Of a DNA stretch of 64,000 nucleotides, positions 1-64,000 are shown piece after piece. The notes beneath the pieces are model-generated. The model worked only from the letters and a program-made list of their open reading frames with translations, ran no database searches and was not told where the DNA came from. The DNA is from Phyllobacterium endophyticum. GTDB taxonomy: Bacteria; Pseudomonadota; Alphaproteobacteria; Rhizobiales; Rhizobiaceae. The stretch is from NCBI RefSeq assembly GCF_003010935.1, contig NZ_PGGN01000001.1, positions 496,001 to 560,000 of the forward strand, in the 5' to 3' direction. Position numbers and translations under genes: made by a program. Positions within the stretch are counted from its first letter, which is position 1. Each line of letters begins with the position of its first letter.

Positions 1-1746
1 GGGCTTCCAGGCGGCAGTGCCTTTGGCTTCCATATGCGCGCGGCGATCGGCGATAACTGCATCATCGACTGCAAGGTGGATTTTGCGGTTCGGAATGTCG
101 ATGTCGATGATATCGCCTTCGTGAACCAGCCCGATCAACCCGCCTTCAGCCGCTTCCGGGGAAACGTGGCCAATGGACAGGCCTGACGAGCCGCCTGAGA
201 AGCGTCCGTCAGTGATCAGCGCGCAGGCTTTGCCGAGACCCTTGGACTTCAGATAGCTGGTCGGGTACAGCATCTCCTGCATGCCAGGACCGCCGCGCGG
301 TCCTTCGTAGCGGATCAACACGATATCTCCCGGCTTGACGCCACCGTTCAGAATACCAAGAACTGCGCTGTCCTGGCTTTCGAAGATGCGCGCGGGGCCC
401 GAAAACTTCAGGATCGAGTCATCCACGCCTGCTGTTTTGACGATGCAGCCATCCTCGGCAAGATTGCCGTAAAGCACGGCCAGCCCGCCATCCTTGGAAT
501 AGGCATGTTCCACATTGCGGATAACACCCGTTTCGCGGTCAAGGTCGACATCGGCAAAGCGGCGTTCCTGGCTGAAGGCGACCTGCGTCGGCACTCCGCC
601 CGGTGCAGCCATGAAGAAATCATGCACGGACTTGTTCTTGCTGCGAACGACGTCCCAACGATCGAGCGCCGCGCCGAGAGTGGCGGCGTGCACTGAATAG
701 ACCGAAGTATCGAGCAGACCGGCGCGATCGAGTTCGCCAAGGATTCCCATGACACCGCCGGCATGATGCACGTCTTCCATGTGCACGTTGGCGACTGCCG
801 GTGCGACCTTGCAGAGAACCGGAACACGGCGGGAGAGGCGGTCGATATCCGCCATGGTGAAGTCGACCTCGCCCTCATGCGCAGCCGCAAGCAGATGCAG
901 CACGGTGTTGGTTGAGCCGCCCATCGCGATATCCAGCGTCATGGCGTTCTCGAAAGCCGCGAACGAAGCGATGGAGCGCGGCAGTGCAGTCTCATCGTCC
1001 TGTTCGTAGTAGCGGCGTGCAAGATCAACAACCAGATGACCAGCCTCGACGAAGAGGCGGCGGCGGTCGGCGTGGGTTGCGAGCGTGGAGCCGTTGCCCG
1101 GAAGTGAAAGGCCAAGTGCTTCGGTCAGGCAGTTCATGGAATTTGCCGTGAACATGCCGGAGCAGGACCCGCAGGTGGGGCAGGCGGAGCGCTCGATGGC
1201 CGTTACCTCGGCATCGGAGATGCGGTCGTCGGCGGCAGCAACCATGGCGTCCACAAGGTCGAGCTTCTTTTCCTTGTCATCCCAAACGACCTTGCCAGCC
1301 TCCATCGGCCCGCCGGAAACGAATACGACGGGAATGTTCAGGCGCAGTGCTGCCATCAACATGCCGGGGGTAATCTTGTCACAATTGGAGATGCAGACCA
1401 TCGCATCGGCGCAATGTGCGTTGACCATGTATTCGACGCTGTCGGCGATGATCTCGCGGCTCGGGAGCGAATAGAGCATCCCGTCGTGGCCCATGGCGAT
1501 GCCGTCATCGACGGCGATAGTGTTGAATTCCTTGGCAACACCGCCGGCGCTTTCGATTTCACGGGCAACGAGCTGGCCCAGATCCTTCAGATGCACGTGA
1601 CCGGGTACGAATTGTGTAAACGAGTTTACCACCGCAATAATCGGCTTGCCGAAATCTTCGTCCTTCATGCCTGTAGCGCGCCAGAGCCCACGGGCTCCTG
1701 CCATGTTGCGGCCATGTGTGGTTGTGCGTGAACGATAGGGCGGCAT
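1..1746 (-). CDS. ilvD: Dihydroxy-acid dehydratase (3' end cut by window edge)
   Basis: Third common step of valine, leucine and isoleucine synthesis: dehydrates 2,3-dihydroxy-3-methylvalerate or -isovalerate to the 2-keto acid, using an Fe-S cluster, in the cytosol. Reading down from the ATG at 1746 gives [19 protein letters not shown], the usual start of the long bacterial form. The cluster and metal motifs follow: CDKITPGM, then a cysteine-rich [12 protein letters not shown] segment, and later [10 protein letters not shown] and [10 protein letters not shown]. The 582 codons present run open to base 1, so about 30 C-terminal residues of a protein of about 610 are missing. It is a single gene with its promoter in the 160 bases before the neighbouring lrp-like gene. 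The family call is firm. The other IlvD/Edd protein here (10864-12666) belongs to a different, sugar-acid branch. Confidence 0.97.
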
Positions 1747-1906
1747 CTGCGTAAATCCTGATGGTAAATTGCCTGGGAAAGTATCTTACTAGAAAAACCA
1801 CTTCCATGGCAAAAGAATGGAGATTTGTTACCCCGCCGGGGCATTATCTTTGCACTGATTACATAGTGAATATCACCACTGCATAAAACGGGACGTAGTG
1901 TCTCGC

Positions 1907-2143
1907 CTAAAAGGCGGTAAACGTCATTGTCGTCAGCGAGCGGGCAATGCCCGGTATATCGAGCACATTATCGTTGATGAATTTGCCGACGTCTTGTTCT
2001 TCGGGAATGTAGATCTTCATCAAAAGATCGTAGTCGCCGCTGGTCGAATACAACTCCGAGACGATTTCTCGTTCGAATAGCGCAGCGGCCACCTCGTAGG
2101 TCTTGCCGGGAAAGCATTGCAGCTGCAGGAATACGGGTTTCAT
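1907..2143 (-). CDS. Stand-alone Lrp/AsnC ligand-binding (RAM) domain protein
   Basis: A 78-residue protein consisting only of the C-terminal effector/oligomerisation domain of Lrp/AsnC regulators, with no helix-turn-helix. The pattern of an N-terminal strand (KPVFLQLQC), a helix with KTYEVAAALFE, the central YSTSGDYDLLMKIYI strand pair and the closing DIPGIARSLTTMTF strand is typical of this alpha-beta sandwich. The ATG at 2143 is chosen because GGAGTG lies just upstream and the domain starts there; the longer open frame to 2317 adds only sequence without family features. Such proteins are thought to bind amino acids or to form mixed oligomers with full Lrp proteins. The neighbour ilvD makes branched-chain amino acids, which fits, but the link is inference. 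Confidence 0.8.
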   Translation of the reverse strand: MKPVFLQLQCFPGKTYEVAAALFEREIVSELYSTSGDYDLLMKIYIPEEQDVGKFINDNVLDIPGIARSLTTMTFTAF

Positions 2144-2449
2144 CAAATTCACTCCGGGACGACAGGCCTCATCGTCATAACCTAGATAGGTTGCCTCCGC
2201 AGTGCAATTGCGCGTGAATTCAGACTGACACCGGGAGCAGGTTGATGATAAGGTTTTAATCTGCTTTTGTGGCCGTCCTGCCACAACGTGGGCTTTGCCT
2301 GGCTCTAAAGCGTCCATGCGGGTTGGCCTCCATAGATCAGCATGTTATCGTTTTCTTAAGCTCGGGAGGCGAATTTTAACGATCGCAGTCTATGAATGCC
2401 GTTTTCTGCGTGTACTTGTGTGTTTTTGAGTTGAGGATTTTGCTGGTTG
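2144..2449. other. Gene-free divergent upstream region
   Basis: About 300 bases between the lrp-like gene (minus) and tamA (plus). It must hold both promoters. No convincing ORF, RNA gene, long palindrome or repeat is visible. The GAGGA at 2433-2437 is the likely ribosome-binding site of tamA. Confidence 0.5.
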
Positions 2450-4378
2450 ATGGACTTTAGACGCCCACAGGCCAGTTTGTTTGGTGCAGCACTTCTGGCT
2501 TGCACGGCGCTCGTGTCGCCTGCCCATGCTTTTGATCTTTTCGGCATTCATCTATGGGGTGAGAGAAAAGATGCAGATGCGGATGCGGTGATCGCCGATC
2601 CCCATAAATATACAGTCGAGATATCAGCGGACGACAACAAAGAGACGAAAGAGCTCGTCGAAGGCGCCTCCGGCCTGATCGCCGACAAGGACAAGCCTGC
2701 TTCGGGGGCCGCCGGGCTGCTCGCCAAGGCGCGAGGTGATTATCGCCGGATTCTGGGCGCGCTTTATGCGGATGGCCGTTATGGCGGTACGATCAGCATC
2801 AAGGTGGACGGGCGCGAAGCCAGCGATATTCCACCTGACGCGGAATTGCCAAACCCCGCTCCGGTGACGATTTCCGTCGATCCCGGACCGCAGTTCCTGT
2901 TTGCTACGGCCCGCGTCGAGAACATGGCCCCGCCGACGCTCGACCGGAAAGACATGGTTGACCGGCCGGAGGCTGAAGGCTTTGCGCCGGGCGACATCGC
3001 GCGGTCGACGTCGATTATCAAGGCAGAGCGGCTTGCCATCGATGCGTGGCGCGAACAAGGTCATCCGAAAGCCAGGATCGTCTCGCGTAATGTTGTGGCC
3101 GACCATGATAATAACAGGGTCGACGCAACGATTGACGTTGATCCTGATCGACGCGCGGCATTCGGACCAATTCAGGTCTCGGGTACCGAGCGCATGGACC
3201 CGGAGTTTGTCGCCTTCATCACCGGTCTGCAACCCGGCGTCGAATACGACCCCGATGAGATCGAGCGCGCCAAGAAGCGCCTGTCGCGGCTGGAAGTGTT
3301 CCGTTCGGCGCGTATCGAGGAAGCCGACGCGATCACGAATGATGGCCTTTTGCCCATCACCATCGCAGTACAGGAACAGAAGCTGCGGCGCTTCGGTCTT
3401 GGCGGTTCCTATTCAACGCTCGATGGCGCCGGTCTGGACGCTTACTGGCTGCATCGCAATCTTTTCGGGCGAGCGGAACGGCTGCGATTCGATGCCAAGG
3501 TCGGCGGCATCGGCGCGCAATCCTATAGTCCTCAGGATTACAATTACACGCTTGGCGTTACTTTCACGAAGCCCGGTGTCTATACGCCCGATACGGATTT
3601 CATCTCATCGCTCATCGGCAGGCGCGAGGTTCTCGACGCCTATACGCAAACGTCTGTGACCGCCGAAGCCGGCTTTACCCAGATTTTCAGCGACGAACTG
3701 ACCGGAAAGCTCAGCGTGTTTGTCTCCAAGTCGCGTTTCGACGACGACTTTTTCGGCGAACGCGATTTTCTCACGGCCGGGCTCCTTGGCGGCCTCACCT
3801 ATGACAGCCGCGAAAGCAAGGTCGATCCCTCGCAGGGCTATTTCCTCGAAGGTCTGCTTTCGCCCTTCTACGAGTTCGAATACGGCAATTTCGCCACCAA
3901 GTTCACCGCGGAGGGCCGTACCTATTACAGTTTCGACGCCGACAACCGCTTCATCCTGGCCGGCCGTCTGAAGCTTGGCTCCATCGTCGGCGCAGAGGTT
4001 TCGGAATTGCCGCCGGACCAGCTGTTCTTCGCCGGTGGCGGCGGCTCGATCCGTGGCTATGCCTATCGCAATGTCGGCGTCAATGTCGAACGCGACGGCG
4101 ATACCTATGTGATTGGCGGCCGCTCCCTTGTCGAAAGCTCGGTGGAAGCGCGCATTCGCATGACCGACACGATCGGCGTCGTCGGCTTTGTCGACGCGGG
4201 CTATGTCGGCGAGGAGTCCTTTCCTGATTTCGCCGATCAGATGCGGCTCGGCGTTGGCGCCGGGGTGCGCTATAATACGGGTCTCGGTCCGATACGGCTC
4301 GACTTTGCAGTGCCGCTCGACCGTACGAACGACGATCCCAGTTTTGCTTTCTACGTTGGCATAGGACAGGCGTTTTGA
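2450..4378 (+). CDS. tamA: TamA, Omp85-family outer-membrane assembly protein
   Basis: Outer-membrane barrel of the translocation and assembly module, which works with the inner-membrane-anchored TamB in assembling outer-membrane proteins and probably in lipid transfer. Residues 1-27 form a signal peptide ending in SPAHA. POTRA-type repeats occupy roughly residues 50-320, and the Omp85 barrel follows. The barrel has the GGGGSIRGYAYR element near residue 529 (the conserved R-G-aromatic motif of strand 16) and ends in phenylalanine, as outer-membrane barrels do. At 642 residues the length is normal. The ATG at 2450 is listed; a TTG at 2447, better spaced from GAGGA at 2433, would add one residue. 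The last four bases overlap tamB, so the two are translationally coupled. Confidence 0.93.
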   Translation: MDFRRPQASLFGAALLACTALVSPAHAFDLFGIHLWGERKDADADAVIADPHKYTVEISADDNKETKELVEGASGLIADKDKPASGAAGLLAKARGDYRRILGALYADGRYGGTISIKVDGREASDIPPDAELPNPAPVTISVDPGPQFLFATARVENMAPPTLDRKDMVDRPEAEGFAPGDIARSTSIIKAERLAIDAWREQGHPKARIVSRNVVADHDNNRVDATIDVDPDRRAAFGPIQVSGTERMDPEFVAFITGLQPGVEYDPDEIERAKKRLSRLEVFRSARIEEADAITNDGLLPITIAVQEQKLRRFGLGGSYSTLDGAGLDAYWLHRNLFGRAERLRFDAKVGGIGAQSYSPQDYNYTLGVTFTKPGVYTPDTDFISSLIGRREVLDAYTQTSVTAEAGFTQIFSDELTGKLSVFVSKSRFDDDFFGERDFLTAGLLGGLTYDSRESKVDPSQGYFLEGLLSPFYEFEYGNFATKFTAEGRTYYSFDADNRFILAGRLKLGSIVGAEVSELPPDQLFFAGGGGSIRGYAYRNVGVNVERDGDTYVIGGRSLVESSVEARIRMTDTIGVVGFVDAGYVGEESFPDFADQMRLGVGAGVRYNTGLGPIRLDFAVPLDRTNDDPSFAFYVGIGQAF

Positions 4379-7300
4379 CCCGGATTATCGCAGCACTTTT
4401 CCTCATGCTCCTCATGAGCCCGATCGTCTCGCAAGGCGCCTTGGCGCAGGCTCCCGAATCCGCGAGCGCTGAGGTCGAGAAGTCATACTTTCTCAGCTTC
4501 GTGCAGAACCAGCTCTCGACGCCGAATCGGCAGATCGTTATCTCCGGCATTCAGGGCGTGCTCTCCTCCGAAGCCACCATTGGCTCGATCACGATTGCCG
4601 ACCGCGAGGGCATCTGGCTGCGCGTCACCAATGCCAGGATCGTCTGGAGCCGGCTTGCGCTGCTGCGGGGCCGTCTGGACGTCAATACACTGGCCGCTGA
4701 TCGCATCGACATATTGCGCAAGCCTCTGCCGGACGAGAGCCTGCCCGCGCCGGAAGCCAGGAGTTTCAGCCTGCCCGAACTGCCGCTCGCCGTGATTTTG
4801 CAGCAGTTGAACATCGGACGCATCGCTTTCGGCGACGGCGTTTTCGGCCTGCAATCGGAAATCTCGCTGGCCGGCAACCTGACGCTCGAAAGCGGTTCGC
4901 TGAATTCCAGCCTGCAGGTGCAACGCCTCGATGGACCGGGCGGCGAGTTCCAGATCAGGGCGGCCTACGCCAATGAAAGCCAGCAGCTCGATCTTGATCT
5001 GACACTCAATGAACCGCAGAACGGCATCGTCGCCAACCTCCTCAACATCGAAGGCAAACCGCCGGTAGCTCTAGCGTTGAAGGGCTCGGGTCCTCTCAGC
5101 GATCTCCTGCTGCAGTTGACGCTCGATGCGGCAGGCAAGCGTGTGCTTACCGGCGATACGAAACTCGACCGGCAGAGCGACGGGCTCGGTTTCAAGACCA
5201 ATCTCAACGGTGAAATCGCCACGCTGATTCCTCCGATTTTCCGCGACTTCTTCGGCAATGAAACAACACTGATCGTCAATGGCGTCATGCGTGATGCCGG
5301 CGGCGTGGCGCTCGATCGCTTGAACATCAAGAGCAACGCACTGGCACTCGACGCCAATGGCGAAACGACCAATGACGGCTTCCTGAAGCGTCTGAAGGTC
5401 GATGCGACAATCGCCGATCCGACCGGCAAGAAGGTGATCCTGCCGGTCAAGGGCGGTCAGACGACGGTCGACAAGGCTGTGCTGGCGGTAGGTTTCGGCA
5501 CCAGTACCAATAATGACTGGTCTAGCACGGTCGAAGTGACCAACTTCACCACGGACAGCTTCGCCTCGAAGTCCATCAATCTCGTCGCCAAAGGTCTCGC
5601 CGAGAACATCGACAATCCGACGGCGCGCTCGCTGACTTACGATGTGAATGGCGAAGTTGCCGGTGTTACCGCAACACGTGCCGATATCGCCGAGGCTCTC
5701 GGAGAACTCATTCAGCTCAAGGTCAACGGCGACTGGAAGGCCGGAACGCCCGTCAATCTCAAACAGGCGCTGGTTGCTGCCAACGGGCTGAGTGCAGCCT
5801 TGGCCGGGACGATCGACAAGTTTGCCTATCGCGGCGACATTCTGGTCAAAGCGTCGAGCATCGCGCCTTTCTCGGCCTTGGCCGGCCGCGAACTTGCCGG
5901 ATCGATCGATCTCAAGGCCAATGGCCTGGTCGAGGCGCTTACCGGCGGTTTCGACCTGATGCTGGATGGCCATGCCACCGGAATGACACTTGGTATCGAT
6001 GCGGCTGACAAAGTATTGGCGGGTGAAACGCGCATCACCGGCGGAATCGCTCGGGGTGAAGCGGGATTGACCGCCAAGAACTTCCGGATCGAAAACCCCC
6101 AGACATTGATCAATGCCAACGGGACTTTCGCAACAGGTGCGGCAAACTTCGATTTCGGCCTCGATCTCACGGATCTCGCGCTCCTGTCGGAAAAAGCCAG
6201 TGGCGCTCTCAAGGTCAAGGGCAGTGCGCGTGGCCAGGACAATATCATCGCACTCGCTTTCGATGCCGGCGTGCCGGAGGGGTCTCTCGCCGGCCGCAAG
6301 CTGACTGAGGGCGATCTGACCTTCAACGGTACGCTCTACAAGGATATCGTCGAAGGCAAGGTTTCCGGCCTGGCGTTCCTGGACGGCGTCCGTGCCGATC
6401 TTGCGAGCGAAATTGCGCTGCATCGGGATGAAAACCGGCTGACCAATATCTCGTTCATCGCAGGCGGGACACGACTGCGCGGTGATGTTACCCAGTCGAA
6501 ACAAGGGCTTTACAACGGCAACCTGACGCTCGCCTCCAGCGATGTCTCGACAGCGGCCGCGCTGTTTCTTGTCGAGGCGACGGGCAAGGCCGACGCTACC
6601 ATCGCCCTGTCGCATGCGGACGAGAAGCAGAATGTCGAGATCAAGGGCCAGATCGACAATCTGAAGGCCAACGACATCGTCGTCGGCAAGGCGGCGATAG
6701 AACTGGCCGCACAGGATATTTTCAAGGTTCCTTCGGCGAACGGTTCCGTCACCGCCTCGGATGTTTCGGCTTCAGGCATCATCGTCAACAATCTTGACGC
6801 TCAGGCGACAAAGGACGGCAGAACAACCAATTTCAAGCTGAACGCCGGCTTGAACAATGGCGCCCGGACATCGCTCCAGGGCGCCCTTCAGCCAAACGAC
6901 AAGGGTTTTCTCCTGTCGCTCGCCAATGCGGAGCTGACGCGCGGTGCCCTCGCTGCACGGCTGGTCCAGCCCGCCGCCATCAACGTTGCCGGCAGCAACA
7001 TTTCCCTGGGCAACATCGTCCTCGACGTCGGCCAGGGGCGGGTGACGGTAAGCGGTGAGGCGGCCGAAACCCTCGACCTTGCGGTCGCTATCCAGAAGCT
7101 GCCGCTCGATATCGCCAATACGATCAAACCGGATCTTGGCCTCGGCGGCGAGATCAACGGCACGGCGAAAGTTGGCGGGACACGGCAGCAACCCGACGTG
7201 AACTTTGACGTGCAGGCGCGGGGCATCACTGCCGCCGCACTTAGGAAAGCCGGGCTCGACGCGCTCAATCTTGATGCCAAAGGCACGTCCACCACGGACC

Positions 7301-9003
7301 GGCTGAATGTCGACGCGCATCTGACCGGTGCAGGCGGGCTTGATGCCTCGGCAAGGGGTTCGGTGCCGCTCGCGCAAGGAGAGCTCGGCGTCGATTTCGA
7401 TCTGAAAAGCTTTCCGCTGACGGCGCTGAATGGCGTCGTCAAAAACCAGAATCTTGCAGGTGTCATTTCCGGCAGGGGCAGGGTCACTGGTACGCTGCAA
7501 AGACCCAACGCCGAATTCGACCTGAAGGGCGCCGGACTTTCCGCCAGGCCGTTGCAGGAGGCGGGGCTGGCTCCGCTGCAGCTGACCGCGGCCGGCCGCT
7601 TTGCCAACAATACCCTGACGCTTTCCTCCGCCAAAGCTGACGGCCCGCAAGGGTTCACGGTTTCGGCAAGCGGCACTGTACCGGCGTCCGGGTCGGGCCT
7701 CGGCATCGACGTTACCGGCACTATTCCCCTTTCGCTGGCCAATCGTTTTCTTGCGGATCGAGGCACCCAGGCCAAGGGCACCATCGATCTGACCGCTTCC
7801 ATTTCGGGCAGTTTCGCGCAACCGCAGATCCGCGGCATGTTCTCCGCCAATGGAGCGGAGGTCGTCGACCCACAAGCCAATCTGCGCCTGCAACGCATCA
7901 CCCTGCTTGGCAGCATGGAAGGGACCACCGTCACGATCAGGACCTTCAATGCAAGCCTGTCCACCGGCGGAACGATCAGCGCGACCGGAACAATCTCGAC
8001 CGATGCGGCCGCAAACTTCCCGGCCAATATCGACATAAGGCTGGACAGGGCCCGCTATGCCGATGGCAACCTGGTGGTAGCAACTCTCACCGGCGCGCTC
8101 AGCGTCAAGGGTCCGCTGACCCGCGATCCAGTCATATCGGGCAATGTTAACATCGACCGGGCGGAGATCACCGTACCGGAGAGCTTTGGCGGGGCGTCCG
8201 CCGTGATCGATGTCAAGCATAAGGACCCATCCAAGGCAGTTGCACAGACCTTGAAACGCGCCAAGGCTGACCAGCCGCAGGTTGCCACGCCGACCGCCCG
8301 TCCAAGCGTGGTACGGCTCGATATCAACGTTACCGCACCCAACCGGATTTTCGTCAGGGGCCGCGGTCTGGATGCAGAGATTGGCGGTTCTGTCCGGTTG
8401 ACCGGCCCCGCGACCAATATCCAGCCCGTTGGCGCCTTCGATCTCATCCGCGGGCGGCTTGGAATTCTCGGACAGCGCATAACGTTCACCGAGGGCCAGG
8501 TCACATTGGTGGGCGATCTCGACCCTGACATAAATTTCGTTGCCAGTACGCAAGGCTCCGACATTACCGTCAATGTCACGGTGCGGGGCCGCGTATCCGA
8601 CCTCCAGATAACATTCTCGTCGCAGCCCGAACTGCCGCAGGACGAAGTCATGGCGCGGCTGATCTTCAATCGCTCCATCAGCGAATTGTCGGCGTTTCAG
8701 GTCGCCCGGCTTGCTGCCGCCGCTGCCGAACTTGCCGGAGGGGGGAATTCATCATTGCTGGAAAATTTGCGCAAGAACACCGGCCTTGACGATCTGGACG
8801 TCGTAACCGACAGCCAGGGTAATGCGGGCGTTCGCGCTGGCCGCTACATCCGCGACAATGTCTATCTTGGGGTCGAGGCAGGTGCCGCAGGTTCTACAAG
8901 AGGTACGATCAACCTCGATATCACGCCGAACCTGAAAGCCAAGGGTGCGGTTGGAGCCAATGGCGATTCAGGCGCTGGTTTGTTCTTCGAGAAGGATTAT
9001 TGA
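4375..9003 (+). CDS. tamB: TamB, translocation and assembly module subunit
   Basis: A very long (1542 residues) periplasm-spanning protein anchored in the inner membrane by one N-terminal hydrophobic segment (residues 4-24). It pairs with TamA; AsmA/TamB proteins are thought to form a beta-taco groove that carries phospholipid or guides outer-membrane proteins. The body is monotonous repeated beta-strand sequence rich in G, N, D, T and L. The C-terminal 400 residues are the conserved TamB (DUF490) domain, including LIRGRLGILGQRITF and a TINLDITPNLKAKG-type finish ending in FFEKDY. Translation starts at a TTG at 4375 inside the tamA stop (TTGA), a 4-base overlap. The gene ends just before repeat copy A. 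Confidence 0.94.
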   Translation: MTRIIAALFLMLLMSPIVSQGALAQAPESASAEVEKSYFLSFVQNQLSTPNRQIVISGIQGVLSSEATIGSITIADREGIWLRVTNARIVWSRLALLRGRLDVNTLAADRIDILRKPLPDESLPAPEARSFSLPELPLAVILQQLNIGRIAFGDGVFGLQSEISLAGNLTLESGSLNSSLQVQRLDGPGGEFQIRAAYANESQQLDLDLTLNEPQNGIVANLLNIEGKPPVALALKGSGPLSDLLLQLTLDAAGKRVLTGDTKLDRQSDGLGFKTNLNGEIATLIPPIFRDFFGNETTLIVNGVMRDAGGVALDRLNIKSNALALDANGETTNDGFLKRLKVDATIADPTGKKVILPVKGGQTTVDKAVLAVGFGTSTNNDWSSTVEVTNFTTDSFASKSINLVAKGLAENIDNPTARSLTYDVNGEVAGVTATRADIAEALGELIQLKVNGDWKAGTPVNLKQALVAANGLSAALAGTIDKFAYRGDILVKASSIAPFSALAGRELAGSIDLKANGLVEALTGGFDLMLDGHATGMTLGIDAADKVLAGETRITGGIARGEAGLTAKNFRIENPQTLINANGTFATGAANFDFGLDLTDLALLSEKASGALKVKGSARGQDNIIALAFDAGVPEGSLAGRKLTEGDLTFNGTLYKDIVEGKVSGLAFLDGVRADLASEIALHRDENRLTNISFIAGGTRLRGDVTQSKQGLYNGNLTLASSDVSTAAALFLVEATGKADATIALSHADEKQNVEIKGQIDNLKANDIVVGKAAIELAAQDIFKVPSANGSVTASDVSASGIIVNNLDAQATKDGRTTNFKLNAGLNNGARTSLQGALQPNDKGFLLSLANAELTRGALAARLVQPAAINVAGSNISLGNIVLDVGQGRVTVSGEAAETLDLAVAIQKLPLDIANTIKPDLGLGGEINGTAKVGGTRQQPDVNFDVQARGITAAALRKAGLDALNLDAKGTSTTDRLNVDAHLTGAGGLDASARGSVPLAQGELGVDFDLKSFPLTALNGVVKNQNLAGVISGRGRVTGTLQRPNAEFDLKGAGLSARPLQEAGLAPLQLTAAGRFANNTLTLSSAKADGPQGFTVSASGTVPASGSGLGIDVTGTIPLSLANRFLADRGTQAKGTIDLTASISGSFAQPQIRGMFSANGAEVVDPQANLRLQRITLLGSMEGTTVTIRTFNASLSTGGTISATGTISTDAAANFPANIDIRLDRARYADGNLVVATLTGALSVKGPLTRDPVISGNVNIDRAEITVPESFGGASAVIDVKHKDPSKAVAQTLKRAKADQPQVATPTARPSVVRLDINVTAPNRIFVRGRGLDAEIGGSVRLTGPATNIQPVGAFDLIRGRLGILGQRITFTEGQVTLVGDLDPDINFVASTQGSDITVNVTVRGRVSDLQITFSSQPELPQDEVMARLIFNRSISELSAFQVARLAAAAAELAGGGNSSLLENLRKNTGLDDLDVVTDSQGNAGVRAGRYIRDNVYLGVEAGAAGSTRGTINLDITPNLKAKGAVGANGDSGAGLFFEKDY

Positions 9004-9011
9004 GGAAGGCT

Positions 9012-9204
9012 CCGGTTATCTCCCCCTTGGTGGGGGAGAATGGAGTTTCTTGGATTTAGCCCACTTGCTAAATCCTTAGAAAATCCAAGAGAGGAGGGGG
9101 TAGTAAGATGATTGCAAATCCCCTCTCTGGCGATTTCTAGCACTTAGCGAGTGCTAAGATGCTGAAATCATTTTCTCTGCCACAAAGGGGAGAGATAGTC
9201 GGCA
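9012..9204. repeat. Dispersed palindromic repeat, copy A
   Basis: A roughly 190-base non-coding element between the convergent ends of tamB and the FAH-family gene. It opens and closes with C-run/G-run palindromes (9020-9038 and about 9181-9193). Inside are two imperfect hairpins: one around GGATTTAG/CTAAATCC (9052-9074) and one around GATTTC/GAAATC (9132-9169). The reverse complement of 44444-44630 aligns over almost the whole element, including an identical run of 32 bases beginning at 9114. The location suits a transcription terminator or a small mobile intergenic element. Confidence 0.88.
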
Positions 9205-9222
9205 TGAACTGCTACCGTCAAT

Positions 9223-10062
9223 TTACCCCTGCACAACATGCTGTCTTTGCTCGCCAAGTCCCTCGATACCGAGCGTGATGACATCGCCTTCCTTGAGAAA
9301 CACATTGGGCTTCTGACCAAGTCCGACGCCCGGAGGTGTCCCTGTCGAGATGATATCGCCGGGATGCAGGCTCATGAACTGGGACAGGTAGGACACAAGG
9401 TATTTGACGCCGTAGACCATCGTTGCGGACGAGCCGTTCTGATAGCGGTGACCGTTGACCTCGAGCCACATTTTCAGGTTCTGCGGGTCAGCGACCTCGT
9501 CCTTCGTGACCAGCCAGGGGCCCGTGGGGCCGAATGTATCGGCGCTCTTGCCCTTGGTCCACTGACCCTGGCGTTCTGCCTGGAACGCCCGCTCCGATAC
9601 GTCATTGATCAGGCAGTAACCGGCAACATGGTCGAGAGCTTCATCCTCGCTGACATATTTAGCATGTTTGCCGATGACGACGCCGAGTTCGACTTCCCAG
9701 TCCGTCTTGAGCGAGCCGCGCGGAATCTCGACATCGTCGTTAGGCCCAACGATCGCGGACGTCGCCTTCATGAAGATGATCGGCTCCGGCGGCACCGTTG
9801 CCCCTGTTTCAGCGGCATGGTCGGAATAATTGAGGCCAATGCAGATGAACTTGCCCGTTCCGGCCACGCAGGGGCCATATCGCTCGACCTCGACGACCGG
9901 CAATGATTGCGGATCGATGGCTGCGAGCTTCTTCAGTCCGTCGGGAGAAATCGCAGCGCCTGCGATGTCGCTGACATGTGCAGAGAGATCGCGCACCTTG
10001 CCATCCTTGTCGACAAGGCCGGGCTTTTCCTGACCAACAGGACCATAGCGCAAGAGTTTCAT
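9223..10062 (-). CDS. Fumarylacetoacetate-hydrolase-family protein, probable 2,4-diketo-3-deoxy-sugar-acid hydrolase
   Basis: Last gene of the nine-gene minus-strand operon. FAH-fold enzymes cleave C-C bonds in 1,3-diketo acids. The motif GLNYSDHAAE (residues 76-85) carries the probable catalytic His82. The metal ligands are E123 and E125 (WEVELGV) and D154 (INDVSER). At 279 residues it matches the size of 2,4-diketo-3-deoxy-L-rhamnonate/L-fuconate hydrolases. Placed after an SDR and an aldonate dehydratase, it should split a 2,4-diketo-3-deoxy acid into pyruvate plus lactate (from a 6-deoxyhexonate) or glycolate (from a pentonate). The fold call is firm; the substrate is inferred from context. 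Confidence 0.9.
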   Translation of the reverse strand: MKLLRYGPVGQEKPGLVDKDGKVRDLSAHVSDIAGAAISPDGLKKLAAIDPQSLPVVEVERYGPCVAGTGKFICIGLNYSDHAAETGATVPPEPIIFMKATSAIVGPNDDVEIPRGSLKTDWEVELGVVIGKHAKYVSEDEALDHVAGYCLINDVSERAFQAERQGQWTKGKSADTFGPTGPWLVTKDEVADPQNLKMWLEVNGHRYQNGSSATMVYGVKYLVSYLSQFMSLHPGDIISTGTPPGVGLGQKPNVFLKEGDVITLGIEGLGEQRQHVVQG

Positions 10063-10089
10063 GGGATAACCTTTTCTTGGTTGGAGAGA

Positions 10090-10845
10090 CTAATAGGTGG
10101 CGCGGCCACCGGAAATGTCGAAGACGGCACCCGTGGTGAACGAGCATTCCTCGCTGGCGATCCAGGTGATCAACGATGCCAGCTCTTCGACCTTGCCGAA
10201 GCGCTGCATGGGAATTTTCGACAGCATATAGTCGATGAATTCAGGCTTGAGCTGTTGCAGGATGGGCGTATCCACCGTGGCAGGCGTAATCGCATTAACG
10301 GTGATACCGTCGCTCACGAGCTCCTTGCCGAGAGATTTCGTCAGGCCAATGACCGCCGCCTTCGATGCGCTATAGGCAGATGCATTGGGGTTGCCTTCCT
10401 TGCCCGCGATCGACGCGACATTTACGATACGGCCGTAGCCGTTCTGCTGCATGACCGGCACCACGAAACGGTTGCAGAAGAAGAGCCCGTGGATATTGAT
10501 GTCGAAGACGCGCTTCCACTGGTCGACCGGATAATCGGCAACCTTGGCGTTCGGGCCGGTGATGCCGGCCGAACACACCAGGACGTCGATCTTCCCATAC
10601 TTCTCCGCAGTCTCCTGCGCTGCCTTTTCAACCTGCTCCGGATCCGAGACATCGAGCCCTATGCCATGCGACGACGCTGCTCCGAGTGTCGCCCGTGCCG
10701 CTTCGATCTTGTCGGCATCGACATCCCAAAGGGAAACCGTGCCACCCTCCGACACGATTCTCTGCGCAGTCTTCAACCCGATACCGGAGGCGCCACCGGT
10801 GATAACCGCGTGCCGCCCCTCATAGCGCCTTATCGAATTAGCCAT
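10090..10845 (-). CDS. SDR oxidoreductase, probable 2-keto-3-deoxy-sugar-acid 4-dehydrogenase
   Basis: Classical short-chain dehydrogenase of 251 residues. The cofactor glycine motif TGGASGIG is at 16-23, and the acidic D41 after the second strand favours NAD. The catalytic residues are S145, Y158 and K162 (YSASK). The usual NNAG structural motif reads CSAG at 91-94. The gene lies between an IlvD/Edd sugar-acid dehydratase and an FAH hydrolase with gaps of 18 and 27 bases. This is the order of known non-phosphorylating L-rhamnose/L-fucose or pentose diketo pathways, where the SDR oxidises C4 of 2-keto-3-deoxy-aldonate. The family is certain; the step is inferred from gene order. Confidence 0.9.
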   Translation of the reverse strand: MANSIRRYEGRHAVITGGASGIGLKTAQRIVSEGGTVSLWDVDADKIEAARATLGAASSHGIGLDVSDPEQVEKAAQETAEKYGKIDVLVCSAGITGPNAKVADYPVDQWKRVFDINIHGLFFCNRFVVPVMQQNGYGRIVNVASIAGKEGNPNASAYSASKAAVIGLTKSLGKELVSDGITVNAITPATVDTPILQQLKPEFIDYMLSKIPMQRFGKVEELASLITWIASEECSFTTGAVFDISGGRATY

Positions 10846-10863
10846 CTTCTCCAGGTCTCCCGC

Positions 10864-12666
10864 CTAGTGGTTGTCGCGGGGCAGGCCCTTGGTCTGGGCG
10901 ACGCGCTGATACTTCACGGCTGGCTTCAGAACCATGCCCTCGTCGAGCTGACCGACCATGCCGCGCTGGATTTCCTGCCACGGCGTCTGGCTTGCGGGAT
11001 ACTTGTATCCGCCTGCCGCGATCAGGTCGTTCTTGCGCTTTTGCAATTCCTCATCGTCAATGAGGATATTGGCCGTGCCCTTGTTGAGATCGATGCGCAA
11101 GTGATCGCCAGATCGCACGAGTGCCAGACCTCCATTGACGGCCGCTTCCGGCGAGGCGTTGAGTATGGAGGGTGAGCCGGACGTTCCCGATTGACGACCG
11201 TCGCCGAGGCAAGGCAGTGCATGGACACCCTTCTTCAAGAGGTAGGCCGGAGGCTGCATGTTGACGACTTCCGCCGCTCCCGGATAGCCCACGGGGCCGG
11301 TGCCGCGCATGATCAGAATGCTGTTCTCGTTGAGTTCAAGCTTTGGATCGTCGATCCTGTGATGATAATCTTCCGGTCCGTCGAAAACCTCGGCTATTCC
11401 CTCGAATGCTTCGGGATCATCCGGATTGGAAAGATATCGTTCGCGGAACTCTTCCGAGATGACGCTGGTTTTCATGATGGCGCTGTCGAAGAGGTTGCCC
11501 TTCAGGTTGATGAAACCGGCCTTTTTCTTCAATGGAGCATCATAGGTCTTGATGACCTCGGTGTTGAGATTTTCTGCATTTTCGCAGTTGGTGCCGATGC
11601 TCTTGCCATTTACGGTCAATGCGCCCGGATGCGGCAGCTTCCGTGCCTTCATGAGTTCGGCGACAACAGCGGGTACGCCGCCAGCACGATGGTAGTCCTC
11701 GCCGAGATATTCACCGGCCGGCTGGAGATTGACCAGCAGCGGCACGTCATGGCCGATCGCCTGCCAGTCATCATTATCCAGAGGAATGTCGAGGTGGCGG
11801 GCGATGGCGTTCAGATGGATGGGTGCATTGGTGGAACCGCCGATGGCCGAATTGATGACGATGGCATTCTCGAAAGCGGCGCGCGTCATGATATCAGATG
11901 GCTTCAGATCCTCGCGAACCATATCGACGATTCGCTTGCCGGTATCATAGGCAATCTGCCCGCGTTCGCGGTAAGGGGCCGGGATAGCCGCGCCGCCCGG
12001 CAATTCCATGCCAAGGGCCTCGGCCAGCGAATTCATGGTGGTCGCCGTGCCCATCGTGTTGCAATAGCCAACCGAAGGAGCCGACGAAGCGACGATGTCC
12101 ATGAACTCGTCGTAGTTTATTTCGCCGGATGTCAATTTCTCGCGCGACTTCCAGACGATGGTGCCGGAGCCGGTGCGTTCGCCGCGGTGCCAGCCATTGA
12201 GCATCGGACCGACGGAAAGCGCGATCGCCGGTATATTGACCGTGGCGGCGCCCATCAGCATGGCGGGCGTGGTCTTGTCGCAACCAATGGTCAGCACGAC
12301 GCCGTCCAGCGGATAGCCGAACAAGACTTCAACAAGTCCGAGATAGGCGAGATTGCGGTCGAGCGCCGCACCCGGACGCTTCCCGGTTTCCTGGATGGGA
12401 TGCACCGGAAACTCGAACGGAATGCCACCGGCCGCGATGATGCCATCGCGTACGCGCTTTGCCAGTTCTATGTGATGGCGGTTGCAGGGCGACAGGTCCG
12501 AGCCAGTCTGCGCGATGCCGATGATCGGCTTGCCCGACTGGAGCTCGCCACGCGTCAGGCCATAGTTGAGATAGCGCTCCAGATAGAGCGCCGTCATCCC
12601 CGGATTGTCAGGATTGTCGAACCATTCCTGCGAGCGAAGCTTTTTCGGGGAATTGCTGTTTGTCAT
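10864..12666 (-). CDS. IlvD/Edd-family aldonate dehydratase (pentonate/deoxyhexonate type)
   Basis: A 600-residue Fe-S dehydratase that converts a sugar acid to its 2-keto-3-deoxy derivative. Three cysteines stand at C61 (SPCNRHH), C129 (IGCDKTTP) and C202 (GYCNTMG). The spacing of 68 and 73 residues equals that of the [2Fe-2S] ligands which, as I recall, are C59, C127 and C200 in Rhizobium leguminosarum L-arabinonate dehydratase. The active-site serine region [10 protein letters not shown] is at 491-500. This places it with sugar-acid dehydratases rather than with branched-chain amino-acid IlvD. It follows the ABC permease by 24 bases and precedes the SDR. The exact aldonate cannot be read from sequence; D- or L-pentonates or a 6-deoxyhexonate are the candidates. 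Confidence 0.92.
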
Positions 12667-12690
12667 TTTAGAGGAACTCCTGGGTATCCA

Positions 12691-13590
12691 TCATTCCTTG
12701 ACCGCGCCGGTCATGGAAGAAACGTAGTAGTCGACAAAGAAAGAGTAGAGAATAACCACCGGCAGTGAACCGAAAAGTGCACCTGCCATCAACGAGCCCC
12801 ACTCGAAAACATCGCCTCGCACCAGTTCCGTCAGGACGCCGACCGGAACAGTCTTGTTCTCCGAAGACTGGATGAAGGTGAGCGCATAGATGAACTCATT
12901 CCAGGACAAAGTGAAGGCAAAAATACCTGCCGAGATCAGTCCGGGTACCGCCAGCGGCAATATGACCTTCACGAGAATCTGCCACCGCGATGCGCCGTCC
13001 ACCAGCGCGCTTTCCTCAAGCTCGAACGGGATCGAGCGGAAATAGCCCATCAGCAGCCATGTGCAGAAGGGAATGAGGAAGGTCGGGTAGGTGAAGATCA
13101 GCGCCAGTTTGGTGTCATAGATACCGAACTTGAAGACGATCACCGCCAGCGGGATGAAAAGGATGGAGGGCGGTACGAGATAGGCGAGGAAGATCAACAG
13201 TCCGACGGGGCGGGACCCGGAGAACCGCACCCGTTCGATGGCGTAGGCGGCGAGGACCGATGCCACAAGGGACAATGCCGTCGCGCAAACCGCAACGACC
13301 AGTGTGTTCCATAGCCAGCCCGGATAGGACGTCTCGAACAGAAGATACTTGATGTGGTCGAGCGTCGGCTGAACCACCCAGAACGGGCTGAAATTGCTGT
13401 AGTCGGTGAGCTGCGAGTTTGGCTTCACCGCGGTGATCGCCATCCAGTAGAACGGGAACAGCAGCACGAAGACGAATACCGCAAGCGGCAGGTACAAAAC
13501 GACGATGCGCCGCGGCAGCCGGTTGAGATAACTCATGCCCTGCGCGTCGTCGGTCAGTACATGCGGATTGGTCTGTTCGGTAATGCTCAT
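12691..13590 (-). CDS. Carbohydrate ABC transporter permease (MalG-like)
   Basis: Second inner-membrane permease of the sugar importer in this operon, 299 residues. It has six hydrophobic segments (the first at about 30-50) and the cytoplasmic EAA loop EESALVDGASRW near residues 195-210, which contacts the ATPase. It ends in the MTGAVKE-type tail usual for MalG-like permeases. The ATG at 13590 is preferred over an upstream in-frame ATG at 13674: GAAGGAA sits a few bases ahead of it, and the extra 28 residues would overlap the upstream permease. It lies 16 bases after its partner permease. Confidence 0.93.
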   Translation of the reverse strand: MSITEQTNPHVLTDDAQGMSYLNRLPRRIVVLYLPLAVFVFVLLFPFYWMAITAVKPNSQLTDYSNFSPFWVVQPTLDHIKYLLFETSYPGWLWNTLVVAVCATALSLVASVLAAYAIERVRFSGSRPVGLLIFLAYLVPPSILFIPLAVIVFKFGIYDTKLALIFTYPTFLIPFCTWLLMGYFRSIPFELEESALVDGASRWQILVKVILPLAVPGLISAGIFAFTLSWNEFIYALTFIQSSENKTVPVGVLTELVRGDVFEWGSLMAGALFGSLPVVILYSFFVDYYVSSMTGAVKE

Positions 13591-13606
13591 GTTCGTTTCC
13601 TTCCCC

Positions 13607-14539
13607 TCAATCCTGTCCGCCTTGTTGCCATTTCCGGCGCTGCAGGCCGAAAAACGAGAACAGGATCGATGCAAGCAGGAATGGGATCATGGCGACCGCG
13701 ATCGCCGCACCTTCGCCAAGCTGGCCGCCCGGGATGCCGCGCTGGAATGACAGGGTCGCCATCAGGTGGGTGGCGTTGACCGGGCCGCCCTTGGTCAGCA
13801 CATAGATCAGCTGGAAATCGGTAAATGTAAACAACACCGAGAATGTCATCACCACGGCGATGATCGGCGTCAGCATGGGCAGCGTGATGAACCGGAACCG
13901 CTGCCAGCCGGTTGCTCCGTCGAGCGAAGCTGCCTCATGCAGTGATTGCGGGATGGTCTGGAGTCCGGCGAGCAGCGAAATAGCGACGAAAGGTATGCCG
14001 CGCCAGACATTGGCTGCGATAACGGACGCGCGCGCATTGTTCGGGTCGCCCAGGAAATTGATCGGCCTGTCGATCCAGCCAAGCTCCATCAGCGACCAGG
14101 AAATGATTGAAAACTGCGCATCGTAGATCCACCAGAATGCGAGTGCCGACAGCACGGTCGGGACAACCCATGGCAGAAGGATGATTGCGCGGAAGAAGGA
14201 TTTGAACGGCAGATGCTCGTTGAGGATCAATGCCAGCCACAGGCCGAGCCCGAATTTCAGGATCGAGGCGATGAGCGTGTAGAAAATCGTATTGTAAACC
14301 GCCATCCAGAAGACGGAATCCCTGGCGAGCGCCTGATAGTTCTCAAGGCCGATGAAAATGCCGTCCCTGCCGATCGTCGTATCGGTAAAGCCGAGCCAGA
14401 CACCGAGGCCGAGCGGATAAGTCAGGAAGCACAGGAGAAAGACGGCCGCCGGCAGCATGAAGAACAGCCCGACAGTCGTATTGCTCCGGGCGATGTCGCC
14501 GAAGGCCGAAGGCTGTTTCGCAGTTGTCGTCATTGTCAT
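13607..14539 (-). CDS. Carbohydrate ABC transporter permease (MalF-like)
   Basis: First permease of the importer, about 310 residues, with six transmembrane segments starting at TTVGLFFMLPAAVFLL. The EAA loop reads HEAASLDGATGW and leads into FITLPMLTPII. The ATG at 14539 has GGAG seven bases upstream; a second ATG six bases later is possible. Together with the MalG-like permease, the binding protein at 14618 and the ATPase at 16060 it makes a complete CUT1-type uptake system. Its position among dehydrogenase and dehydratase genes says it imports the sugar or sugar acid that this operon degrades. Confidence 0.93.
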   Translation of the reverse strand: MTMTTTAKQPSAFGDIARSNTTVGLFFMLPAAVFLLCFLTYPLGLGVWLGFTDTTIGRDGIFIGLENYQALARDSVFWMAVYNTIFYTLIASILKFGLGLWLALILNEHLPFKSFFRAIILLPWVVPTVLSALAFWWIYDAQFSIISWSLMELGWIDRPINFLGDPNNARASVIAANVWRGIPFVAISLLAGLQTIPQSLHEAASLDGATGWQRFRFITLPMLTPIIAVVMTFSVLFTFTDFQLIYVLTKGGPVNATHLMATLSFQRGIPGGQLGEGAAIAVAMIPFLLASILFSFFGLQRRKWQQGGQD

Positions 14540-14617
14540 CGGATATCTCCGGTTGCCCAATTAGCGTTGGATCATCGGCCCTCGCCGCCCGAAGGCAGCG
14601 AAGGCCGAACCTCGTTT

Positions 14618-15931
14618 CTAGACCCTGTAATAACGATTTGCGCGCTTTTCAGCCTGGGCAATCGCTTCTTCGGCGCTCATCTGGCCCGTTACGGCCGTGG
14701 CGTACATGTCCACCAGAACATAGTCCGCCATGGTTCCAGCCGAAGCTGCCCCAAGCGGGCCGGCATAGCCGTTCGGGCGCAGGGTTCCGGATGCCTTCGC
14801 ATAGGCGGCGTGGATCGGGTTGGACGTCCAGACCGGATTGTTGGCGAAAGCTTTCAGCGGCTGGCAGCAATAGGCGCTGGCACCCTCGATCCATGCATTC
14901 ATGTTTTCAGCCTGGTACATGAATTGCAGATAGGCCTTGGCGGCCTCAGGATACTTGGTGTGCTTGAAGATCGAGATCGTCGACGTCTGGTGCAGTTCGA
15001 CCGATTGTCCGACAGGACCGATCGGCAGATTGGTCGAGCGCATGTCTTCGGCGATCGCCGCCATGCCAGGATCCTTCTTGGCGGCGTAGTAGACCGAAAC
15101 ACCATTGGCTGTCAGCGAAACCTGGCCGGCAAGGAAGGCACGGTTGTTGTTGACGTCCTGCCAGCTCTCCGTGCCCGGAATGAACGTCTTGTACAATTCC
15201 TGCGCATATTTGACCGAAGCCAGCGTCTCAGGACTGTTGATCACGACCTTGCCGCTCTCGTCGACCATCTTGCCGCCATGGCTCCAGAGCAGCCAATGCG
15301 CATAATTGTTGCCGTCGCCCACCGCCTTGCCGTGCGGGAAGCCTGCGGGCGTGCCCTTGGCCTGCATGGCCTTGCAAAGCTCGAGGAAACCGGCCGTATC
15401 CTTCGGGAACTCGCTGAAGCCTGCTGCCTTCATGTGGCTGTCGCGATAGACAACCGCGTTGCCGATGGCGCAAAGCGGCAGGGCGATGAACTTGCCGTCG
15501 CGCTTGGCGTAACCCTCGAGGCCCGGATACCAGCCGCCATGTGCTCCGCCAAGGTAGTCGCCAAGCTCGGTCACATCGACCAGCTTGTCAGGATATTGCT
15601 GCGGATCGTCGAACCAGCTCATGACCATGTCCGGCCCGGAGCCGACATTGGCCGCAACGGCAGCCTTCGGACGAACGTCTTCCCAGCTTTCCTTGTCGAT
15701 GCGCACCTGAACGCCCGTCGCGTCGGTGAACTTCTTCGTATTGGCCAGCCACGCGGCCTCTTCGGCCGGTACGAACGGAACCCAGCGCAAGAGGCGAAGT
15801 GTGGCACCTTCCTCCGGCTTATAGGCGGGCGCCGACTGCGCGAAGGCAGGCGTAAGCCCGAACCGGCCCATTCCGGCTGCTGCTACGAGCCCGGCAGATG
15901 CGCCGAGTAGGTGTCTTCTGTTGATGGTCAT
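14618..15931 (-). CDS. ABC transporter extracellular sugar-binding protein
   Basis: Periplasmic solute-binding protein of the CUT1 class, 437 residues. The N-terminus carries a twin-arginine-like signal (RRHLLG at 5-10, hydrophobic core, cleavage near PAFAQ at about 31), which is common for binding proteins in this order. The mature protein has the alternating pattern of the family 1 binding fold, including GSGPDMVMSWFDDPQQYPD, a type of segment near the hinge. The ATG at 15931 follows GGAGGAG closely. The gene sits between the ATPase and the two permeases, with a 128-base gap after the ATPase that could hold an internal promoter. Ligand unknown; probably the substrate of the linked dehydratase route. 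Confidence 0.93.
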   Translation of the reverse strand: MTINRRHLLGASAGLVAAAGMGRFGLTPAFAQSAPAYKPEEGATLRLLRWVPFVPAEEAAWLANTKKFTDATGVQVRIDKESWEDVRPKAAVAANVGSGPDMVMSWFDDPQQYPDKLVDVTELGDYLGGAHGGWYPGLEGYAKRDGKFIALPLCAIGNAVVYRDSHMKAAGFSEFPKDTAGFLELCKAMQAKGTPAGFPHGKAVGDGNNYAHWLLWSHGGKMVDESGKVVINSPETLASVKYAQELYKTFIPGTESWQDVNNNRAFLAGQVSLTANGVSVYYAAKKDPGMAAIAEDMRSTNLPIGPVGQSVELHQTSTISIFKHTKYPEAAKAYLQFMYQAENMNAWIEGASAYCCQPLKAFANNPVWTSNPIHAAYAKASGTLRPNGYAGPLGAASAGTMADYVLVDMYATAVTGQMSAEEAIAQAEKRANRYYRV

Positions 15932-16059
15932 TGATGCTCCTCCATTTAACGACCGGATAAACTGGAAAGGCCTTGGCAAGATGCTCCCGCATCCCGGGCC
16001 TGTTTGCGGGAAATTCTATCCAGCATCTGCCCCCGACGTGCAGATACTGTTTGCCGGGT

Positions 16060-17124
16060 CTAGGCGAGCCGCTTGCCCGTCTCTGCGTCGAACAGATATG
16101 TCGCCTCCGCGTGGATCGATAGGCCAACGATCTCGCCGGGCCTTGCACTGATGCGCTGGTGGAAAACGCCGGTGACGAGATCGCCGCCGACCCGCATGAT
16201 CATCTGGGTTTCCGAACCCGTCGGCTCTATGACCACCACCTCGGCGGGAATTCCCCCGTCCGCAATGGTCATGTGTTCGGGGCGCAGCCCATAGATCAGT
16301 GTACGGCCCTTGGCGCTTTCCGGCGCCTTGGCAACCGGCAGAACGACACCTTTTTCGGTGGTGAACTTCAGCCCGTCATTCGGATCGAGCTTGCCTTTGA
16401 TCATGTTCATCGCCGGTGAGCCGATGAAGCTTGCCACGAAGAGATTGGATGGCTGGTCATAAAGCTCGAGCGGCGCGCCGATCTGCTCGACCAGCCCGTC
16501 ATGCATCACCACGATCTTGTCGGCCATGGTCATGGCTTCGATCTGGTCATGCGTAACGTAGACGGTTGTAGTCTTCAGCCGCTGGTGCAGCTCCTTGATC
16601 TCAGCGCGCATGGCGACACGCAGCTTGGCGTCGAGATTGGACAACGGCTCGTCGAACAGGAAGACCTGCGGGTCGCGCACGATGGCCCGGCCCATGGCAA
16701 CGCGCTGGCGCTGACCGCCGGAAAGCTGGCGCGGAAAACGGTCCAGCAAGGGAGAAAGCCCGAGGATTTCCGCTGCTGGCTTCACCCGCTTGTCGATTTC
16801 GGACTTCGGAGCGCCCTTCAACTTCAGCGAAAACGCCATATTGTCGGCGACCGTCATGTGCGGATAGAGAGCGTAATTCTGGAAAACCATGGCGATATCG
16901 CGCTCTTTCGGCGCGAGATTGTTGACCACCTTGCCGCCGATCTTGATCTCGCCTGCGGAGATGTTCTCAAGCCCCGCCAGCATGCGCAGCAAAGTGGACT
17001 TGCCACAGCCGGAAGGCCCCACAAGAATTACGAATTCGCCGTCGGCGATCTCGATGTCGACACCCTTGATGACCGGGTGTGTCCCGAATGACTTTCGTAC
17101 GTTGGCGAATTCAACCGATGCCAT
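16060..17124 (-). CDS. Sugar ABC transporter ATP-binding protein (MalK/UgpC type)
   Basis: Energy-coupling ATPase of the importer, 354 residues. It has Walker A GPSGCGKST at 36-44, the signature LSGGQRQRVAMGRA, Walker B VFLFDEPLSNLDAK, the H-loop YVTHDQIEAM and a C-terminal TOBE/MalK-type regulatory domain. The true start is the ATG at 17124 (MASVEFANV), preceded by GGAGAAGG. The longer open frame reaching 17628 is antisense to the SDR gene and not real. The gene is 62 bases downstream of the SDR in the same operon. Confidence 0.96.
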   Translation of the reverse strand: MASVEFANVRKSFGTHPVIKGVDIEIADGEFVILVGPSGCGKSTLLRMLAGLENISAGEIKIGGKVVNNLAPKERDIAMVFQNYALYPHMTVADNMAFSLKLKGAPKSEIDKRVKPAAEILGLSPLLDRFPRQLSGGQRQRVAMGRAIVRDPQVFLFDEPLSNLDAKLRVAMRAEIKELHQRLKTTTVYVTHDQIEAMTMADKIVVMHDGLVEQIGAPLELYDQPSNLFVASFIGSPAMNMIKGKLDPNDGLKFTTEKGVVLPVAKAPESAKGRTLIYGLRPEHMTIADGGIPAEVVVIEPTGSETQMIMRVGGDLVTGVFHQRISARPGEIVGLSIHAEATYLFDAETGKRLA

Positions 17125-17186
17125 GCCTTCTCCTCCAAAAATTTCATAAGACAACGTTCTCTGAAAAAATCGCTGTCGAGTATCCT

Positions 17187-17960
17187 TTAGCCGCGCCCGA
17201 CCAGCGGCATTTTGGTTGCCATGATCGTCATCGTCAGCACATTGGCCTCCAGCGGCAAGCTTGCCATATGAACGACGGCATCGCCAATATAATGCGCGGG
17301 AATTGTTGGCTCGCTCGCCAGTTCGCCATTGGCCTGCAGCACCCCGGTTGCCATTTTCGACGTCATTTCCGTCGTGGCATTGCCAATATCGATCTGGCCG
17401 CAGGCAATATCGAATGGCCGGCCGTCGAGGGCCGTCGACTTCGTCAAGCCGGTAACCGCGTGTTTCGTGGCCGTATATGGTGCGGAGTTCGGCCGAGGTG
17501 TCTGTGCCGAAATCGAGCCGTTGTTGATGATGCGCCCGCCCCTCGGGGTCTGGGCCTTCATCATTTTCATGGCTTGCTGCGTACACAGGAAGACGCCAGT
17601 GAGATTGGCGCCGACGATCGAATTCCAATGATCGAAGGTCAGTTCCTCCATCGGAATGTTCGGAACGTTCACGCCCGCATTGTTGACCAGAAGATCGAGC
17701 CGGCCGAAATCCGATTTGATGGCTTCGAAGAGTGCAGCAACGGAGTTCGGGTCGCTTACATCGGCCGTTATGGATTTGACCGTGCCACCGGTTCCGGAAG
17801 CCAGGGACGTCGCCGCATCGTCGAGCACATCCTTGCGCCGGCCGGAGATCACCACCGTATATCCCGCCTCAAGCAATGCAGTGCTTATCGCTTTGCCAAC
17901 ACCTGTGCCACCGCCGGTTACAAGGGCGATCTTGCCCTTGCCTGAATTCTCTTTCGTCAT
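17187..17960 (-). CDS. SDR-family oxidoreductase
   Basis: Short-chain dehydrogenase/reductase of 257 residues. It shows TGGGTGVG at 15-22, NNAG at 93-96, S149 or S151, and the YTATK active-site element (Y162, K166). R41 and R42 after the second beta strand hint at NADP preference. The start codon overlaps the end of the denD-like gene by four bases, so the two are coupled. It is the second gene of the operon and probably oxidises or reduces the incoming sugar or sugar acid before dehydration. Its substrate is unknown, and it is clearly distinct from the SDR at 10090. Confidence 0.9.
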
Positions 17961-18946
17961 CCCGGAATCTTCCCGCCCAATTCGTCGTCAATATGCGCCT
18001 TGATGATGTCATCGAAGGCGGTCTCTGCCTTGAAGCCAAGCTTCGTGGCGCGCGTGGTGTCGAAGTCGGTTGCCCAGCCGGCAACGATCTTCTGGATCGT
18101 GGCGTCCGGCTCGCGGCGTATGAGCTTGACGGCTTTCTCCCCGGCCACCCGGCGCAGCGCGGCGATTTCTTCGCCGACCAAAGCCGAGAGCCCGGGCATG
18201 GAAAGGTTGCGCCTTGCACCGACCTTTTCGAGATCCAGCGTTGCGGCATGGAGGAAAAACCCAACGGCAGCGCGGGGGCTGGCAAACCAGTGCCGCACAT
18301 TTTCGTCCACGGGAAGTACCGCTTCCTGACCCACGAGCGGTTCCCGCAGAATGTTGGAAAAGAACCCTGAAGCCGCCTTGTTGGGCTTGCCTGGACGAAT
18401 GCAGATCGTCGGCAGGCGGATACCTATCCCGTCGAAGAAACCACGGCGGCTGTAGTCGGACAGGAGCAGTTCCGAAATGGCCTTCTGCGTACCGTAGCTG
18501 GTCAGGGGCGTCGTGAAGAATTCATCTCCGATCTTGTCCGGGAAAGGCGTTCCGAAGACTGCAATCGATGAGGCAAAAACCACGCGGGGCCTGTAGGGAG
18601 CATTTTTGCTTTCCAGCCGGATCGCCTCGAACAGGGAACGCGTCCCGTCGAGATTTACGTTGTAGCCCTTTTCGAAATCCGCTTCCGCTTCTCCCGAAAC
18701 GATCGCCGCGAGGTGAAAGATCATGTCCGGCCGGCTTGCGATCAGCGCCTCGGCAACGCCTGGGTCGGACAGGTCCGCTGCCTTGGTTGCGGATTTGCTG
18801 GCGAAGACAGCCGGTGCGACAGGTTCGATCACGTCGACGAGGGTAAACCTGTCGATGTCGCCACCGAGAGAGCCCGGTTCAGCCGCAATCCTGTCGAGCA
18901 ATTTGCGGCCAACCATCCCGGCTGCGCCGATAACCAAAACATGCAT
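17957..18946 (-). CDS. denD: NAD-dependent epimerase/dehydratase-fold dehydrogenase, D-erythronate dehydrogenase-like
   Basis: Extended SDR of 329 residues with the GAAGMVG glycine motif at 7-13, SS at 126-127 and YGTQK at 151-155 (Y151, K155). The long variable C-terminal half, with [15 protein letters not shown] and [15 protein letters not shown], resembles DenD proteins, which oxidise D-erythronate to 2-keto-D-erythronate. However, no otnK, otnC or otnI partner is seen nearby, so here the enzyme may oxidise another aldonate. First gene of the operon, starting at the ATG at 18946; the open frame continues to 19030 but would cross the promoter. Its upstream region contains the LacI-type operator at 19044. 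The fold is certain; the name is moderate. Confidence 0.65.
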
Positions 18947-19043
18947 AAGAAGAATTCCTCCCTGCAAGCCCCTCCCGGGCTCGTAGAACTGGTATATGAG
19001 TGGCGCAAAGTTATGCACACTGACTAGCATTCATCAAGCGTTT

Positions 19044-19061
19044 TATGGTAGCGCTGTCATA
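19044..19061. promoter_or_regulatory. LacI-family operator between the divergent sugar-acid operon and its regulator
   Basis: TATGGTAGCGCTGTCATA is an 18-base palindrome with seven of nine pairs matching and the central CG typical of LacI/GntR-type operators. It lies 98 bases before the denD-like start and 31 bases before the lacI start, well placed to control both directions. Confidence 0.7.
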
Positions 19062-19091
19062 AATCTTGTCACACGCACTGAATCGGTGCCC

Positions 19092-20117
19092 ATGCCGCGC
19101 AAACGCAATGCTCACAGAAGCCCTGACATGCCGACGCTGGCCGACGTTGCGCGGCTTGCCCGTGTGAGCGAGATTACGGCATCCCGTGTTGTCCGCGCCC
19201 AGGGGCCGATCGCGGAGGCGACACGTTTGCGCGTGTTGAGCGCAATTGCCGAACTCGGCTATATCCCGAACCGTGCCGCGGGAAGTCTCGCTTCCGCTGA
19301 ATCGACATTGATGAGCGTACTCTTGCCGTCCCTGTCCAATATCGTTTTCCCCGACGTCTTGCGCGGCATCCACACGGCGCTGACCGAAACCGCTTTCCAG
19401 CCCGTCATCGGCGTCACCGACTATGATCCCTTGGTCGAAGAGCGAATTCTCGTCTCTTTTCTCGCGTGGCAGCCGGCGGCGGTTATCCTTGCCGGGCTGC
19501 ACCACACTCCGACCGCACGCCGCCATCTGGAGCATGGCCGCTTCCGCGTCGCCGAGTTGATGGATATCGATGGCGAACCGGTAGACATTGCCGTTGGCAT
19601 GTCGCATCGGCAGGCTGGCTATGAAACCGGCAAACATCTCATCAAGCGGGGGTACCGCCGCTTCGGTTACGCCAGGCACAACATATCGACAGACGATCGA
19701 GCCAGTGCCCGCTATGAGGGTCTTTGCTTGGCGCTGAAGGAGGGCGGGCTGTCCCTGATTGCCGAGCATTGTTATCCCGGCGCCAGTTCAACCAAGGCAG
19801 GGCGCGAAGCCCTGCAAATACTCCTTGCAGCGACCCCCGGTCTCGACGTGGTCGTGTTTCCAAATGACGATATGGCGATGGGCGGCATTTTTCACTGCAT
19901 GCATGCGGGAATAGCCGTCAAGGAAAAGCTTGGTATATTCGGATTCAATGGTCTCGATATCGGCCAGGCAATGCCCATGCCACTGTCCACGATCCTCTCC
20001 AAGCGCTTTCTTATCGGCAAGACAGCAGCCGAAAAACTTCTGGAAAGTCGCGAGCGGCCCGCCGGAAAAACGATCATCGATACGGGCTTCGACATTATCG
20101 AGGGCGCGACGGCGTAG
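19092..20117 (+). CDS. LacI-family transcriptional regulator (GntR-like branch)
   Basis: A 341-residue repressor. The N-terminal helix-turn-helix with hinge helix runs from PTLADVARLARVSEITAS to about residue 70, followed by a periplasmic-binding-protein-like effector domain (SVLLPSLSN, FPNDDMAMGG, GFNGLDIG). The LARVSEITASRVVR helix pair resembles gluconate-type LacI regulators. The ATG at 19092 begins MPRKRNAH; an upstream open frame to 18996 runs through the operator and is not used. It is divergent from the nine-gene sugar-acid operon and most likely represses it until a sugar-acid intermediate binds. Confidence 0.92.
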   Translation: MPRKRNAHRSPDMPTLADVARLARVSEITASRVVRAQGPIAEATRLRVLSAIAELGYIPNRAAGSLASAESTLMSVLLPSLSNIVFPDVLRGIHTALTETAFQPVIGVTDYDPLVEERILVSFLAWQPAAVILAGLHHTPTARRHLEHGRFRVAELMDIDGEPVDIAVGMSHRQAGYETGKHLIKRGYRRFGYARHNISTDDRASARYEGLCLALKEGGLSLIAEHCYPGASSTKAGREALQILLAATPGLDVVVFPNDDMAMGGIFHCMHAGIAVKEKLGIFGFNGLDIGQAMPMPLSTILSKRFLIGKTAAEKLLESRERPAGKTIIDTGFDIIEGATA

Positions 20118-20147
20118 CTGAACGAACCGTTTTCGTTTGGGCGAAGA

Positions 20148-20198
20148 TTGACACAGGCGCATTTTCGTTTTCGTATATGCAATCGAAAAACGAAAATG
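20148..20198 (+). promoter_or_regulatory. glpR promoter with GlpR operator
   Basis: TTGACA at 20148-20153 is a good -35 box. The inverted repeat CATTTTCGTTTTCG (20160-20173) and CGAAAAACGAAAATG (20184-20198) covers the expected -10 region and leader. Such TTTCG-rich repeats are the usual targets of DeoR-family GlpR proteins, which implies autorepression. Confidence 0.65.
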
Positions 20199-20209
20199 AA
20201 GGCTCACGC

Positions 20210-20974
20210 ATGTTCCTAGCGCCCAGACATGCCGAAATTCTGGAAATGGCCAAGGAGCATGGTCGCGTTCTCGTGGACGATCTTGCCGTTCATTTCAATG
20301 TGACACCGCAAACCATCCGCAAGGACCTCAACGATCTATGCGACCAGCGCTTGCTCAACCGCATACACGGCGGCGCCCTCTTTCCCTCGGGCGTGCAAAA
20401 TCTGGAATATGAGGCGCGGCGGCTGATAGCGGCGGGTGAGAAGGAGGCGATCGGGCGCGCAGCGGCCAGCCTCATCCCAGACAATGCTTCACTCTTCGTC
20501 AATATTGGCACCACGACAGAAGCTGTCGGCCAAGCGCTTCTCGACCGCAAGGGTCTGATGATAATTACCAATAACATAAATGTTGCCAATAGGTTACGTA
20601 TATACCCCGACATTGAGGTAGTTATCGCCGGCGGCGTCGTTCGCGGTTCTGACGGCGGTATCGTCGGCGAGGCGGCCGTCGATTTCATCCGGCAGTTCAA
20701 GGTTGACTTCGCGGTGATCGGCACGTCCGCAATCGACAGCGACGGCGCGCTACTCGATTTCGATTTTCGCGAGGTCAAGGTGGCGCAGGCGATCATGGCT
20801 AATGCACGTCATGTCATCCTCGTCTCCGACTCGACCAAATTCGAACGCACGGCGCCAGTCCGTATCGGCCATCTGTCGCAGGTTCACACTTTCATCACCG
20901 ATCGCTGCGATAGCGAAGCGGTCCGGCAGATTTGCGCCGATGCGGATGTCAGGCTCATCGAAACGTCGGTTTAA
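20210..20974 (+). CDS. glpR: DeoR-family glycerol-3-phosphate regulon repressor
   Basis: A 254-residue DeoR regulator. The N-terminal winged helix (ILEMAKEHGRVLVDDLA, then VTPQTIRKDLNDL) is followed by the sugar-phosphate-sensing domain with NIGTTTEAVGQAL and GIVGEAAVDFIRQF. The ATG at 20210 is preferred because GAAGG lies seven bases upstream; the earlier in-frame ATG at 20177 falls inside the operator. It stands just ahead of glpD and the glycerol transporter, the arrangement of rhizobial glp loci, and should release DNA when glycerol-3-phosphate is present. Confidence 0.9.
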   Translation: MFLAPRHAEILEMAKEHGRVLVDDLAVHFNVTPQTIRKDLNDLCDQRLLNRIHGGALFPSGVQNLEYEARRLIAAGEKEAIGRAAASLIPDNASLFVNIGTTTEAVGQALLDRKGLMIITNNINVANRLRIYPDIEVVIAGGVVRGSDGGIVGEAAVDFIRQFKVDFAVIGTSAIDSDGALLDFDFREVKVAQAIMANARHVILVSDSTKFERTAPVRIGHLSQVHTFITDRCDSEAVRQICADADVRLIETSV

Positions 20975-21020
20975 CAACGGACTTGTGCAGCGTGACCATG
21001 CGCGTTATAGTTCCTTTTAG

Positions 21021-21068
21021 TTTCGTATCGCTTTCGCAACGCTTCCATATGTCTTTCGCATTTGCGAA
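21021..21068 (+). promoter_or_regulatory. Putative GlpR sites upstream of glpD
   Basis: TTTCG occurs at 21021, 21032 and 21054, spaced 11 and 22 bases apart and so on one face of the helix. The last forms the perfect inverted repeat TTCGCA-TT-TGCGAA (21055-21068). They lie 35-82 bases before the glpD start and match the TTTCG units in front of glpR. Confidence 0.6.
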
Positions 21069-21102
21069 GAGATGGTGCGCTGCGAAATAGGGAGTCTAGA
21101 GC

Positions 21103-22638
21103 TTGGCCAGTCCGGCAGACATGATCTACGACATTTTCGTCATTGGCGGCGGCATCAATGGATGCGGCATTGCCCGTGATGCGGTTGGTCGTGGTTATTC
21201 TGTTTTCCTTGCGGAAATGAACGATCTTGCAAGTGGCACATCCTCCGGCTCGACCAAGCTCATCCATGGCGGCCTGCGCTATCTCGAATATTACGAATTC
21301 CGGCTGGTGCGCGAATCGCTCATGGAGCGCGAAGTGCTTTGGGCAAGTGCTCCGCATATTATCTGGCCGCTGCGTTTCGTCCTGCCGCATCACGCGGGAT
21401 TGCGCCCCGCCTGGCTCCTGCGGCTGGGCCTTTTCCTCTACGATCACATCGGCGGGCGCAGGAAGCTTCCGCCAACCAGCACGCTCGACATGACCCGCGA
21501 CCCGGCTGCCAAACCGCTGAAATCGCTCTATACCAAGGCGTTCGAATATTCCGATTGCTGGGTCAACGATGCGCGGCTGGTCACGCTCAACGCCCGTGAT
21601 GCCGCGGACCGCGGCGCCGTGATCCGCACGCGTACCAAGGTCGTCAGCGCTCGCCGCGACGCGGATCACTGGACGCTGACGCTGCTGGACGGGCTGACGG
21701 GTGCAACGGAGCAAGTTCGCTCGCGGCTCCTCGTCAATGCGGCCGGGCCCTGGGTCGATGAAGTCTTGACTGGCGTCGTCGGCAGCAACAACGCGCATAA
21801 TGTTCGTCTCGTTCAGGGCAGCCACATCGTCGTCAAGAAGAAGTTCGACGACCCGCGCGCCTATTTCTTCCAGAACACTGACGGCCGCATCATTTTCGCT
21901 ATCCCCTACGAGCAGGATTTCACGCTCATCGGCACTACCGACCAGGACTATCACGGCGATCCGGCCGAGGTGAGGATCAGCGACGCGGAGATCGATTATC
22001 TCTGCGCCGCAGCCAGCGAATATTTTATCCAGCCGGTCAATCGCGAGCACGTTGTATGGACCTATTCCGGGGTACGTCCGCTCTATGATGATGGTGCTTC
22101 GAAGGCGCAGGAAGCGACGCGCGATTACGTCCTGAAGGCCGACGCCCCCGAGGGCCAGGCGCCCTTGCTCAATATTTTCGGCGGCAAGATCACGACGTTC
22201 AGGCGCCTGTCCGAACATATGCTTGAAAAGATCGAAGACCGGCTCGGCAAGCGCGGCAAGCCGTGGACGGCAACCGGAACGCTGCCCGGCGGCGACTTCG
22301 CGCCAGCCGGTTTCGACGATGAGTTGCGCAAATTGCAGGCCGATTATCCGTTTCTGGATGTGCGCCATGCGCATCGCCTGTTCCGGCTTTACGGCACGAA
22401 GGCGCGGGTACTGCTCGGCACAGCCACGTCGCTCGCCGATCTCGGCCGGCATTTCGGCTCTGACCTTTATGAGGCCGAGATACGCTATCAGATCGAACAC
22501 GAATGGGCGCTGACGGCTCAGGATGTCCTGTGGCGCCGCACCAAAAAGGGCCTGCATCTGAGCGCGGATGAAGCGGCTGTGCTCGACGGGTTCATGAAAA
22601 ATGCGATCGACAGAAGGCGTCAGATCGCGGCGGAATAG
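21103..22638 (+). CDS. glpD: Aerobic glycerol-3-phosphate dehydrogenase
   Basis: FAD enzyme of the inner membrane surface that oxidises sn-glycerol-3-phosphate to dihydroxyacetone phosphate and feeds electrons to quinone. The FAD-binding GGGINGCGIARDA motif is near residues 14-26, followed by the family signatures SSGSTKLIHGGLRYLEYYEFRLV and, further on, the glycerol-phosphate pocket elements. At 511 residues it has family length. The start is a TTG at 21103, chosen because GGAG sits eight bases upstream; the next ATG (21121) has no such site. It lies directly before the glycerol importer genes, so uptake and oxidation are co-expressed. A glycerol kinase gene is not in this window. Confidence 0.96.
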   Translation: MASPADMIYDIFVIGGGINGCGIARDAVGRGYSVFLAEMNDLASGTSSGSTKLIHGGLRYLEYYEFRLVRESLMEREVLWASAPHIIWPLRFVLPHHAGLRPAWLLRLGLFLYDHIGGRRKLPPTSTLDMTRDPAAKPLKSLYTKAFEYSDCWVNDARLVTLNARDAADRGAVIRTRTKVVSARRDADHWTLTLLDGLTGATEQVRSRLLVNAAGPWVDEVLTGVVGSNNAHNVRLVQGSHIVVKKKFDDPRAYFFQNTDGRIIFAIPYEQDFTLIGTTDQDYHGDPAEVRISDAEIDYLCAAASEYFIQPVNREHVVWTYSGVRPLYDDGASKAQEATRDYVLKADAPEGQAPLLNIFGGKITTFRRLSEHMLEKIEDRLGKRGKPWTATGTLPGGDFAPAGFDDELRKLQADYPFLDVRHAHRLFRLYGTKARVLLGTATSLADLGRHFGSDLYEAEIRYQIEHEWALTAQDVLWRRTKKGLHLSADEAAVLDGFMKNAIDRRRQIAAE

Positions 22639-22691
22639 AGTATATTGCGCGGCGTGGACCGGGGTCTGCGCCGTCTCTGGGAGGAGCTGGA

Positions 22692-23774
22692 ATGCTGGAA
22701 CTGAGAAATGTATCCAAGGTGGTGGGTGGCAAGCCCCATCTCAGCGATATATCGCTGGCTTTGGAACATGCCACGCTCAATGTCCTTCTCGGGCCGACCC
22801 TGTCCGGCAAGACCAGCCTCATGCGCATCATGGCCGGCCTCGATGTTCCGACCTCCGGCTCGGTGTGGTTCGACGGCAAGGACGTGACCGGCGTGCCGGT
22901 GCAGAAGCGCTCGGTCGCCATGGTCTACCAGCAGTTCATCAACTATCCGGCATTCACCGTCTATGAGAATATTGCCTCGCCCATGCGCGTTGCCGGTGCC
23001 GACGCGGCCACGATCGATCGCGAAGTGCGCAAGGCCGCCGAAATCCTCAAGCTCACGCCATTCCTCGATCGTACGCCGCTCAGCCTTTCCGGTGGCCAGC
23101 AGCAGCGCACGGCGCTGGCCCGCGCCATCGTCAAGAATGCCAAGCTGGTTCTGCTCGACGAGCCGCTGGCCAATCTCGATTACAAGCTGCGCGAGGAGCT
23201 TCGTCAGGAACTGCCAAGGATATTCGCCGAATCCGGCACGATCTTCGTCTATGCCACGACCGAGCCGCATGAGGCGCTGCTGCTTGGCGGCAATACAGCC
23301 ACGTTGTCCGAAGGCCGGATCACCCAGTTTGGCCCGACCATCGAGGTCTTCCGCAAACCGGACGATCTCATCACCGCACAAACCTTCGCCGACCCGCCGC
23401 TCAATACAATCGCGCTGGCAAAGTTCGGCAAGGCGTTCCAGCTGGAAGGCGGCGTCGCGCTGCCGGTCCCGGCACATCTGGCCGAGTTCGCCGACGGTAC
23501 CTATACGGTCGGCTTCCAGCCCCATCATGTGAACACGAGCCGAAAAGGCCCGGACGAGATCGGCCTCAGGGCAACGGTCACGGCCACCGAAATCACCGGT
23601 TCGGAAAGCTTCGTCCATCTCTCCTTCGCCGATGCGCGCTGGACGATGCTGGCCCATGGCATTCACATCTATTCGCCCGACGAGGAGATCGAGATCTTCA
23701 TCGACCCGCGCGATCTGATGATTTTCGACGCGAGCGGCAATTCCGTCAGCCGCCGCCAGAAACTGGCGGCATAG
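22692..23774 (+). CDS. glpS: Glycerol ABC transporter ATP-binding protein GlpS
   Basis: One of two different ATPases of the rhizobial glycerol importer, 360 residues. It has Walker A GPTLSGKTS at 34-42, an intact signature LSGGQQQRTALARA and Walker B LVLLDEPLANLDYK. The H-loop, normally YVTHDQ, reads YATTEPHEA with Thr190 where the catalytic-switch histidine should be, so its own ATP site is probably inactive. A TOBE-like C-terminal domain follows. GGAGGAG precedes the ATG. The next gene starts nine bases after its stop codon. Named by order and family from Rhizobium leguminosarum glpSTPQV. Confidence 0.92.
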   Translation: MLELRNVSKVVGGKPHLSDISLALEHATLNVLLGPTLSGKTSLMRIMAGLDVPTSGSVWFDGKDVTGVPVQKRSVAMVYQQFINYPAFTVYENIASPMRVAGADAATIDREVRKAAEILKLTPFLDRTPLSLSGGQQQRTALARAIVKNAKLVLLDEPLANLDYKLREELRQELPRIFAESGTIFVYATTEPHEALLLGGNTATLSEGRITQFGPTIEVFRKPDDLITAQTFADPPLNTIALAKFGKAFQLEGGVALPVPAHLAEFADGTYTVGFQPHHVNTSRKGPDEIGLRATVTATEITGSESFVHLSFADARWTMLAHGIHIYSPDEEIEIFIDPRDLMIFDASGNSVSRRQKLAA

Positions 23775-23782
23775 GGGGGACC

Positions 23783-24850
23783 ATGGCACGCATCGATCTC
23801 AACCATATCCGCCACGCGTACGGTTCAAATCCCAGGTCGGACAAGGACTATGCGCTCAAGGAGGTTCATCACAGCTGGGAAGATGGCGGTGCCTATGCTC
23901 TGCTCGGCCCCTCCGGCTGCGGCAAGACCACGCTTCTGAACATCATCTCCGGGCTGATCCATCCCTCGCACGGACAATTGCTGTTCGACGGCGTCGACGT
24001 GACAAATCTCTCCACGCAGGAACGCAATATCGCACAGGTGTTTCAGTTCCCGGTCATTTACGACACCATGACGGTCTATGACAATCTTGCCTTCCCTTTA
24101 CGCAACCGCGGCGTTCCGCAAGCGGAAATAGATCGCAAGGTGCGCGAGACGCTCGAGATGATCGATCTGGCCAGTTGGGCCGACAAGAAGGCGCGCGGGC
24201 TCACGGCGGACCAGAAGCAGAAGATTTCGCTCGGCCGCGGCCTTGTCCGTTCCGATGTCAACGCCATCCTTTTCGACGAGCCTTTGACCGTCATCGACCC
24301 GCACATGAAATGGGTGCTGCGATCGCAGTTGAAACAGTTGCACCAGCGTTTCGGCTATACGATGGTCTATGTCACGCACGACCAGACCGAAGCGCTGACC
24401 TTCGCCCAGAAAGTGGTCGTCATGTATGACGGCGAGATCGTGCAGATCGGGACGCCGGAAGAACTCTTCGAGCGCCCGAAGCATACATTCGTCGGATATT
24501 TCATCGGTTCACCCGGAATGAACGTCATGCCGGTGAAGCTTTCCGGCGGCATGGCGCAGATCGGCAGTCATCAGATACAGCTGCCTTCGCCAGTGATGCC
24601 CGCCAACGCGAAGGTAATTGAACTTGGTATCCGTCCTGAATATGTGCGTCTTGGGCGCACGGGGATGCCGGTAAAGATTGCCAAGGTCGAGGATATCGGC
24701 CGGCACAAGATCGTCCGGACCAAACTCGAAAACCAGGACATAGCGATCATCGTCGAGGAGGGCGGGGATATCCCGGCCGAACCGCACGTCGCCTTCGACC
24801 CGAAGGGCATCAACATCTATGCCGATAGCTGGCGCGTGGGAGGGCAGTAG
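23783..24850 (+). CDS. glpT: Glycerol ABC transporter ATP-binding protein GlpT
   Basis: Partner ATPase of GlpS, 355 residues. It has Walker A GPSGCGKTT, Walker B AILFDEPLTVIDPH and a normal H-loop YVTHDQTEAL. The signature motif, usually LSGGQ, is LTADQKQK at 140-147. GlpT therefore supplies a complete Walker/H-loop half but a degraded signature, the mirror image of GlpS. A heterodimer would have one working and one degenerate ATP site. The C-terminal regulatory domain is present. This GlpT is not the glycerol-3-phosphate antiporter of enterobacteria that shares the name. Confidence 0.92.
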   Translation: MARIDLNHIRHAYGSNPRSDKDYALKEVHHSWEDGGAYALLGPSGCGKTTLLNIISGLIHPSHGQLLFDGVDVTNLSTQERNIAQVFQFPVIYDTMTVYDNLAFPLRNRGVPQAEIDRKVRETLEMIDLASWADKKARGLTADQKQKISLGRGLVRSDVNAILFDEPLTVIDPHMKWVLRSQLKQLHQRFGYTMVYVTHDQTEALTFAQKVVVMYDGEIVQIGTPEELFERPKHTFVGYFIGSPGMNVMPVKLSGGMAQIGSHQIQLPSPVMPANAKVIELGIRPEYVRLGRTGMPVKIAKVEDIGRHKIVRTKLENQDIAIIVEEGGDIPAEPHVAFDPKGINIYADSWRVGGQ

Positions 24851-24852
24851 CC

Positions 24853-25719
24853 ATGGAAAAGACCTGGAACAACAAAGCCTGGTTCATGGTCCTGCCGGTC
24901 CTGCTGCTCGTCGCATTCTCGGCCGTCATACCGCTGATGACGGTGGTGAATTACTCGGTGCAGGACACTTTCGGCAACAACCAGTTCTTCTGGGCAGGAA
25001 CAGAATGGTTTGAAGAAGTCCTCCACTCCGAACGCTTCCATGCGTCGCTCGGGCGCAATCTCGTCTTCTCGTTCATCATACTTGCCATAGAGGTTCCGCT
25101 TGGCATCATCATTGCGCTCAACATGCCCCGCAAGGGCTGGGGCGTTCCGGTCTGCCTCGTCCTCATGGCATTGCCCTTGCTCATTCCGTGGAATGTCGTG
25201 GGTACCATCTGGCAGGTGTTTGGACGCGTCGATATCGGGCTGCTCGGACGCACGCTCGCCAATCTCGGCATCAACTATAATTATGTGCAGAACCCGATGC
25301 ATGCCTGGTTCACCGTCATCATCATGGATGTCTGGCACTGGACGAGCCTCGTCGTTCTCCTCTGCTACGCTGGTCTCGTTTCGATACCTGATGCCTTCTA
25401 CCAGGCAGCCAAGATTGATGGTGCGTCGCGCTGGGCGGTTTTCCGCTACATCCAGCTGCCAAAGATGAACCGTGTGCTGCTGATCGCCGTTTTGCTGCGC
25501 TTCATGGACTCATTCATGATCTATACGGAGCCGTTCGTGGTTACGGGCGGTGGCCCCGGCAACTCGACGACGTTCCTGTCGATCGACCTCGTCAAGGTGG
25601 CGGTCGGCCAGTTCGACCTTGGTCCGGCAGCGGCCATGTCCATCATCTACTTCCTGATCATCCTCTTGCTGTCATGGGTCTTCTATACTGTCATGACCAA
25701 TTACGATGCGGAGCGCTGA
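24853..25719 (+). CDS. glpP: Glycerol ABC transporter permease GlpP
   Basis: Inner-membrane permease of 288 residues with six hydrophobic segments, beginning with WFMVLPVLLLVAFSAVIPL. The EAA loop YQAAKIDGASRWAVF leads into YIQLPKMNRV. It starts two bases after glpT and is followed by glpQ after one base. MalF-type subunit of the glycerol importer by position and size. Confidence 0.92.
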   Translation: MEKTWNNKAWFMVLPVLLLVAFSAVIPLMTVVNYSVQDTFGNNQFFWAGTEWFEEVLHSERFHASLGRNLVFSFIILAIEVPLGIIIALNMPRKGWGVPVCLVLMALPLLIPWNVVGTIWQVFGRVDIGLLGRTLANLGINYNYVQNPMHAWFTVIIMDVWHWTSLVVLLCYAGLVSIPDAFYQAAKIDGASRWAVFRYIQLPKMNRVLLIAVLLRFMDSFMIYTEPFVVTGGGPGNSTTFLSIDLVKVAVGQFDLGPAAAMSIIYFLIILLLSWVFYTVMTNYDAER

Positions 25720-25720
25720 A

Positions 25721-26626
25721 ATGTCGGTGCAACAAGACACACTTGCACGCACAAGCGGACGTCCGGAAGCCGAGCAGCACCGGATCGACAAGGCGCTTGC
25801 CCGCAAGATGCGCAAGCGCGGCGACGAATCCAAATTCTGGTGGCTGATCCCGACCGTCTATATCATCTTCCTGATGCTGCCGATCTACTGGCTCATCAAC
25901 ATGAGCTTCAAGACCAATCAGGAAATCCTCGGCGCCTTCTCCCTATGGCCGCAGAACCCGACCTTGCAAAATTACGCGGTGATTTTCACCGATCCGTCCT
26001 GGTACAAGGGCTATATAAACTCCATCATATATGTGGTGATGAATACGGTAATCTCGGTGCTGGTCGCCTTACCTGCCGCCTATGCCTTCTCACGTTACCG
26101 CTTCCTCGGCGACAAGCATTTGTTCTTTTGGCTGCTGACCAATCGCATGGCGCCGCCCGCGGTGTTTGCGTTGCCTTTCTTCCAGCTTTATTCGGCGTTC
26201 GGCCTGATCGACACCCACATTGCCGTGGCGCTCGCGCACTGCCTGTTCAACGTCCCGCTGGCCGTGTGGATTCTCGAAGGCTTCATGTCGGGAGTTCCGA
26301 AAGAAATCGATGAAACCGCCTATATCGACGGCTACTCCTTCCCGCGTTTCTTCGTGAAGATATTCGTACCGCTCATCGCCAGCGGCATCGGCGTTGCTGC
26401 CTTCTTCTGCTTCATGTTCTCATGGGTGGAATTGCTGATCGCCCGCACCCTGACGACCACCGCGGCAAAGCCGATCGCCGCCATCATGACCCGCACGGTC
26501 TCGGCTTCGGGCATGGATTGGGGCGTTCTTGCCGCTGCCGGGGTACTGACCATCATTCCTGGCGCAATAGTGATCTATTTCGTCCGCAACTACATCGCCA
26601 AGGGCTTCGCCCTGGGGAGGGTATAA
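25721..26626 (+). CDS. glpQ: Glycerol ABC transporter permease GlpQ
   Basis: MalG-type permease of 301 residues. A cytoplasmic charged N-terminus of about 40 residues is followed by six membrane segments and the EAA loop DETAYIDGYSFPRFF. The ATG at 25721 is chosen over one at 25706 because GGAG at 25710-25713 spaces well to it and it avoids overlap with glpP. The stop codon shares one base with the start of the DUF2160 gene (TAATG). Not related to the GlpQ phosphodiesterase of other bacteria. Confidence 0.92.
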   Translation: MSVQQDTLARTSGRPEAEQHRIDKALARKMRKRGDESKFWWLIPTVYIIFLMLPIYWLINMSFKTNQEILGAFSLWPQNPTLQNYAVIFTDPSWYKGYINSIIYVVMNTVISVLVALPAAYAFSRYRFLGDKHLFFWLLTNRMAPPAVFALPFFQLYSAFGLIDTHIAVALAHCLFNVPLAVWILEGFMSGVPKEIDETAYIDGYSFPRFFVKIFVPLIASGIGVAAFFCFMFSWVELLIARTLTTTAAKPIAAIMTRTVSASGMDWGVLAAAGVLTIIPGAIVIYFVRNYIAKGFALGRV

Positions 26627-27033
26627 TGGAAACGACAAGGCGTTGGCCACTGGTGCTGGCGGCAGTCGTCGCCGCTTTCGCAATCATGATCGGGCTGCTT
26701 GTGGGAGCCATCCCGCTCAAGGATGGTGCGCGGGACTGGTTTGCGCCGCTGGTCAAAGGCGGCTGGATGGCCTGGACCTTCCCGACCGCTCTGTTTTTCT
26801 TGACGATTTTCTTTCTGATGTCGCTTATGGCCGTCTGGGAATATGCATCTCCAGGCGGCAATCCGCGCGTCGGCATTCTGCGCTTTGAGACGACCCGTGG
26901 CGACCGCCTGTTCGTGTCGCTGCTCGGCAGCGCATTCATTCACCTCGCCTGGCTCGGACTGATCGGTCCAAACCTCTGGTGGGCTCTGGCTCTCTCTGTG
27001 GTCTACGCAATCGGCGTATTCCGCTTTGTCTAG
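26626..27033 (+). CDS. DUF2160 small membrane protein of the glycerol transporter operon
   Basis: A 135-residue protein with three or four hydrophobic segments (about 8-26, 47-68 and 100-132) and a short soluble loop between. It is translationally coupled to glpQ (TAATG) and followed by the binding-protein gene. This position is kept in rhizobial glycerol loci. It could be an accessory subunit that helps assemble or tune the transporter; no biochemical role is known to me. The family name is given by sequence resemblance. Confidence 0.8.
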   Translation: METTRRWPLVLAAVVAAFAIMIGLLVGAIPLKDGARDWFAPLVKGGWMAWTFPTALFFLTIFFLMSLMAVWEYASPGGNPRVGILRFETTRGDRLFVSLLGSAFIHLAWLGLIGPNLWWALALSVVYAIGVFRFV

Positions 27034-27041
27034 AAACAATA

Positions 27042-27061
27042 TGCCCGGCACCCGCCGGGCA
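27042..27061 (+). promoter_or_regulatory. Stem-loop in the glpV leader
   Basis: TGCCCGGC-ACCC-GCCGGGCA is a perfect 8-pair stem with a 4-base loop and no T-run. It lies between the DUF2160 and glpV coding regions. Such structures often protect the abundant binding-protein segment of the mRNA. Confidence 0.55.
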
Positions 27062-27097
27062 ATTGACGATGCAATCGCAACTCTGGGAGGACTACAT

Positions 27098-28822
27098 ATG
27101 CGAACGCGATTATTGACAACAACTACAGCCCTCGCGCTGCTGTTTGGCGCAGGCAGCGCCTTTGCCGGCATGGACGAGGCAAAGGCCTTCCTCGACAAGG
27201 AAATCGGCGACATGTCGACCCTTGATCGTGCCGGTCAGGAAAAGGAAATGCAGTGGTTCGTCGATGCGGCAAAGCCCTTTGCCGGCATGGACATCAAGGT
27301 GGTCTCGGAGACCATCACCACGCATGAGTACGAGTCGAAGACCCTTGCCAAGGCGTTCACCGATATTACCGGCATCAAGATCACGCACGATCTGATCGGT
27401 GAAGGCGACGTCGTTGAAAAACTGCAGACACAGATGCAGTCGGGCGAAAACGTCTATGATGCCTATATCAACGACAGCGATCTGATCGGTACCCACTGGC
27501 GCTACCAGCAGGCCCGCAGCCTGACCGACTGGATGGCGAACGAAGGCAAGGACGTCACCAATCCTGAACTCGACATCGACGACTTCATCGGCAAGTCGTT
27601 CACCACTGCGCCGGACGGCAAGCTTTATCAATTGCCCGACCAGCAGTTCGCGAACCTCTACTGGTTCCGTTACGACTGGTTCAACGACGAGAAGAACAAG
27701 GCAGACTTCAAGGCGAAGTATGGCTACGACCTTGGCGTGCCGGTCAACTGGTCGGCCTATGAGGATATTGCCGAATTCTTCACCGGCCGCGAAGTGGACG
27801 GCAAGAAGGTCTATGGTCACATGGACTATGGCAAGAAGGACCCGTCACTCGGCTGGCGCTTCACGGACGCCTGGCTTTCCATGGCCGGCAACGGCGACAA
27901 GGGCATCCCGAACGGCAAGCCGGTCGACGAATGGGGCATCAAGGTGGACGAGAATTCTCGCCCCGTTGGTTCCTGCGTGGCGCGCGGTGGCGACACCAAC
28001 GGCCCGGCTGCGGTCTATTCGATCCAGAAATATCTGGACTGGATGAAGGCCTACGCTCCGGCCGCAGCTCAAGGCATGACCTTCTCCGAGTCGGGTCCGG
28101 TGCCGTCGCAGGGTGAGGTCGCCCAGCAGATGTTCACCTACACCGCCTTCACCGCCGACTTCGTCAAGCCGGGCTTGCCTGTGGTCAATGAGGATGGCAC
28201 GCCAAAGTGGCGTTTCGCCCCGTCGCCGCACGGTGTCTACTGGAAGGATGGCATGAAGCTCGGCTATCAGGACGCCGGATCCTGGACATTGCTCAAATCC
28301 ACCCCGGACGATCGCGCCAAGGCTGCCTGGCTCTATGCACAGTTCGTTACGTCAAAGACCATCGACGTGAAGAAGAGCCATGTTGGTCTCACGTTCATCC
28401 GCCAGTCGACGCTCGATCACAAGTCGTTCACGGACCGTGCGCCTAAGCTTGGCGGTCTGATCGAGTTCTACCGCTCGCCGGCTCGCCTGCAATGGTCGCC
28501 GACGGGTACCAACGTTCCGGATTATCCGAAGCTGGCCCAGCTCTGGTGGCAGGCCATCGGCGATGCGTCCTCAGGTGCAAAGTCCGCCCAGGAAGCCATG
28601 GATTCGCTCTGCTCCGAGCAGGAGAAAGTTCTTGGCCGTCTGGAGCGTTCAGGCGTTCAGGGCGACATCGGTCCGAAACTGGCTGAGGAACATGATCTGG
28701 CTTACTGGAATGCCGATGCTGTGAAAAACGGCAATCTCGCTCCGCAGTTGAAGGTCGAGAACGAAAAGGAAAAGCCCCAGACCATCAACTATGATGAGCT
28801 GGTCAAGAGCTGGAACAAGTAA
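27098..28822 (+). CDS. glpV: Glycerol ABC transporter substrate-binding protein GlpV
   Basis: Periplasmic binding protein of 574 residues, larger than ordinary sugar-binding proteins, as is usual for GlpV. The signal peptide MRTRLLTTTTALALLFGAG ends near SAFA at about 23. The mature protein begins GMDEAKAFLDKEIG and has the family fold, with QMQSGENVYDAYINDSDLIG and many aromatic residues that may line the glycerol pocket. The ATG at 27098 follows a strong GGGAGG. It is the last gene of the operon and is closed by the terminator at 28846. Confidence 0.93.
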   Translation: MRTRLLTTTTALALLFGAGSAFAGMDEAKAFLDKEIGDMSTLDRAGQEKEMQWFVDAAKPFAGMDIKVVSETITTHEYESKTLAKAFTDITGIKITHDLIGEGDVVEKLQTQMQSGENVYDAYINDSDLIGTHWRYQQARSLTDWMANEGKDVTNPELDIDDFIGKSFTTAPDGKLYQLPDQQFANLYWFRYDWFNDEKNKADFKAKYGYDLGVPVNWSAYEDIAEFFTGREVDGKKVYGHMDYGKKDPSLGWRFTDAWLSMAGNGDKGIPNGKPVDEWGIKVDENSRPVGSCVARGGDTNGPAAVYSIQKYLDWMKAYAPAAAQGMTFSESGPVPSQGEVAQQMFTYTAFTADFVKPGLPVVNEDGTPKWRFAPSPHGVYWKDGMKLGYQDAGSWTLLKSTPDDRAKAAWLYAQFVTSKTIDVKKSHVGLTFIRQSTLDHKSFTDRAPKLGGLIEFYRSPARLQWSPTGTNVPDYPKLAQLWWQAIGDASSGAKSAQEAMDSLCSEQEKVLGRLERSGVQGDIGPKLAEEHDLAYWNADAVKNGNLAPQLKVENEKEKPQTINYDELVKSWNK

Positions 28823-28845
28823 GGTCCACTTGTTGGCGAGGGGAG

Positions 28846-28872
28846 GGGTGGCGCTTCGGCGCCGCCCTTTTT
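28846..28872 (+). terminator. Rho-independent terminator of the glycerol operon
   Basis: GGGTGGCGC-TTCG-GCGCCGCCC forms a 9-pair stem (one G-T pair) closed by a stable UUCG loop and followed by TTTTT. It starts 23 bases after the glpV stop. Confidence 0.9.
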
Positions 28873-28878
28873 CATTTG

Positions 28879-30042
28879 TCAGATACCGTAGACCTGCAGC
28901 AGGCCCTTCATCCGGTTCACGGCAAGTTCGGGTCTGTCCAGAACATTCGCCTGGTCTGCCAGCCGGAAAATATCCGCATAGTGGACTATGCCGCGTGCCG
29001 ATTGCATGCCGGCCGGCATGGTGAAGTGGCTTTGGTGGCCGTTCAGCCACGCAAGGAACACCACGCCTGCCTTGTAATACTGCGTCGGCGCTTCGAATAT
29101 CTTGCGGGAGAGCGGAACCGTCGGCTCGATGACGGCGCGGAACCCCTCAACTTCGCCTTTGGCCAATAGTGACAAGGCTTTCGAGGCAGACGGAGCCACC
29201 GCATCGAATATACCAAGAAGGGCGTGGCTATATCTCTGGCCATCGCCTTCGATCAATTCGGCATAGTTGAAATCGTCGCCGGTAAAGCAGAGCACTCCCT
29301 CCGGCAGCCGCTTGCGCAATTCGATTTCCTTGGCATTGTCGAGCAGCGAAATCTTGATCCCTTCGATCTTGCCCCTGTTGTCGCTAATGATTGCAAGAAC
29401 TGTCTCCAGCGCCTCCTCGAACGAATGCGAGCCCCAGTATCCGGCGAGTTGCGGGTCGAACATGTCGCCCAGCCAGTGCAGCACGACCTTCTCGCGCGTC
29501 TGGCCCAGGATATGGTTATAGACCGTGCGGTAGTCGTCGGCCGAGCGCGCCACGCGGGTTAGGGCACGGCTGGCCATCATCACCGCCCGCCCGCCCTCCG
29601 CCTCGACAAAGCCGATCTGCGTTTCATAGGCGTCGATCACGTCCTGAAGCGTTCGCGCAATTTGCGGCGACAGCTGGTCGGTTCCGGCGCCGCAGGCAAG
29701 GTCCGCGCCCGCAACTGACCGCGATTCCGCCAGCGAACGGCGAATGAGTTCGCGCGCCGCAGTCCAGTCAACACCCATGCCGCGCTGCGCCGTGTCCATT
29801 GCCTCGGCGATCTTGAACCCGAGCGACCACAGGTGATGACGGAATGCCATGGTTGCATCCCAATCGATTGCGGGTGCGCTCCAGGGCTGGGCGTCGCGCA
29901 ATGGATCGGAAACGACATGGGCGGCCGCATAGGCGATGCGGTTGAAGGCCGGAGGGGCAGGCGGCGCTTCTATCGGGGTGCCCGTCAACGCGTAATCTGT
30001 GATTGCGCCGCTTGCATCCGGCAATTTGATTTTCAGGGTCAT
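28879..30042 (-). CDS. DUF993 (dihydrodipicolinate-synthase-like) protein
   Basis: A 387-residue protein of the DUF993 family, annotated elsewhere as dihydrodipicolinate-synthase-like, which predicts a TIM-barrel aldolase or lyase. Conserved-looking stretches are ACGAGTDQL, the barrel-strand segment VVLHWLGDMFDPQLAGYWG, EGIKISLLDNAKE (a Lys-bearing strand that could provide a Schiff-base lysine) and CFTGDDFNYAEL. The ATG at 30042 is better spaced from GGGGAG than the one at 30048. It is transcribed divergently from the LacI regulator, with the palindromic operator at 30079 just before it, so it belongs to the same regulon as the 1,5-anhydrofructose reductase block. The real reaction is unknown. 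Confidence 0.82.
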   Translation of the reverse strand: MTLKIKLPDASGAITDYALTGTPIEAPPAPPAFNRIAYAAAHVVSDPLRDAQPWSAPAIDWDATMAFRHHLWSLGFKIAEAMDTAQRGMGVDWTAARELIRRSLAESRSVAGADLACGAGTDQLSPQIARTLQDVIDAYETQIGFVEAEGGRAVMMASRALTRVARSADDYRTVYNHILGQTREKVVLHWLGDMFDPQLAGYWGSHSFEEALETVLAIISDNRGKIEGIKISLLDNAKEIELRKRLPEGVLCFTGDDFNYAELIEGDGQRYSHALLGIFDAVAPSASKALSLLAKGEVEGFRAVIEPTVPLSRKIFEAPTQYYKAGVVFLAWLNGHQSHFTMPAGMQSARGIVHYADIFRLADQANVLDRPELAVNRMKGLLQVYGI

Positions 30043-30078
30043 CCGCATCGCTCCCCACAGGAATACATCAACATTAAA

Positions 30079-30092
30079 TTGGAACGATCCAA
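30079..30092. promoter_or_regulatory. LacI operator O1, DUF993 side
   Basis: TTGGAACGATCCAA differs by one base from the perfect palindrome at 30155 and is 37 bases upstream of the DUF993 start codon. The two operator centres are 76 bases apart, close to seven helical turns, which would allow one tetramer to bind both. Confidence 0.75.
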
Positions 30093-30145
30093 AAAACAAG
30101 GGCGAATCCCGAGGCTATCTGCCTTAAGATAATGCAATAAACGGC

Positions 30146-30174
30146 TTGACGAATTTGGAACGTTCCAATTATAT
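30146..30174 (+). promoter_or_regulatory. Promoter of the lacI-afr operon with operator O2
   Basis: TTGACG (30146-30151), 17 bases, TTATAT (30169-30174). The perfect palindrome TTGGAACGTTCCAA (30155-30168) fills the spacer exactly, so a bound repressor would exclude RNA polymerase. Confidence 0.8.
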
Positions 30175-30196
30175 AGATCCCAGTGGAGGATTTCCG

Positions 30197-32232
<2,036 letters not shown>

Positions 32233-32247
32233 GAGAATGAAACTAGC

Positions 32248-33849
32248 ATGAACAAGCACATCACCCCCGAAGAGGCCGCGAACCTCATCCCCGACGAAGC
32301 GATCGTTTCGGTATCGTCTTCGAGCGGCCTCGGCTGTCCGGATCGGATGCTGAAAGCCATCGGCGATCGTTTCGATGCGACCGGCCATCCGCGCGATCTG
32401 ACGACGCTGCATCCGATAGCGGCGGGAGATATGAGCGGCATCAGGGGTGTCGACCACATCGCCAGGAAGGGCCTCTTGAAGAAAATCATCGGCGGCTCCT
32501 ATCCGTCAGGTCCTTCGAGTTCCGAACCGCCCCTGATCTGGCAAATGATCGGCAATGACGAGGTTGCTGCCTATAATATTCCGTCCGGCATTCTTTTCGA
32601 CATGCATCGCGAGGCCGCCGCAAAACGTCCGGGCGTGTTCACCAAGGTGGGTCTTGATACGTTCGTCGATCCTGACCGGCAGGGCTGCGCCATGAATGCG
32701 TCAGCTGCCGCGGATCCTGTTGTTCGCAAGGTCGAATTCGGCGGCGAGGAATGGCTGTTCTTCAAACCCATCATCCCTCAGGTCGCGATCATCCGCGCCA
32801 CCACGGCCGACGAGCGCGGCAATCTCACCTACGAGCACGAAGGCGCCTATCTTGGCGGGTTCGATCAGGCGCTCGCGGTGCGAAACAATGGCGGAATCGT
32901 CATCGCGCAGGTCAAGCGCATCACCAAGAGCGGTTCCATGAAGCCGCACGATGTGCGCGTTCCCGGTATCCTTGTTGATTACGTCGTGGTTGACCCCGAC
33001 CAGAAACAGACCACGCAAACGCTCTATGATCCCGCTATTTCCGGCGAGATTTTTCATCCGCTCGAAGACTTTGCGCTTCCGGACTTCAACATCCAGAAAG
33101 TCATTGCGCGCCGCGTCGCCACGGAACTCGAAGCCGGCAGCGCCGTCAATCTTGGCTTCGGCATTTCGGCAAACGTGCCGCGTATCCTGCTTGAGGAAGG
33201 CCTGCACGGCGCGGTCAGCTGGGTGATCGAACAGGGGCCGGTCGGGGGTATCCCGCTGCTCGACTTTGCCTTCGGTTGTTCTTCCAACGCGGAGGCCTTT
33301 GTGCCGTCGCCGCATCAGTTCACCTATTTCCAGGGTGCCGGTTTCGATGCCTCGCTGCTGTCATTCCTTGAGATCGACGCATCGGGGTCCGTCAACGTGT
33401 CGAAACTCAGCTTCCGTCCGCACGTGACGGCCGGGGCCGGCGGCTTTGTCGATATCACCGCAAGGGCACGCAAGATCGTGTTCTCCGGCATGTTCAATGC
33501 CGGCGCGAAGGTACATGTCGAGGATGGTAAGCTGGTCATCGAGAAGGAAGGCAAGTTGAAGAAGCTCGTCAGGCAAGTCGAGCACGTCACCTTCTCTGGC
33601 CGCCGTGCCGTCGAGCAGGGCCAGGATATCACCTATGTCACCGAGCGCTGCGTCATGGTTCTTCGGCCGGAGGGTGTAGTGCTGACGGAAATCGCCCCTG
33701 GCGTCGATCTGCAGGCGCATGTTCTCGATCAGTCGGAATTCCCGCTCATCGTCGCGCCCGATCTCAAAGTGATGGATGCGCAACTTTTCGCACCGCAGCC
33801 TCTTGGCCTGAAGCTGCCGCAGAAACCGCAAAGGACGCTCCATGGCTGA
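32248..33849 (+). CDS. Family I CoA-transferase (acyl-CoA:acetate/3-ketoacid type)
   Basis: A 533-residue single-chain CoA-transferase with fused alpha and beta halves, like propionate CoA-transferase and YdiF. It moves CoA from an acyl-CoA to a free acid through a glutamyl-CoA intermediate. The probable catalytic residue is Glu328 in WVIEQGPVGG. The glycine-rich GFGISANVP loop in the beta half and GAGGFVDITARARK near the C-terminus are as expected. It starts 15 bases after afr and overlaps the crotonase gene by eight bases. It should activate a carboxylic acid made in this pathway; which acid cannot be told. Confidence 0.9.
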   Translation: MNKHITPEEAANLIPDEAIVSVSSSSGLGCPDRMLKAIGDRFDATGHPRDLTTLHPIAAGDMSGIRGVDHIARKGLLKKIIGGSYPSGPSSSEPPLIWQMIGNDEVAAYNIPSGILFDMHREAAAKRPGVFTKVGLDTFVDPDRQGCAMNASAAADPVVRKVEFGGEEWLFFKPIIPQVAIIRATTADERGNLTYEHEGAYLGGFDQALAVRNNGGIVIAQVKRITKSGSMKPHDVRVPGILVDYVVVDPDQKQTTQTLYDPAISGEIFHPLEDFALPDFNIQKVIARRVATELEAGSAVNLGFGISANVPRILLEEGLHGAVSWVIEQGPVGGIPLLDFAFGCSSNAEAFVPSPHQFTYFQGAGFDASLLSFLEIDASGSVNVSKLSFRPHVTAGAGGFVDITARARKIVFSGMFNAGAKVHVEDGKLVIEKEGKLKKLVRQVEHVTFSGRRAVEQGQDITYVTERCVMVLRPEGVVLTEIAPGVDLQAHVLDQSEFPLIVAPDLKVMDAQLFAPQPLGLKLPQKPQRTLHG

Positions 33850-34621
33850 TCCTCGTATCGAAGTCACCTTTGCCGGGCACATCGCGACAATCACCGTGTC
33901 GCGACCGGAAAAGCTCAATGCCCTCGACCTCGACATGTTGAAGCAACTGGACGCTGCATGCGATGCGTTGGAAACCAATGCGCAGGTGCGGGTCGCGATC
34001 CTCACCGGCGCCGGCAAGGCATTTTCCGCAGGCGGCGATATCAAGGCCTGGGCGGCGATGACGCCCAATGAGTTCGGCCATGCCTGGGTGCGCTTCGGCC
34101 ACCGTGTCTTCGAGCGTCTGGCTACCTTGCGCGTGCCGCTCATTGCCGCTCTCAACGGCCATGCGCTCGGCGGGGGTCTCGAACTCGCCGCCGCTGCCGA
34201 TATTCGCATCGCCGAAACGCAGATAAGGCTCGGCCTGCCGGAAACCGGCCTCGGCATGGTGCCCGGCTGGTCCGGTACCCAGCGCCTCGTCCGGCGTTTC
34301 GGTGCCCAGATCGTACGTCGCATGGTCCTGGGCGGTGAAGTTTTCAGCGCTGCCGAAGCCCGGTCATTTGGCCTTGTCGATCATGTGGCGGAAACCGGGG
34401 ATGCACTGGCCACGGCGCAAGCCTATGCGGAGCGGGTCGCCAGGCGCGGCCCGGCGGCCGTGGAGGTGGCAAAACTGATGATCGCTTCAGCCAATGCCGA
34501 AGATAATGGAACGGCGGTCGAGGCTCTGGGCTCGATCCTCGTGGCAAAAACTGCGGACCTCAAGGAAGGTGTTTCGGCCTTTGCCGAAAAGCGCGAGCCC
34601 GTGTTCAAGGGAGAATGGTAA
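33842..34621 (+). CDS. Enoyl-CoA hydratase/isomerase (crotonase) family protein
   Basis: Crotonase-fold enzyme of 259 residues. The oxyanion-hole segments are FSAGGDIKAW (62-71) and NGHALGGGLELA (105-116). Both glutamates used by true hydratases are present, E114 and E134 (GLPETGLGMVPGWSGTQRL), so hydration of a 2-enoyl-CoA is a reasonable expectation. It overlaps the CoA-transferase gene by eight bases and shares one base with the aldehyde dehydrogenase start (TAATG). This tight coupling suggests the three proteins act on consecutive intermediates. Substrate chain unknown. Confidence 0.92.
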   Translation: MADPRIEVTFAGHIATITVSRPEKLNALDLDMLKQLDAACDALETNAQVRVAILTGAGKAFSAGGDIKAWAAMTPNEFGHAWVRFGHRVFERLATLRVPLIAALNGHALGGGLELAAAADIRIAETQIRLGLPETGLGMVPGWSGTQRLVRRFGAQIVRRMVLGGEVFSAAEARSFGLVDHVAETGDALATAQAYAERVARRGPAAVEVAKLMIASANAEDNGTAVEALGSILVAKTADLKEGVSAFAEKREPVFKGEW

Positions 34622-36129
34622 TGACAGTTCTGGTGCGGCCACAGGCACTCGAAAATTTCAAGGTGCGCGAATTCCAGATGCTCATCGATGGCAAATGGAC
34701 CGATGGCGCGGAAGGCGGCGTCATCGAGCGCAGGAGCCCCGGTCATGGCGTGGCGGTCTCGCGCTATCAGGCAGGGACGAAGGCAGACGCGGAAAGAGCA
34801 ATCACCGCCGCGCGCCGTGCTTTCGACGATGGCCACTGGTCAAGAATGACCGGCGCCGAGCGTTCGAACATCATTCTCAAGGCTGCCGATCTCATCGCCG
34901 CACGTTCGGGTGAACTCGCCTATCTCGATTGCATCGAATCCGGCAAGCCGATCTCTCAGGCCAAGGCCGAACTCGGTGGCGCTGTCGACATCTGGCGCTA
35001 TGCGGCTGCGCTCGGCCGCGATTTGCATGGAGAAAGTTACAACACGCTTGGCGACACCACTCTGGGCGTGGTGCTGCGCGAGGCAATCGGCGTAGTCTCG
35101 ATCATCACCCCCTGGAACTTCCCATTCCTGATTGTAAGCCAGAAGCTGCCTTTCGCCCTCGCGGCCGGTTGTACGACCGTGGTCAAGCCGTCGGAACTGA
35201 CATCAGGTTCAACGCTGGTGCTTGGTGAAATCCTCCTCGAAGCCGGTGTTCCGGCCGGCGTGGTCAATATCGTCACCGGTACGGGCGCGGAGGTCGGGGC
35301 GCCGATGACAGTTCATCCGGACGTCGATATGGTTTCCTTCACCGGCTCGACGCTCGTTGGCAAGCTGACCATGGCAAACGCCGCGCAGACCTTGAAAAAA
35401 GTCTCGCTGGAACTTGGCGGCAAGAACCCGCAGATCGTGTTTCCCGATGCCAATCTCGATGATTTCATCGATGCGGCGGTTTTCGGTGCCTATTTCAACG
35501 CCGGCGAATGCTGCAATGCCGGTTCTCGCCTCATCGTCCATCGTGACATTGCCGATGAGGTCGTAAAGCGCGTTGCCGCGCTGGCAGGCGAGGTCAGGGT
35601 CGGAGATCCCCTTGATCCGCAAACCAAGGTCGGCGCAATCATCTCACCAGAGCACCTCGCCAAGATCAGTACCTATGTCAGCAACGCGGCGACGGCCGGA
35701 GCCCATGTAAGCCATGGCGGCGAGACTCTCGATCTCGGCATGGGGCAGTTCTTGTCGCCGACAATTCTTTCCGCCGTTCAGCCGGATATGGCAGTGGCGC
35801 GGGAAGAAGTGTTCGGGCCGGTTCTGTCTGTGCTAACATTCGAGACGCTTGACGATGCCGTCTCGATCGCAAATTCCATCGACTACGGATTATCGGCCGG
35901 CGTCTGGAGCCGGGACTTCGATACGTGTCTCACAGTGGGTCGCCGTGTGCGCGCCGGCACCATCTGGATGAACACGTTCATGGATGGAGCCTCGGAGCTG
36001 CCCTTCGGCGGATACAAGCAGTCTGGTCTCGGCCGTGAACTCGGCAGGCATGCGGTGGAGGATTACACCGAAACCAAGACACTGAACATGCACATGGGTA
36101 GGAGGAAAGTAGTATGGTCACGCAGTTAA
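34621..36129 (+). CDS. NAD(P)-dependent aldehyde dehydrogenase
   Basis: A 502-residue aldehyde dehydrogenase. The motif PWNFPFL near the cofactor site, FTGSTLVG, the general base E264 in LELGGKNP and the nucleophile C298 in NAGECCNAGSR are all present, as is the C-terminal EVFGPVLSVL block. The ATG at 34621 is preferred (GGAGAA upstream, TAATG coupling) over the ATG two codons earlier. It resembles betaine-aldehyde/gamma-glutamyl-aldehyde type enzymes but the substrate is open. Its product, a carboxylic acid, could be the substrate of the co-transcribed CoA-transferase; this is inference. Confidence 0.94.
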   Translation: MTVLVRPQALENFKVREFQMLIDGKWTDGAEGGVIERRSPGHGVAVSRYQAGTKADAERAITAARRAFDDGHWSRMTGAERSNIILKAADLIAARSGELAYLDCIESGKPISQAKAELGGAVDIWRYAAALGRDLHGESYNTLGDTTLGVVLREAIGVVSIITPWNFPFLIVSQKLPFALAAGCTTVVKPSELTSGSTLVLGEILLEAGVPAGVVNIVTGTGAEVGAPMTVHPDVDMVSFTGSTLVGKLTMANAAQTLKKVSLELGGKNPQIVFPDANLDDFIDAAVFGAYFNAGECCNAGSRLIVHRDIADEVVKRVAALAGEVRVGDPLDPQTKVGAIISPEHLAKISTYVSNAATAGAHVSHGGETLDLGMGQFLSPTILSAVQPDMAVAREEVFGPVLSVLTFETLDDAVSIANSIDYGLSAGVWSRDFDTCLTVGRRVRAGTIWMNTFMDGASELPFGGYKQSGLGRELGRHAVEDYTETKTLNMHMGRRKVVWSRS

Positions 36130-36236
36130 ATCGATTGTAATAGCCATTCTGCCTATTGTATGAATGCCCCGGACCTTAGGGCACCTTCGGTCGGATATTT
36201 AAAATCTTATCTCTTTTTTCTCATGGGAGGACTATT

Positions 36237-37484
36237 ATGAAAAAGCTGATGAATACTGTTGCCGCTGCAGCGATGCTGCTCGGAACAGCAACGATGGCCC
36301 GCGCGGCCGAAAACGTCGAGGTCCTGCATTGGTGGACCTCCGGCGGCGAAGCCACGGCGCTGGAAGTGCTCAAGAAGGATCTCGAAACAAAGGGCATCAC
36401 CTGGTCCGACATGCCGGTTTCCGGCGGTGGCGGTACTGAAGCCATGACCGTTCTGCGTGCCCGCGTAACCGCTGGCAACCCGCCGACGGCCGTACAGATG
36501 CTCGGTTTCGACATCACCGACTGGGCGAAACAGGGTGCCCTCGGTAATCTCGATGAAGTTGCTGCCAAGGAAAAGTGGGACGACGTGATCCCGACCGCCC
36601 TGCAGAAGTTCTCGAAATATGACGGCCACTGGATCGCAGCACCCGTCAACGTGCACTCGACCAACTGGATCTGGATCAACAAGGCGGCTCTCGACAAGGC
36701 CGGCGGCAAGGAGCCTGCGAACTGGGACGAGTTGATCGCTCTTCTCGACAATTTCAAGGCGCAGGGCATCACTCCAATCGCTCATGGCGGTGTGCCATGG
36801 CAGGACGCGACGATCTTCGATGCTGTCGTCCTTTCTCTCGGCACTGACTTCTACAAGTCGGCTTTCATCGATCTCGATCCCGCTGCTCTCGGCAGCGACA
36901 AGATGAAGGAAGCCTTCGACCGCATGACCAAGCTGCGTACCTATGTGGATGACAATTTCTCCGGTCGCGACTGGAATCTTGCTTCCGCGATGGTCATCGA
37001 AAACAAGGCAGGTCTGCAGTTCATGGGTGACTGGGCCAAGGGCGAATTCATCAAGGCTGGCAAGGTGCCAGGCAAGGATTTCGTCTGCATGCGCTTCCCG
37101 GGCACCCAGGGTTCCGTCACGTTCAATTCGGACCAGTTTGCCATGTTCAAGGTCAGTGACGCACAGCTCAAGCCGCAGCTCGTCATGGCGTCGGCCATTG
37201 AAAGCCCGACCTTCCAGTCAGCCTTCAATGTCGTCAAGGGTTCCGCCCCTGCGCGTACCGATGTTCCGGATACTGCCTTCGACGATTGCGGCAAGAAGGC
37301 CATCAAGGATCTTGCCGAAGCCAACAAGGCTGGCACGCTCTTTGGATCGATGGCCCATGGCCATGCCAATCCGGCTGCTGTCAAGAACGCGATCTACGAC
37401 GTCGTGACCCGTGAGTTCAACGGCGACCTGACCTCGGAAGAAGCAGTCAAGGAACTCGTTTCGGCTGTTGAAGCCGCAAAATAG
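36237..37484 (+). CDS. Sugar ABC transporter substrate-binding protein (glucose/mannose GtsA-like)
   Basis: Periplasmic binding protein of 415 residues. The signal peptide [20 protein letters not shown] is cleaved near ARA at 23. The mature start [18 protein letters not shown] and the [26 protein letters not shown] segment are typical of the glucose/mannose-type (Gts) binding proteins. GGGAGG lies before the ATG. A 107-base gap after the aldehyde dehydrogenase probably contains a separate promoter. A strong stem-loop follows the stop codon. The mixture of sugar oxidoreductases around it suggests an unusual sugar or anhydro-sugar ligand, though glucose itself is possible. Confidence 0.93.
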
Positions 37485-37495
37485 GTTCGGCCATT

Positions 37496-37523
37496 CTGTC
37501 CGGGGCTACATTGCCCCGGACAG
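37496..37523 (+). promoter_or_regulatory. Strong intercistronic stem-loop after the binding-protein gene
   Basis: CTGTCCGGGGC-TACATT-GCCCCGGACAG forms a perfect 11-pair GC-rich stem with a 6-base loop and no T-run. It starts 12 bases after the binding-protein stop and should stabilise that mRNA segment or partly terminate, giving more binding protein than permease. Confidence 0.75.
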
Positions 37524-37578
37524 GTTCCCCGCGACAGGGATCGCGGCAACATGAAGTAAAATTTCGAGGGGTGAGGCT

Positions 37579-38457
37579 ATGGATGCCCGCAGCCGCATAC
37601 AGGACCTGATACCGAAACTGGTATTGGGACCGAGTTTTCTGATCGTCCTGATTTTCGTATATGGCTTCATCGCCTACACCGGCATCCTGTCCTTTACCGA
37701 CAGCAAGATGCTGCCATCCTATGGCTTCGTAGGGTTTGAAAACTACCGCAAGCTCTGGGCGCTGCCGCATTGGTGGCGGGCGATCACCAATCTCGGAATT
37801 TTCGCTTCGCTCTATATCATCGTCTGCACCGTCATCGGCCTCGGGCTTGCCATTCTGCTCGATCAGAAGATCCGCATCGAGGGCTTTCTGCGGCCGGTCT
37901 ATCTCTATCCCATGGCGCTTTCGTTCATCGTCACGGGCGTCGCCTGGAAGTGGTTTCTCGATCCCGGCATCGGTCTTGAAAATACCATGCACCAGTGGGG
38001 CTGGGAGAGTTTCCGCTTCAACTGGATCAAGGATTCGAAGATGGCGATCTATACGGTGGTCATCGCCGCCGTCTGGCAATCTTCCGGCTTTGTCATGGCC
38101 ATGTTCCTTGCGGGTCTGCGCGGTGTCGACAACGAGATCATCAAGGCTGCCCAGATCGACGGCGCTTCGACCGGAACCATCTATCGCCGCATCATCATCC
38201 CGCTGATGCGCCCGGTTTTCCTGTCCGCCTTCGTCGTCCTCGCACATCTTGCGATCAAGGCCTACGACCTTGTGATCGCGCTGACCGGCGGCGGACCGGG
38301 CCAGGCTACCGAATTGCCCGCGACGTTCATGTATTCCTATACGTTCACCCGCAATTCCATGGGCATCGGCGCCTCGTCGGCCATCATCATGCTGATCATG
38401 ATCTTCTCGATCATCGTTCCCTATCTCTACTCGGAAATAAGAGGGGGCAACAAATGA
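37579..38457 (+). CDS. Sugar ABC transporter permease (GtsB-like)
   Basis: Permease of 292 residues with six membrane segments (first: LVLGPSFLIVLIFVYGFIAY). The EAA loop EIIKAAQIDGASTGTIY is followed by IIIPLMRPVFL. It overlaps the next permease by four bases (ATGA). First permease of the importer whose binding protein is at 36237. Confidence 0.93.
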   Translation: MDARSRIQDLIPKLVLGPSFLIVLIFVYGFIAYTGILSFTDSKMLPSYGFVGFENYRKLWALPHWWRAITNLGIFASLYIIVCTVIGLGLAILLDQKIRIEGFLRPVYLYPMALSFIVTGVAWKWFLDPGIGLENTMHQWGWESFRFNWIKDSKMAIYTVVIAAVWQSSGFVMAMFLAGLRGVDNEIIKAAQIDGASTGTIYRRIIIPLMRPVFLSAFVVLAHLAIKAYDLVIALTGGGPGQATELPATFMYSYTFTRNSMGIGASSAIIMLIMIFSIIVPYLYSEIRGGNK

Positions 38458-39335
38458 GTGGCCAGAGCCCGGACAATGCGATTTCCAGCGGCAGGCTGAC
38501 ACGCGTTCTGATCTACGCGGCGTTGCTGCTATTCGCCTTCTACTACCTGTTGCCGCTCTATGTCATGCTGGTCAATTCCCTCAAGCCACTCGAGGAAATC
38601 CGCCAGGGCGGCATGCTGTCGCCGCCGCGCGAATGGACCATCCAGCCTTGGCTTACCGCCTGGTCGACGGCGCAGATCGGCGTGCAACCCACGGGTCTGA
38701 GGCCCTATTTCATCAATTCGATCCTGATGGTCGTGCCTGCGGTCGCCATCTCCACTGTCGTCGGCGCTCTCAATGGCTATGTCCTGACCAAATGGAAATT
38801 CCGCGGCTCCAACCTGATGTTCGGCATGCTGCTGCTCGGCTGCTTCATCCCGTTCCAGATCGTGCTCATTCCGATGGCGCGCATGCTCGGGCTGCTCGGC
38901 ATGGCCGGTACGATCCAGGGGCTGATCCTCGTCCATATCGTCTATGGGCTCGGTTTCACCACCCTCTACTTCCGCAATTATTACGAGGCGTTCCCGACCG
39001 AGCTCGTTCGCGCGGCGCAGATCGACGGTGCGAGTTTCTTCCAGATATTCCGCCGTATTCTTTTGCCCTCGTCAGGACCGATCATCGTCGTCTCCGTCAT
39101 CTGGCAATTCACCAATATCTGGAACGACTTCCTGTTCGGTGCCTCCTTCTCCGGCTTTTCGAGCACGCCCATGACGGTAGCGCTCAACAACCTCGTCAAC
39201 TCGTCGACCGGGGTCAAGGAATATAACGTGCATTTCGCCGGCGCCATTCTCGCGGCGCTGCCAACTCTCATCGTCTACATCGTTTCCGGACGCTATTTCG
39301 TCCGCGGCCTCATGTCCGGCGCCGTGAAGGGATAA
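38454..39335 (+). CDS. Sugar ABC transporter permease (GtsC-like)
   Basis: Second permease, 293 residues. The first membrane helix is at VLIYAALLLFAFYYLLPLYV, and the EAA loop ELVRAAQIDGASFFQIF leads to ILLPSSGPII. The ATG at 38454 overlaps the previous stop; the much longer open frame starting at 37995 reads through the upstream permease in another frame and is not real. It is followed after four bases by the ATPase gene. Confidence 0.93.
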   Translation: MSGQSPDNAISSGRLTRVLIYAALLLFAFYYLLPLYVMLVNSLKPLEEIRQGGMLSPPREWTIQPWLTAWSTAQIGVQPTGLRPYFINSILMVVPAVAISTVVGALNGYVLTKWKFRGSNLMFGMLLLGCFIPFQIVLIPMARMLGLLGMAGTIQGLILVHIVYGLGFTTLYFRNYYEAFPTELVRAAQIDGASFFQIFRRILLPSSGPIIVVSVIWQFTNIWNDFLFGASFSGFSSTPMTVALNNLVNSSTGVKEYNVHFAGAILAALPTLIVYIVSGRYFVRGLMSGAVKG

Positions 39336-39339
39336 ATCA

Positions 39340-40458
39340 ATGTCATTTCTCAAGATCAAAGACCTGCACAAATCCTACGGCAACGTGCCGATCCTCAAGG
39401 ATATCAACATCGAGATCGATGAGGGCGGTTTCCTCGTGCTCGTCGGTCCGTCCGGCTGCGGCAAGTCGACATTGCTCAACACGATCGCCGGGCTGGAGCC
39501 GATCACCTCGGGCGATATATCCATCAACGGCAAGTCGATCAGTGGACTGCATCCCTCCAAGCGCGATATCGCCATGGTGTTCCAGTCCTATGCGCTTTAT
39601 CCGAACATGACCGTCGGCGGAAACATCGCCTTCGGCATGGAAATCCGCGGTGTGCCGAAGCCCGAACGGGACAAGGCCATCAAGCAGGTCGCCGACATGC
39701 TGCAGATCGGCCATCTGCTCGAGCGCAAGCCGAGCCAGCTTTCCGGCGGCCAGCGCCAGCGTGTCGCCATGGGCCGCGCGCTCGTTCGCAACCCGCAGGT
39801 GTTCCTGTTCGACGAACCGCTCTCCAATCTCGATGCCAAGCTGCGTGTCGACATGCGCACGGAGATCAAGCGCCTGCACCAGCGTATGAAGACCACCATC
39901 GTCTACGTCACGCACGACCAGATCGAGGCGATGACGCTGGCCAGCAAGATCGCGGTTCTGAAGGATGGCGTGTTGCAGCAGTTCGGCACGCCTGCCGAGA
40001 TCTACAATAATCCGACCAACCTCTTCGTTGCCGATTTCATGGGTTCTCCCGCCATGAACCTCCTCAAGGCAAGGATCGAGGGCGGCGCTTCCGACCTTCA
40101 GGTCGTGCTTGAAAGGCCCGATGCGGCGCCTCTGCGCCTGCCGGTCAAGAAGACCAACAGCGCGCTTCTCGGCTATGCCGGCAAGGATGTCACCTTCGGC
40201 ATACGTCCGGAAGCCTTGACCGATCCGGACGGCGCGGACCGCAATGCCGGATCGCTGGTGGAAGGCGAGTGCCTGATCGAAGTGGTGGAGCCAGCGGGCT
40301 CCGATACGTTCGCGGTCACCAAGCTCGGCGGCAAGGAAGTGGTTGCCCGCCTGCGTGCGGATGCGCAAATCGTTCCCGGTCAGAAGACGCAGCTCGCCTT
40401 CAACCTGGACAAGGCAGTGTTCTTCGATCCGCAGTCGCAATTGCGTATCGGCGCCTGA
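39340..40458 (+). CDS. Sugar ABC transporter ATP-binding protein (MalK/UgpC type)
   Basis: ATPase of 372 residues for the Gts-like importer. It has Walker A GPSGCGKST, signature LSGGQRQRVAMGRAL, Walker B VFLFDEPLSNLDAK, H-loop YVTHDQIEAM and a TOBE-type C-terminal domain (VTFGIRPEAL). All catalytic motifs are intact, unlike the GlpS/GlpT pair. It completes the importer operon and is followed after 26 bases by the first GMC oxidoreductase, so transport and oxidation genes are probably co-transcribed. Confidence 0.96.
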   Translation: MSFLKIKDLHKSYGNVPILKDINIEIDEGGFLVLVGPSGCGKSTLLNTIAGLEPITSGDISINGKSISGLHPSKRDIAMVFQSYALYPNMTVGGNIAFGMEIRGVPKPERDKAIKQVADMLQIGHLLERKPSQLSGGQRQRVAMGRALVRNPQVFLFDEPLSNLDAKLRVDMRTEIKRLHQRMKTTIVYVTHDQIEAMTLASKIAVLKDGVLQQFGTPAEIYNNPTNLFVADFMGSPAMNLLKARIEGGASDLQVVLERPDAAPLRLPVKKTNSALLGYAGKDVTFGIRPEALTDPDGADRNAGSLVEGECLIEVVEPAGSDTFAVTKLGGKEVVARLRADAQIVPGQKTQLAFNLDKAVFFDPQSQLRIGA

Positions 40459-40484
40459 AACGCAGCCATGGACGGTGAATGCTC

Positions 40485-42008
40485 ATGAGCCACGAGTTAC
40501 AACCGGCCACAGCCGCAGATATCGTAATCATCGGATCGGGCATAGGCGGCGCGACCATGGCGGCAGGGCTTGCCGCCTCCGGGGCGAATATTCTCATCCT
40601 TGAAGCCGGCGATCATTTGCCCGATCGCCCGGAAAATCGCGATCCGCGGGCGATCTTCCAGCGCGGCTTCTTCCGCCCCCTCGAAAACTGGTACGACGAG
40701 ACCGGCAGCGCCTTCAATCCCGGCAATTATTACAATGTGGGCGGCAATTCCAAATTCTACGGGGCGGTGCTGACGCGCTATCGCTCCGAGGATTTCGAGG
40801 AAATGCAGCATCTTGAGGGCGTGTCGCCCGCCTGGCCTTTCCCCTATGAGGAACTGGAGCCGTGGTATGGCAAGGCTGAAGCGCTGTTTCAGGTCCGTGG
40901 GAAACTGGGCGAGGACCCGACCGAACCGCTGCACTCCACTCCCTATGCTTTCCCTCCGGTTCCTGACGAAGCGCCGATCGCTGCCCTGCGGGAGCGGCTG
41001 ACGACGGCGGGCGTCCACCCCTCGACCCTGCCGCTTGGCGTCGATATCGAGACGTGGCTGTCGCATGGAAAGACGCCGTGGGACGCGCATCCCAACAGCC
41101 ATAACGGCAAGATGGATGCCGAGACCACGGCCCTCGCGGCCGCGCTCAAGCACGGGAATGTCAGTCTGCAGACGAATTCCCGCGTCACGCGCCTGCAGGC
41201 TGCGCCGGACGGCAAGACCATCGCCGCCGTGCATTACGAAAAGGACGGCAGAACCTATGCCATCAAACCCCGGCTTGTCGTCCTTTCCGCCGGTGCCGTC
41301 CAGTCGGCTGTGCTGCTGTTGCGTTCCGCCGATGATGCCAACCCTGCCGGACTGGCCAATCGGTCCGACCAGGTGGGGCGCAATTTCATGAATCACAATC
41401 TCTCCGCTGTCATCGGTTTCGATCCGCGCTTTTGCAATGATTGCGTTTATCAGAAGACGCTCGGCTTCAACGACTTCTATCTCTCCGATGGCAGGGGCGG
41501 GGCTCCCCTCGGCAATGCACAATTGCTCGGGCGGATAAGCGGCCCGGTGCTGAAGTCCGACCTGAAATTCGTGCCGGAGTGGATGCTCGACCGCTTCTGC
41601 GCCCACACGGTGGATTTCCTGGCGATGAGCGAGGATGTCCCGAAGCCGGAAAGCCGCGTTCGCGTCGATGGCGACAGGATCATCCTTGAATGGATCCGCA
41701 GCAATTGGCCTGCGCACCTGAAGCTGGTTGCGCAGATCAAGTCGGTGCTACGCGCTGCCGGGTTTCCGCTGGTATTGTCCAAGGCTTTCGACCGGAAGAC
41801 CCCGTCGCATCAATGCGGCACGGTCCGCATGGGTGAGGACCCGGCAAAGGCGCCGCTCGACATCTATTGCCGCGCCTATGAGCATCCCAATCTTTTTGTG
41901 GTCGATGCTGCCTTCCTACCAACCTCCGCAGCTGTCAATCCGGCGCTGACCATTGCGGCGCAGGCATTGCGTGTGGCGGATCACATCGTTTCGAAGGAAC
42001 TGGCATGA
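40485..42008 (+). CDS. GMC-family FAD oxidoreductase 1
   Basis: Glucose-methanol-choline flavoprotein of 507 residues. The N-terminal FAD motif IVIIGSGIGGATMAAGLAAS is followed by the E of LILEAGD. The catalytic His/Asn pair is H442 (SHQCGTVRMG) and N485 (AAVNPALT), 43 residues apart as in active members. The C-terminal NLFVVDAAFLPTS pattern recalls pyranose 2-oxidase and the flavin subunits of sugar dehydrogenases more than choline dehydrogenase. The ATG at 40485, six bases after GGTGA, is preferred over the one at 40479. No signal peptide is seen. It may oxidise a sugar hydroxyl, perhaps at C2 or C3; inference. Confidence 0.9.
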   Translation: MSHELQPATAADIVIIGSGIGGATMAAGLAASGANILILEAGDHLPDRPENRDPRAIFQRGFFRPLENWYDETGSAFNPGNYYNVGGNSKFYGAVLTRYRSEDFEEMQHLEGVSPAWPFPYEELEPWYGKAEALFQVRGKLGEDPTEPLHSTPYAFPPVPDEAPIAALRERLTTAGVHPSTLPLGVDIETWLSHGKTPWDAHPNSHNGKMDAETTALAAALKHGNVSLQTNSRVTRLQAAPDGKTIAAVHYEKDGRTYAIKPRLVVLSAGAVQSAVLLLRSADDANPAGLANRSDQVGRNFMNHNLSAVIGFDPRFCNDCVYQKTLGFNDFYLSDGRGGAPLGNAQLLGRISGPVLKSDLKFVPEWMLDRFCAHTVDFLAMSEDVPKPESRVRVDGDRIILEWIRSNWPAHLKLVAQIKSVLRAAGFPLVLSKAFDRKTPSHQCGTVRMGEDPAKAPLDIYCRAYEHPNLFVVDAAFLPTSAAVNPALTIAAQALRVADHIVSKELA

Positions 42009-42772
42009 GGAAACCAGTCGCCATCGTAACGGGCGCTCGCCGCGGCATTGGCTTAGGCATAGCAGAAGCCTTGGCGTCGCAGGGCTTCGACCTCGCGATC
42101 ACCGACATTGTCGATGACGACGCCAGTCAATCGGCAATCGAGACGCTCGAGAAGCTTGGTGCCAGGGCCATCTTCATCCCGTCGGATATAGCTGACCTTT
42201 CAAGCCATTGCGCAACAGTCGAGACCGCCATCGCAAAATTCGGCCAAATCGATTGCCTTGTCAACAATGCCGGTATCGGCTCCAAAGTCCGGGGAGATTT
42301 CATTGATCTTGAGCCAGCTAACTACGATGCAATTTTTAACATCAATCTGCGCGGAACTGTGTTTTTCACCCAGGCAGTATTAAGAATGATGCTGGCGCAA
42401 AAGCAGACGTCCCGTCCGCGTTCGATCATCAACATCACGTCTGTTTCCGCCGCGATGACCTCGCCGGAACGGCTCGATTACTGCATGACGAAGGCGGCTT
42501 TGGCTGCCTTCACCCAGGGCCTCGCCCTGCGCCTGGCGGATCAGGGCGTCAGCGTCTTCGATGTGCGCCCCGGCATTATCCGTTCCGATATGACTGCAGT
42601 CGCTGCGGCGAAATACGACAAGCTTATCGCTGAAGGCCTGGTGCCGATGAAACGCTGGGGCGAGCCGGAAGATCTCGGCCGCATCGTTGCCGCACTCGCC
42701 AGCGGCGACTTCAACTTCGCCACCGGCTCCGTCATCAATGCCGATGGCGCTCTTTCGATAGGCAGGCTTTAG
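42005..42772 (+). CDS. SDR oxidoreductase (3-ketoacyl-reductase-like)
   Basis: Classical SDR of 255 residues. It has TGARRGIG at the cofactor site, D38 after the second strand, NNAG, an ITSVSA serine and YCMTK (Tyr, Lys). Proteins of this type are often labelled 3-ketoacyl-ACP reductase, but no acyl-carrier genes are nearby. The start overlaps the GMC gene by four bases and a second GMC gene follows 12 bases after its stop. It could interconvert the alcohol/ketone of the sugar oxidised by the GMC enzymes. Confidence 0.9.
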   Translation: MRKPVAIVTGARRGIGLGIAEALASQGFDLAITDIVDDDASQSAIETLEKLGARAIFIPSDIADLSSHCATVETAIAKFGQIDCLVNNAGIGSKVRGDFIDLEPANYDAIFNINLRGTVFFTQAVLRMMLAQKQTSRPRSIINITSVSAAMTSPERLDYCMTKAALAAFTQGLALRLADQGVSVFDVRPGIIRSDMTAVAAAKYDKLIAEGLVPMKRWGEPEDLGRIVAALASGDFNFATGSVINADGALSIGRL

Positions 42773-42784
42773 AGGCTCGATACG

Positions 42785-44440
42785 ATGACCTACGACTACA
42801 TCATTACTGGCGCTGGACCGGCTGGTTGCGTTCTTGCCAATCGCCTGAGCGAAGATCCTCAAGTATCCGTGCTGCTTCTCGAAGCGGGCGGCGGAGACTG
42901 GAACCCGCTTTTCCATATGCCTGCGGGTTTCGCCAAGATGACCAAGGGCGTCGCCAGCTGGGGCTGGGAAACCGTGCCGCAAAAGCACATGAAAAATCGT
43001 GTGCTTCGCTACACGCAGGCAAAGGTCATCGGCGGCGGATCGAGCATCAACGCCCAGCTTTACACGCGCGGAAATGCAACCGACTACGATTTGTGGGCGA
43101 GCGAGGATGGTTGCAAAGGCTGGAGCTATCGCGATGTCCTGCCCTATTTCAAACGGGCGGAGGACAATCAGCGTTTTGCCGACGATTATCATTCCTATGG
43201 CGGGCCGCTAGGCGTTTCCATGCCCGCTGCCACCTTGCCGATCTGCGATGCCTATATTCGTGCCGGTCAGGAGCTTGGCATACCCTATAATCATGATTTC
43301 AACGGCAAGACACAAGGCGGGGTCGGCTTCTACCAGTTGACGCAGCGCGACCGCCGCCGGTCGTCCGCATCGATGGCCTATCTCTCTCCTGTCAAGGATC
43401 GGCAAAACCTGACCGTCCGCACCGGCACGCAAGTTTCCAGGATCGTCGTGGAACGCAAGAAGGCGATCGGCGTCGAAACCATCCGCAATAATATGCGCGA
43501 GATCATCCTGGCCAATCGCGAGGTGCTGGTGACGTCAGGCGCAATAGGCTCGCCCAGGCTTCTCCTGCAATCGGGCATAGGTCCCGCAGATCATTTGAAG
43601 AGTGTCGGTGTTCCGGTGGTGCATGATCTGCCCGGCGTCGGCGAGAACATGCAGGACCATCTAGACCTGTTCGTCATTTGCGAGTGTACCGGCGACCATA
43701 CCTATGACGGTGTCGCCAAGCTGCATCGTACCCTGTGGGCCGGGCTGCAATATGTGCTGTTCCGGTCGGGCCCGGTCGCTTCGAGCCTCTTCGAGACTGG
43801 CGGTTTCTGGTATGCCGATGACAAGGCGCGCTCGCCCGACATCCAGTTTCATCTCGGCCTTGGATCGGGAATCGAAGCGGGTGTCGAACGGCTGAAGAAC
43901 GCCGGTGTGACGCTCAACTCCGCTTATCTGCATCCCCGTTCGCGCGGCACCGTTCGGTTGCAATCGGCTGATCCATCTGCGGCACCGCTCATCGATCCGA
44001 ACTACTGGAGCGATCCGCACGATCGGAAGATGTCGATCGAGGGGCTGAAGCTCGCACGCGAAATCATGAGCCAGGCCGCGTTGAAGCCCTTTGTCATGGC
44101 GGAGCGCCTGCCGGGGCCGAAATACAATACGGACGAGGAGCTTTTCAACTATGGCTGTGCCAATGCCAAGACCGATCATCACCCGGTCGGAACTTGCAAG
44201 ATGGGCTCCGATGCGATGGCTGTCGTAGGTCTTGACCTCAAGGTTCGCGGGCTTGAAGGCTTGCGCGTCTGCGACAGCTCGGTCATGCCGCGCGTCCCCT
44301 CATGCAACACCAATGCACCGACGATCATGATGGGCGAAAAAGGTGCGGATATCATCCGTGACCTGCCGCCGTTGCCGCCAGCGATCTTTTCCAACGAAAT
44401 GAATGAAAAACGCCCGCGGGCTCGGGCAGATATTCGCTGA
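42785..44440 (+). CDS. GMC-family FAD oxidoreductase 2 (choline-dehydrogenase-like)
   Basis: GMC flavoprotein of 551 residues. It has TGAGPAGCVLANRLSED with LLLEAGG at the FAD site, the second signature VIGGGSSINAQLYTRGN and the GAIGSPRLLLQSGIG block. The catalytic residues are H466 (HPVGTCKMG) and N510 (NTNAPTIMMGE). It is closer to alcohol/choline dehydrogenases than the other GMC protein in this operon. Choline-pathway partners (betB, betI, choX) are absent, so a primary alcohol from the sugar-linked pathway is a likelier substrate. The C-terminal tail, rich in Arg and Asn, runs right up to repeat copy B. Confidence 0.91.
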   Translation: MTYDYIITGAGPAGCVLANRLSEDPQVSVLLLEAGGGDWNPLFHMPAGFAKMTKGVASWGWETVPQKHMKNRVLRYTQAKVIGGGSSINAQLYTRGNATDYDLWASEDGCKGWSYRDVLPYFKRAEDNQRFADDYHSYGGPLGVSMPAATLPICDAYIRAGQELGIPYNHDFNGKTQGGVGFYQLTQRDRRRSSASMAYLSPVKDRQNLTVRTGTQVSRIVVERKKAIGVETIRNNMREIILANREVLVTSGAIGSPRLLLQSGIGPADHLKSVGVPVVHDLPGVGENMQDHLDLFVICECTGDHTYDGVAKLHRTLWAGLQYVLFRSGPVASSLFETGGFWYADDKARSPDIQFHLGLGSGIEAGVERLKNAGVTLNSAYLHPRSRGTVRLQSADPSAAPLIDPNYWSDPHDRKMSIEGLKLAREIMSQAALKPFVMAERLPGPKYNTDEELFNYGCANAKTDHHPVGTCKMGSDAMAVVGLDLKVRGLEGLRVCDSSVMPRVPSCNTNAPTIMMGEKGADIIRDLPPLPPAIFSNEMNEKRPRARADIR

Positions 44441-44443
44441 CGG

Positions 44444-44630
44444 TGCCGATTATCTCCCCCCTTGCGGGGGAAAGCGATTTCAGCATCTTGGCCCTTGCCA
44501 AGTGCTAGAAATCGCCAGAGAGGGGATTTGCCTCACTGAGCTACCCCCTCACTTGTATTTTCTAAGGATTTAGCAAAGAGACTAAATCCAAGAAAATCCT
44601 TTCTCCCCCACAAGGGGGAGGGTAAACCGG
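44444..44630. repeat. Dispersed palindromic repeat, copy B (inverted relative to copy A)
   Basis: Begins TGCCGATTATCTCCCC and ends CTCCCCCACAAGGGGG...ACCGG. Its reverse complement matches 9012-9204 with only short substitutions and indels. It holds the same two internal hairpins and also sits between convergent genes, the GMC gene and the DUF982 gene. Copies 35 kb apart, in opposite orientation and both in convergent gaps, mark it as a family of intergenic elements. Confidence 0.88.
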
Positions 44631-44644
44631 CACCCTATGCACCT

Positions 44645-44899
44645 CTAATGCAGTCTCGGATCCAGAAATACGCCCGCCTCCCGCGCTGCTCTGATAAAAG
44701 CGTGCCGCGCCTTATGCGCTGGTTTCCAACCGTCGAGCGCATCCAGGCAGGCTTGCAGGGCCCGGCGATAGCTTGGCCCCTTCGTGCTTGGCCAGTAACT
44801 TCGCAGGCATTCAATCGCTTCCCAAACGCTGGTCACCGCTCTTTGACCTGCGGCTCCAATAGTGATCATAACCGGGATGGGAAAACGCTTGTCGTTCAT
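44645..44899 (-). CDS. DUF982 domain protein
   Basis: An 84-residue protein of the DUF982 family, common in multiple copies in rhizobia and with no known function. The pattern FPIPVMITIG ... VTSVWEAIECLRSYWP ... GPSYRRALQACLDALDG ... ARHAFIRAAREAGVFLD is characteristic. The ATG at 44899 is five bases from GGAGG; the open frame to 45199 adds unrelated residues. It is a single gene between repeat copy B and the MFS transporter. Confidence 0.85.
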   Translation of the reverse strand: MNDKRFPIPVMITIGAAGQRAVTSVWEAIECLRSYWPSTKGPSYRRALQACLDALDGWKPAHKARHAFIRAAREAGVFLDPRLH

Positions 44900-45005
44900 C
44901 ATTTCCTCCATAATGTCGGACAGAATGTCAGCAGTTTGCGCCGCTGAACCGATCATGAAAATGAGTCTGGTTTGAGTCTGGTTCCATGACAAGTTGAAGA
45001 AATAT

Positions 45006-46223
45006 TCATGACGCTCGCGGTCGCGCCAGCCAGCCGTAGAGCGCGCCGGCTCCAAGCATAAGGCAGGTGCCGAGAAAAACCGCGCGCATGCCGAAATGTC
45101 CGCCGATAAAGCCTCCGGCCAGCGGTCCAACGACCTGTCCCGCATATTGCGAGGATGTGGCATAGCCAAGGATGTTCCCGGCAATGCGATCAGGAACATT
45201 GTGGCGAATCACGCTGGTGATGCAGGGCAGGAGCCCGCCGAGCGAAAGCCCCATCAGGAAGCGCAGCAATATGAGTTGCCAGCCTTCCGTCACGAATGCC
45301 TGGGGGATGAGCAGGAGTGCGGATAGGGCAAGGGCGGCAACGATGACATTCCAGTGGCCGATGCGGTCGGCCAGTTTGCCGAGGCGCGAGGCCGAGAGGA
45401 TACTCCCAAGCGCTGCCGCCGACATGACGATACCCGCAACCATGGTGATGTGCGAGGGATTGTCTACCAATTGTGCCACATAGACCGTGATGATCGGTTC
45501 TATGGACATATTGGCGAGCATCAGGAGCATACCAGCGAGCAGCATCACGATGATGGGCCGCTTGTCCGGAATGGCTGACCAGCCGCCGCTTTGCTTCTCG
45601 GTTTTCGACCTTGCCGGGCGCCGTTCTTCCTTGATCAGGAAGGTCGTCGCAAGGAAGGTGACGAAGATGACGCCTCCGGCGAGCCAGAAGGTTTGGCGAA
45701 TTCCAATCAGCGGCGGCAGCGCCCCTCCGATCAGCGGACCCACGAGATTGCCGGCCATGATGCCCGAGGCGAGGGTGCCGAGCGCCCATCCGGTGCGAGC
45801 TTTCGGTGTCTGTGTTGCCACGAGAACGGTTGATCCCGACGCATAACCGCCGAGTAGTCCGGTCAGAAGCCGCAGGAAGACCAATTGCCAGACATCCGTC
45901 GCCATGCCCATCAGTGACATTGCGACCGCCATTCCAAGACTGGCGCGAATGAGCATCAGTTTGCGCCCATAGAGATCGGCGAGCCTTCCCCAGAGTGGCG
46001 CGACCAGCGCGGCGGTCAGGAACGTCGCGCCATAGGCTATTCCGGACCATTGCACGATCGCCGCATGTTCCTTTTCGCCCAGCTGTTCAACATAGAGCGG
46101 CAGGAAAGGCAGGATCAAAGTCATCGCGACAATCGTCGTGAACGAGCCCAGCAGGCAGACGACGAGGTTCTGCCGCCAGTAAGGCGACTCGCTCGAGGAG
46201 CTGGATTCGTCGTTGTCTGACAT
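45006..46223 (-). CDS. MFS transporter, multidrug-efflux-like
   Basis: Major facilitator protein of 405 residues with twelve hydrophobic segments. The loop motif GRLADLYGRKLML between helices 2 and 3 is the classical MFS motif A, and SRLGKLADRIGHWN is its echo in the second half. LGGYASGSTVLVATQTP in the first half is of the drug:proton antiporter type (DHA1, MdtG/TetA-like). The ATG at 46223 begins MSDNDESSSSSESPYWRQN; the frame stays open to 46418 but lacks family sequence. Substrate unknown. Confidence 0.92.
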   Translation of the reverse strand: MSDNDESSSSSESPYWRQNLVVCLLGSFTTIVAMTLILPFLPLYVEQLGEKEHAAIVQWSGIAYGATFLTAALVAPLWGRLADLYGRKLMLIRASLGMAVAMSLMGMATDVWQLVFLRLLTGLLGGYASGSTVLVATQTPKARTGWALGTLASGIMAGNLVGPLIGGALPPLIGIRQTFWLAGGVIFVTFLATTFLIKEERRPARSKTEKQSGGWSAIPDKRPIIVMLLAGMLLMLANMSIEPIITVYVAQLVDNPSHITMVAGIVMSAAALGSILSASRLGKLADRIGHWNVIVAALALSALLLIPQAFVTEGWQLILLRFLMGLSLGGLLPCITSVIRHNVPDRIAGNILGYATSSQYAGQVVGPLAGGFIGGHFGMRAVFLGTCLMLGAGALYGWLARPRAS

Positions 46224-46542
46224 GCCGGGGATCGGATATCCGCACCGGATGATCCGGTGGGCCTCATTGCAAGAGTGCGAACAGGCGGCCAGTTTTTCAC
46301 CGGAGCAGGAAGAAGGCAATGTCCCGGCACAGCCGAGCGTCAACGGGCCGCAATATTTCCTCGGCTTTGCCCGGATCTGACACCGGAAGCAAACCGAAAA
46401 ATATCGCCCTGGACTCATTTTTCCAGGTTTTCAAACGAAAACAGCCCAATTTGCCGCGAAAATCTCGCCACATAGTTGAAATTTAGGTGCAGCCGGTTGA
46501 GTGAGTTACTTTGACTGTGCTTTGAAGCGGAAGCGTTTATCT
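46224..46542. other. Gene-free stretch upstream of the MFS gene
   Basis: About 320 bases holding the MFS promoter (minus strand) and the 3' side of the 43-residue ORF. No operator palindrome, RNA gene or convincing terminator is seen; only a 5-pair CCTGG/CCAGG stem near 46412-46430. Confidence 0.4.
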
Positions 46543-46674
46543 TCAGCGACTGAAGAACCATCCTGCAAAAAGCACAATCACCGTTATCACCACGAACAGC
46601 ACGATATAGGGCTGCATCGGGGTCAGATAGGGCTCATAGTCGGTCTTGAGCGGGTCTTTTTCGTCTGAATCCAT
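46543..46674 (-). CDS. Tiny single-pass membrane protein (43 residues)
   Basis: Not recognised. The protein is MDSDEKDPLKTDYEPYLTPM followed by one strong hydrophobic helix (YIVLFVVITVIVLFAGWFF) and ends SR. The acidic N-terminus would be cytoplasmic or periplasmic depending on topology. An ATG nine bases further upstream is possible, and no clear ribosome site is visible. It resembles in plan, but not in sequence, the 40-residue protein at 46854, on the same strand. Confidence 0.5.
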   Translation of the reverse strand: MDSDEKDPLKTDYEPYLTPMQPYIVLFVVITVIVLFAGWFFSR

Positions 46675-46853
46675 CAAGATCATGCGCAATTGCGTGGAGA
46701 GACCCGGTTGGATGTGGGGGACAACCGGCGAGTTTCGGGCCTCTGCTGGGTCAAATCAGCTTTGCCACTGTGCACTGGTGTGCCGGGTGGTTCAATTACC
46801 CTGCTACTCGCTACTATTTCTTAGAAAGACCGGGTTGAAGATAGTCTGGCAAC

Positions 46854-46976
46854 TCAGAAGAAATATGCGAGTACCACTGCCACGATAACGCCTGTGGCAA
46901 ATACGGCCACATACCAACCCTGAGAGTTGTGAACTGCCCAAGCATCTTCATCGTCTTCGTCGAAATCATTGACCAT
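46854..46976 (-). CDS. Tiny single-pass membrane protein (40 residues)
   Basis: Not recognised. MVNDFDEDDEDAWAVHNSQG is followed by one hydrophobic helix (WYVAVFATGVIVAVVLAYFF) that reaches the C-terminus. The ATG at 46976 has GGAAGG nine bases upstream; the frame is open to 47333 but the extra part is antisense leader of the helicase gene. Codon choice (GAC/GAA acidic runs, GTN-rich helix) looks coding. Such proteins often bind and tune larger membrane complexes. Confidence 0.5.
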   Translation of the reverse strand: MVNDFDEDDEDAWAVHNSQGWYVAVFATGVIVAVVLAYFF

Positions 46977-47192
46977 GGGTGCCATCCTTCCGGTGACAAG
47001 AGCGATGTTCTTTTTGTTTTTGTACAAAGCGCAACATGCCTCCCTTGGTGCCATCGACAGTACAACGCTGCGCGGAGCCGATGGTTTCATCGAGGTACTT
47101 GGCCCCGGTTTACGACCTTCCCAATTATCGTTGGCAATGCTACGTTCACTCTCTGTTCGCAGCCGATTCGGAAAGCTGCCGTTGGGGAATAC

Positions 47193-49247
47193 ATGAGCGC
47201 CTATCTGGATAAACTTAACGCCGAGCAGCGCATGGCCGTCGAGTTCGGCGTCGGACAGGACGCCGGACCGTTGCTCGTCATCGCTGGTGCGGGTTCCGGC
47301 AAGACCAATACGCTTGCTCATCGTGTCGCCCATCTCATCGTAAACGGAGCCGATCCGCGCCGGATTCTGCTCATGACGTTTTCGCGCCGGGCTGCCGCGG
47401 AAATGTCACGGCGTGTAGAACGTATTTGTAATCAAGTACTTGGTGCTAAATCAGGTGTCATGGTCGATGCTCTCGAATGGGCCGGTACGTTCCATGGCAT
47501 TGGCGCCCGGCTCTTGCGCGAATATGCCGGGCAGATCGGCCTCGGCGTGGATTTTACCATTCACGATCGCGAGGATTCTGCCGATTTGATGAATATCGTC
47601 AGGCATGAACTGGGGTTTTCCAAGAAGGAAAGCAGGTTTCCTACCAAAGGCACCTGCCTCTCGATCTATTCCCGTACCGTCAATTCAGAGACGCCTCTCG
47701 AAGAGGTGCTCAAGAATTTCTTTCCCTGGTGCGCGGCATGGAATACCGAGCTGCGGCAGCTGTTTGCTGCCTATGTCGAAGCCAAGCAGGCCCAGAACGT
47801 GCTCGATTACGACGATCTTCTTCTATATTGGGCGCAAGCAGCCACTGTATCTATACTTGCGGAGGACATGAGCGGACGGTTCGACCACGTATTGGTGGAT
47901 GAATATCAGGACACGAACCGCCTGCAGTCTTCCATTCTTCTGGCGTTGAAGCCCGAGGGGCGCGGTCTGACAGTCGTTGGGGATGACGCCCAGTCCATCT
48001 ATTCTTTTCGCGCTGCTACGGTTCGCAATATTCTAGACTTCCCGAAGGCGTTTACGCCGTCAGCGAATATTATCACGCTCGACCGGAACTATCGCTCTAC
48101 GCAGACTATTCTTGCCGCTGCCAATGGCGTCATCGATCTGGCTTCGGAGCGGTTTACCAAAAATTTGTGGACCGAGCGCCAATCATCTGCGCGCCCACAC
48201 CTCGTTACTGTTCGTGACGAAACGGATCAGGCGCGTTACATAGTGGAAGAAGTGCTGGAGAACCGCGAGAACGGTACGCTGCTGAAACAACAGGCTGTGC
48301 TTTTCCGCACCTCGCATCACAGTGGACCTCTCGAGGTCGAGTTGACTCGCCGCAACATACCGTTTGTGAAGTTCGGTGGTCTTAAATTCCTTGATAGCGC
48401 GCACGTGAAAGACATGCTGGCTGCGCTGCGATTTGTGCAGAACCCGCGCGATCGCGTAGCCGGGTTCCGTTTGATGTTGCTGCTGCCCGGCGTCGGGCCG
48501 TCGTCGGCCCAGCGTGTGCTCGATCAAATGTCAGACAGTGCAGATCCGATTGCTGCTCTTTCCGAAGTTCAGGCACCGCCCCGTGCCGGCGCGGATTGGA
48601 CAGACTTCGTGCAAATGCTGCAACAGGTGCGATCATCTAATGCGGATTGGCCAAACGAGATCGAACAGGCGCGGCTCTGGTACGAACCGCATCTGGAGCG
48701 GATTCACGACGATGCGCCGATGCGGCAAGCGGACCTGTTGCAATTGCAGCAGATTGCAGGCGGCTACTCGTCCCGGGAACGATTTCTTACCGAATTGACG
48801 CTCGATCCGCCGGATGCCACCAGCGATCAATCCGGCGTGCCGCTGCTCGACGAAGATTATCTGGTCCTGTCCACCATTCACTCGGCCAAGGGGCAGGAGT
48901 GGAAATCGGTCTATATGCTCAATGTTGTCGATGGCTGCATACCCTCTGATCTCGGGACCGGCTCCACTGCGGAACTCGAAGAGGAGAGACGGCTGCTCTA
49001 TGTCGCCATGACACGCGCCAAGGACAATCTTCATCTTGTGGTGCCGCAACGCTTCTTTACCCACGGCCAAAATGCCCAGGGCGACAGGCATGTTTATGCG
49101 TCACGTACCCGATTCATCCCCGCGACGTTGCTGCAATATTTTGAATGTGTCGCATGGCCGTTGGCGCGGCAAGCCGCTTCGGAACGTTCCGGTCTGCGAA
49201 CACTGCAGGTCGATATCGGTTCACGCATGCGAGGAATGTGGCAATGA
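47193..49247 (+). CDS. UvrD/PcrA-like superfamily 1 DNA helicase
   Basis: ATP-dependent 3'-5' helicase of 684 residues. The motifs are in order: Q-motif LNAEQRMAVE, motif I AGAGSGKT, Ia LMTFSRRAAAEM, II VDEYQDTN, III VGDDAQSIYSFRAA, IV LDRNYRSTQ, V LSTIHSAKGQEWKSVY and VI LLYVAMTRAKDNL. It is somewhat shorter than UvrD (about 720) and lacks the UvrD C-terminal tail, so it is probably a paralogue used in repair or recombination rather than the housekeeping uvrD. The ATG at 47193 follows GGGGA; the longer frame to 46929 crosses the divergent small gene. Confidence 0.93.
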   Translation: MSAYLDKLNAEQRMAVEFGVGQDAGPLLVIAGAGSGKTNTLAHRVAHLIVNGADPRRILLMTFSRRAAAEMSRRVERICNQVLGAKSGVMVDALEWAGTFHGIGARLLREYAGQIGLGVDFTIHDREDSADLMNIVRHELGFSKKESRFPTKGTCLSIYSRTVNSETPLEEVLKNFFPWCAAWNTELRQLFAAYVEAKQAQNVLDYDDLLLYWAQAATVSILAEDMSGRFDHVLVDEYQDTNRLQSSILLALKPEGRGLTVVGDDAQSIYSFRAATVRNILDFPKAFTPSANIITLDRNYRSTQTILAAANGVIDLASERFTKNLWTERQSSARPHLVTVRDETDQARYIVEEVLENRENGTLLKQQAVLFRTSHHSGPLEVELTRRNIPFVKFGGLKFLDSAHVKDMLAALRFVQNPRDRVAGFRLMLLLPGVGPSSAQRVLDQMSDSADPIAALSEVQAPPRAGADWTDFVQMLQQVRSSNADWPNEIEQARLWYEPHLERIHDDAPMRQADLLQLQQIAGGYSSRERFLTELTLDPPDATSDQSGVPLLDEDYLVLSTIHSAKGQEWKSVYMLNVVDGCIPSDLGTGSTAELEEERRLLYVAMTRAKDNLHLVVPQRFFTHGQNAQGDRHVYASRTRFIPATLLQYFECVAWPLARQAASERSGLRTLQVDIGSRMRGMWQ

Positions 49248-49439
49248 CGATCAGGAGCATGTGGCAGGCGCAATATTCGGTGGCGAGGACAAAGTCTTGA
49301 GCAGGTTGATCCAGTACCACCAGCCAGTGCTCTTGTCGTACCTTCACGCTGGGGAATAGGGTCTTTGATATGGTACAAATCAGACAAACCGGATGTAATT
49401 GCCTCCAAGAAACCCCCGGGATCGCCTTAGGATAGCTTG

Positions 49440-50348
49440 ATGATAGGAATTTACGGAGCTAACGGATTTATTGGACGCCATCTCGTACGGAGACTGGCCG
49501 AATCAGGTATTCCTGCACGGGCGGTCTCACGGAAGTTCGAAGCCGATTTCATACGCGGTTTGGCTGGGAAAACGGAATTCGTTCAGGCGGATTTCCGTCA
49601 AGCTCTTGATATGGCTTCAACCCTTCAGGACCTGAGTACGGTTGTACAGTTGGTGTCGACTTCCAGCCCTGGCATGAAGAATGACCATGCGATTGCTGAC
49701 ATTGCCGAAAACGTCGTACCTCACGTTCAGTTTCTTGAGAGTTGCATCAAGGCCGGCGTCAAACGGTACATTTTCCTCTCGTCCGGCGGCACGGTTTATG
49801 GTCCCGGTGCGGTGATCCCGACACCCGAAACGAACCCCACCAACCCAATAAACTCCCATGGTCTGACGAAGCTGGTCGTCGAGAAATACATTCAGATGCA
49901 TGGCCACGTGAGCGGATTGGAGTACATCATCTTGCGTGTGGCCAATCCTTTCGGACCTGGTCAGATGTTCCGCAAGGGACAGGGATTGATCCCGGCGATC
50001 CTGGACCACTGGCGAAAGAATCTCCCGATAAGAATCTTTGGTGAGGGGACTGCCCTTCGTGACTACATCTACATCGACGATCTCATAGATGCGGTCGCAT
50101 CAGCGATACTTCTTCCGGGCAGTCCCAGGCTCGTTCTCAACATTGGCAGTGGCGAGGTCCGCTCAGTCATGGAAGTGGTCGAGACTATAGAGGACGTGAC
50201 AGGCCATCGCTTCGAGCGAGAATATGTCGACACACGCAAGACCGACGTCGACGTAGCAAGTCTTGACATCAGCATGGCCATGAAGCTTTTGAACTGGTCA
50301 CCCAAGACCAGGTTTCACGACGGTATACGCCGAACAATTGATATTTAA
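49440..50348 (+). CDS. NAD-dependent epimerase/dehydratase (UDP-glucose 4-epimerase-like)
   Basis: Extended SDR of 302 residues. It has GANGFIG at 6-12 (Rossmann), SSGGTVYGP and a HGLTKLVVEKY segment; the usual catalytic YxxxK has His in place of Tyr (HGLTK). The motif RVANPFGPGQ and the RDYIYIDDLIDAV block are typical of nucleotide-sugar epimerases. The ATG at 49440, seven bases after AGGA, is preferred over the overlapping TTG at 49437. Its neighbours are glycosyltransferases, so it probably supplies a nucleotide sugar for surface polysaccharide. The Tyr-to-His change makes normal epimerase activity uncertain. Confidence 0.85.
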   Translation: MIGIYGANGFIGRHLVRRLAESGIPARAVSRKFEADFIRGLAGKTEFVQADFRQALDMASTLQDLSTVVQLVSTSSPGMKNDHAIADIAENVVPHVQFLESCIKAGVKRYIFLSSGGTVYGPGAVIPTPETNPTNPINSHGLTKLVVEKYIQMHGHVSGLEYIILRVANPFGPGQMFRKGQGLIPAILDHWRKNLPIRIFGEGTALRDYIYIDDLIDAVASAILLPGSPRLVLNIGSGEVRSVMEVVETIEDVTGHRFEREYVDTRKTDVDVASLDISMAMKLLNWSPKTRFHDGIRRTIDI

Positions 50349-50481
50349 GCGCCACTGCGACGATCATCCATCGACATTCACGGTTTGAGAATCGAACCGA
50401 TCGGCACATAGACGGGTAAATTCGCGGGTTCCTTCGACGGTTCAGTCGGAAACAGTAGCGATCAAGAATGTGAAGTTCGTT

Positions 50482-52698
50482 CTAGCGCATTTCCGGCACC
50501 CTTGGCGCGAAGTCCTCGCTGGTGCGCGTCAAGTTCGGGGAATAGTAAGGATCGTTCTCAAGGTCCCACCTTTCAAGCATGAATTCTCTTTCTTGCTCGA
50601 ACCGCTTCTTTTTCTGCGGATTGTTCTCGCTTCCGCGGGAGACACTCTCGAGATGATACAGTTCGGCATAGGGCGTCCAGATGTTGGCATAGCCGGCTTC
50701 TTGCAGCCGGAGGCAGAAATCCACGTCATTTAGCGCCACCGCGAGGTGGGTTTCATCAAGGCCGCCGACCTTCTCAAAAAGCTCCTTGCGCACAATCAGG
50801 CAGGCGCCAGTCACCGCCGAAAAATTTTGATGCACTTTCAGCCGATTGAAATAGCCCGGATGCTGTCCGGGAAAGTGTTTGTGTGCATGGCCGGCTATCC
50901 CGTTGATCCCAAGGATAATCCCGCCATGCTGTATCGTACCATTGCCGTAGTATAATTTCGCGCCCACGCAGCCTATGCCCGGCTGGCTCGCCCAGGACAC
51001 CATTTCCGTGAGCCACCCGGGAGAGATCACCTCTATATCATTGTTAATCAGCCCAATGATCGAACCCTTTGCATTTTTGACGCCAAAATTATTGATCGCC
51101 GAATAGTTGAATGGGAACTTGTATGGTAGGACAACCACGTTGAAGCGGTCTTTCAGTTCCTGGAAAAGGGCGAGGGTCTCTGCTTCGACCGAGCCATTGT
51201 CAACGACAATGATTTCATAGTTGTCGTACTCGGTTTTCTCGATGATCGAGCTTATGCAGTTGCGCAGCAAACCGGCCTGGTCTCGCGTGGGGATAATCAA
51301 GCTAACCTGCGGTTGCGGTACGGGAACATCGAAGCGCACGCGGTAGCAGGGAGCATCCTTGGCAAATTCCGCCTTTGCCGCTAATCGAAGACGCCCGATA
51401 TGCTCACGAAGGGCCTTGAGGCCGCTCTCGAGACGCGGTGAAGTCGATAGGCTTTCGCGTGAATGATAGAGTATCTTGGGTACGTGACAAATATTGCCCG
51501 CGTCTATTCCTTCGACAATACGCAGATTGAGGTCGTAGTTCTCGCTTCCTTCGAAACCTGATCGCCACGCCCCGGCCGACTTGATGTTCTCCGTCCGGTG
51601 CAGGGCAAGGCGGTGAAGAAAGTCGTGGGATTGGAGCAATGGCAGCGAGAAGTCCGGTTTGAAATGAGGGTCCTTGCGGTCTCCGCTTTCTGTCAGCGTA
51701 TCCTCATCACTGTAAATCAGTTGCGCCCTTGGATGACGGTTGATTGCCAATACCATCTCGGCAAGCGCGGTCGGGCTGAGCCTGTCATTCTGGCCAATGA
51801 TCGCGGCCCACTCGCCGGTGGCGAGCCGAAGAGCAGAATTTGAGGCGCGGAACACCTGATCGTCAATTCCGTCATCTACCGTCCGGACGTTGGGATGCGC
51901 CGCCGCGTACTCATCCACAACCTGGCGTATCTCAGGGTGTGATGAGAAAACACCGGCTATGCACAGTTCCCACTTTCCGTAAATCTGCGTAACCACGCTG
52001 TCGATTGCCGACCTCAGATGCCTGACATCCGGATCGCAAATCGCAAGGAGCAGCGAGATGCGAGGCTGCATCTGCGCATCTGCCAATTCGGCGCGAATAC
52101 CCGCAACTTGATCTTCGGAGAGGCTGTCGTAGGTTTCGATCCATAGGCTATATCCATTGGGTGTCTCCTCGCCCTTTGGGTAGAGGATGTGAGCAACGAG
52201 ACCGCGAATTCCTTTCCGGCGCATGAGGGAGACACCGTATCCGCCAAGCCTGCGGATATCGCCTCTGTTTTTTAGCGCAAGAGCGCCCATTGTTTTGACG
52301 AGCATCAAATAACGCTCGACGGATCCTACACGACGAAGGTTCGCGCTCTTGAAAGAAACCGGTGGCGTCCTCGGCGAAAGCTTTAAGGTTGTTGCGCCGC
52401 GTGGCAGAAAAAAGTCAGCGACGGCGTGATTGCTGCGATCAGTGGAAAACTGCAGATAAGTGGTCTCCCAACCACCTTCGAGGTTTCGGACATGGAGACG
52501 CTCACTGGACAGGGGCGAAATGCCGTCTTGAAGCCTGAGACAGGCCCTGTAGTGACCAGGCTCAAGTCCTGAGCGTGTTGTCCACTGCAGATCGGTAGCA
52601 CCAGCACCCCCATCATCTACAGGTTCGAACTGGACTGCGCGACGAACGTGGAGGAGATTGTCAACGTATCGTAGAAGGGTCTTTCTCAATGCAGGCAT
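50482..52698 (-). CDS. Tandem glycosyltransferase family 2 protein with N-terminal beta-rich domain
   Basis: About 738 residues. Residues 1-120 are strand-rich (GHYRACLRLQDG, HAVADFFLPRGATTLKL) and look like a small beta-sandwich, perhaps glycan-binding. Two GT2 catalytic domains follow. The first (about 205-440) starts PRISLLLAICDPDVRHL and has the YSDEDTL acidic motif. The second (about 465-720) starts PQVSLIIPTRDQAGLL and has NNDIEV and DVDFCLR. Both acidic motifs are kept, so the protein may add two sugars in turn. The start is either the ATG at 52698 (GGAGG only two bases away) or a TTG at 52707. It is not in an operon with the other glycosyltransferase genes. Confidence 0.88.
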   Translation of the reverse strand: MPALRKTLLRYVDNLLHVRRAVQFEPVDDGGAGATDLQWTTRSGLEPGHYRACLRLQDGISPLSSERLHVRNLEGGWETTYLQFSTDRSNHAVADFFLPRGATTLKLSPRTPPVSFKSANLRRVGSVERYLMLVKTMGALALKNRGDIRRLGGYGVSLMRRKGIRGLVAHILYPKGEETPNGYSLWIETYDSLSEDQVAGIRAELADAQMQPRISLLLAICDPDVRHLRSAIDSVVTQIYGKWELCIAGVFSSHPEIRQVVDEYAAAHPNVRTVDDGIDDQVFRASNSALRLATGEWAAIIGQNDRLSPTALAEMVLAINRHPRAQLIYSDEDTLTESGDRKDPHFKPDFSLPLLQSHDFLHRLALHRTENIKSAGAWRSGFEGSENYDLNLRIVEGIDAGNICHVPKILYHSRESLSTSPRLESGLKALREHIGRLRLAAKAEFAKDAPCYRVRFDVPVPQPQVSLIIPTRDQAGLLRNCISSIIEKTEYDNYEIIVVDNGSVEAETLALFQELKDRFNVVVLPYKFPFNYSAINNFGVKNAKGSIIGLINNDIEVISPGWLTEMVSWASQPGIGCVGAKLYYGNGTIQHGGIILGINGIAGHAHKHFPGQHPGYFNRLKVHQNFSAVTGACLIVRKELFEKVGGLDETHLAVALNDVDFCLRLQEAGYANIWTPYAELYHLESVSRGSENNPQKKKRFEQEREFMLERWDLENDPYYSPNLTRTSEDFAPRVPEMR

Positions 52699-53109
52699 AG
52701 CCTCCAAAATTCACTGACCATACCCAGTCGCGACCAACCGCTATCCCATCTCCACTCGATGTTGAGAGAGTTCAACGAACTATCGCGGAGTGAGATGCGG
52801 TACTTTGCGCCAATGGCAGACATTTGGAAGCAATGAACATACAAGTCAACCGTTTGAGACATTGTCCGACCCGGCCGGGATGTCAGCAAAATACAGTTTA
52901 ATCTGAGGTAATTTTATACCGGGATGATTATCCGAGGTTTGATGGGTCGGCTGCCAGGTAAAAGCATGGTCGACGTGCTCACATTGAATCGTCCCATCCG
53001 GCCGCGATGTGCCACGCTTCCACCCCTCGGAACGGGTTGGCTTTGGAACAATCCGGTGAAATCGGGGTTGTGTTGATGGGTTCAAGACAACGGGAATTGG
53101 AGACATCTG
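52699..53109. other. Gene-free divergent region with a stress promoter
   Basis: About 410 bases between the GT2 gene (minus) and the YmgE-like gene (plus). It contains the EcfG-like promoter at 53045-53069 described separately. An antisense frame to 53373 exists but has no protein-like character. Confidence 0.5.
53045..53069 (+). promoter_or_regulatory. EcfG-type general-stress promoter of the YmgE-like gene
   Basis: GGAAC (53045-53049), 17 bases, GTT (53067-53069), the form used by alphaproteobacterial EcfG/RpoE2 sigma factors. It is 40 bases upstream of the start codon. The promoter at 55502-55526 has identical spacing. Confidence 0.6.
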
Positions 53110-53370
53110 ATGGAAACTGCTGGAATCGGTTGGATCGCTGCAATAATTATCGGGGGCATAGCGGGATGGCTCGCTGAAATGTTCATGAAGAGTAATATGG
53201 GCGTGTTCATGAACATCATTCTCGGTATTGTCGGAGCACTCATCGCGAATGCGATATTGTCTATGTTTGGCGTGGTACTTGGCGGCTGGATCGGCTATCT
53301 CGTGGCGGGCTTCATAGGCGCCTGCATATTGATTGCCATCGCGAGAATGTTTCGAAGAAGTGCAGCATAG
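53110..53370 (+). CDS. GlsB/YeaQ/YmgE-family stress membrane protein
   Basis: An 86-residue protein with three hydrophobic helices and repeated glycine patterns (IIIGGIAGWLAEMFM, IILGIVGALIANAIL, GWIGYLVAGFIGACILIAIARM), the hallmark of the transglycosylase-associated/YmgE family. It sits in the inner membrane and is usually induced by general stress. GGAG precedes the ATG and an EcfG-like promoter stands 40 bases before it. It is convergent with the DUF3618 gene across the 16-pair hairpin. Confidence 0.92.
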   Translation: METAGIGWIAAIIIGGIAGWLAEMFMKSNMGVFMNIILGIVGALIANAILSMFGVVLGGWIGYLVAGFIGACILIAIARMFRRSAA

Positions 53371-53408
53371 CACGAAGGGTCACCGGCCCTTCAACTCCTC
53401 CTCAAAGT

Positions 53409-53446
53409 AACTCTACCGTGCCTTCATGCAAAGGCACGGTAGAGTT
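53409..53446. terminator. Perfect 16-pair hairpin between convergent stress genes
   Basis: AACTCTACCGTGCCTT, the loop CATGCA, then AAGGCACGGTAGAGTT. The arms are exact complements. It lies between the stops of the YmgE-like and DUF3618 genes, so it is probably a two-way terminator, although T-runs are short on both sides. Confidence 0.75.
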
Positions 53447-53477
53447 CTGTTAGCCTGGCGAATCTGATGATCGAAGT

Positions 53478-54467
53478 TCAACTGCCTGGTCGGTTGGTCG
53501 TATCCCTCACACGCTCGCTGGCTGCATCATAGACCTCGTCGGCAACCTCAACTGCCTGGTCATAGAGTTCGGATGCCTCCGCTTTGCCCTCGTCCAGGAG
53601 TTCTTCCGCCTTCTCGACCAAACTGTCTCGTACGTTTTGTGCAGCGTCCCCGACTACCGCGTCCTCAGTTTCGGTATGAGGCAGAGCCGCACCTATGGCA
53701 GCGCCAACTGCAAAGGCAATTGCGCCGCCCACCAATGGCTGGTCGCGAAAGTGCGTAAGGATCGTTTGGTTCAGCCTCGCGGTCTGATCTCGAAGTCCCG
53801 CACCTGCGGAAGCAGAGGCATCTCCCAGCGAACGAGCCTTCGCAGCCATCGTATCGGTGACGTCGACCGCAGCATCGCTGACCTGATGGAAAGTGTCGGA
53901 AAGCCAGTCCGTGGCTCCATCCCAGATTGCACCGGCTTGGTCCTTGATACTTGAAATGCGGTTGCCTGCGGCGTCTACGAAGCCGCTATAGGCTGTACCT
54001 GCCTCATCCAGGAATGGCCCGGCACGTTTACCCGTGCTATCCGCCATTGCCCGGTAACGCTTGCCTGCGTCGTCCATGAAGTGGGTATAACTATCATCGG
54101 GCGTGGAAGGGTCCACCCGCCGGATTTCACCACTCACAGTGGCGAGCGGATATTCCCTTGATCTTGATCTGGAACGTGGAGGCTCGTCATATTCGACGGA
54201 GCTCCCCGATCCTGCACCTGCCATCAGCCACGCCATACTCACGCCCATCAGGGCGAGTGGGATGGGATTCGTTTTGACCGCATTGCCGAGGTTGGCGGCA
54301 TACTCGCCTCCACCACTGTTCTTGACGTATCCGATGACTTCATCGATCAACTGACCAGGCGACATGCGATCCTGAATCACATCGATGCGCTCTTCTATTC
54401 GCCGGCGGTCCTCATCGATGTCGCGTTGAATATCGGCGGCGCTTTGGTGTTCGGAAGTGTATGTCAT
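53478..54467 (-). CDS. DUF3618 protein of the stress cluster
   Basis: A 329-residue protein. The N-terminus has the DUF3618 pattern: SAADIQRDIDEDRRRIEERID, which is coiled-coil prone, then GQLIDEVIGYV. A first hydrophobic segment is near 70-85 (PLALMGVSMAWLMAG) and a second, glycine-rich one near 240-260 (PLVGGAIAFAVGAAIGAALP). The middle is alanine- and aspartate-rich amphipathic helix with repeated DAAGxR/DxAG units, and the tail again resembles YtxH/LEA-like helices. The stop is followed by the 16-pair hairpin. It overlaps the holin-like gene by four bases. Likely a membrane-associated protectant; function unproven. Confidence 0.82.
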   Translation of the reverse strand: MTYTSEHQSAADIQRDIDEDRRRIEERIDVIQDRMSPGQLIDEVIGYVKNSGGGEYAANLGNAVKTNPIPLALMGVSMAWLMAGAGSGSSVEYDEPPRSRSRSREYPLATVSGEIRRVDPSTPDDSYTHFMDDAGKRYRAMADSTGKRAGPFLDEAGTAYSGFVDAAGNRISSIKDQAGAIWDGATDWLSDTFHQVSDAAVDVTDTMAAKARSLGDASASAGAGLRDQTARLNQTILTHFRDQPLVGGAIAFAVGAAIGAALPHTETEDAVVGDAAQNVRDSLVEKAEELLDEGKAEASELYDQAVEVADEVYDAASERVRDTTNRPGS

Positions 54468-54883
54468 GATGTTTTCTCCTTGACCACCTCGGCGTCACGG
54501 CCAATGGAGGCGGCGGTGCGTTCGAGTTTCCAATTGTTCGCGCGAAGCGCCGCAAATCCCCTGGATATCATGGCCCATGCAATAATACCGACGAGCAGGC
54601 CGACGATGAGGGCAGCCAGGGCGCTGGCTGCCGTTTCAGTAAACCCTTGCCCGACGAGAAGCACCGTCACTCCCGTGACCGCAGCGCTCAACAGCACACC
54701 AAGAGCGCCTATCGCAAGAACGAGGCCAATGCCCAGTGTCTCCAGCCCACCAAGCGCGCGCGAAAGGCTTTCGGAAGCCTCAGTCTTGGCTAGCGTGATT
54801 TCCTTCCGGATCAGTCCTGTCACATCTGCCAAAAGGCTTCCGATCAATTCGGAAAGCGGCTTGTTTTGATTGAGGTCAGCCAT
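54464..54883 (-). CDS. Phage-holin-superfamily membrane protein (stress cluster)
   Basis: A 139-residue protein of the actinobacterial-type phage holin family (PF07332-like). The N-terminal amphipathic helix (LSELIGSLLADVTGLIRKEITLAKTE) is followed by two close membrane helices (LGIGLVLAIGALGVLLSAAV and AASALAALIVGLLVGIIAW). Despite the name it is a chromosomal protein found with DUF3618 and YtxH-like genes; there is no lysis module here. It overlaps its neighbours by one and four bases. Confidence 0.85.
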   Translation of the reverse strand: MADLNQNKPLSELIGSLLADVTGLIRKEITLAKTEASESLSRALGGLETLGIGLVLAIGALGVLLSAAVTGVTVLLVGQGFTETAASALAALIVGLLVGIIAWAMISRGFAALRANNWKLERTAASIGRDAEVVKEKTS

Positions 54884-55440
54884 CAGCGTTGCCCTCCATA
54901 GTTTGACGACGAGTTGTCTGAGCGCAAGTTCGAAGACGCTGTAGACGTAGAACGCTTCTGGGCAGACGCCGTGAGGAAACGGCTGGCTGCCAAACCGGCG
55001 AGGGCAGCCATGCCCAGAAATGCCAGAGGCTGTTTGCGGCCGAAGTCTTCGGCCATGCCGGCCATATCGCCGAGCTTGCGGTTTTCGATATTCTTGGCAA
55101 AGGACTGGACGGTGGAACCCAATTCCTTGGCATACTTGCCGACGGTCGCATCATCGGACTTCTGCATTTCAGTGCCCACCTTCTGCAAGGCAGAGCCGAG
55201 GGATGCGGCGTAGCGGGCGGCAATGTTTTTCTGCTCCGACGCGACCTCTTCGGCCTTGTCGGCAACGTTGCGAACTTGCGCCTTCGCTTTTTCTTTTACG
55301 GTGTCGAGGTCGTCCGCCGCCTTGCGCTTGAGATTGTCCAGGCTCGGCTTTGTCTCGATACTCCCTGACAGCGCTCCAGAGTCAGAGCCAGTCTCGTGGG
55401 TTCGAGGAGGTTTTGTCGAATTTTTGTTATGTTCCTGCAT
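54883..55440 (-). CDS. Nutrient-deprivation-induced-type stress protein
   Basis: A 185-residue protein. It has a hydrophilic, lysine- and alanine-rich amphipathic N-terminal two-thirds (KRKAADDLDTVKEKAKAQ, VADKAEEVASEQKNI), like LEA or apolipoprotein helices. A single hydrophobic segment near 140-157 (PLAFLGMAALAGLAASRFL) and a Ser/Asn-rich tail follow. It is the first gene of the three-gene stress operon. The EcfG-like promoter is 62-86 bases upstream. It resembles proteins called nutrient deprivation-induced in Sinorhizobium; function not established. Confidence 0.78.
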   Translation of the reverse strand: MQEHNKNSTKPPRTHETGSDSGALSGSIETKPSLDNLKRKAADDLDTVKEKAKAQVRNVADKAEEVASEQKNIAARYAASLGSALQKVGTEMQKSDDATVGKYAKELGSTVQSFAKNIENRKLGDMAGMAEDFGRKQPLAFLGMAALAGLAASRFLTASAQKRSTSTASSNLRSDNSSSNYGGQR

Positions 55441-55501
55441 CGAGATTCTCCAAATTCAGGCCAACGCAGGGCGCTGGGACGTTAATGCATTTGTACTGCT
55501 G

Positions 55502-55526
55502 AACATCGACGAGCGTTTTTTGTTCC
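55502..55526 (-). promoter_or_regulatory. EcfG-type general-stress promoter of the three-gene stress operon
   Basis: On the minus strand GGAAC (55526-55522), 17 bases, GTT (55504-55502), the same spacing as the promoter before the YmgE-like gene. Confidence 0.65.
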
Positions 55527-55704
55527 CCCGTTGGCGGGAGCATTTTCGCTGCCTGCGAGATCCCCCCGACGCTGGCATCATTGCCCTGCAGCCATCGGTG
55601 AAATCACAGTCACCACGCGGCCCGTGCATTTGAACTGGAAGGCGATTGGTGTCACACTTCTTGTCTCAACCTCGCAACTGCCGCGGCAAAGGAGGCAAAA
55701 AATC

Positions 55705-56088
55705 ATGACAAGTCATTATGGAAAGTTTCTTGCCGGCGTGATGCTGACGATAGCGATCGTTTCAAGTGCTGCGGCGCATCACGGCTGGTCCTGGGCTGAG
55801 GCCGATCAGCTGGAACTGAAGGGTGTGATCCGCGCGGTCTATGTTGGGCCGCCGCACCCCACGCTTGACGTGGAGACTGCAAATGACGGCTTGTGGCGTG
55901 TGGAGCTGGGCAATCCGCGGCAAACGGAGCGGTCGGGATTCGTCGAGGGTTCCGCGAAGATTGGCGATGAGATCACCGCACTGGGAAACCGGTCCAGCGA
56001 TCCAGGCGAAAAGCGCATGAAGGCAGTCCGGATTTCTGTGGGCGGGAAGACATTCGACATTTATCCCGATCGGATACGGACAAACTGA
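55705..56088 (+). CDS. DUF6152 family periplasmic protein
   Basis: A 127-residue secreted protein. The signal peptide (residues 1-24) ends in SSAAAHH, and the mature part opens with the His-Trp motif HHGWSW typical of DUF6152. A small beta-barrel-like domain follows (LKGVIRAVYVGPPHPTLDVE, GDEITALGNRS). GGAGG precedes the ATG at 55705. It is followed nine bases after its stop by a membrane gene of the DUF6644 type, and the pair is conserved in several alphaproteobacteria. The N-terminal His pair could bind metal; function unknown. Confidence 0.85.
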   Translation: MTSHYGKFLAGVMLTIAIVSSAAAHHGWSWAEADQLELKGVIRAVYVGPPHPTLDVETANDGLWRVELGNPRQTERSGFVEGSAKIGDEITALGNRSSDPGEKRMKAVRISVGGKTFDIYPDRIRTN

Positions 56089-56097
56089 GCGGCGCCG

Positions 56098-56568
56098 ATG
56101 GAGTTTTTGCAAGCGGTCTCCGACTGGCCCGGGGCCATGGTCCTTCGGCGATTCCAGGTGGCTTACCTGCTTGTCAACGCCGCCCACATTATCTCCGTCG
56201 GTCTTTTGTTCGGCGCCATCGTGACGCTTGATCTCAAGATACTCGGGCTTTTCAAACAGTATCCAATAACCGTGCTTGGCCCGCCGCTTTCGCGCGTAGC
56301 GGCGGCAGGCGTGGCGCTTGCCGCCGTCACCGGCTTGATGCTCTTCTCGGTAAGGCCCATGGCGTATCTTCAGAATACCGCTTTTCTCATCAAGATCGGG
56401 GTGATCGGCCTGGCTGTCATCAATGCGCTCTTGCTGAGCCGCAACCGCTATTGGCGGCTCGCACTTTTGCAAGGCAAGACACACTGGAAGGTGCGATTAC
56501 CGGCACTTCTTTCCCTGATATTCTGGGTCAGTGCCATAGTTGCAGGCCGCTGGACAGGCTTTGTCTAG
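56098..56568 (+). CDS. DUF6644-like integral membrane protein
   Basis: A 156-residue protein with four membrane helices (about 20-45, 58-82, 90-112 and 132-150). A conserved-looking histidine (NAAHIISVGLLFGAI) in the first helix suggests a haem or metal ligand. It starts nine bases after the DUF6152 stop and should act with that secreted protein, perhaps in periplasmic redox or copper handling. Function unknown. Confidence 0.8.
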   Translation: MEFLQAVSDWPGAMVLRRFQVAYLLVNAAHIISVGLLFGAIVTLDLKILGLFKQYPITVLGPPLSRVAAAGVALAAVTGLMLFSVRPMAYLQNTAFLIKIGVIGLAVINALLLSRNRYWRLALLQGKTHWKVRLPALLSLIFWVSAIVAGRWTGFV

Positions 56569-56609
56569 GTCGACTTTTGACCATGGCAGCGACCGGAGCC
56601 GGCGCACGT

Positions 56610-58412
56610 TCAGCCAGAGGCAATCTTCTGCCCCGACGGTTCATATTCGTAGAGTTGATCCATGCTCAATGAAGCGACATCGGCGAAGGCAGCCTGCCCC
56701 CTGACGCGGCCTCCGCTGAGGATCACGACTTCATCGCAAAATGCTATCGTGCTTCGATGATGGCTGATTACAATCGTGGTTCGCCGCCTCGCCCGCGATT
56801 TGAGCGTTTCGACGATCGCTGCTTCCGAGAGGCCATCAACCGCGTTGGTCGCTTCGTCGAGGATAAGGATTTCGGGATCGCGCACCATAGCCCTTGCCAG
56901 CGCAATGCGTTGCCGTTGTCCAGCCGACAGGTTGACGCCCCTGTAGCCGACGACCGTTCGATATCCCTGCGGCAATTTCTGGATGAACTCGTGTGCCTCG
57001 GCCAGTTTTGCCGCGCGCTCCGCTTCGGCCTCCGTTGCCAGATCCTGCCCATAGGTGATGTTGTCAAGGATTGTGCCGTCCACCAATTCCAGGTCCTGGC
57101 TTGCAACCGCTATCTGGTTGCGCCATTGGGTCGGGTCGATCTGATCCAACGGCACCCCGTCGACAGTTATCTGACCCTCGTCGGGATCCACAAATCTGCA
57201 AAGAAGATTGACCACCGTGGTCTTGCCCGCACCTGAACGGCCGATAATCGCCGTCGAGCAGCCACTGCGGATCGAGAAGCTCGCCGAGTGCAACACGGTG
57301 GCGCGGGAACCGGCGCCAGGATATCTGAAGGTCACGGCATTGAATTCCATTTGCTGATGCAAGCCGAGGGCGGGAAGCGTGCCTGCTGGCGGCGCAGGCT
57401 TGTCCGACGAATCCAGCAACCACCTCACTTCCTCGAGCGAACCGCTCCATCCCTGAATTTGGCTCCAGGACAATTGCAGCGCCCGCATATGCGGTTGCAA
57501 CCGGTAAAGCAAAACGATGAATGCGACGATGACCGGAAAACTCACATTCACGAACCATGCGCCAACCACTACCGCGAGGAAAAGCACGGAATGCAGCACC
57601 TCCGTCAGCGGGGGAAGTGCACCTTGGCGCGTCTGCAGGATAAACCCTGCGCGGCGAACGGCATCTGACGCCCGGTCAAATATCTGCTTTTCCCGCTCCT
57701 CCTGTCCAAAGACACGTATCAGCCTTCCTGCGTGCACGAGGTGGAGCATTCGCGATGCGAGTTCGCTGTTGAGCGAAGTCACGCTGCGGCTCGGGTCTTT
57801 CAGGCTGGCCGAGAGCAGGGCGTGTGACAGTTGGACCAGCGCGAGGCCGACTGCGACAAACAAAGTCATCGGCCATGATAAAAGCAGCAGGAAGCCCAGG
57901 AGAATGATCGCCGCCGATGCGTTCACAATCGCTGCGAGAACGGTCTGGATTGCATCCGAAGCCCGCCATGATTCGTTGGAGATGATGTTGAGAAGGCGCC
58001 CGGGGCTTTGTTGCAGAAAGAAAGGATACCCGATCGTAAGAAGCTGCCGTGAGAGCGCGCTTCGAATGGAGTGGCTGGCCTTGCCGTAGATATAGTTCGT
58101 CAACATTGTGTTTGAAAATGCGAGAATGTTCTTGAGTGTGATCAGGGCAATGATGATCGCCGCGATCAGGATGAGCCTTTCTCCGTCCGCCAATCCGGAC
58201 CCCACGTTCTGAAACACAGCCGAGAGACCGCCCATTGCGGCGTCATTATCATGTCCGGCGATGATGCTCAGCATCGGGATGACCAGGCCGATACCAGTGC
58301 CCTCGAGCGCAGCACTGCCGAGGCCGAGCACGACCACAGCTGCAAGCAGCGGCAGTTGCCGCCCCAGCGCATCTCGCAGCATCTGCGTGCCTGGCAGTAG
58401 GATTCCCAGCAT
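56610..58412 (-). CDS. ABC exporter, fused permease and ATPase (polysaccharide/lipid type)
   Basis: A 600-residue half-transporter. The first 320 residues hold about six membrane helices. The ATPase has Walker A GRSGAGKTT, a signature that reads LSAGQRQRIALARA rather than LSGGQ, Walker B ILILDEATNAVD and the H-loop ISHHRST. Family: MsbA-like exporters of lipid-linked oligosaccharides or lipids. It is the last gene of the operon with two glycosyltransferases and an acyltransferase, with gaps of 4-6 bases, so it probably exports the glycan they make. It would work as a homodimer. Confidence 0.93.
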   Translation of the reverse strand: MLGILLPGTQMLRDALGRQLPLLAAVVVLGLGSAALEGTGIGLVIPMLSIIAGHDNDAAMGGLSAVFQNVGSGLADGERLILIAAIIIALITLKNILAFSNTMLTNYIYGKASHSIRSALSRQLLTIGYPFFLQQSPGRLLNIISNESWRASDAIQTVLAAIVNASAAIILLGFLLLLSWPMTLFVAVGLALVQLSHALLSASLKDPSRSVTSLNSELASRMLHLVHAGRLIRVFGQEEREKQIFDRASDAVRRAGFILQTRQGALPPLTEVLHSVLFLAVVVGAWFVNVSFPVIVAFIVLLYRLQPHMRALQLSWSQIQGWSGSLEEVRWLLDSSDKPAPPAGTLPALGLHQQMEFNAVTFRYPGAGSRATVLHSASFSIRSGCSTAIIGRSGAGKTTVVNLLCRFVDPDEGQITVDGVPLDQIDPTQWRNQIAVASQDLELVDGTILDNITYGQDLATEAEAERAAKLAEAHEFIQKLPQGYRTVVGYRGVNLSAGQRQRIALARAMVRDPEILILDEATNAVDGLSEAAIVETLKSRARRRTTIVISHHRSTIAFCDEVVILSGGRVRGQAAFADVASLSMDQLYEYEPSGQKIASG

Positions 58413-58418
58413 TGTAAT

Positions 58419-59453
58419 TCACCTTAGCTGAAGTTTTGTCTCTTCGTTGTTATTAACTTGCCGGCGGCGCATCCATCTTGTTGCCCGAAAACCTGCGAAA
58501 GCAGCAGCGCCCAGCAAGTTCATCAAGACAATGGGCCAGTGCGACAAGTGTAGCTCAGGATCGAACCGGGCGCCGCCAAAAAGCTCCCGGAAAGCCGATC
58601 GCACGGTCCACCGGAAATGGCGAAGCAACCATGGCGCACTGCGAATGTGCTTGGCATAAAGTGCGCCATTGCCCAGGCTGTAGTTCCTGTGGAGCTTTTC
58701 GACGTCCCGGCGGGAGCTCCGTCCGTGATGATGAAAGACCGCCATGTCAGGCACATACTCAACGGGGACGCCGAGTTGAAACGCTCTTATGAGATAATCG
58801 GTATCCTCCGCGGAGCGAAGCGGAGCCCCCGCGCCGAGGCACTCGTCGAACAGCCCGATACGCGCTGCGACCTCCCGATGCATCGTCATGTTGCAACCCA
58901 GCACGAAACCGCCCGGATGGACGTCACATGTGAGCCGCGCCCGTGTGGGCGATCGCTTGACGGTGAAGGGCAAATCATCGGAATTGCCCAGTTCCACCCG
59001 GCCGCCGCGTATGAGCAAGCCATCACCTGTTGCGTAGTGGCGCTCCAGATCATGGAGGTAGTCCCTGTCGACTTCGCAATCGTCGTCAATAAAAATGACG
59101 ATGCGACCGCGCGCTTGTTCCAGCCCGGCATTGCGTGCTGCAGCCAACCCCGGCCGCGGCTGAAGCAGTAGCCTCATCGCAGTTTCCGAACTCGCAGCTA
59201 TGCGGCTCACATATTCTGTCGTGCCGTCGGTCGAGCCATTATCGACAATGACGAGCTCGGTGGTGAAAGTTGGATGGGCTCTGCATGCTCTTTCAATCGA
59301 GCTGATGCACGATGCCAGTGCTGCCGCACGATTGCGCGTGCACACAATGAAGCTCGCGCGGACCGGTTCATCTGAAAACGACGCCGCCGCTCTCGGCCCC
59401 GCTCCTGTAACGCTGGAATTAAAGCGGGCCGTATGATGGAGTTCGCTATCCAT
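58419..59453 (-). CDS. Glycosyltransferase family 2 protein (A)
   Basis: A 344-residue GT2 enzyme. The GT-A core starts RASFIVCTRNRAAALASC and has VDNGSTDGTTEYV, the metal-binding DDD-type motif FIDDDCEVD, an acceptor-side SAEDTDYLIRAF motif and a C-terminal membrane-associated helix region (WPIVLMNLLGAAAFAGF). The gene lies between another GT2 and the exporter, with six-base gaps. Sugar and acceptor unknown. Confidence 0.92.
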   Translation of the reverse strand: MDSELHHTARFNSSVTGAGPRAAASFSDEPVRASFIVCTRNRAAALASCISSIERACRAHPTFTTELVIVDNGSTDGTTEYVSRIAASSETAMRLLLQPRPGLAAARNAGLEQARGRIVIFIDDDCEVDRDYLHDLERHYATGDGLLIRGGRVELGNSDDLPFTVKRSPTRARLTCDVHPGGFVLGCNMTMHREVAARIGLFDECLGAGAPLRSAEDTDYLIRAFQLGVPVEYVPDMAVFHHHGRSSRRDVEKLHRNYSLGNGALYAKHIRSAPWLLRHFRWTVRSAFRELFGGARFDPELHLSHWPIVLMNLLGAAAFAGFRATRWMRRRQVNNNEETKLQLR

Positions 59454-59459
59454 TCGCGC

Positions 59460-60566
59460 TCATCCGATGAGGTTAAAAGGGGGGAGGACGCGCGCGGCGG
59501 GCACGGATTGCAGGTAACGCGACAAGGCATCCACCCGCCTGTTTGCTGCAACCGACATATCGCTGAACCAGGGCAGGTAGGCCCCGGGCAGCAGACCGTA
59601 TCGTTCGCGCCGCCTGATTTGCCCCCATTTCTGCGTGTGGGTCAGGAACTCGTGCATCAATCGGGGCTGCCGCTCATCACCGATGAGCTGATAAAGGAAG
59701 TAAAAGAGGTTCAATACGCCTATTTCGTAGCTGGCGCGCACCGCTGCAGGCAAACCCGTTACGTTGGCCTCGAGGGCGAGCAAGCGTTCGGCGGCGTTTC
59801 TGATATTGTTTGCCGTTACGTCAGCCGCGATGTCCTCAAGGGCGCCTGCATTGTCGATCAATCCCTCCCGCTCGAGGTTTTCGACGACGATCTTCAGATG
59901 GGTGATGCGCATCTGCCGCTTGTGTTTGTTTGTCACGCTTTCGCCGTGAATGCGGTAGGCAACAAGGCTCTCGCTCATCATGGCGATGGGAAAGCGTTCC
60001 GTGATCCGCCTGAAGAGATCGAAATCTTCTGCGTGCAGGTACCGCGGATCATAATGAAGCATGTCAGCCGGGATGACGTTCCTGTTGTAAACCACCGTCG
60101 AGTGCATGAAGATGGTAAAGAACTTTGAAAGTATCCGCAGATCCGCCCAACCGTAGATGGGATCGCTCGTGCCGCGGACGACACGCTCGCCGACAATGGT
60201 ATCGATTCCTGTACCGCAGACGGCAATATCCGGATGCTCCTGGAACAGCGAGACCTGACGGGAAAGCCGAGCAGGGTAGCAGACATCATCTGCATCCATC
60301 CGGGCGATCAGTTCGCCCCTGGCGAGGCTCAGGCCCTCATTCAAAGTTGCGATGAGACCGCGGTTCTCTCGCGAAACGATGCGGATACGATCGTCGGCTC
60401 TCTGGTGGCGTTGCAGTATCTTCAACGAGCCGTCGGTTGATCCATCATCAATCGCGATGATCTCGAGATGTTTATGATCCTGACGCACCAGGCTGGCGAG
60501 CGCCGCGTCCAGATAGGGTTCGCCGTTGTAAACAGGCAGCAGGACCGAGACCAGGGGATTGGACAT
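59460..60566 (-). CDS. Glycosyltransferase family 2 protein (B)
   Basis: A 368-residue GT2 enzyme. PLVSVLLPVYNGEPYLDAAL opens the GT-A fold, followed by IAIDDGSTDGSLKIL, ARMDADDVCYPARLSRQ (DAD metal motif) and RYLHAEDFDLFRRI (acceptor motif). The C-terminal 120 residues are helical and divergent. Second gene of the surface-glycan operon, four bases after the acyltransferase stop. Confidence 0.93.
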   Translation of the reverse strand: MSNPLVSVLLPVYNGEPYLDAALASLVRQDHKHLEIIAIDDGSTDGSLKILQRHQRADDRIRIVSRENRGLIATLNEGLSLARGELIARMDADDVCYPARLSRQVSLFQEHPDIAVCGTGIDTIVGERVVRGTSDPIYGWADLRILSKFFTIFMHSTVVYNRNVIPADMLHYDPRYLHAEDFDLFRRITERFPIAMMSESLVAYRIHGESVTNKHKRQMRITHLKIVVENLEREGLIDNAGALEDIAADVTANNIRNAAERLLALEANVTGLPAAVRASYEIGVLNLFYFLYQLIGDERQPRLMHEFLTHTQKWGQIRRRERYGLLPGAYLPWFSDMSVAANRRVDALSRYLQSVPAARVLPPFNLIG

Positions 60567-60570
60567 GGAT

Positions 60571-61755
60571 TCAGCTCATCCGTTCTTTGATGATTGTGGT
60601 TTTGGCGAGGGCATCGCCCTCCTCGCTTGCCGCATGTAAACAGGCGGGGAGGAGATGTTCACCTCTGCCGCTGCCCCGTCGCTCCGTATGACGATTTTTT
60701 GGAACGACATAGGGGAATAAGCCTTTGAATGCATTGACCCGCTTTTCGAGAACCATCCAGGATATCGCAGCCACGACCAGGGTGCCTGTTCCTGCGACGA
60801 GGAACCGGCCGAGGCCTTGCTCGGACACATTGACGGGAAGCCATGGCTGCGCCTTGACCACAAATGCCAGGACAAGCGCGTGAAAAAGATAAACGCCGTA
60901 ACTTATGCGGCCCAAGCCTGTTAGCGGCCGGCTTTCGGCCAGCCGCCCAGCATATCCGCTTAGTCCCGTCGCACAGTAATTGACGATCATCACGAGTGGA
61001 ACAAGGGGAAGGATTTCAAGCCCTATCCAGCGGACCCAGTCCAGCGTCATCGGCAACGACACTGGCCTGAGCCACAATAGAACAAGAAAGGCGGTGGCGA
61101 GCGGCACCCAGCTTACCCTCACCCAGAGAGGTATAAGCATAGTTCTTGTCCGCCACGCGGCAAGTAATGCGCCGCATGCCAGCGCATCCATCGACGCTGG
61201 AGGCAAGAGATCACGCGCCAGAGAGGGTGTCCCCGTGACGGGCCAATAGAGACGAAATGCTAGCGAAAAGATGATGACGCCGACGCAAATCCGCTCGATG
61301 GAACGTCTTGGGGCCAACAGAATGACCAACGGCCAGACCAGATAGAACTGCTCTTCGATGCTCAGGCTCCAGGTGTGAACCAACACCCAGGGGCTCCACT
61401 CATCGCGAAAGGCATACCAGAAGTTCGAGAGGTAGAGCGCGTGCCAGGCCAGCACCCTTCTGGACTCCTCGAGACTGGCGAGCCACACGAGGGCAAGCAT
61501 GGCAAAGTAAGGAGGGAATATACGCAGCGACCTGCGTATGTAGAACGACTTGAGTGCCGTCGCCGGCTGGAACTCCGCCGCCGCGCGGGCATCCAGAAGC
61601 AGCCGCGTGATCAGAAAGCCGCTCAATACGAAGAACAGGCGCACCCCGACATGCCCCCAATAGGAACCATCCGTAGCAAAAAAGTGCGCGTAAAGCACCA
61701 GCGCGACAGCGACGGCTCTTAGACCATCCAACTGCCGATAACGCACATCCGACAT
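60571..61755 (-). CDS. Acyltransferase 3 (OafA/YrhL-like) membrane protein
   Basis: A 394-residue membrane acyltransferase that O-acylates sugars of surface glycans. The family start YRQLDGLRAVAVALVLYAHFF carries the catalytic histidine, followed by LFFVLSGFLITRLLLD and WSLSIEEQFYLVWPL. About ten membrane helices and a positively charged C-terminal tail follow. The ATG at 61755 follows AGAGGGA; the frame extends to 61818 without family sequence. First gene of the operon with two GT2s and the ABC exporter. Confidence 0.93.
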   Translation of the reverse strand: MSDVRYRQLDGLRAVAVALVLYAHFFATDGSYWGHVGVRLFFVLSGFLITRLLLDARAAAEFQPATALKSFYIRRSLRIFPPYFAMLALVWLASLEESRRVLAWHALYLSNFWYAFRDEWSPWVLVHTWSLSIEEQFYLVWPLVILLAPRRSIERICVGVIIFSLAFRLYWPVTGTPSLARDLLPPASMDALACGALLAAWRTRTMLIPLWVRVSWVPLATAFLVLLWLRPVSLPMTLDWVRWIGLEILPLVPLVMIVNYCATGLSGYAGRLAESRPLTGLGRISYGVYLFHALVLAFVVKAQPWLPVNVSEQGLGRFLVAGTGTLVVAAISWMVLEKRVNAFKGLFPYVVPKNRHTERRGSGRGEHLLPACLHAASEEGDALAKTTIIKERMS

Positions 61756-62415
61756 CGGAATCCCTCTGCGTAGAGCATTGATGGCCGGCCCCAGGATCGC
61801 GCAGTGCCGCCATGCCACAGTGTCTGCGGCCCGCCATGTCTGCTCGTTCTTGAAGCACTCGCCATTCGATTCACTTTCCAGCAGTGGCGCGTGATTACCA
61901 CCATGCCTTGCCGCGCAAATTGTGCCAGAGGAACTGCGAACCTCGAAACCACTAAAAACAAAAGGCTGACCATATCTCCTGGGCTGATTTTACCTGGTAC
62001 TACTCAATCACAATCTATGGCGCTGCCATTGTTCAGCGTCTGAGTTTGACTGCTGCGAAAAACCGTCCTCGCCAGATGCAGAGGACCCTCGCCGTCAAAC
62101 AATCCTATTCAACCCATATCAAACATCGACTTCAGGGTAATCAGACTTTGGTCTGACCATGGACGTCCATAGGTCTTACGCCGCGTGCTTGAATCATCCC
62201 GGGCGGCAAGGGTTTCTACGGAAGATCGCACCATAGAACCCGACCTGGAGCGGTTCATGGCAAAACGCATGGACCCAACACAGTTGAGATGAGGCCTAAC
62301 CGGGGAGATCACGAAACTCATCTCGATGCAACCGGACGCAAATGGTGCGCAAGTGTGCGATTGGGCGGAAAGGCTTACCCTCGCTTCCGGCGATGCTTCG
62401 CACATAGTTTTGAAA
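61756..62415. other. Gene-free stretch between the glycan operon and tRNA-Ser
   Basis: About 660 bases. It must hold the glycan-operon promoter. A perfect 12-base palindrome ATGGACGTCCAT is at 62159-62170. Several short frames look degenerate and none is supported; the stretch may contain decayed coding sequence. Confidence 0.4.
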
Positions 62416-62506
62416 TGGCGGAGAGAGCGGGATTCGAACCCGCGTTACGCTTTTGACGTAAACACACTTTCCAGGCGTGCGCCTTCAACCACTCGGCCAC
62501 CTCTCC
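62416..62506 (-). tRNA. tRNA-Ser(GGA)
   Basis: Reading down from 62506: acceptor GGAGAGG, D-arm GGCCGAGTGGTTGAAGGC, anticodon loop CTGGAAA with anticodon GGA, a long class II variable arm, the T-arm GGTTCGAATCC and CTCTCCGCCA with encoded CCA. It decodes UCC and UCU. Confidence 0.96.
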
Positions 62507-62868
62507 ACAATACGCCGGCATCTGGCCGGTCGGGTTGATATGCAGCCGGAATACCGGCTTCAAGAGCACCGTCAACCATCGGTCACTCAGTTCTGGATAA
62601 GCGCACAGGGCCCGTAGGTGGTTAGCCGGCAGCGACCCCGTGCGGCGCGCACTATAGTCAGAACAGGCACTTGATCAACTCCTATTTCAACATAATCTTG
62701 CTTTGGGTGAAATTCTCGAGTTTCCCACTGAAAACGCTGATGATTTTTCCAGAAATGTCAGTTTGTCCCATCGAACTGGTCGCAAAAATGAGTTCCTTCA
62801 CCGGAGGTCAAGCTTTACAAACAATTGTGTCGATGCTGTTTGATATATTGTATTTTAGGGAGACCTCT
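62507..62868. other. Gene-free stretch between tRNA-Ser and the small membrane gene
   Basis: About 360 bases, AT-richer near 62670-62850. It must hold the tRNA promoter (minus) and the promoter of the gene at 62869. The in-frame extension to 62671 is not supported: the ribosome-binding site favours the GTG at 62869. Confidence 0.4.
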
Positions 62869-63192
62869 GTGATCCGGTTCATATTCAGGCTTCTTGCCTA
62901 TGTCGCCCTAAGCCTGTCGATCATCGCTGCCGTTCTCGATGCGGCACGCTCGGTTGGTGCATCCCAAATCGTCATGACCTCCTTGCAGAACGCATGGCAA
63001 TCCATCTCGCCTTCGTCGCTCGTTTTTGCTGAAACAGGCATCAAGAGCCACTTCTATCCTGTGCTTTGGGACCCCTTCATGCTCTTTGTGCTCGAGACGC
63101 CAACCTTCATCGTCTTTGCGCTAATCGCATTCCTGTTCTACGCGATAGGCTACAAACGCGAGAATGGAGCCGGCCGCTTTGCCGCCCGTTAA
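62869..63192 (+). CDS. Small membrane protein (107 residues), unknown function
   Basis: Not assigned to a named family. Starts at a GTG at 62869 preceded by AGGGAG. One hydrophobic helix lies at about 5-25 (FRLLAYVALSLSIIAAVLDA) and a second at about 75-95 (PTFIVFALIAFLFYAIGY), with a soluble stretch between that contains SLQNAWQSISPSSL. The charged C-terminus (KRENGAGRFAAR) suggests both ends are cytoplasmic. It lies 292 bases before the BMP binding-protein gene, probably a separate transcript. Confidence 0.7.
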   Translation: MIRFIFRLLAYVALSLSIIAAVLDAARSVGASQIVMTSLQNAWQSISPSSLVFAETGIKSHFYPVLWDPFMLFVLETPTFIVFALIAFLFYAIGYKRENGAGRFAAR

Positions 63193-63484
63193 CCGAGTGC
63201 CTTGGATGTTCGAGGGACGCCAATCGACGTTCCGATCAGCTGTCTTCACCACGGAAGCTCGCGCCCCCGGCACCGGCGTGGCTGGCCCCCTTGCGAAGAC
63301 ATAACGAACTGGGGTTGCTGGATTTTCCAAGGATATGTGACCAAGAGGCAAAATTCCACGTGAATTTTAGCAACCGGCATGCAAGATTGTCCCTCGGGGG
63401 CGGCTGGCGGTGGACCATCCGCAACGGTTTCAGGTGCGACAGAAGTTAACCTTGCTCAACAAAAATCCAGAGGGTTGGTATCAA

Positions 63485-64000
63485 ATGAAGCGTATTGTTC
63501 TTGGTCTCCTGGCTGCTACAGCATTGTCCGTCTCGGCCTTTGCTGCTGATGACAAGCCGGCCGTCATCTACGATCTTGGCGGAAAATTCGACAAATCCTT
63601 CAATGAAGCCGCGTTCAACGGCGCCGAGAAATACACAGCCGACTCCGGTGTCAAATACCGCGAATTTGAAATCCAGAACGAGGCACAGCGCGAACAGGCA
63701 CTTCGCAAATTCGCATCTGACGGCAACTCGCCCATTGTCATTGCCGGCTTCTCCGCCGCGGCCGCCGTCGAAAAGGTCGCCACGGAATTTCCGGAAACGA
63801 AGTTTGTCATCATCGATGCCGAAGTTGATAAACCCAATGTGCGTTCGGTAGCTTTCAAGGACAATGAAGGCTCCTACCTCGTCGGCGTAATCGCCGCAAA
63901 GGCGTCCAAGACCGGAACCGTGAGCTTCATCGGCGGCATGGATGTTCCGCTTATCCGTAATTTCGGTTGTGGCTATGTGGGCGGTGTCAAGGCTACGAAC
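63485..64000 (+). CDS. BMP-family ABC transporter substrate-binding protein (3' end cut by window edge)
   Basis: Periplasmic lipoprotein-like binding protein of the Bmp/Med family, which binds purine nucleosides or related ligands. The signal peptide MKRIVLGLLAATALSVSAFA is followed by the family start DDKPAVIYDLGGKFDKSFNE, IVIAGFSAAAAVEKVA and GSYLVGVIAA; the frame is open to the window edge after 172 codons (full length about 330). No Cys at the cleavage site, so it is probably soluble. The partner ATPase and permeases should lie beyond 64000. Confidence 0.93.
   Translation, partial: MKRIVLGLLAATALSVSAFAADDKPAVIYDLGGKFDKSFNEAAFNGAEKYTADSGVKYREFEIQNEAQREQALRKFASDGNSPIVIAGFSAAAAVEKVATEFPETKFVIIDAEVDKPNVRSVAFKDNEGSYLVGVIAAKASKTGTVSFIGGMDVPLIRNFGCGYVGGVKATN

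Follow-up and report, generated by a model that had tools for sequence, protein, structure and literature searches.

1,5-Anhydro-sugars are highly stable cyclic compounds derived from starch and glycogen. Build-up of the 6-phosphate of one of them, 1,5-anhydroglucitol, causes neutropenia in GSDIb and G6PC3 deficiency. Among described systems, carnitine metabolism pairs CaiB, a family III CoA-transferase, with the crotonase CaiD, so that a beta-hydroxy acid loses water in the form of its CoA ester. Polyuronate breakdown proceeds by a lyase and unsaturated glucuronyl hydrolase, an enzyme type that hydrates C4=C5 enol ethers, to 2-keto-3-deoxy-D-gluconate (KDG). The oxidative deoxyribonate pathway relies on DUF849, which cleaves a beta-keto acid, and ends with a CoA-transferase and glycerate kinase. 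For the anhydro-sugars themselves, catabolism of 1,5-anhydrofructose (AF) in Sinorhizobium morelense is reported to run through anhydromannitol, which a proposed hydroxylation at C1 then turns into mannose (Kuhn et al. 2006, as summarised in section 5.1 of PMC12441222). An anaerobic route for 1,5-anhydroglucitol 6-phosphate combines phosphorylation with an oxygen-sensitive glycyl-radical enzyme (Ma et al. 2024, as summarised in PMC12441222).

Here we present a gene cluster of Phyllobacterium endophyticum that, with roughly even odds, would serve to take up 1,5-anhydrohexitols and degrade them aerobically (1,5-anhydroglucitol and/or 1,5-anhydrofructose). The window analysed is a 64,000-nt stretch of assembly GCF_003010935.1 (contig NZ_PGGN01000001.1, positions 496,001 to 560,000). 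Its segment 28879-44440 encodes a DUF993 protein, a LacI regulator, 1,5-anhydro-D-fructose reductase (AFR), a CoA-transferase, a crotonase, an aldehyde dehydrogenase (ALDH), a sugar ABC importer, two GMC flavoproteins and a short-chain dehydrogenase (SDR). Profile matches and translations confirm these genes, all named in a preliminary description, at the positions in Table 1.

Table 1. Features of the cluster, in window positions
Feature	Position	Strand	Remarks
DUF993 protein, DHDPS/class I aldolase fold, divergent	28879..30042	-	longest ORF extends to 30099
Operator copy 1, TTGGAACGATCCAA	30079..30092	.	1 mismatch vs palindrome; precedes DUF993
Operator copy 2, TTGGAACGTTCCAA	30155..30168	.	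perfect palindrome; precedes lacI
LacI-family regulator	30197..31234	+	PF00356, PF13377; probable start
afr, predicted 1,5-anhydro-D-fructose reductase	31231..32232	+	73% / 71% identity to 4koa / 2glx
Family I CoA-transferase, YdiF-like, single chain	32248..33849	+	PF01144 95.5 bits; YdiF 2ahu 393 bits
Crotonase / enoyl-CoA hydratase family	33842..34621	+	PF00378; top solved match 5zai
Aldehyde dehydrogenase (ALDH)	34621..36129	+	PF00171 558 bits; second ATG; longest ORF from 34615
ABC solute-binding protein	36237..37484	+	PF01547
ABC permease 1	37579..38457	+	PF00528
ABC permease 2	38454..39335	+	translation; L092 homologue annotated carbohydrate ABC transporter permease
ABC ATPase, MalK type	39340..40458	+	PF00005, PF17912
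GMC1, GMC flavoprotein	40479..42008	+	PF05199/PF00732; 8hdd, 7w2j
SDR, PRK12745 family	42005..42772	+	NF009386 365 bits, cut-off 250
GMC2, choline-dehydrogenase-like GMC flavoprotein	42785..44440	+	PF00732/PF05199; 9lq0, 8b7s

The tight coupling described from lacI to ALDH holds at three junctions, namely an ATGA common to lacI and afr (31231-31234), an 8-base overlap of CoA-transferase and crotonase (33842-33849) and a TAATG between crotonase and ALDH (34619-34623), but afr and the CoA-transferase gene are separated by a 15-base gap. Permease 1/permease 2 and GMC1/SDR overlap by 4 bases each. The more likely start of lacI is the TTG at 30197, and that of DUF993 the ATG at 30042 (387 aa), because most of the 120 homologues listed have 386-390 aa.

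Two operator copies lie between lacI and DUF993, one of them in front of the divergent DUF993 gene. At up to 2 mismatches 0.12 matches are expected in the window, and two matches also occurred in 2 of 100 shuffles. At the same tolerance, 25 of 34 related lacI rows (a few of which cover overlapping parts of a single genome) have the operator no more than 260 bases upstream of lacI, and 58 of the 69 named AFR loci, some of which include little or no upstream DNA, have it no more than 1.7 kb upstream of AFR. Together with the recurring gene linkage this bears out a single regulated, conserved cluster. One limit is that the 107 bases ahead of the importer genes hold no operator copy. In several relatives another lacI, divergently oriented, occupies this place; the importer/GMC part may thus have its own regulator in those genomes.

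The AFR is closely related over its full length to two proteins deposited as 1,5-anhydro-D-fructose reductase, sharing 242 of 333 residues with 4koa and 236 of 331 with 2glx, the latter being the enzyme of the Sinorhizobium morelense strain. By this close homology to characterised enzymes, which act on a 2-keto group, we infer that it carries out the NADPH-dependent reduction of anhydrofructose that marks this enzyme class. No other member of the cluster has a characterised protein among its close relatives, which makes an anhydro-sugar the likely substrate, as had been proposed.

The window and the S. morelense route thus share, within Rhizobiaceae, a reductase predicted to make anhydromannitol from anhydrofructose (71% identity). 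They differ in what follows, C1 hydroxylation to mannose in the published case, for which the summary in PMC12441222 names no CoA-transferase or crotonase. The view that no described pathway applies must therefore be narrowed: for Rhizobiaceae the literature already has the step from AF to anhydromannitol, though it proposes a different continuation (PMC12441222, section 5.1). The glycyl-radical route breaks down the same sugars, but no Pfam match of the window's cluster is of the radical-enzyme kind.

We propose the following pathway, whose steps are all drawn from gene comparison, the AFR step from close homology. The ABC importer would take up the anhydrohexitol, and GMC1, a relative of FAD glucose and fructose dehydrogenase large subunits (8hdd, 7w2j), would oxidise C2 of 1,5-anhydroglucitol to give 1,5-anhydrofructose, which AFR would reduce to 1,5-anhydro-D-mannitol with inversion of C2. 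GMC2 and ALDH would then oxidise the primary alcohol at C6 to 2,6-anhydro-D-mannonate, and the CoA-transferase would form its acyl-CoA, acidifying H5; the crotonase would remove water (C5-H/C4-OH) to leave an enol ether. This enol ether would then be hydrated, by the crotonase itself, by a small barrel protein (Dabb/SnoaL type) of relatives or, in Chloroflexota, by an unsaturated-glucuronyl-hydrolase homologue, to a hemiketal that opens to KDG. Finally, SDR would oxidise KDG and DUF993 would split the product into pyruvate and a three-carbon compound, either glycerate or glyceraldehyde, which glycerate kinase would take up. Since the ring is locked, having no anomeric carbon, the CoA pair would stand in for the sugar-acid dehydratase normally used. 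The stereochemistry is consistent with this: the D-manno configuration made by AFR would lead to D-erythro KDG; passage without AFR would give the L-threo isomer. The CoA enzymes thus probably act on the anhydro-sugar acid itself and not on a released acid.

Three known systems resemble parts of this scheme. Carnitine CaiB/CaiD likewise joins a CoA-transferase to a crotonase, whereas the window's transferase is of family I (PF01144) and its proposed substrate a sugar acid. Polyuronate breakdown passes through the same type of C4=C5 enol ether to KDG, but there polysaccharide lyases make the enol ether from uronates without CoA. The deoxyribonate pathway shares the CoA-transferase and glycerate kinase, but has DUF849 and neither crotonase nor DUF993.

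Catalytic residues are retained in both CoA enzymes. The family I transferase has a PF01144 domain and the Glu that is catalytic in YdiF, here Glu328, kept in 39/39 aligned and 6 distant sequences. The crotonase has both glutamates of the hydratase/dehydratase type, Glu114 and Glu134 (the catalytic positions of rat enoyl-CoA hydratase), kept in 37/37 aligned and 5 distant sequences. Of 40 crotonases found, 36 passed the length filter into the alignment, as did all 38 of the CoA-transferases, and the window's own protein was added to each set. Its top solved match is a 3-hydroxypropionyl-CoA dehydratase (5zai). This conservation fits the need for CoA-dependent (de)hydration.

Gene linkage extends across several phyla. 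In 67 of 69 named loci AFR is followed within 300 bases by the start of the CoA-transferase. This holds for 8 of the 9 loci from Chloroflexota, Bacteroidota/Rhodothermales and Verrucomicrobiota, non-proteobacterial loci being contigs of metagenome-assembled genomes; in the ninth (L193) GMC1 lies between the two. Among 397 genomes of the order, 34 of 41 AFR places are within 3 kb of the CoA-transferase. Of the seven that are not, G337, G322 and G203 carry it elsewhere, and in the AFR genomes G042, G147, G228 and G015 it was not found at E 1e-150. The genes are thus not chance neighbours. Two Rhodothermales genomes (L195; L192 with L206) have the order AFR, CoA-transferase, crotonase, GMC2, ALDH, binding protein, two permeases, GMC1, and neither DUF993 nor SDR was found in these stretches, suggesting one linear pathway on the sugar skeleton.

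Accessory genes of relatives point in part to the same end product. Two Chloroflexota clusters encode GH88 proteins 79% identical to each other, directly after crotonase in L196 and with a 202-aa open frame between in L190. Their eight solved matches comprise five entries named unsaturated glucuronyl/chondroitin disaccharide hydrolase or GH88 and three named 'putative uncharacterized protein gbs1889'. Against the scheme, GH88 is confined to these two among the 69 loci and is absent from every other locus retrieved. The stretch examined of L105 lacks DUF993 and SDR and has in their place a KDG-kinase-like PfkB gene, with a relative in L118, and an FBP-aldolase gene, but its KDG-kinase match (250 bits) falls below the curated cut-off of 400. 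Glycerate-kinase homologues occur in 8 loci that carry type I genes (L073, L085, L092, L097, L103, L109, L117, L126). The window's cluster has no GH88, Dabb or glycerate kinase gene, and the enol-ether hydration step is therefore left with no assigned enzyme in it. Of the pair that would mark a non-phosphorylative Entner-Doudoroff end, a KDG aldolase and glycerate kinase, the latter is represented by the one MOFRL gene of the genome (C4:1143970), about 600 kb away; the genome also has a KDPG aldolase.

DUF993 has a TIM-barrel fold with the topology of DHDPS/NAL class I aldolases, whose marks are a Schiff-base Lys on strand 6 and a Tyr on strand 5. Lys249 is conserved and lies on the strand after His208-Trp209, and the Tyr position appears to be taken by His/Trp. 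Searches of four DUF993 proteins at E up to 10 returned only PF06187 and not PF00701. A full-text search of one literature collection found no paper on DUF993. The family is present in 116 of the 397 genomes, but of 120 DUF993 places no more than 40 have the CoA-transferase within 16 kb. From fold and linkage, DUF993 looks like a downstream carbon-carbon cleaving step, and it is doubtful that it joins AFR in processing the keto-sugar, as had been suggested. Where DUF993 accompanies a GfoIII dehydrogenase (n=33), CoA-transferase is found in 0 rows and an enolase-superfamily gene, possibly an alternative dehydratase, in 19.

The CoA genes also occur without AFR. Seven genomes (G332, G188, G023, G336, G385, G396, G281) have a CoA-transferase 82-84% identical to the window's and no AFR at E 1e-80 or better; among stretches examined from four of them, L118 and L119 carry a levoglucosan-dehydrogenase-like gene. 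Type II loci hold CoA-transferase, crotonase, ALDH, a GMC gene and DUF993, and neither AFR nor GMC1 was found in the stretches examined, so this core is not specific to anhydrohexitols. The presence of the CoA genes without AFR in some relatives would suit a reading built on the route reported for S. morelense (PMC12441222, section 5.1): AFR makes 1,5-anhydromannitol, an oxygenase encoded outside the cluster hydroxylates C1 to give mannose, and a different, co-regulated compound is what the CoA genes serve; our scheme leaves the mannose unexplained, and the window genome has one P450 (C4:750410). This P450, however, is some 210 kb distant, five annotated type I clusters contain nothing annotated for the use of mannose (plasmid gene tables incomplete by their own description), and the AFR-CoA-transferase pairing over several phyla makes an unrelated role of the CoA genes unlikely. 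We consider this reading improbable.

It is similarly unlikely that GMC1 and AFR act on the sugar of a glycoside or similar compound while GMC2, ALDH, CoA-transferase and crotonase degrade the freed alcohol or acid. The gene families do match an alcohol-aldehyde-acid-CoA sequence, and type II relatives add acyl-CoA dehydrogenase and, in some cases, electron-transfer flavoprotein genes; but those five annotated clusters, with the same limit on the plasmid gene tables, include no gene annotated as glycosidase or thiolase, and the Chloroflexota GH88 homologue suits an enol ether over an aglycone. With the Rhodothermales gene order, this also speaks against the released acid of the preliminary description. 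A shade less probable still is oxidation by GMC1 at C3, with ketone-driven beta-elimination opening the ring and the CoA enzymes cleaving the keto acid. GMC1 regioselectivity could be C2 or C3, and the Gfo/Idh/MocA gene of type Ib loci is levoglucosan-dehydrogenase-like (306 bits, cut-off 650), yet on chemical grounds elimination from a 3-ketone would need no CoA activation, and AFR, 2-keto-acting in its characterised relatives, would have no clear role.

Our preferred reading, in its widest form, is tentative and falls somewhat short of even odds: in several phyla a non-reducing anhydro-sugar would undergo C2 epimerisation, oxidation to the acid, CoA thioester formation, crotonase dehydration and enol-ether ring opening to KDG, and DUF993 would be a new class I aldolase branch acting on an oxidised 2-keto-3-deoxy acid. 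If true, this would give DUF993 its first functional frame, and CoA-activated dehydration would join the bacterial ways to open locked sugar rings. The cluster is a direct candidate with respect to 1,5-anhydroglucitol, whose 6-phosphate underlies the neutropenia seen in GSDIb and in G6PC3 deficiency.

A genuine, conserved cluster joins 1,5-anhydro-D-fructose reductase (AFR) with CoA chemistry, a sugar importer and two GMC flavoproteins, and its core is under common regulation. All genes named in the preliminary description were recovered by Pfam and solved-structure searches, and two operator copies are present (table). The tight couplings described there were seen again, with the exception of afr and the CoA-transferase gene, which are separated by a 15-base gap. 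Both Glu residues of the crotonase are conserved in aligned and distant sequences; comparison of this protein with phage records was uninformative (best three of 28 at 37-38% identity). When the DUF993 profile was compared with those of PF00701 proteins encoded elsewhere in the genome, the probability was 5%; this was a weak test covering five proteins (a sixth was omitted) and using for each the longest open frame, which for several may not be the true gene. Repeats listed by a scan of the region were uninformative and did not include the operators, and an Rfam scan returned nothing but one tRNA.

Features of the cluster, its upstream flank and two genes at other loci
Feature	Position	Identification
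Upstream operon	20177-28822	DeoR regulator, two ABC ATPases, two permeases, large binding protein (Pfam)
Cluster	28879-44440	All named genes present
Operator copy	30079-30092	
Operator copy	30155-30168	
DUF993		PF06187 by Pfam
LacI regulator		Pfam/solved-structure searches
AFR		73% and 71% identity to 4koa and 2glx, both deposited as 1,5-anhydro-D-fructose reductase
CoA-transferase		Single-chain, family I, close to YdiF
Crotonase		Best solved match 3-hydroxypropionyl-CoA dehydratase
Aldehyde dehydrogenase (ALDH)		Pfam/solved-structure searches
Importer		Sugar type (Pfam/solved-structure searches)
GMC1		Nearest solved: large subunits of FAD glucose dehydrogenase and FAD fructose dehydrogenase
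SDR		PRK12745 family, score above cut-off
GMC2		Nearest solved: choline dehydrogenase and chloramphenicol-inactivating oxidoreductase
Second AFR-like gene (L122)	G000:C6:649298-650284	45% identity
Gene adjoining DUF993 in L101	L101:11122-11946	Annotated 'ThiF family'; Pfam match to shikimate-dehydrogenase substrate-binding domain

The window genome comprises 5.5 Mb in 12 contigs, and its nearest named relatives by AFR are Phyllobacterium. The operon directly upstream of the cluster is presumably a glycerol-type importer operon, and its binding protein also adjoins the cluster in Phyllobacterium loci. The window genome also holds a paralogous cluster, in which genes resembling ALDH, GMC2 and the importer (44-59%) lie close to the second AFR-like gene.

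The proposed search for co-occurrence in related genomes bore out the association. In 397 genomes from this order, an AFR orthologue was found in 41 (E 1e-80) and the CoA-transferase in 59 (E 1e-150), with 37 encoding both (Fisher test p about 4e-32, relatedness of genomes ignored) and four carrying AFR without the CoA-transferase at this cut-off. AFR lies within 3 kb of the CoA-transferase at 34 of 41 places and within 16 kb of DUF993 at 23 of 41; for the CoA-transferase, 13 of 64 places have neither AFR nor DUF993 nearby. An AFR relative is encoded at 69 distinct named loci, collected by patterns derived from AFR only; 68 of these encode the CoA-transferase, which starts within 300 bases after AFR in 67. 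Crotonase (59 loci), ALDH (56), binding protein (56), GMC1 (50), DUF993 (54) and LacI (59) are also frequent, all these counts being lower bounds since score cut-offs were applied and several loci are short. Among the 60 loci having 9.9 kb of downstream sequence, SDR was counted in 8 and GMC2 in 10; since the 10 kb flank stops short of both genes in most loci, these low numbers do not indicate absence. Ten named loci fall outside Proteobacteria, every one metagenome-assembled: four from Chloroflexota (L188, L189, L190, L196), three from Bacteroidota/Rhodothermales (L191, L192, L195), two from Verrucomicrobiota (L193, L197) and one from Actinomycetota (L201), the last with AFR and without the CoA-transferase. 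On plasmid pNK6a of Bradyrhizobium diazoefficiens (L095), AFR and GMC1 occur alone as an adjoining pair (61% each), with an MFS permease alongside and transposases around.

The operator TTGGAACGTTCCAA, allowing up to two mismatches, precedes lacI in 25 of 34 related lacI rows and, in 58 of the 69 named loci, lies no more than 1.7 kb upstream of AFR. The partly overlapping loci, 1.95 Mb in all, contain 76 such sites, and 66 of the 74 that could be placed lie within 450 bases before lacI, DUF993, AFR, CoA-transferase or binding protein, including nine that precede AFR only. In several relatives a second lacI stands ahead of the importer genes. The gammaproteobacterium Motiliproteus (L194) carries a cluster copy with the same operator, which suggests that genes and regulator sites were transferred together. 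None of the ten loci from outside Proteobacteria showed the operator; two of them, L189 and L196, begin at AFR.

By gene content, the compared loci fall into classes. Type I has the whole gene set (the window, Rhizobium daejeonense L092, Microvirga L103, Sinorhizobium meliloti Ak57 L126, Peteryoungia L097 and, in part, Roseibium L096), with additional Dabb and glycerate kinase genes in L092, L097 and L103 and glycerate kinase in L126. Type Ib (Rhizobium CCGE531 L105; partly L113, L118, L119) showed neither DUF993 nor SDR within the stretch read; L105 adds a Gfo/Idh/MocA gene, an SdhA/FrdA-like flavoprotein, a PfkB protein resembling 2-keto-3-deoxygluconate (KDG) kinase and an FBP-aldolase gene, and the partial members have one to three of these four. 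Type II (R. anhuiense L093, S. meliloti pSymA L094, Paracoccus L098, Sagittula L100, Janthinobacterium L104) combines DUF993, SDR, CoA-transferase, crotonase, ALDH and a GMC gene with acyl-CoA dehydrogenase, aldo/keto reductases and a different importer; AFR and GMC1 were not found within the stretch read. Most type II loci have ETF genes and a ribose-type importer, and a literature search with the pSymA locus names gave no useful result. Type III (33 locus rows, including Nitratireductor L099 and Erwinia L102) has DUF993 and a GfoIII dehydrogenase without the CoA-transferase, and an enolase-superfamily gene in 19 rows. In L099, L053, L045 and similar loci, which probably serve sugar-acid degradation, DUF993 is accompanied by a Gfo/Idh/MocA dehydrogenase, an enolase-superfamily protein and proteins resembling xylose isomerase; some of these loci also encode a tripartite tricarboxylate transporter.

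Because a 1,5-anhydrohexitol lacks an anomeric carbon, neither a glycosidase nor simple ring opening can begin its breakdown. We propose that GMC1 and AFR would epimerise C2, and that GMC2, whose nearest solved relatives oxidise primary alcohols, would oxidise C6 together with ALDH. A CoA thioester would then acidify H5, allowing the crotonase to eliminate the beta-hydroxyl, a dehydration across C5-H/C4-OH. Crotonases typically eliminate syn, and in the gluco/manno chair, as derived by hand, H5 and O4 would lie on one face, suited to such elimination. The product would be a C4=C5 enol ether, of the same kind as polyuronate lyases yield, and its hydration would open the ring to a 2-keto-3-deoxyhexonate. 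Speculatively, the hydratase might be the SnoaL-like small protein encoded after GMC1 in Rhodothermales L206, or the Dabb protein present in some Alphaproteobacteria. By Fischer projections, anhydromannitol would give D-erythro KDG whereas anhydroglucitol would give the L-threo isomer, which would explain why the pathway includes AFR.

An unsaturated glucuronyl hydrolase homologue (GH88; E 3e-55 to 1vd5) is encoded in two Chloroflexota clusters, L190 and L196. Two Asp residues that we take to be catalytic are both present, one being the residue changed in 2ahf. Its gene directly follows crotonase in L196; in L190 the two are separated by a 202-aa open frame that has no Pfam match and shares 4 bases with the GH88 gene. 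The crotonase's kept Glu pair and this homologue are independent hints in favour of the proposed mechanism.

SMc04393-04400 are, judging by their numbering, presumably part of the S. meliloti copy of the cluster. A passage of PMC4960864 reports induction by dextrin of smc04396, judged by its number to be probably the binding-protein gene; such induction would be consistent with an alpha-glucan-derived sugar. SMc04390-04392 appear in a passage of PMC12542648 as a sorbose-dehydrogenase-like protein, an SDR and a dehydrogenase, an order compatible with GMC2, SDR and GMC1 of L126.

Section 5.1 of PMC12441222 reports conversion of 1,5-anhydrofructose to anhydromannitol in Rhizobiaceae and a proposed continuation to mannose by a putative P450-like enzyme. 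This published mannose route stands against CoA-activated ring opening, as does the absence of AFR from L118, L119 and five other genomes whose CoA-transferase is 82-84% identical. The P450 gene of the window genome lies about 210 kb from the cluster, and a mannose pathway was not recognisable by Pfam among nine proteins at the stand-alone AFR loci L106, L108 and L110. The same section of PMC12441222 also reports an anaerobic glycyl-radical route and states that no oxidative pathway for 1,5-anhydroglucitol had yet been described; listings from one open-access library included no paper coupling AFR to CoA chemistry. The mannose route, glycoside degradation and a 3-keto route were weighed as rivals and rejected; branched-chain sugars and polyethylene-glycol-like ethers were rejected as substrates by reasoning alone.

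By way of AFR, a 1,5-anhydro-sugar is well supported as the likely substrate class, and CoA-activated ring opening of 1,5-anhydrohexitols to KDG would be the simplest scheme found, as read from sequence, that uses every conserved gene.
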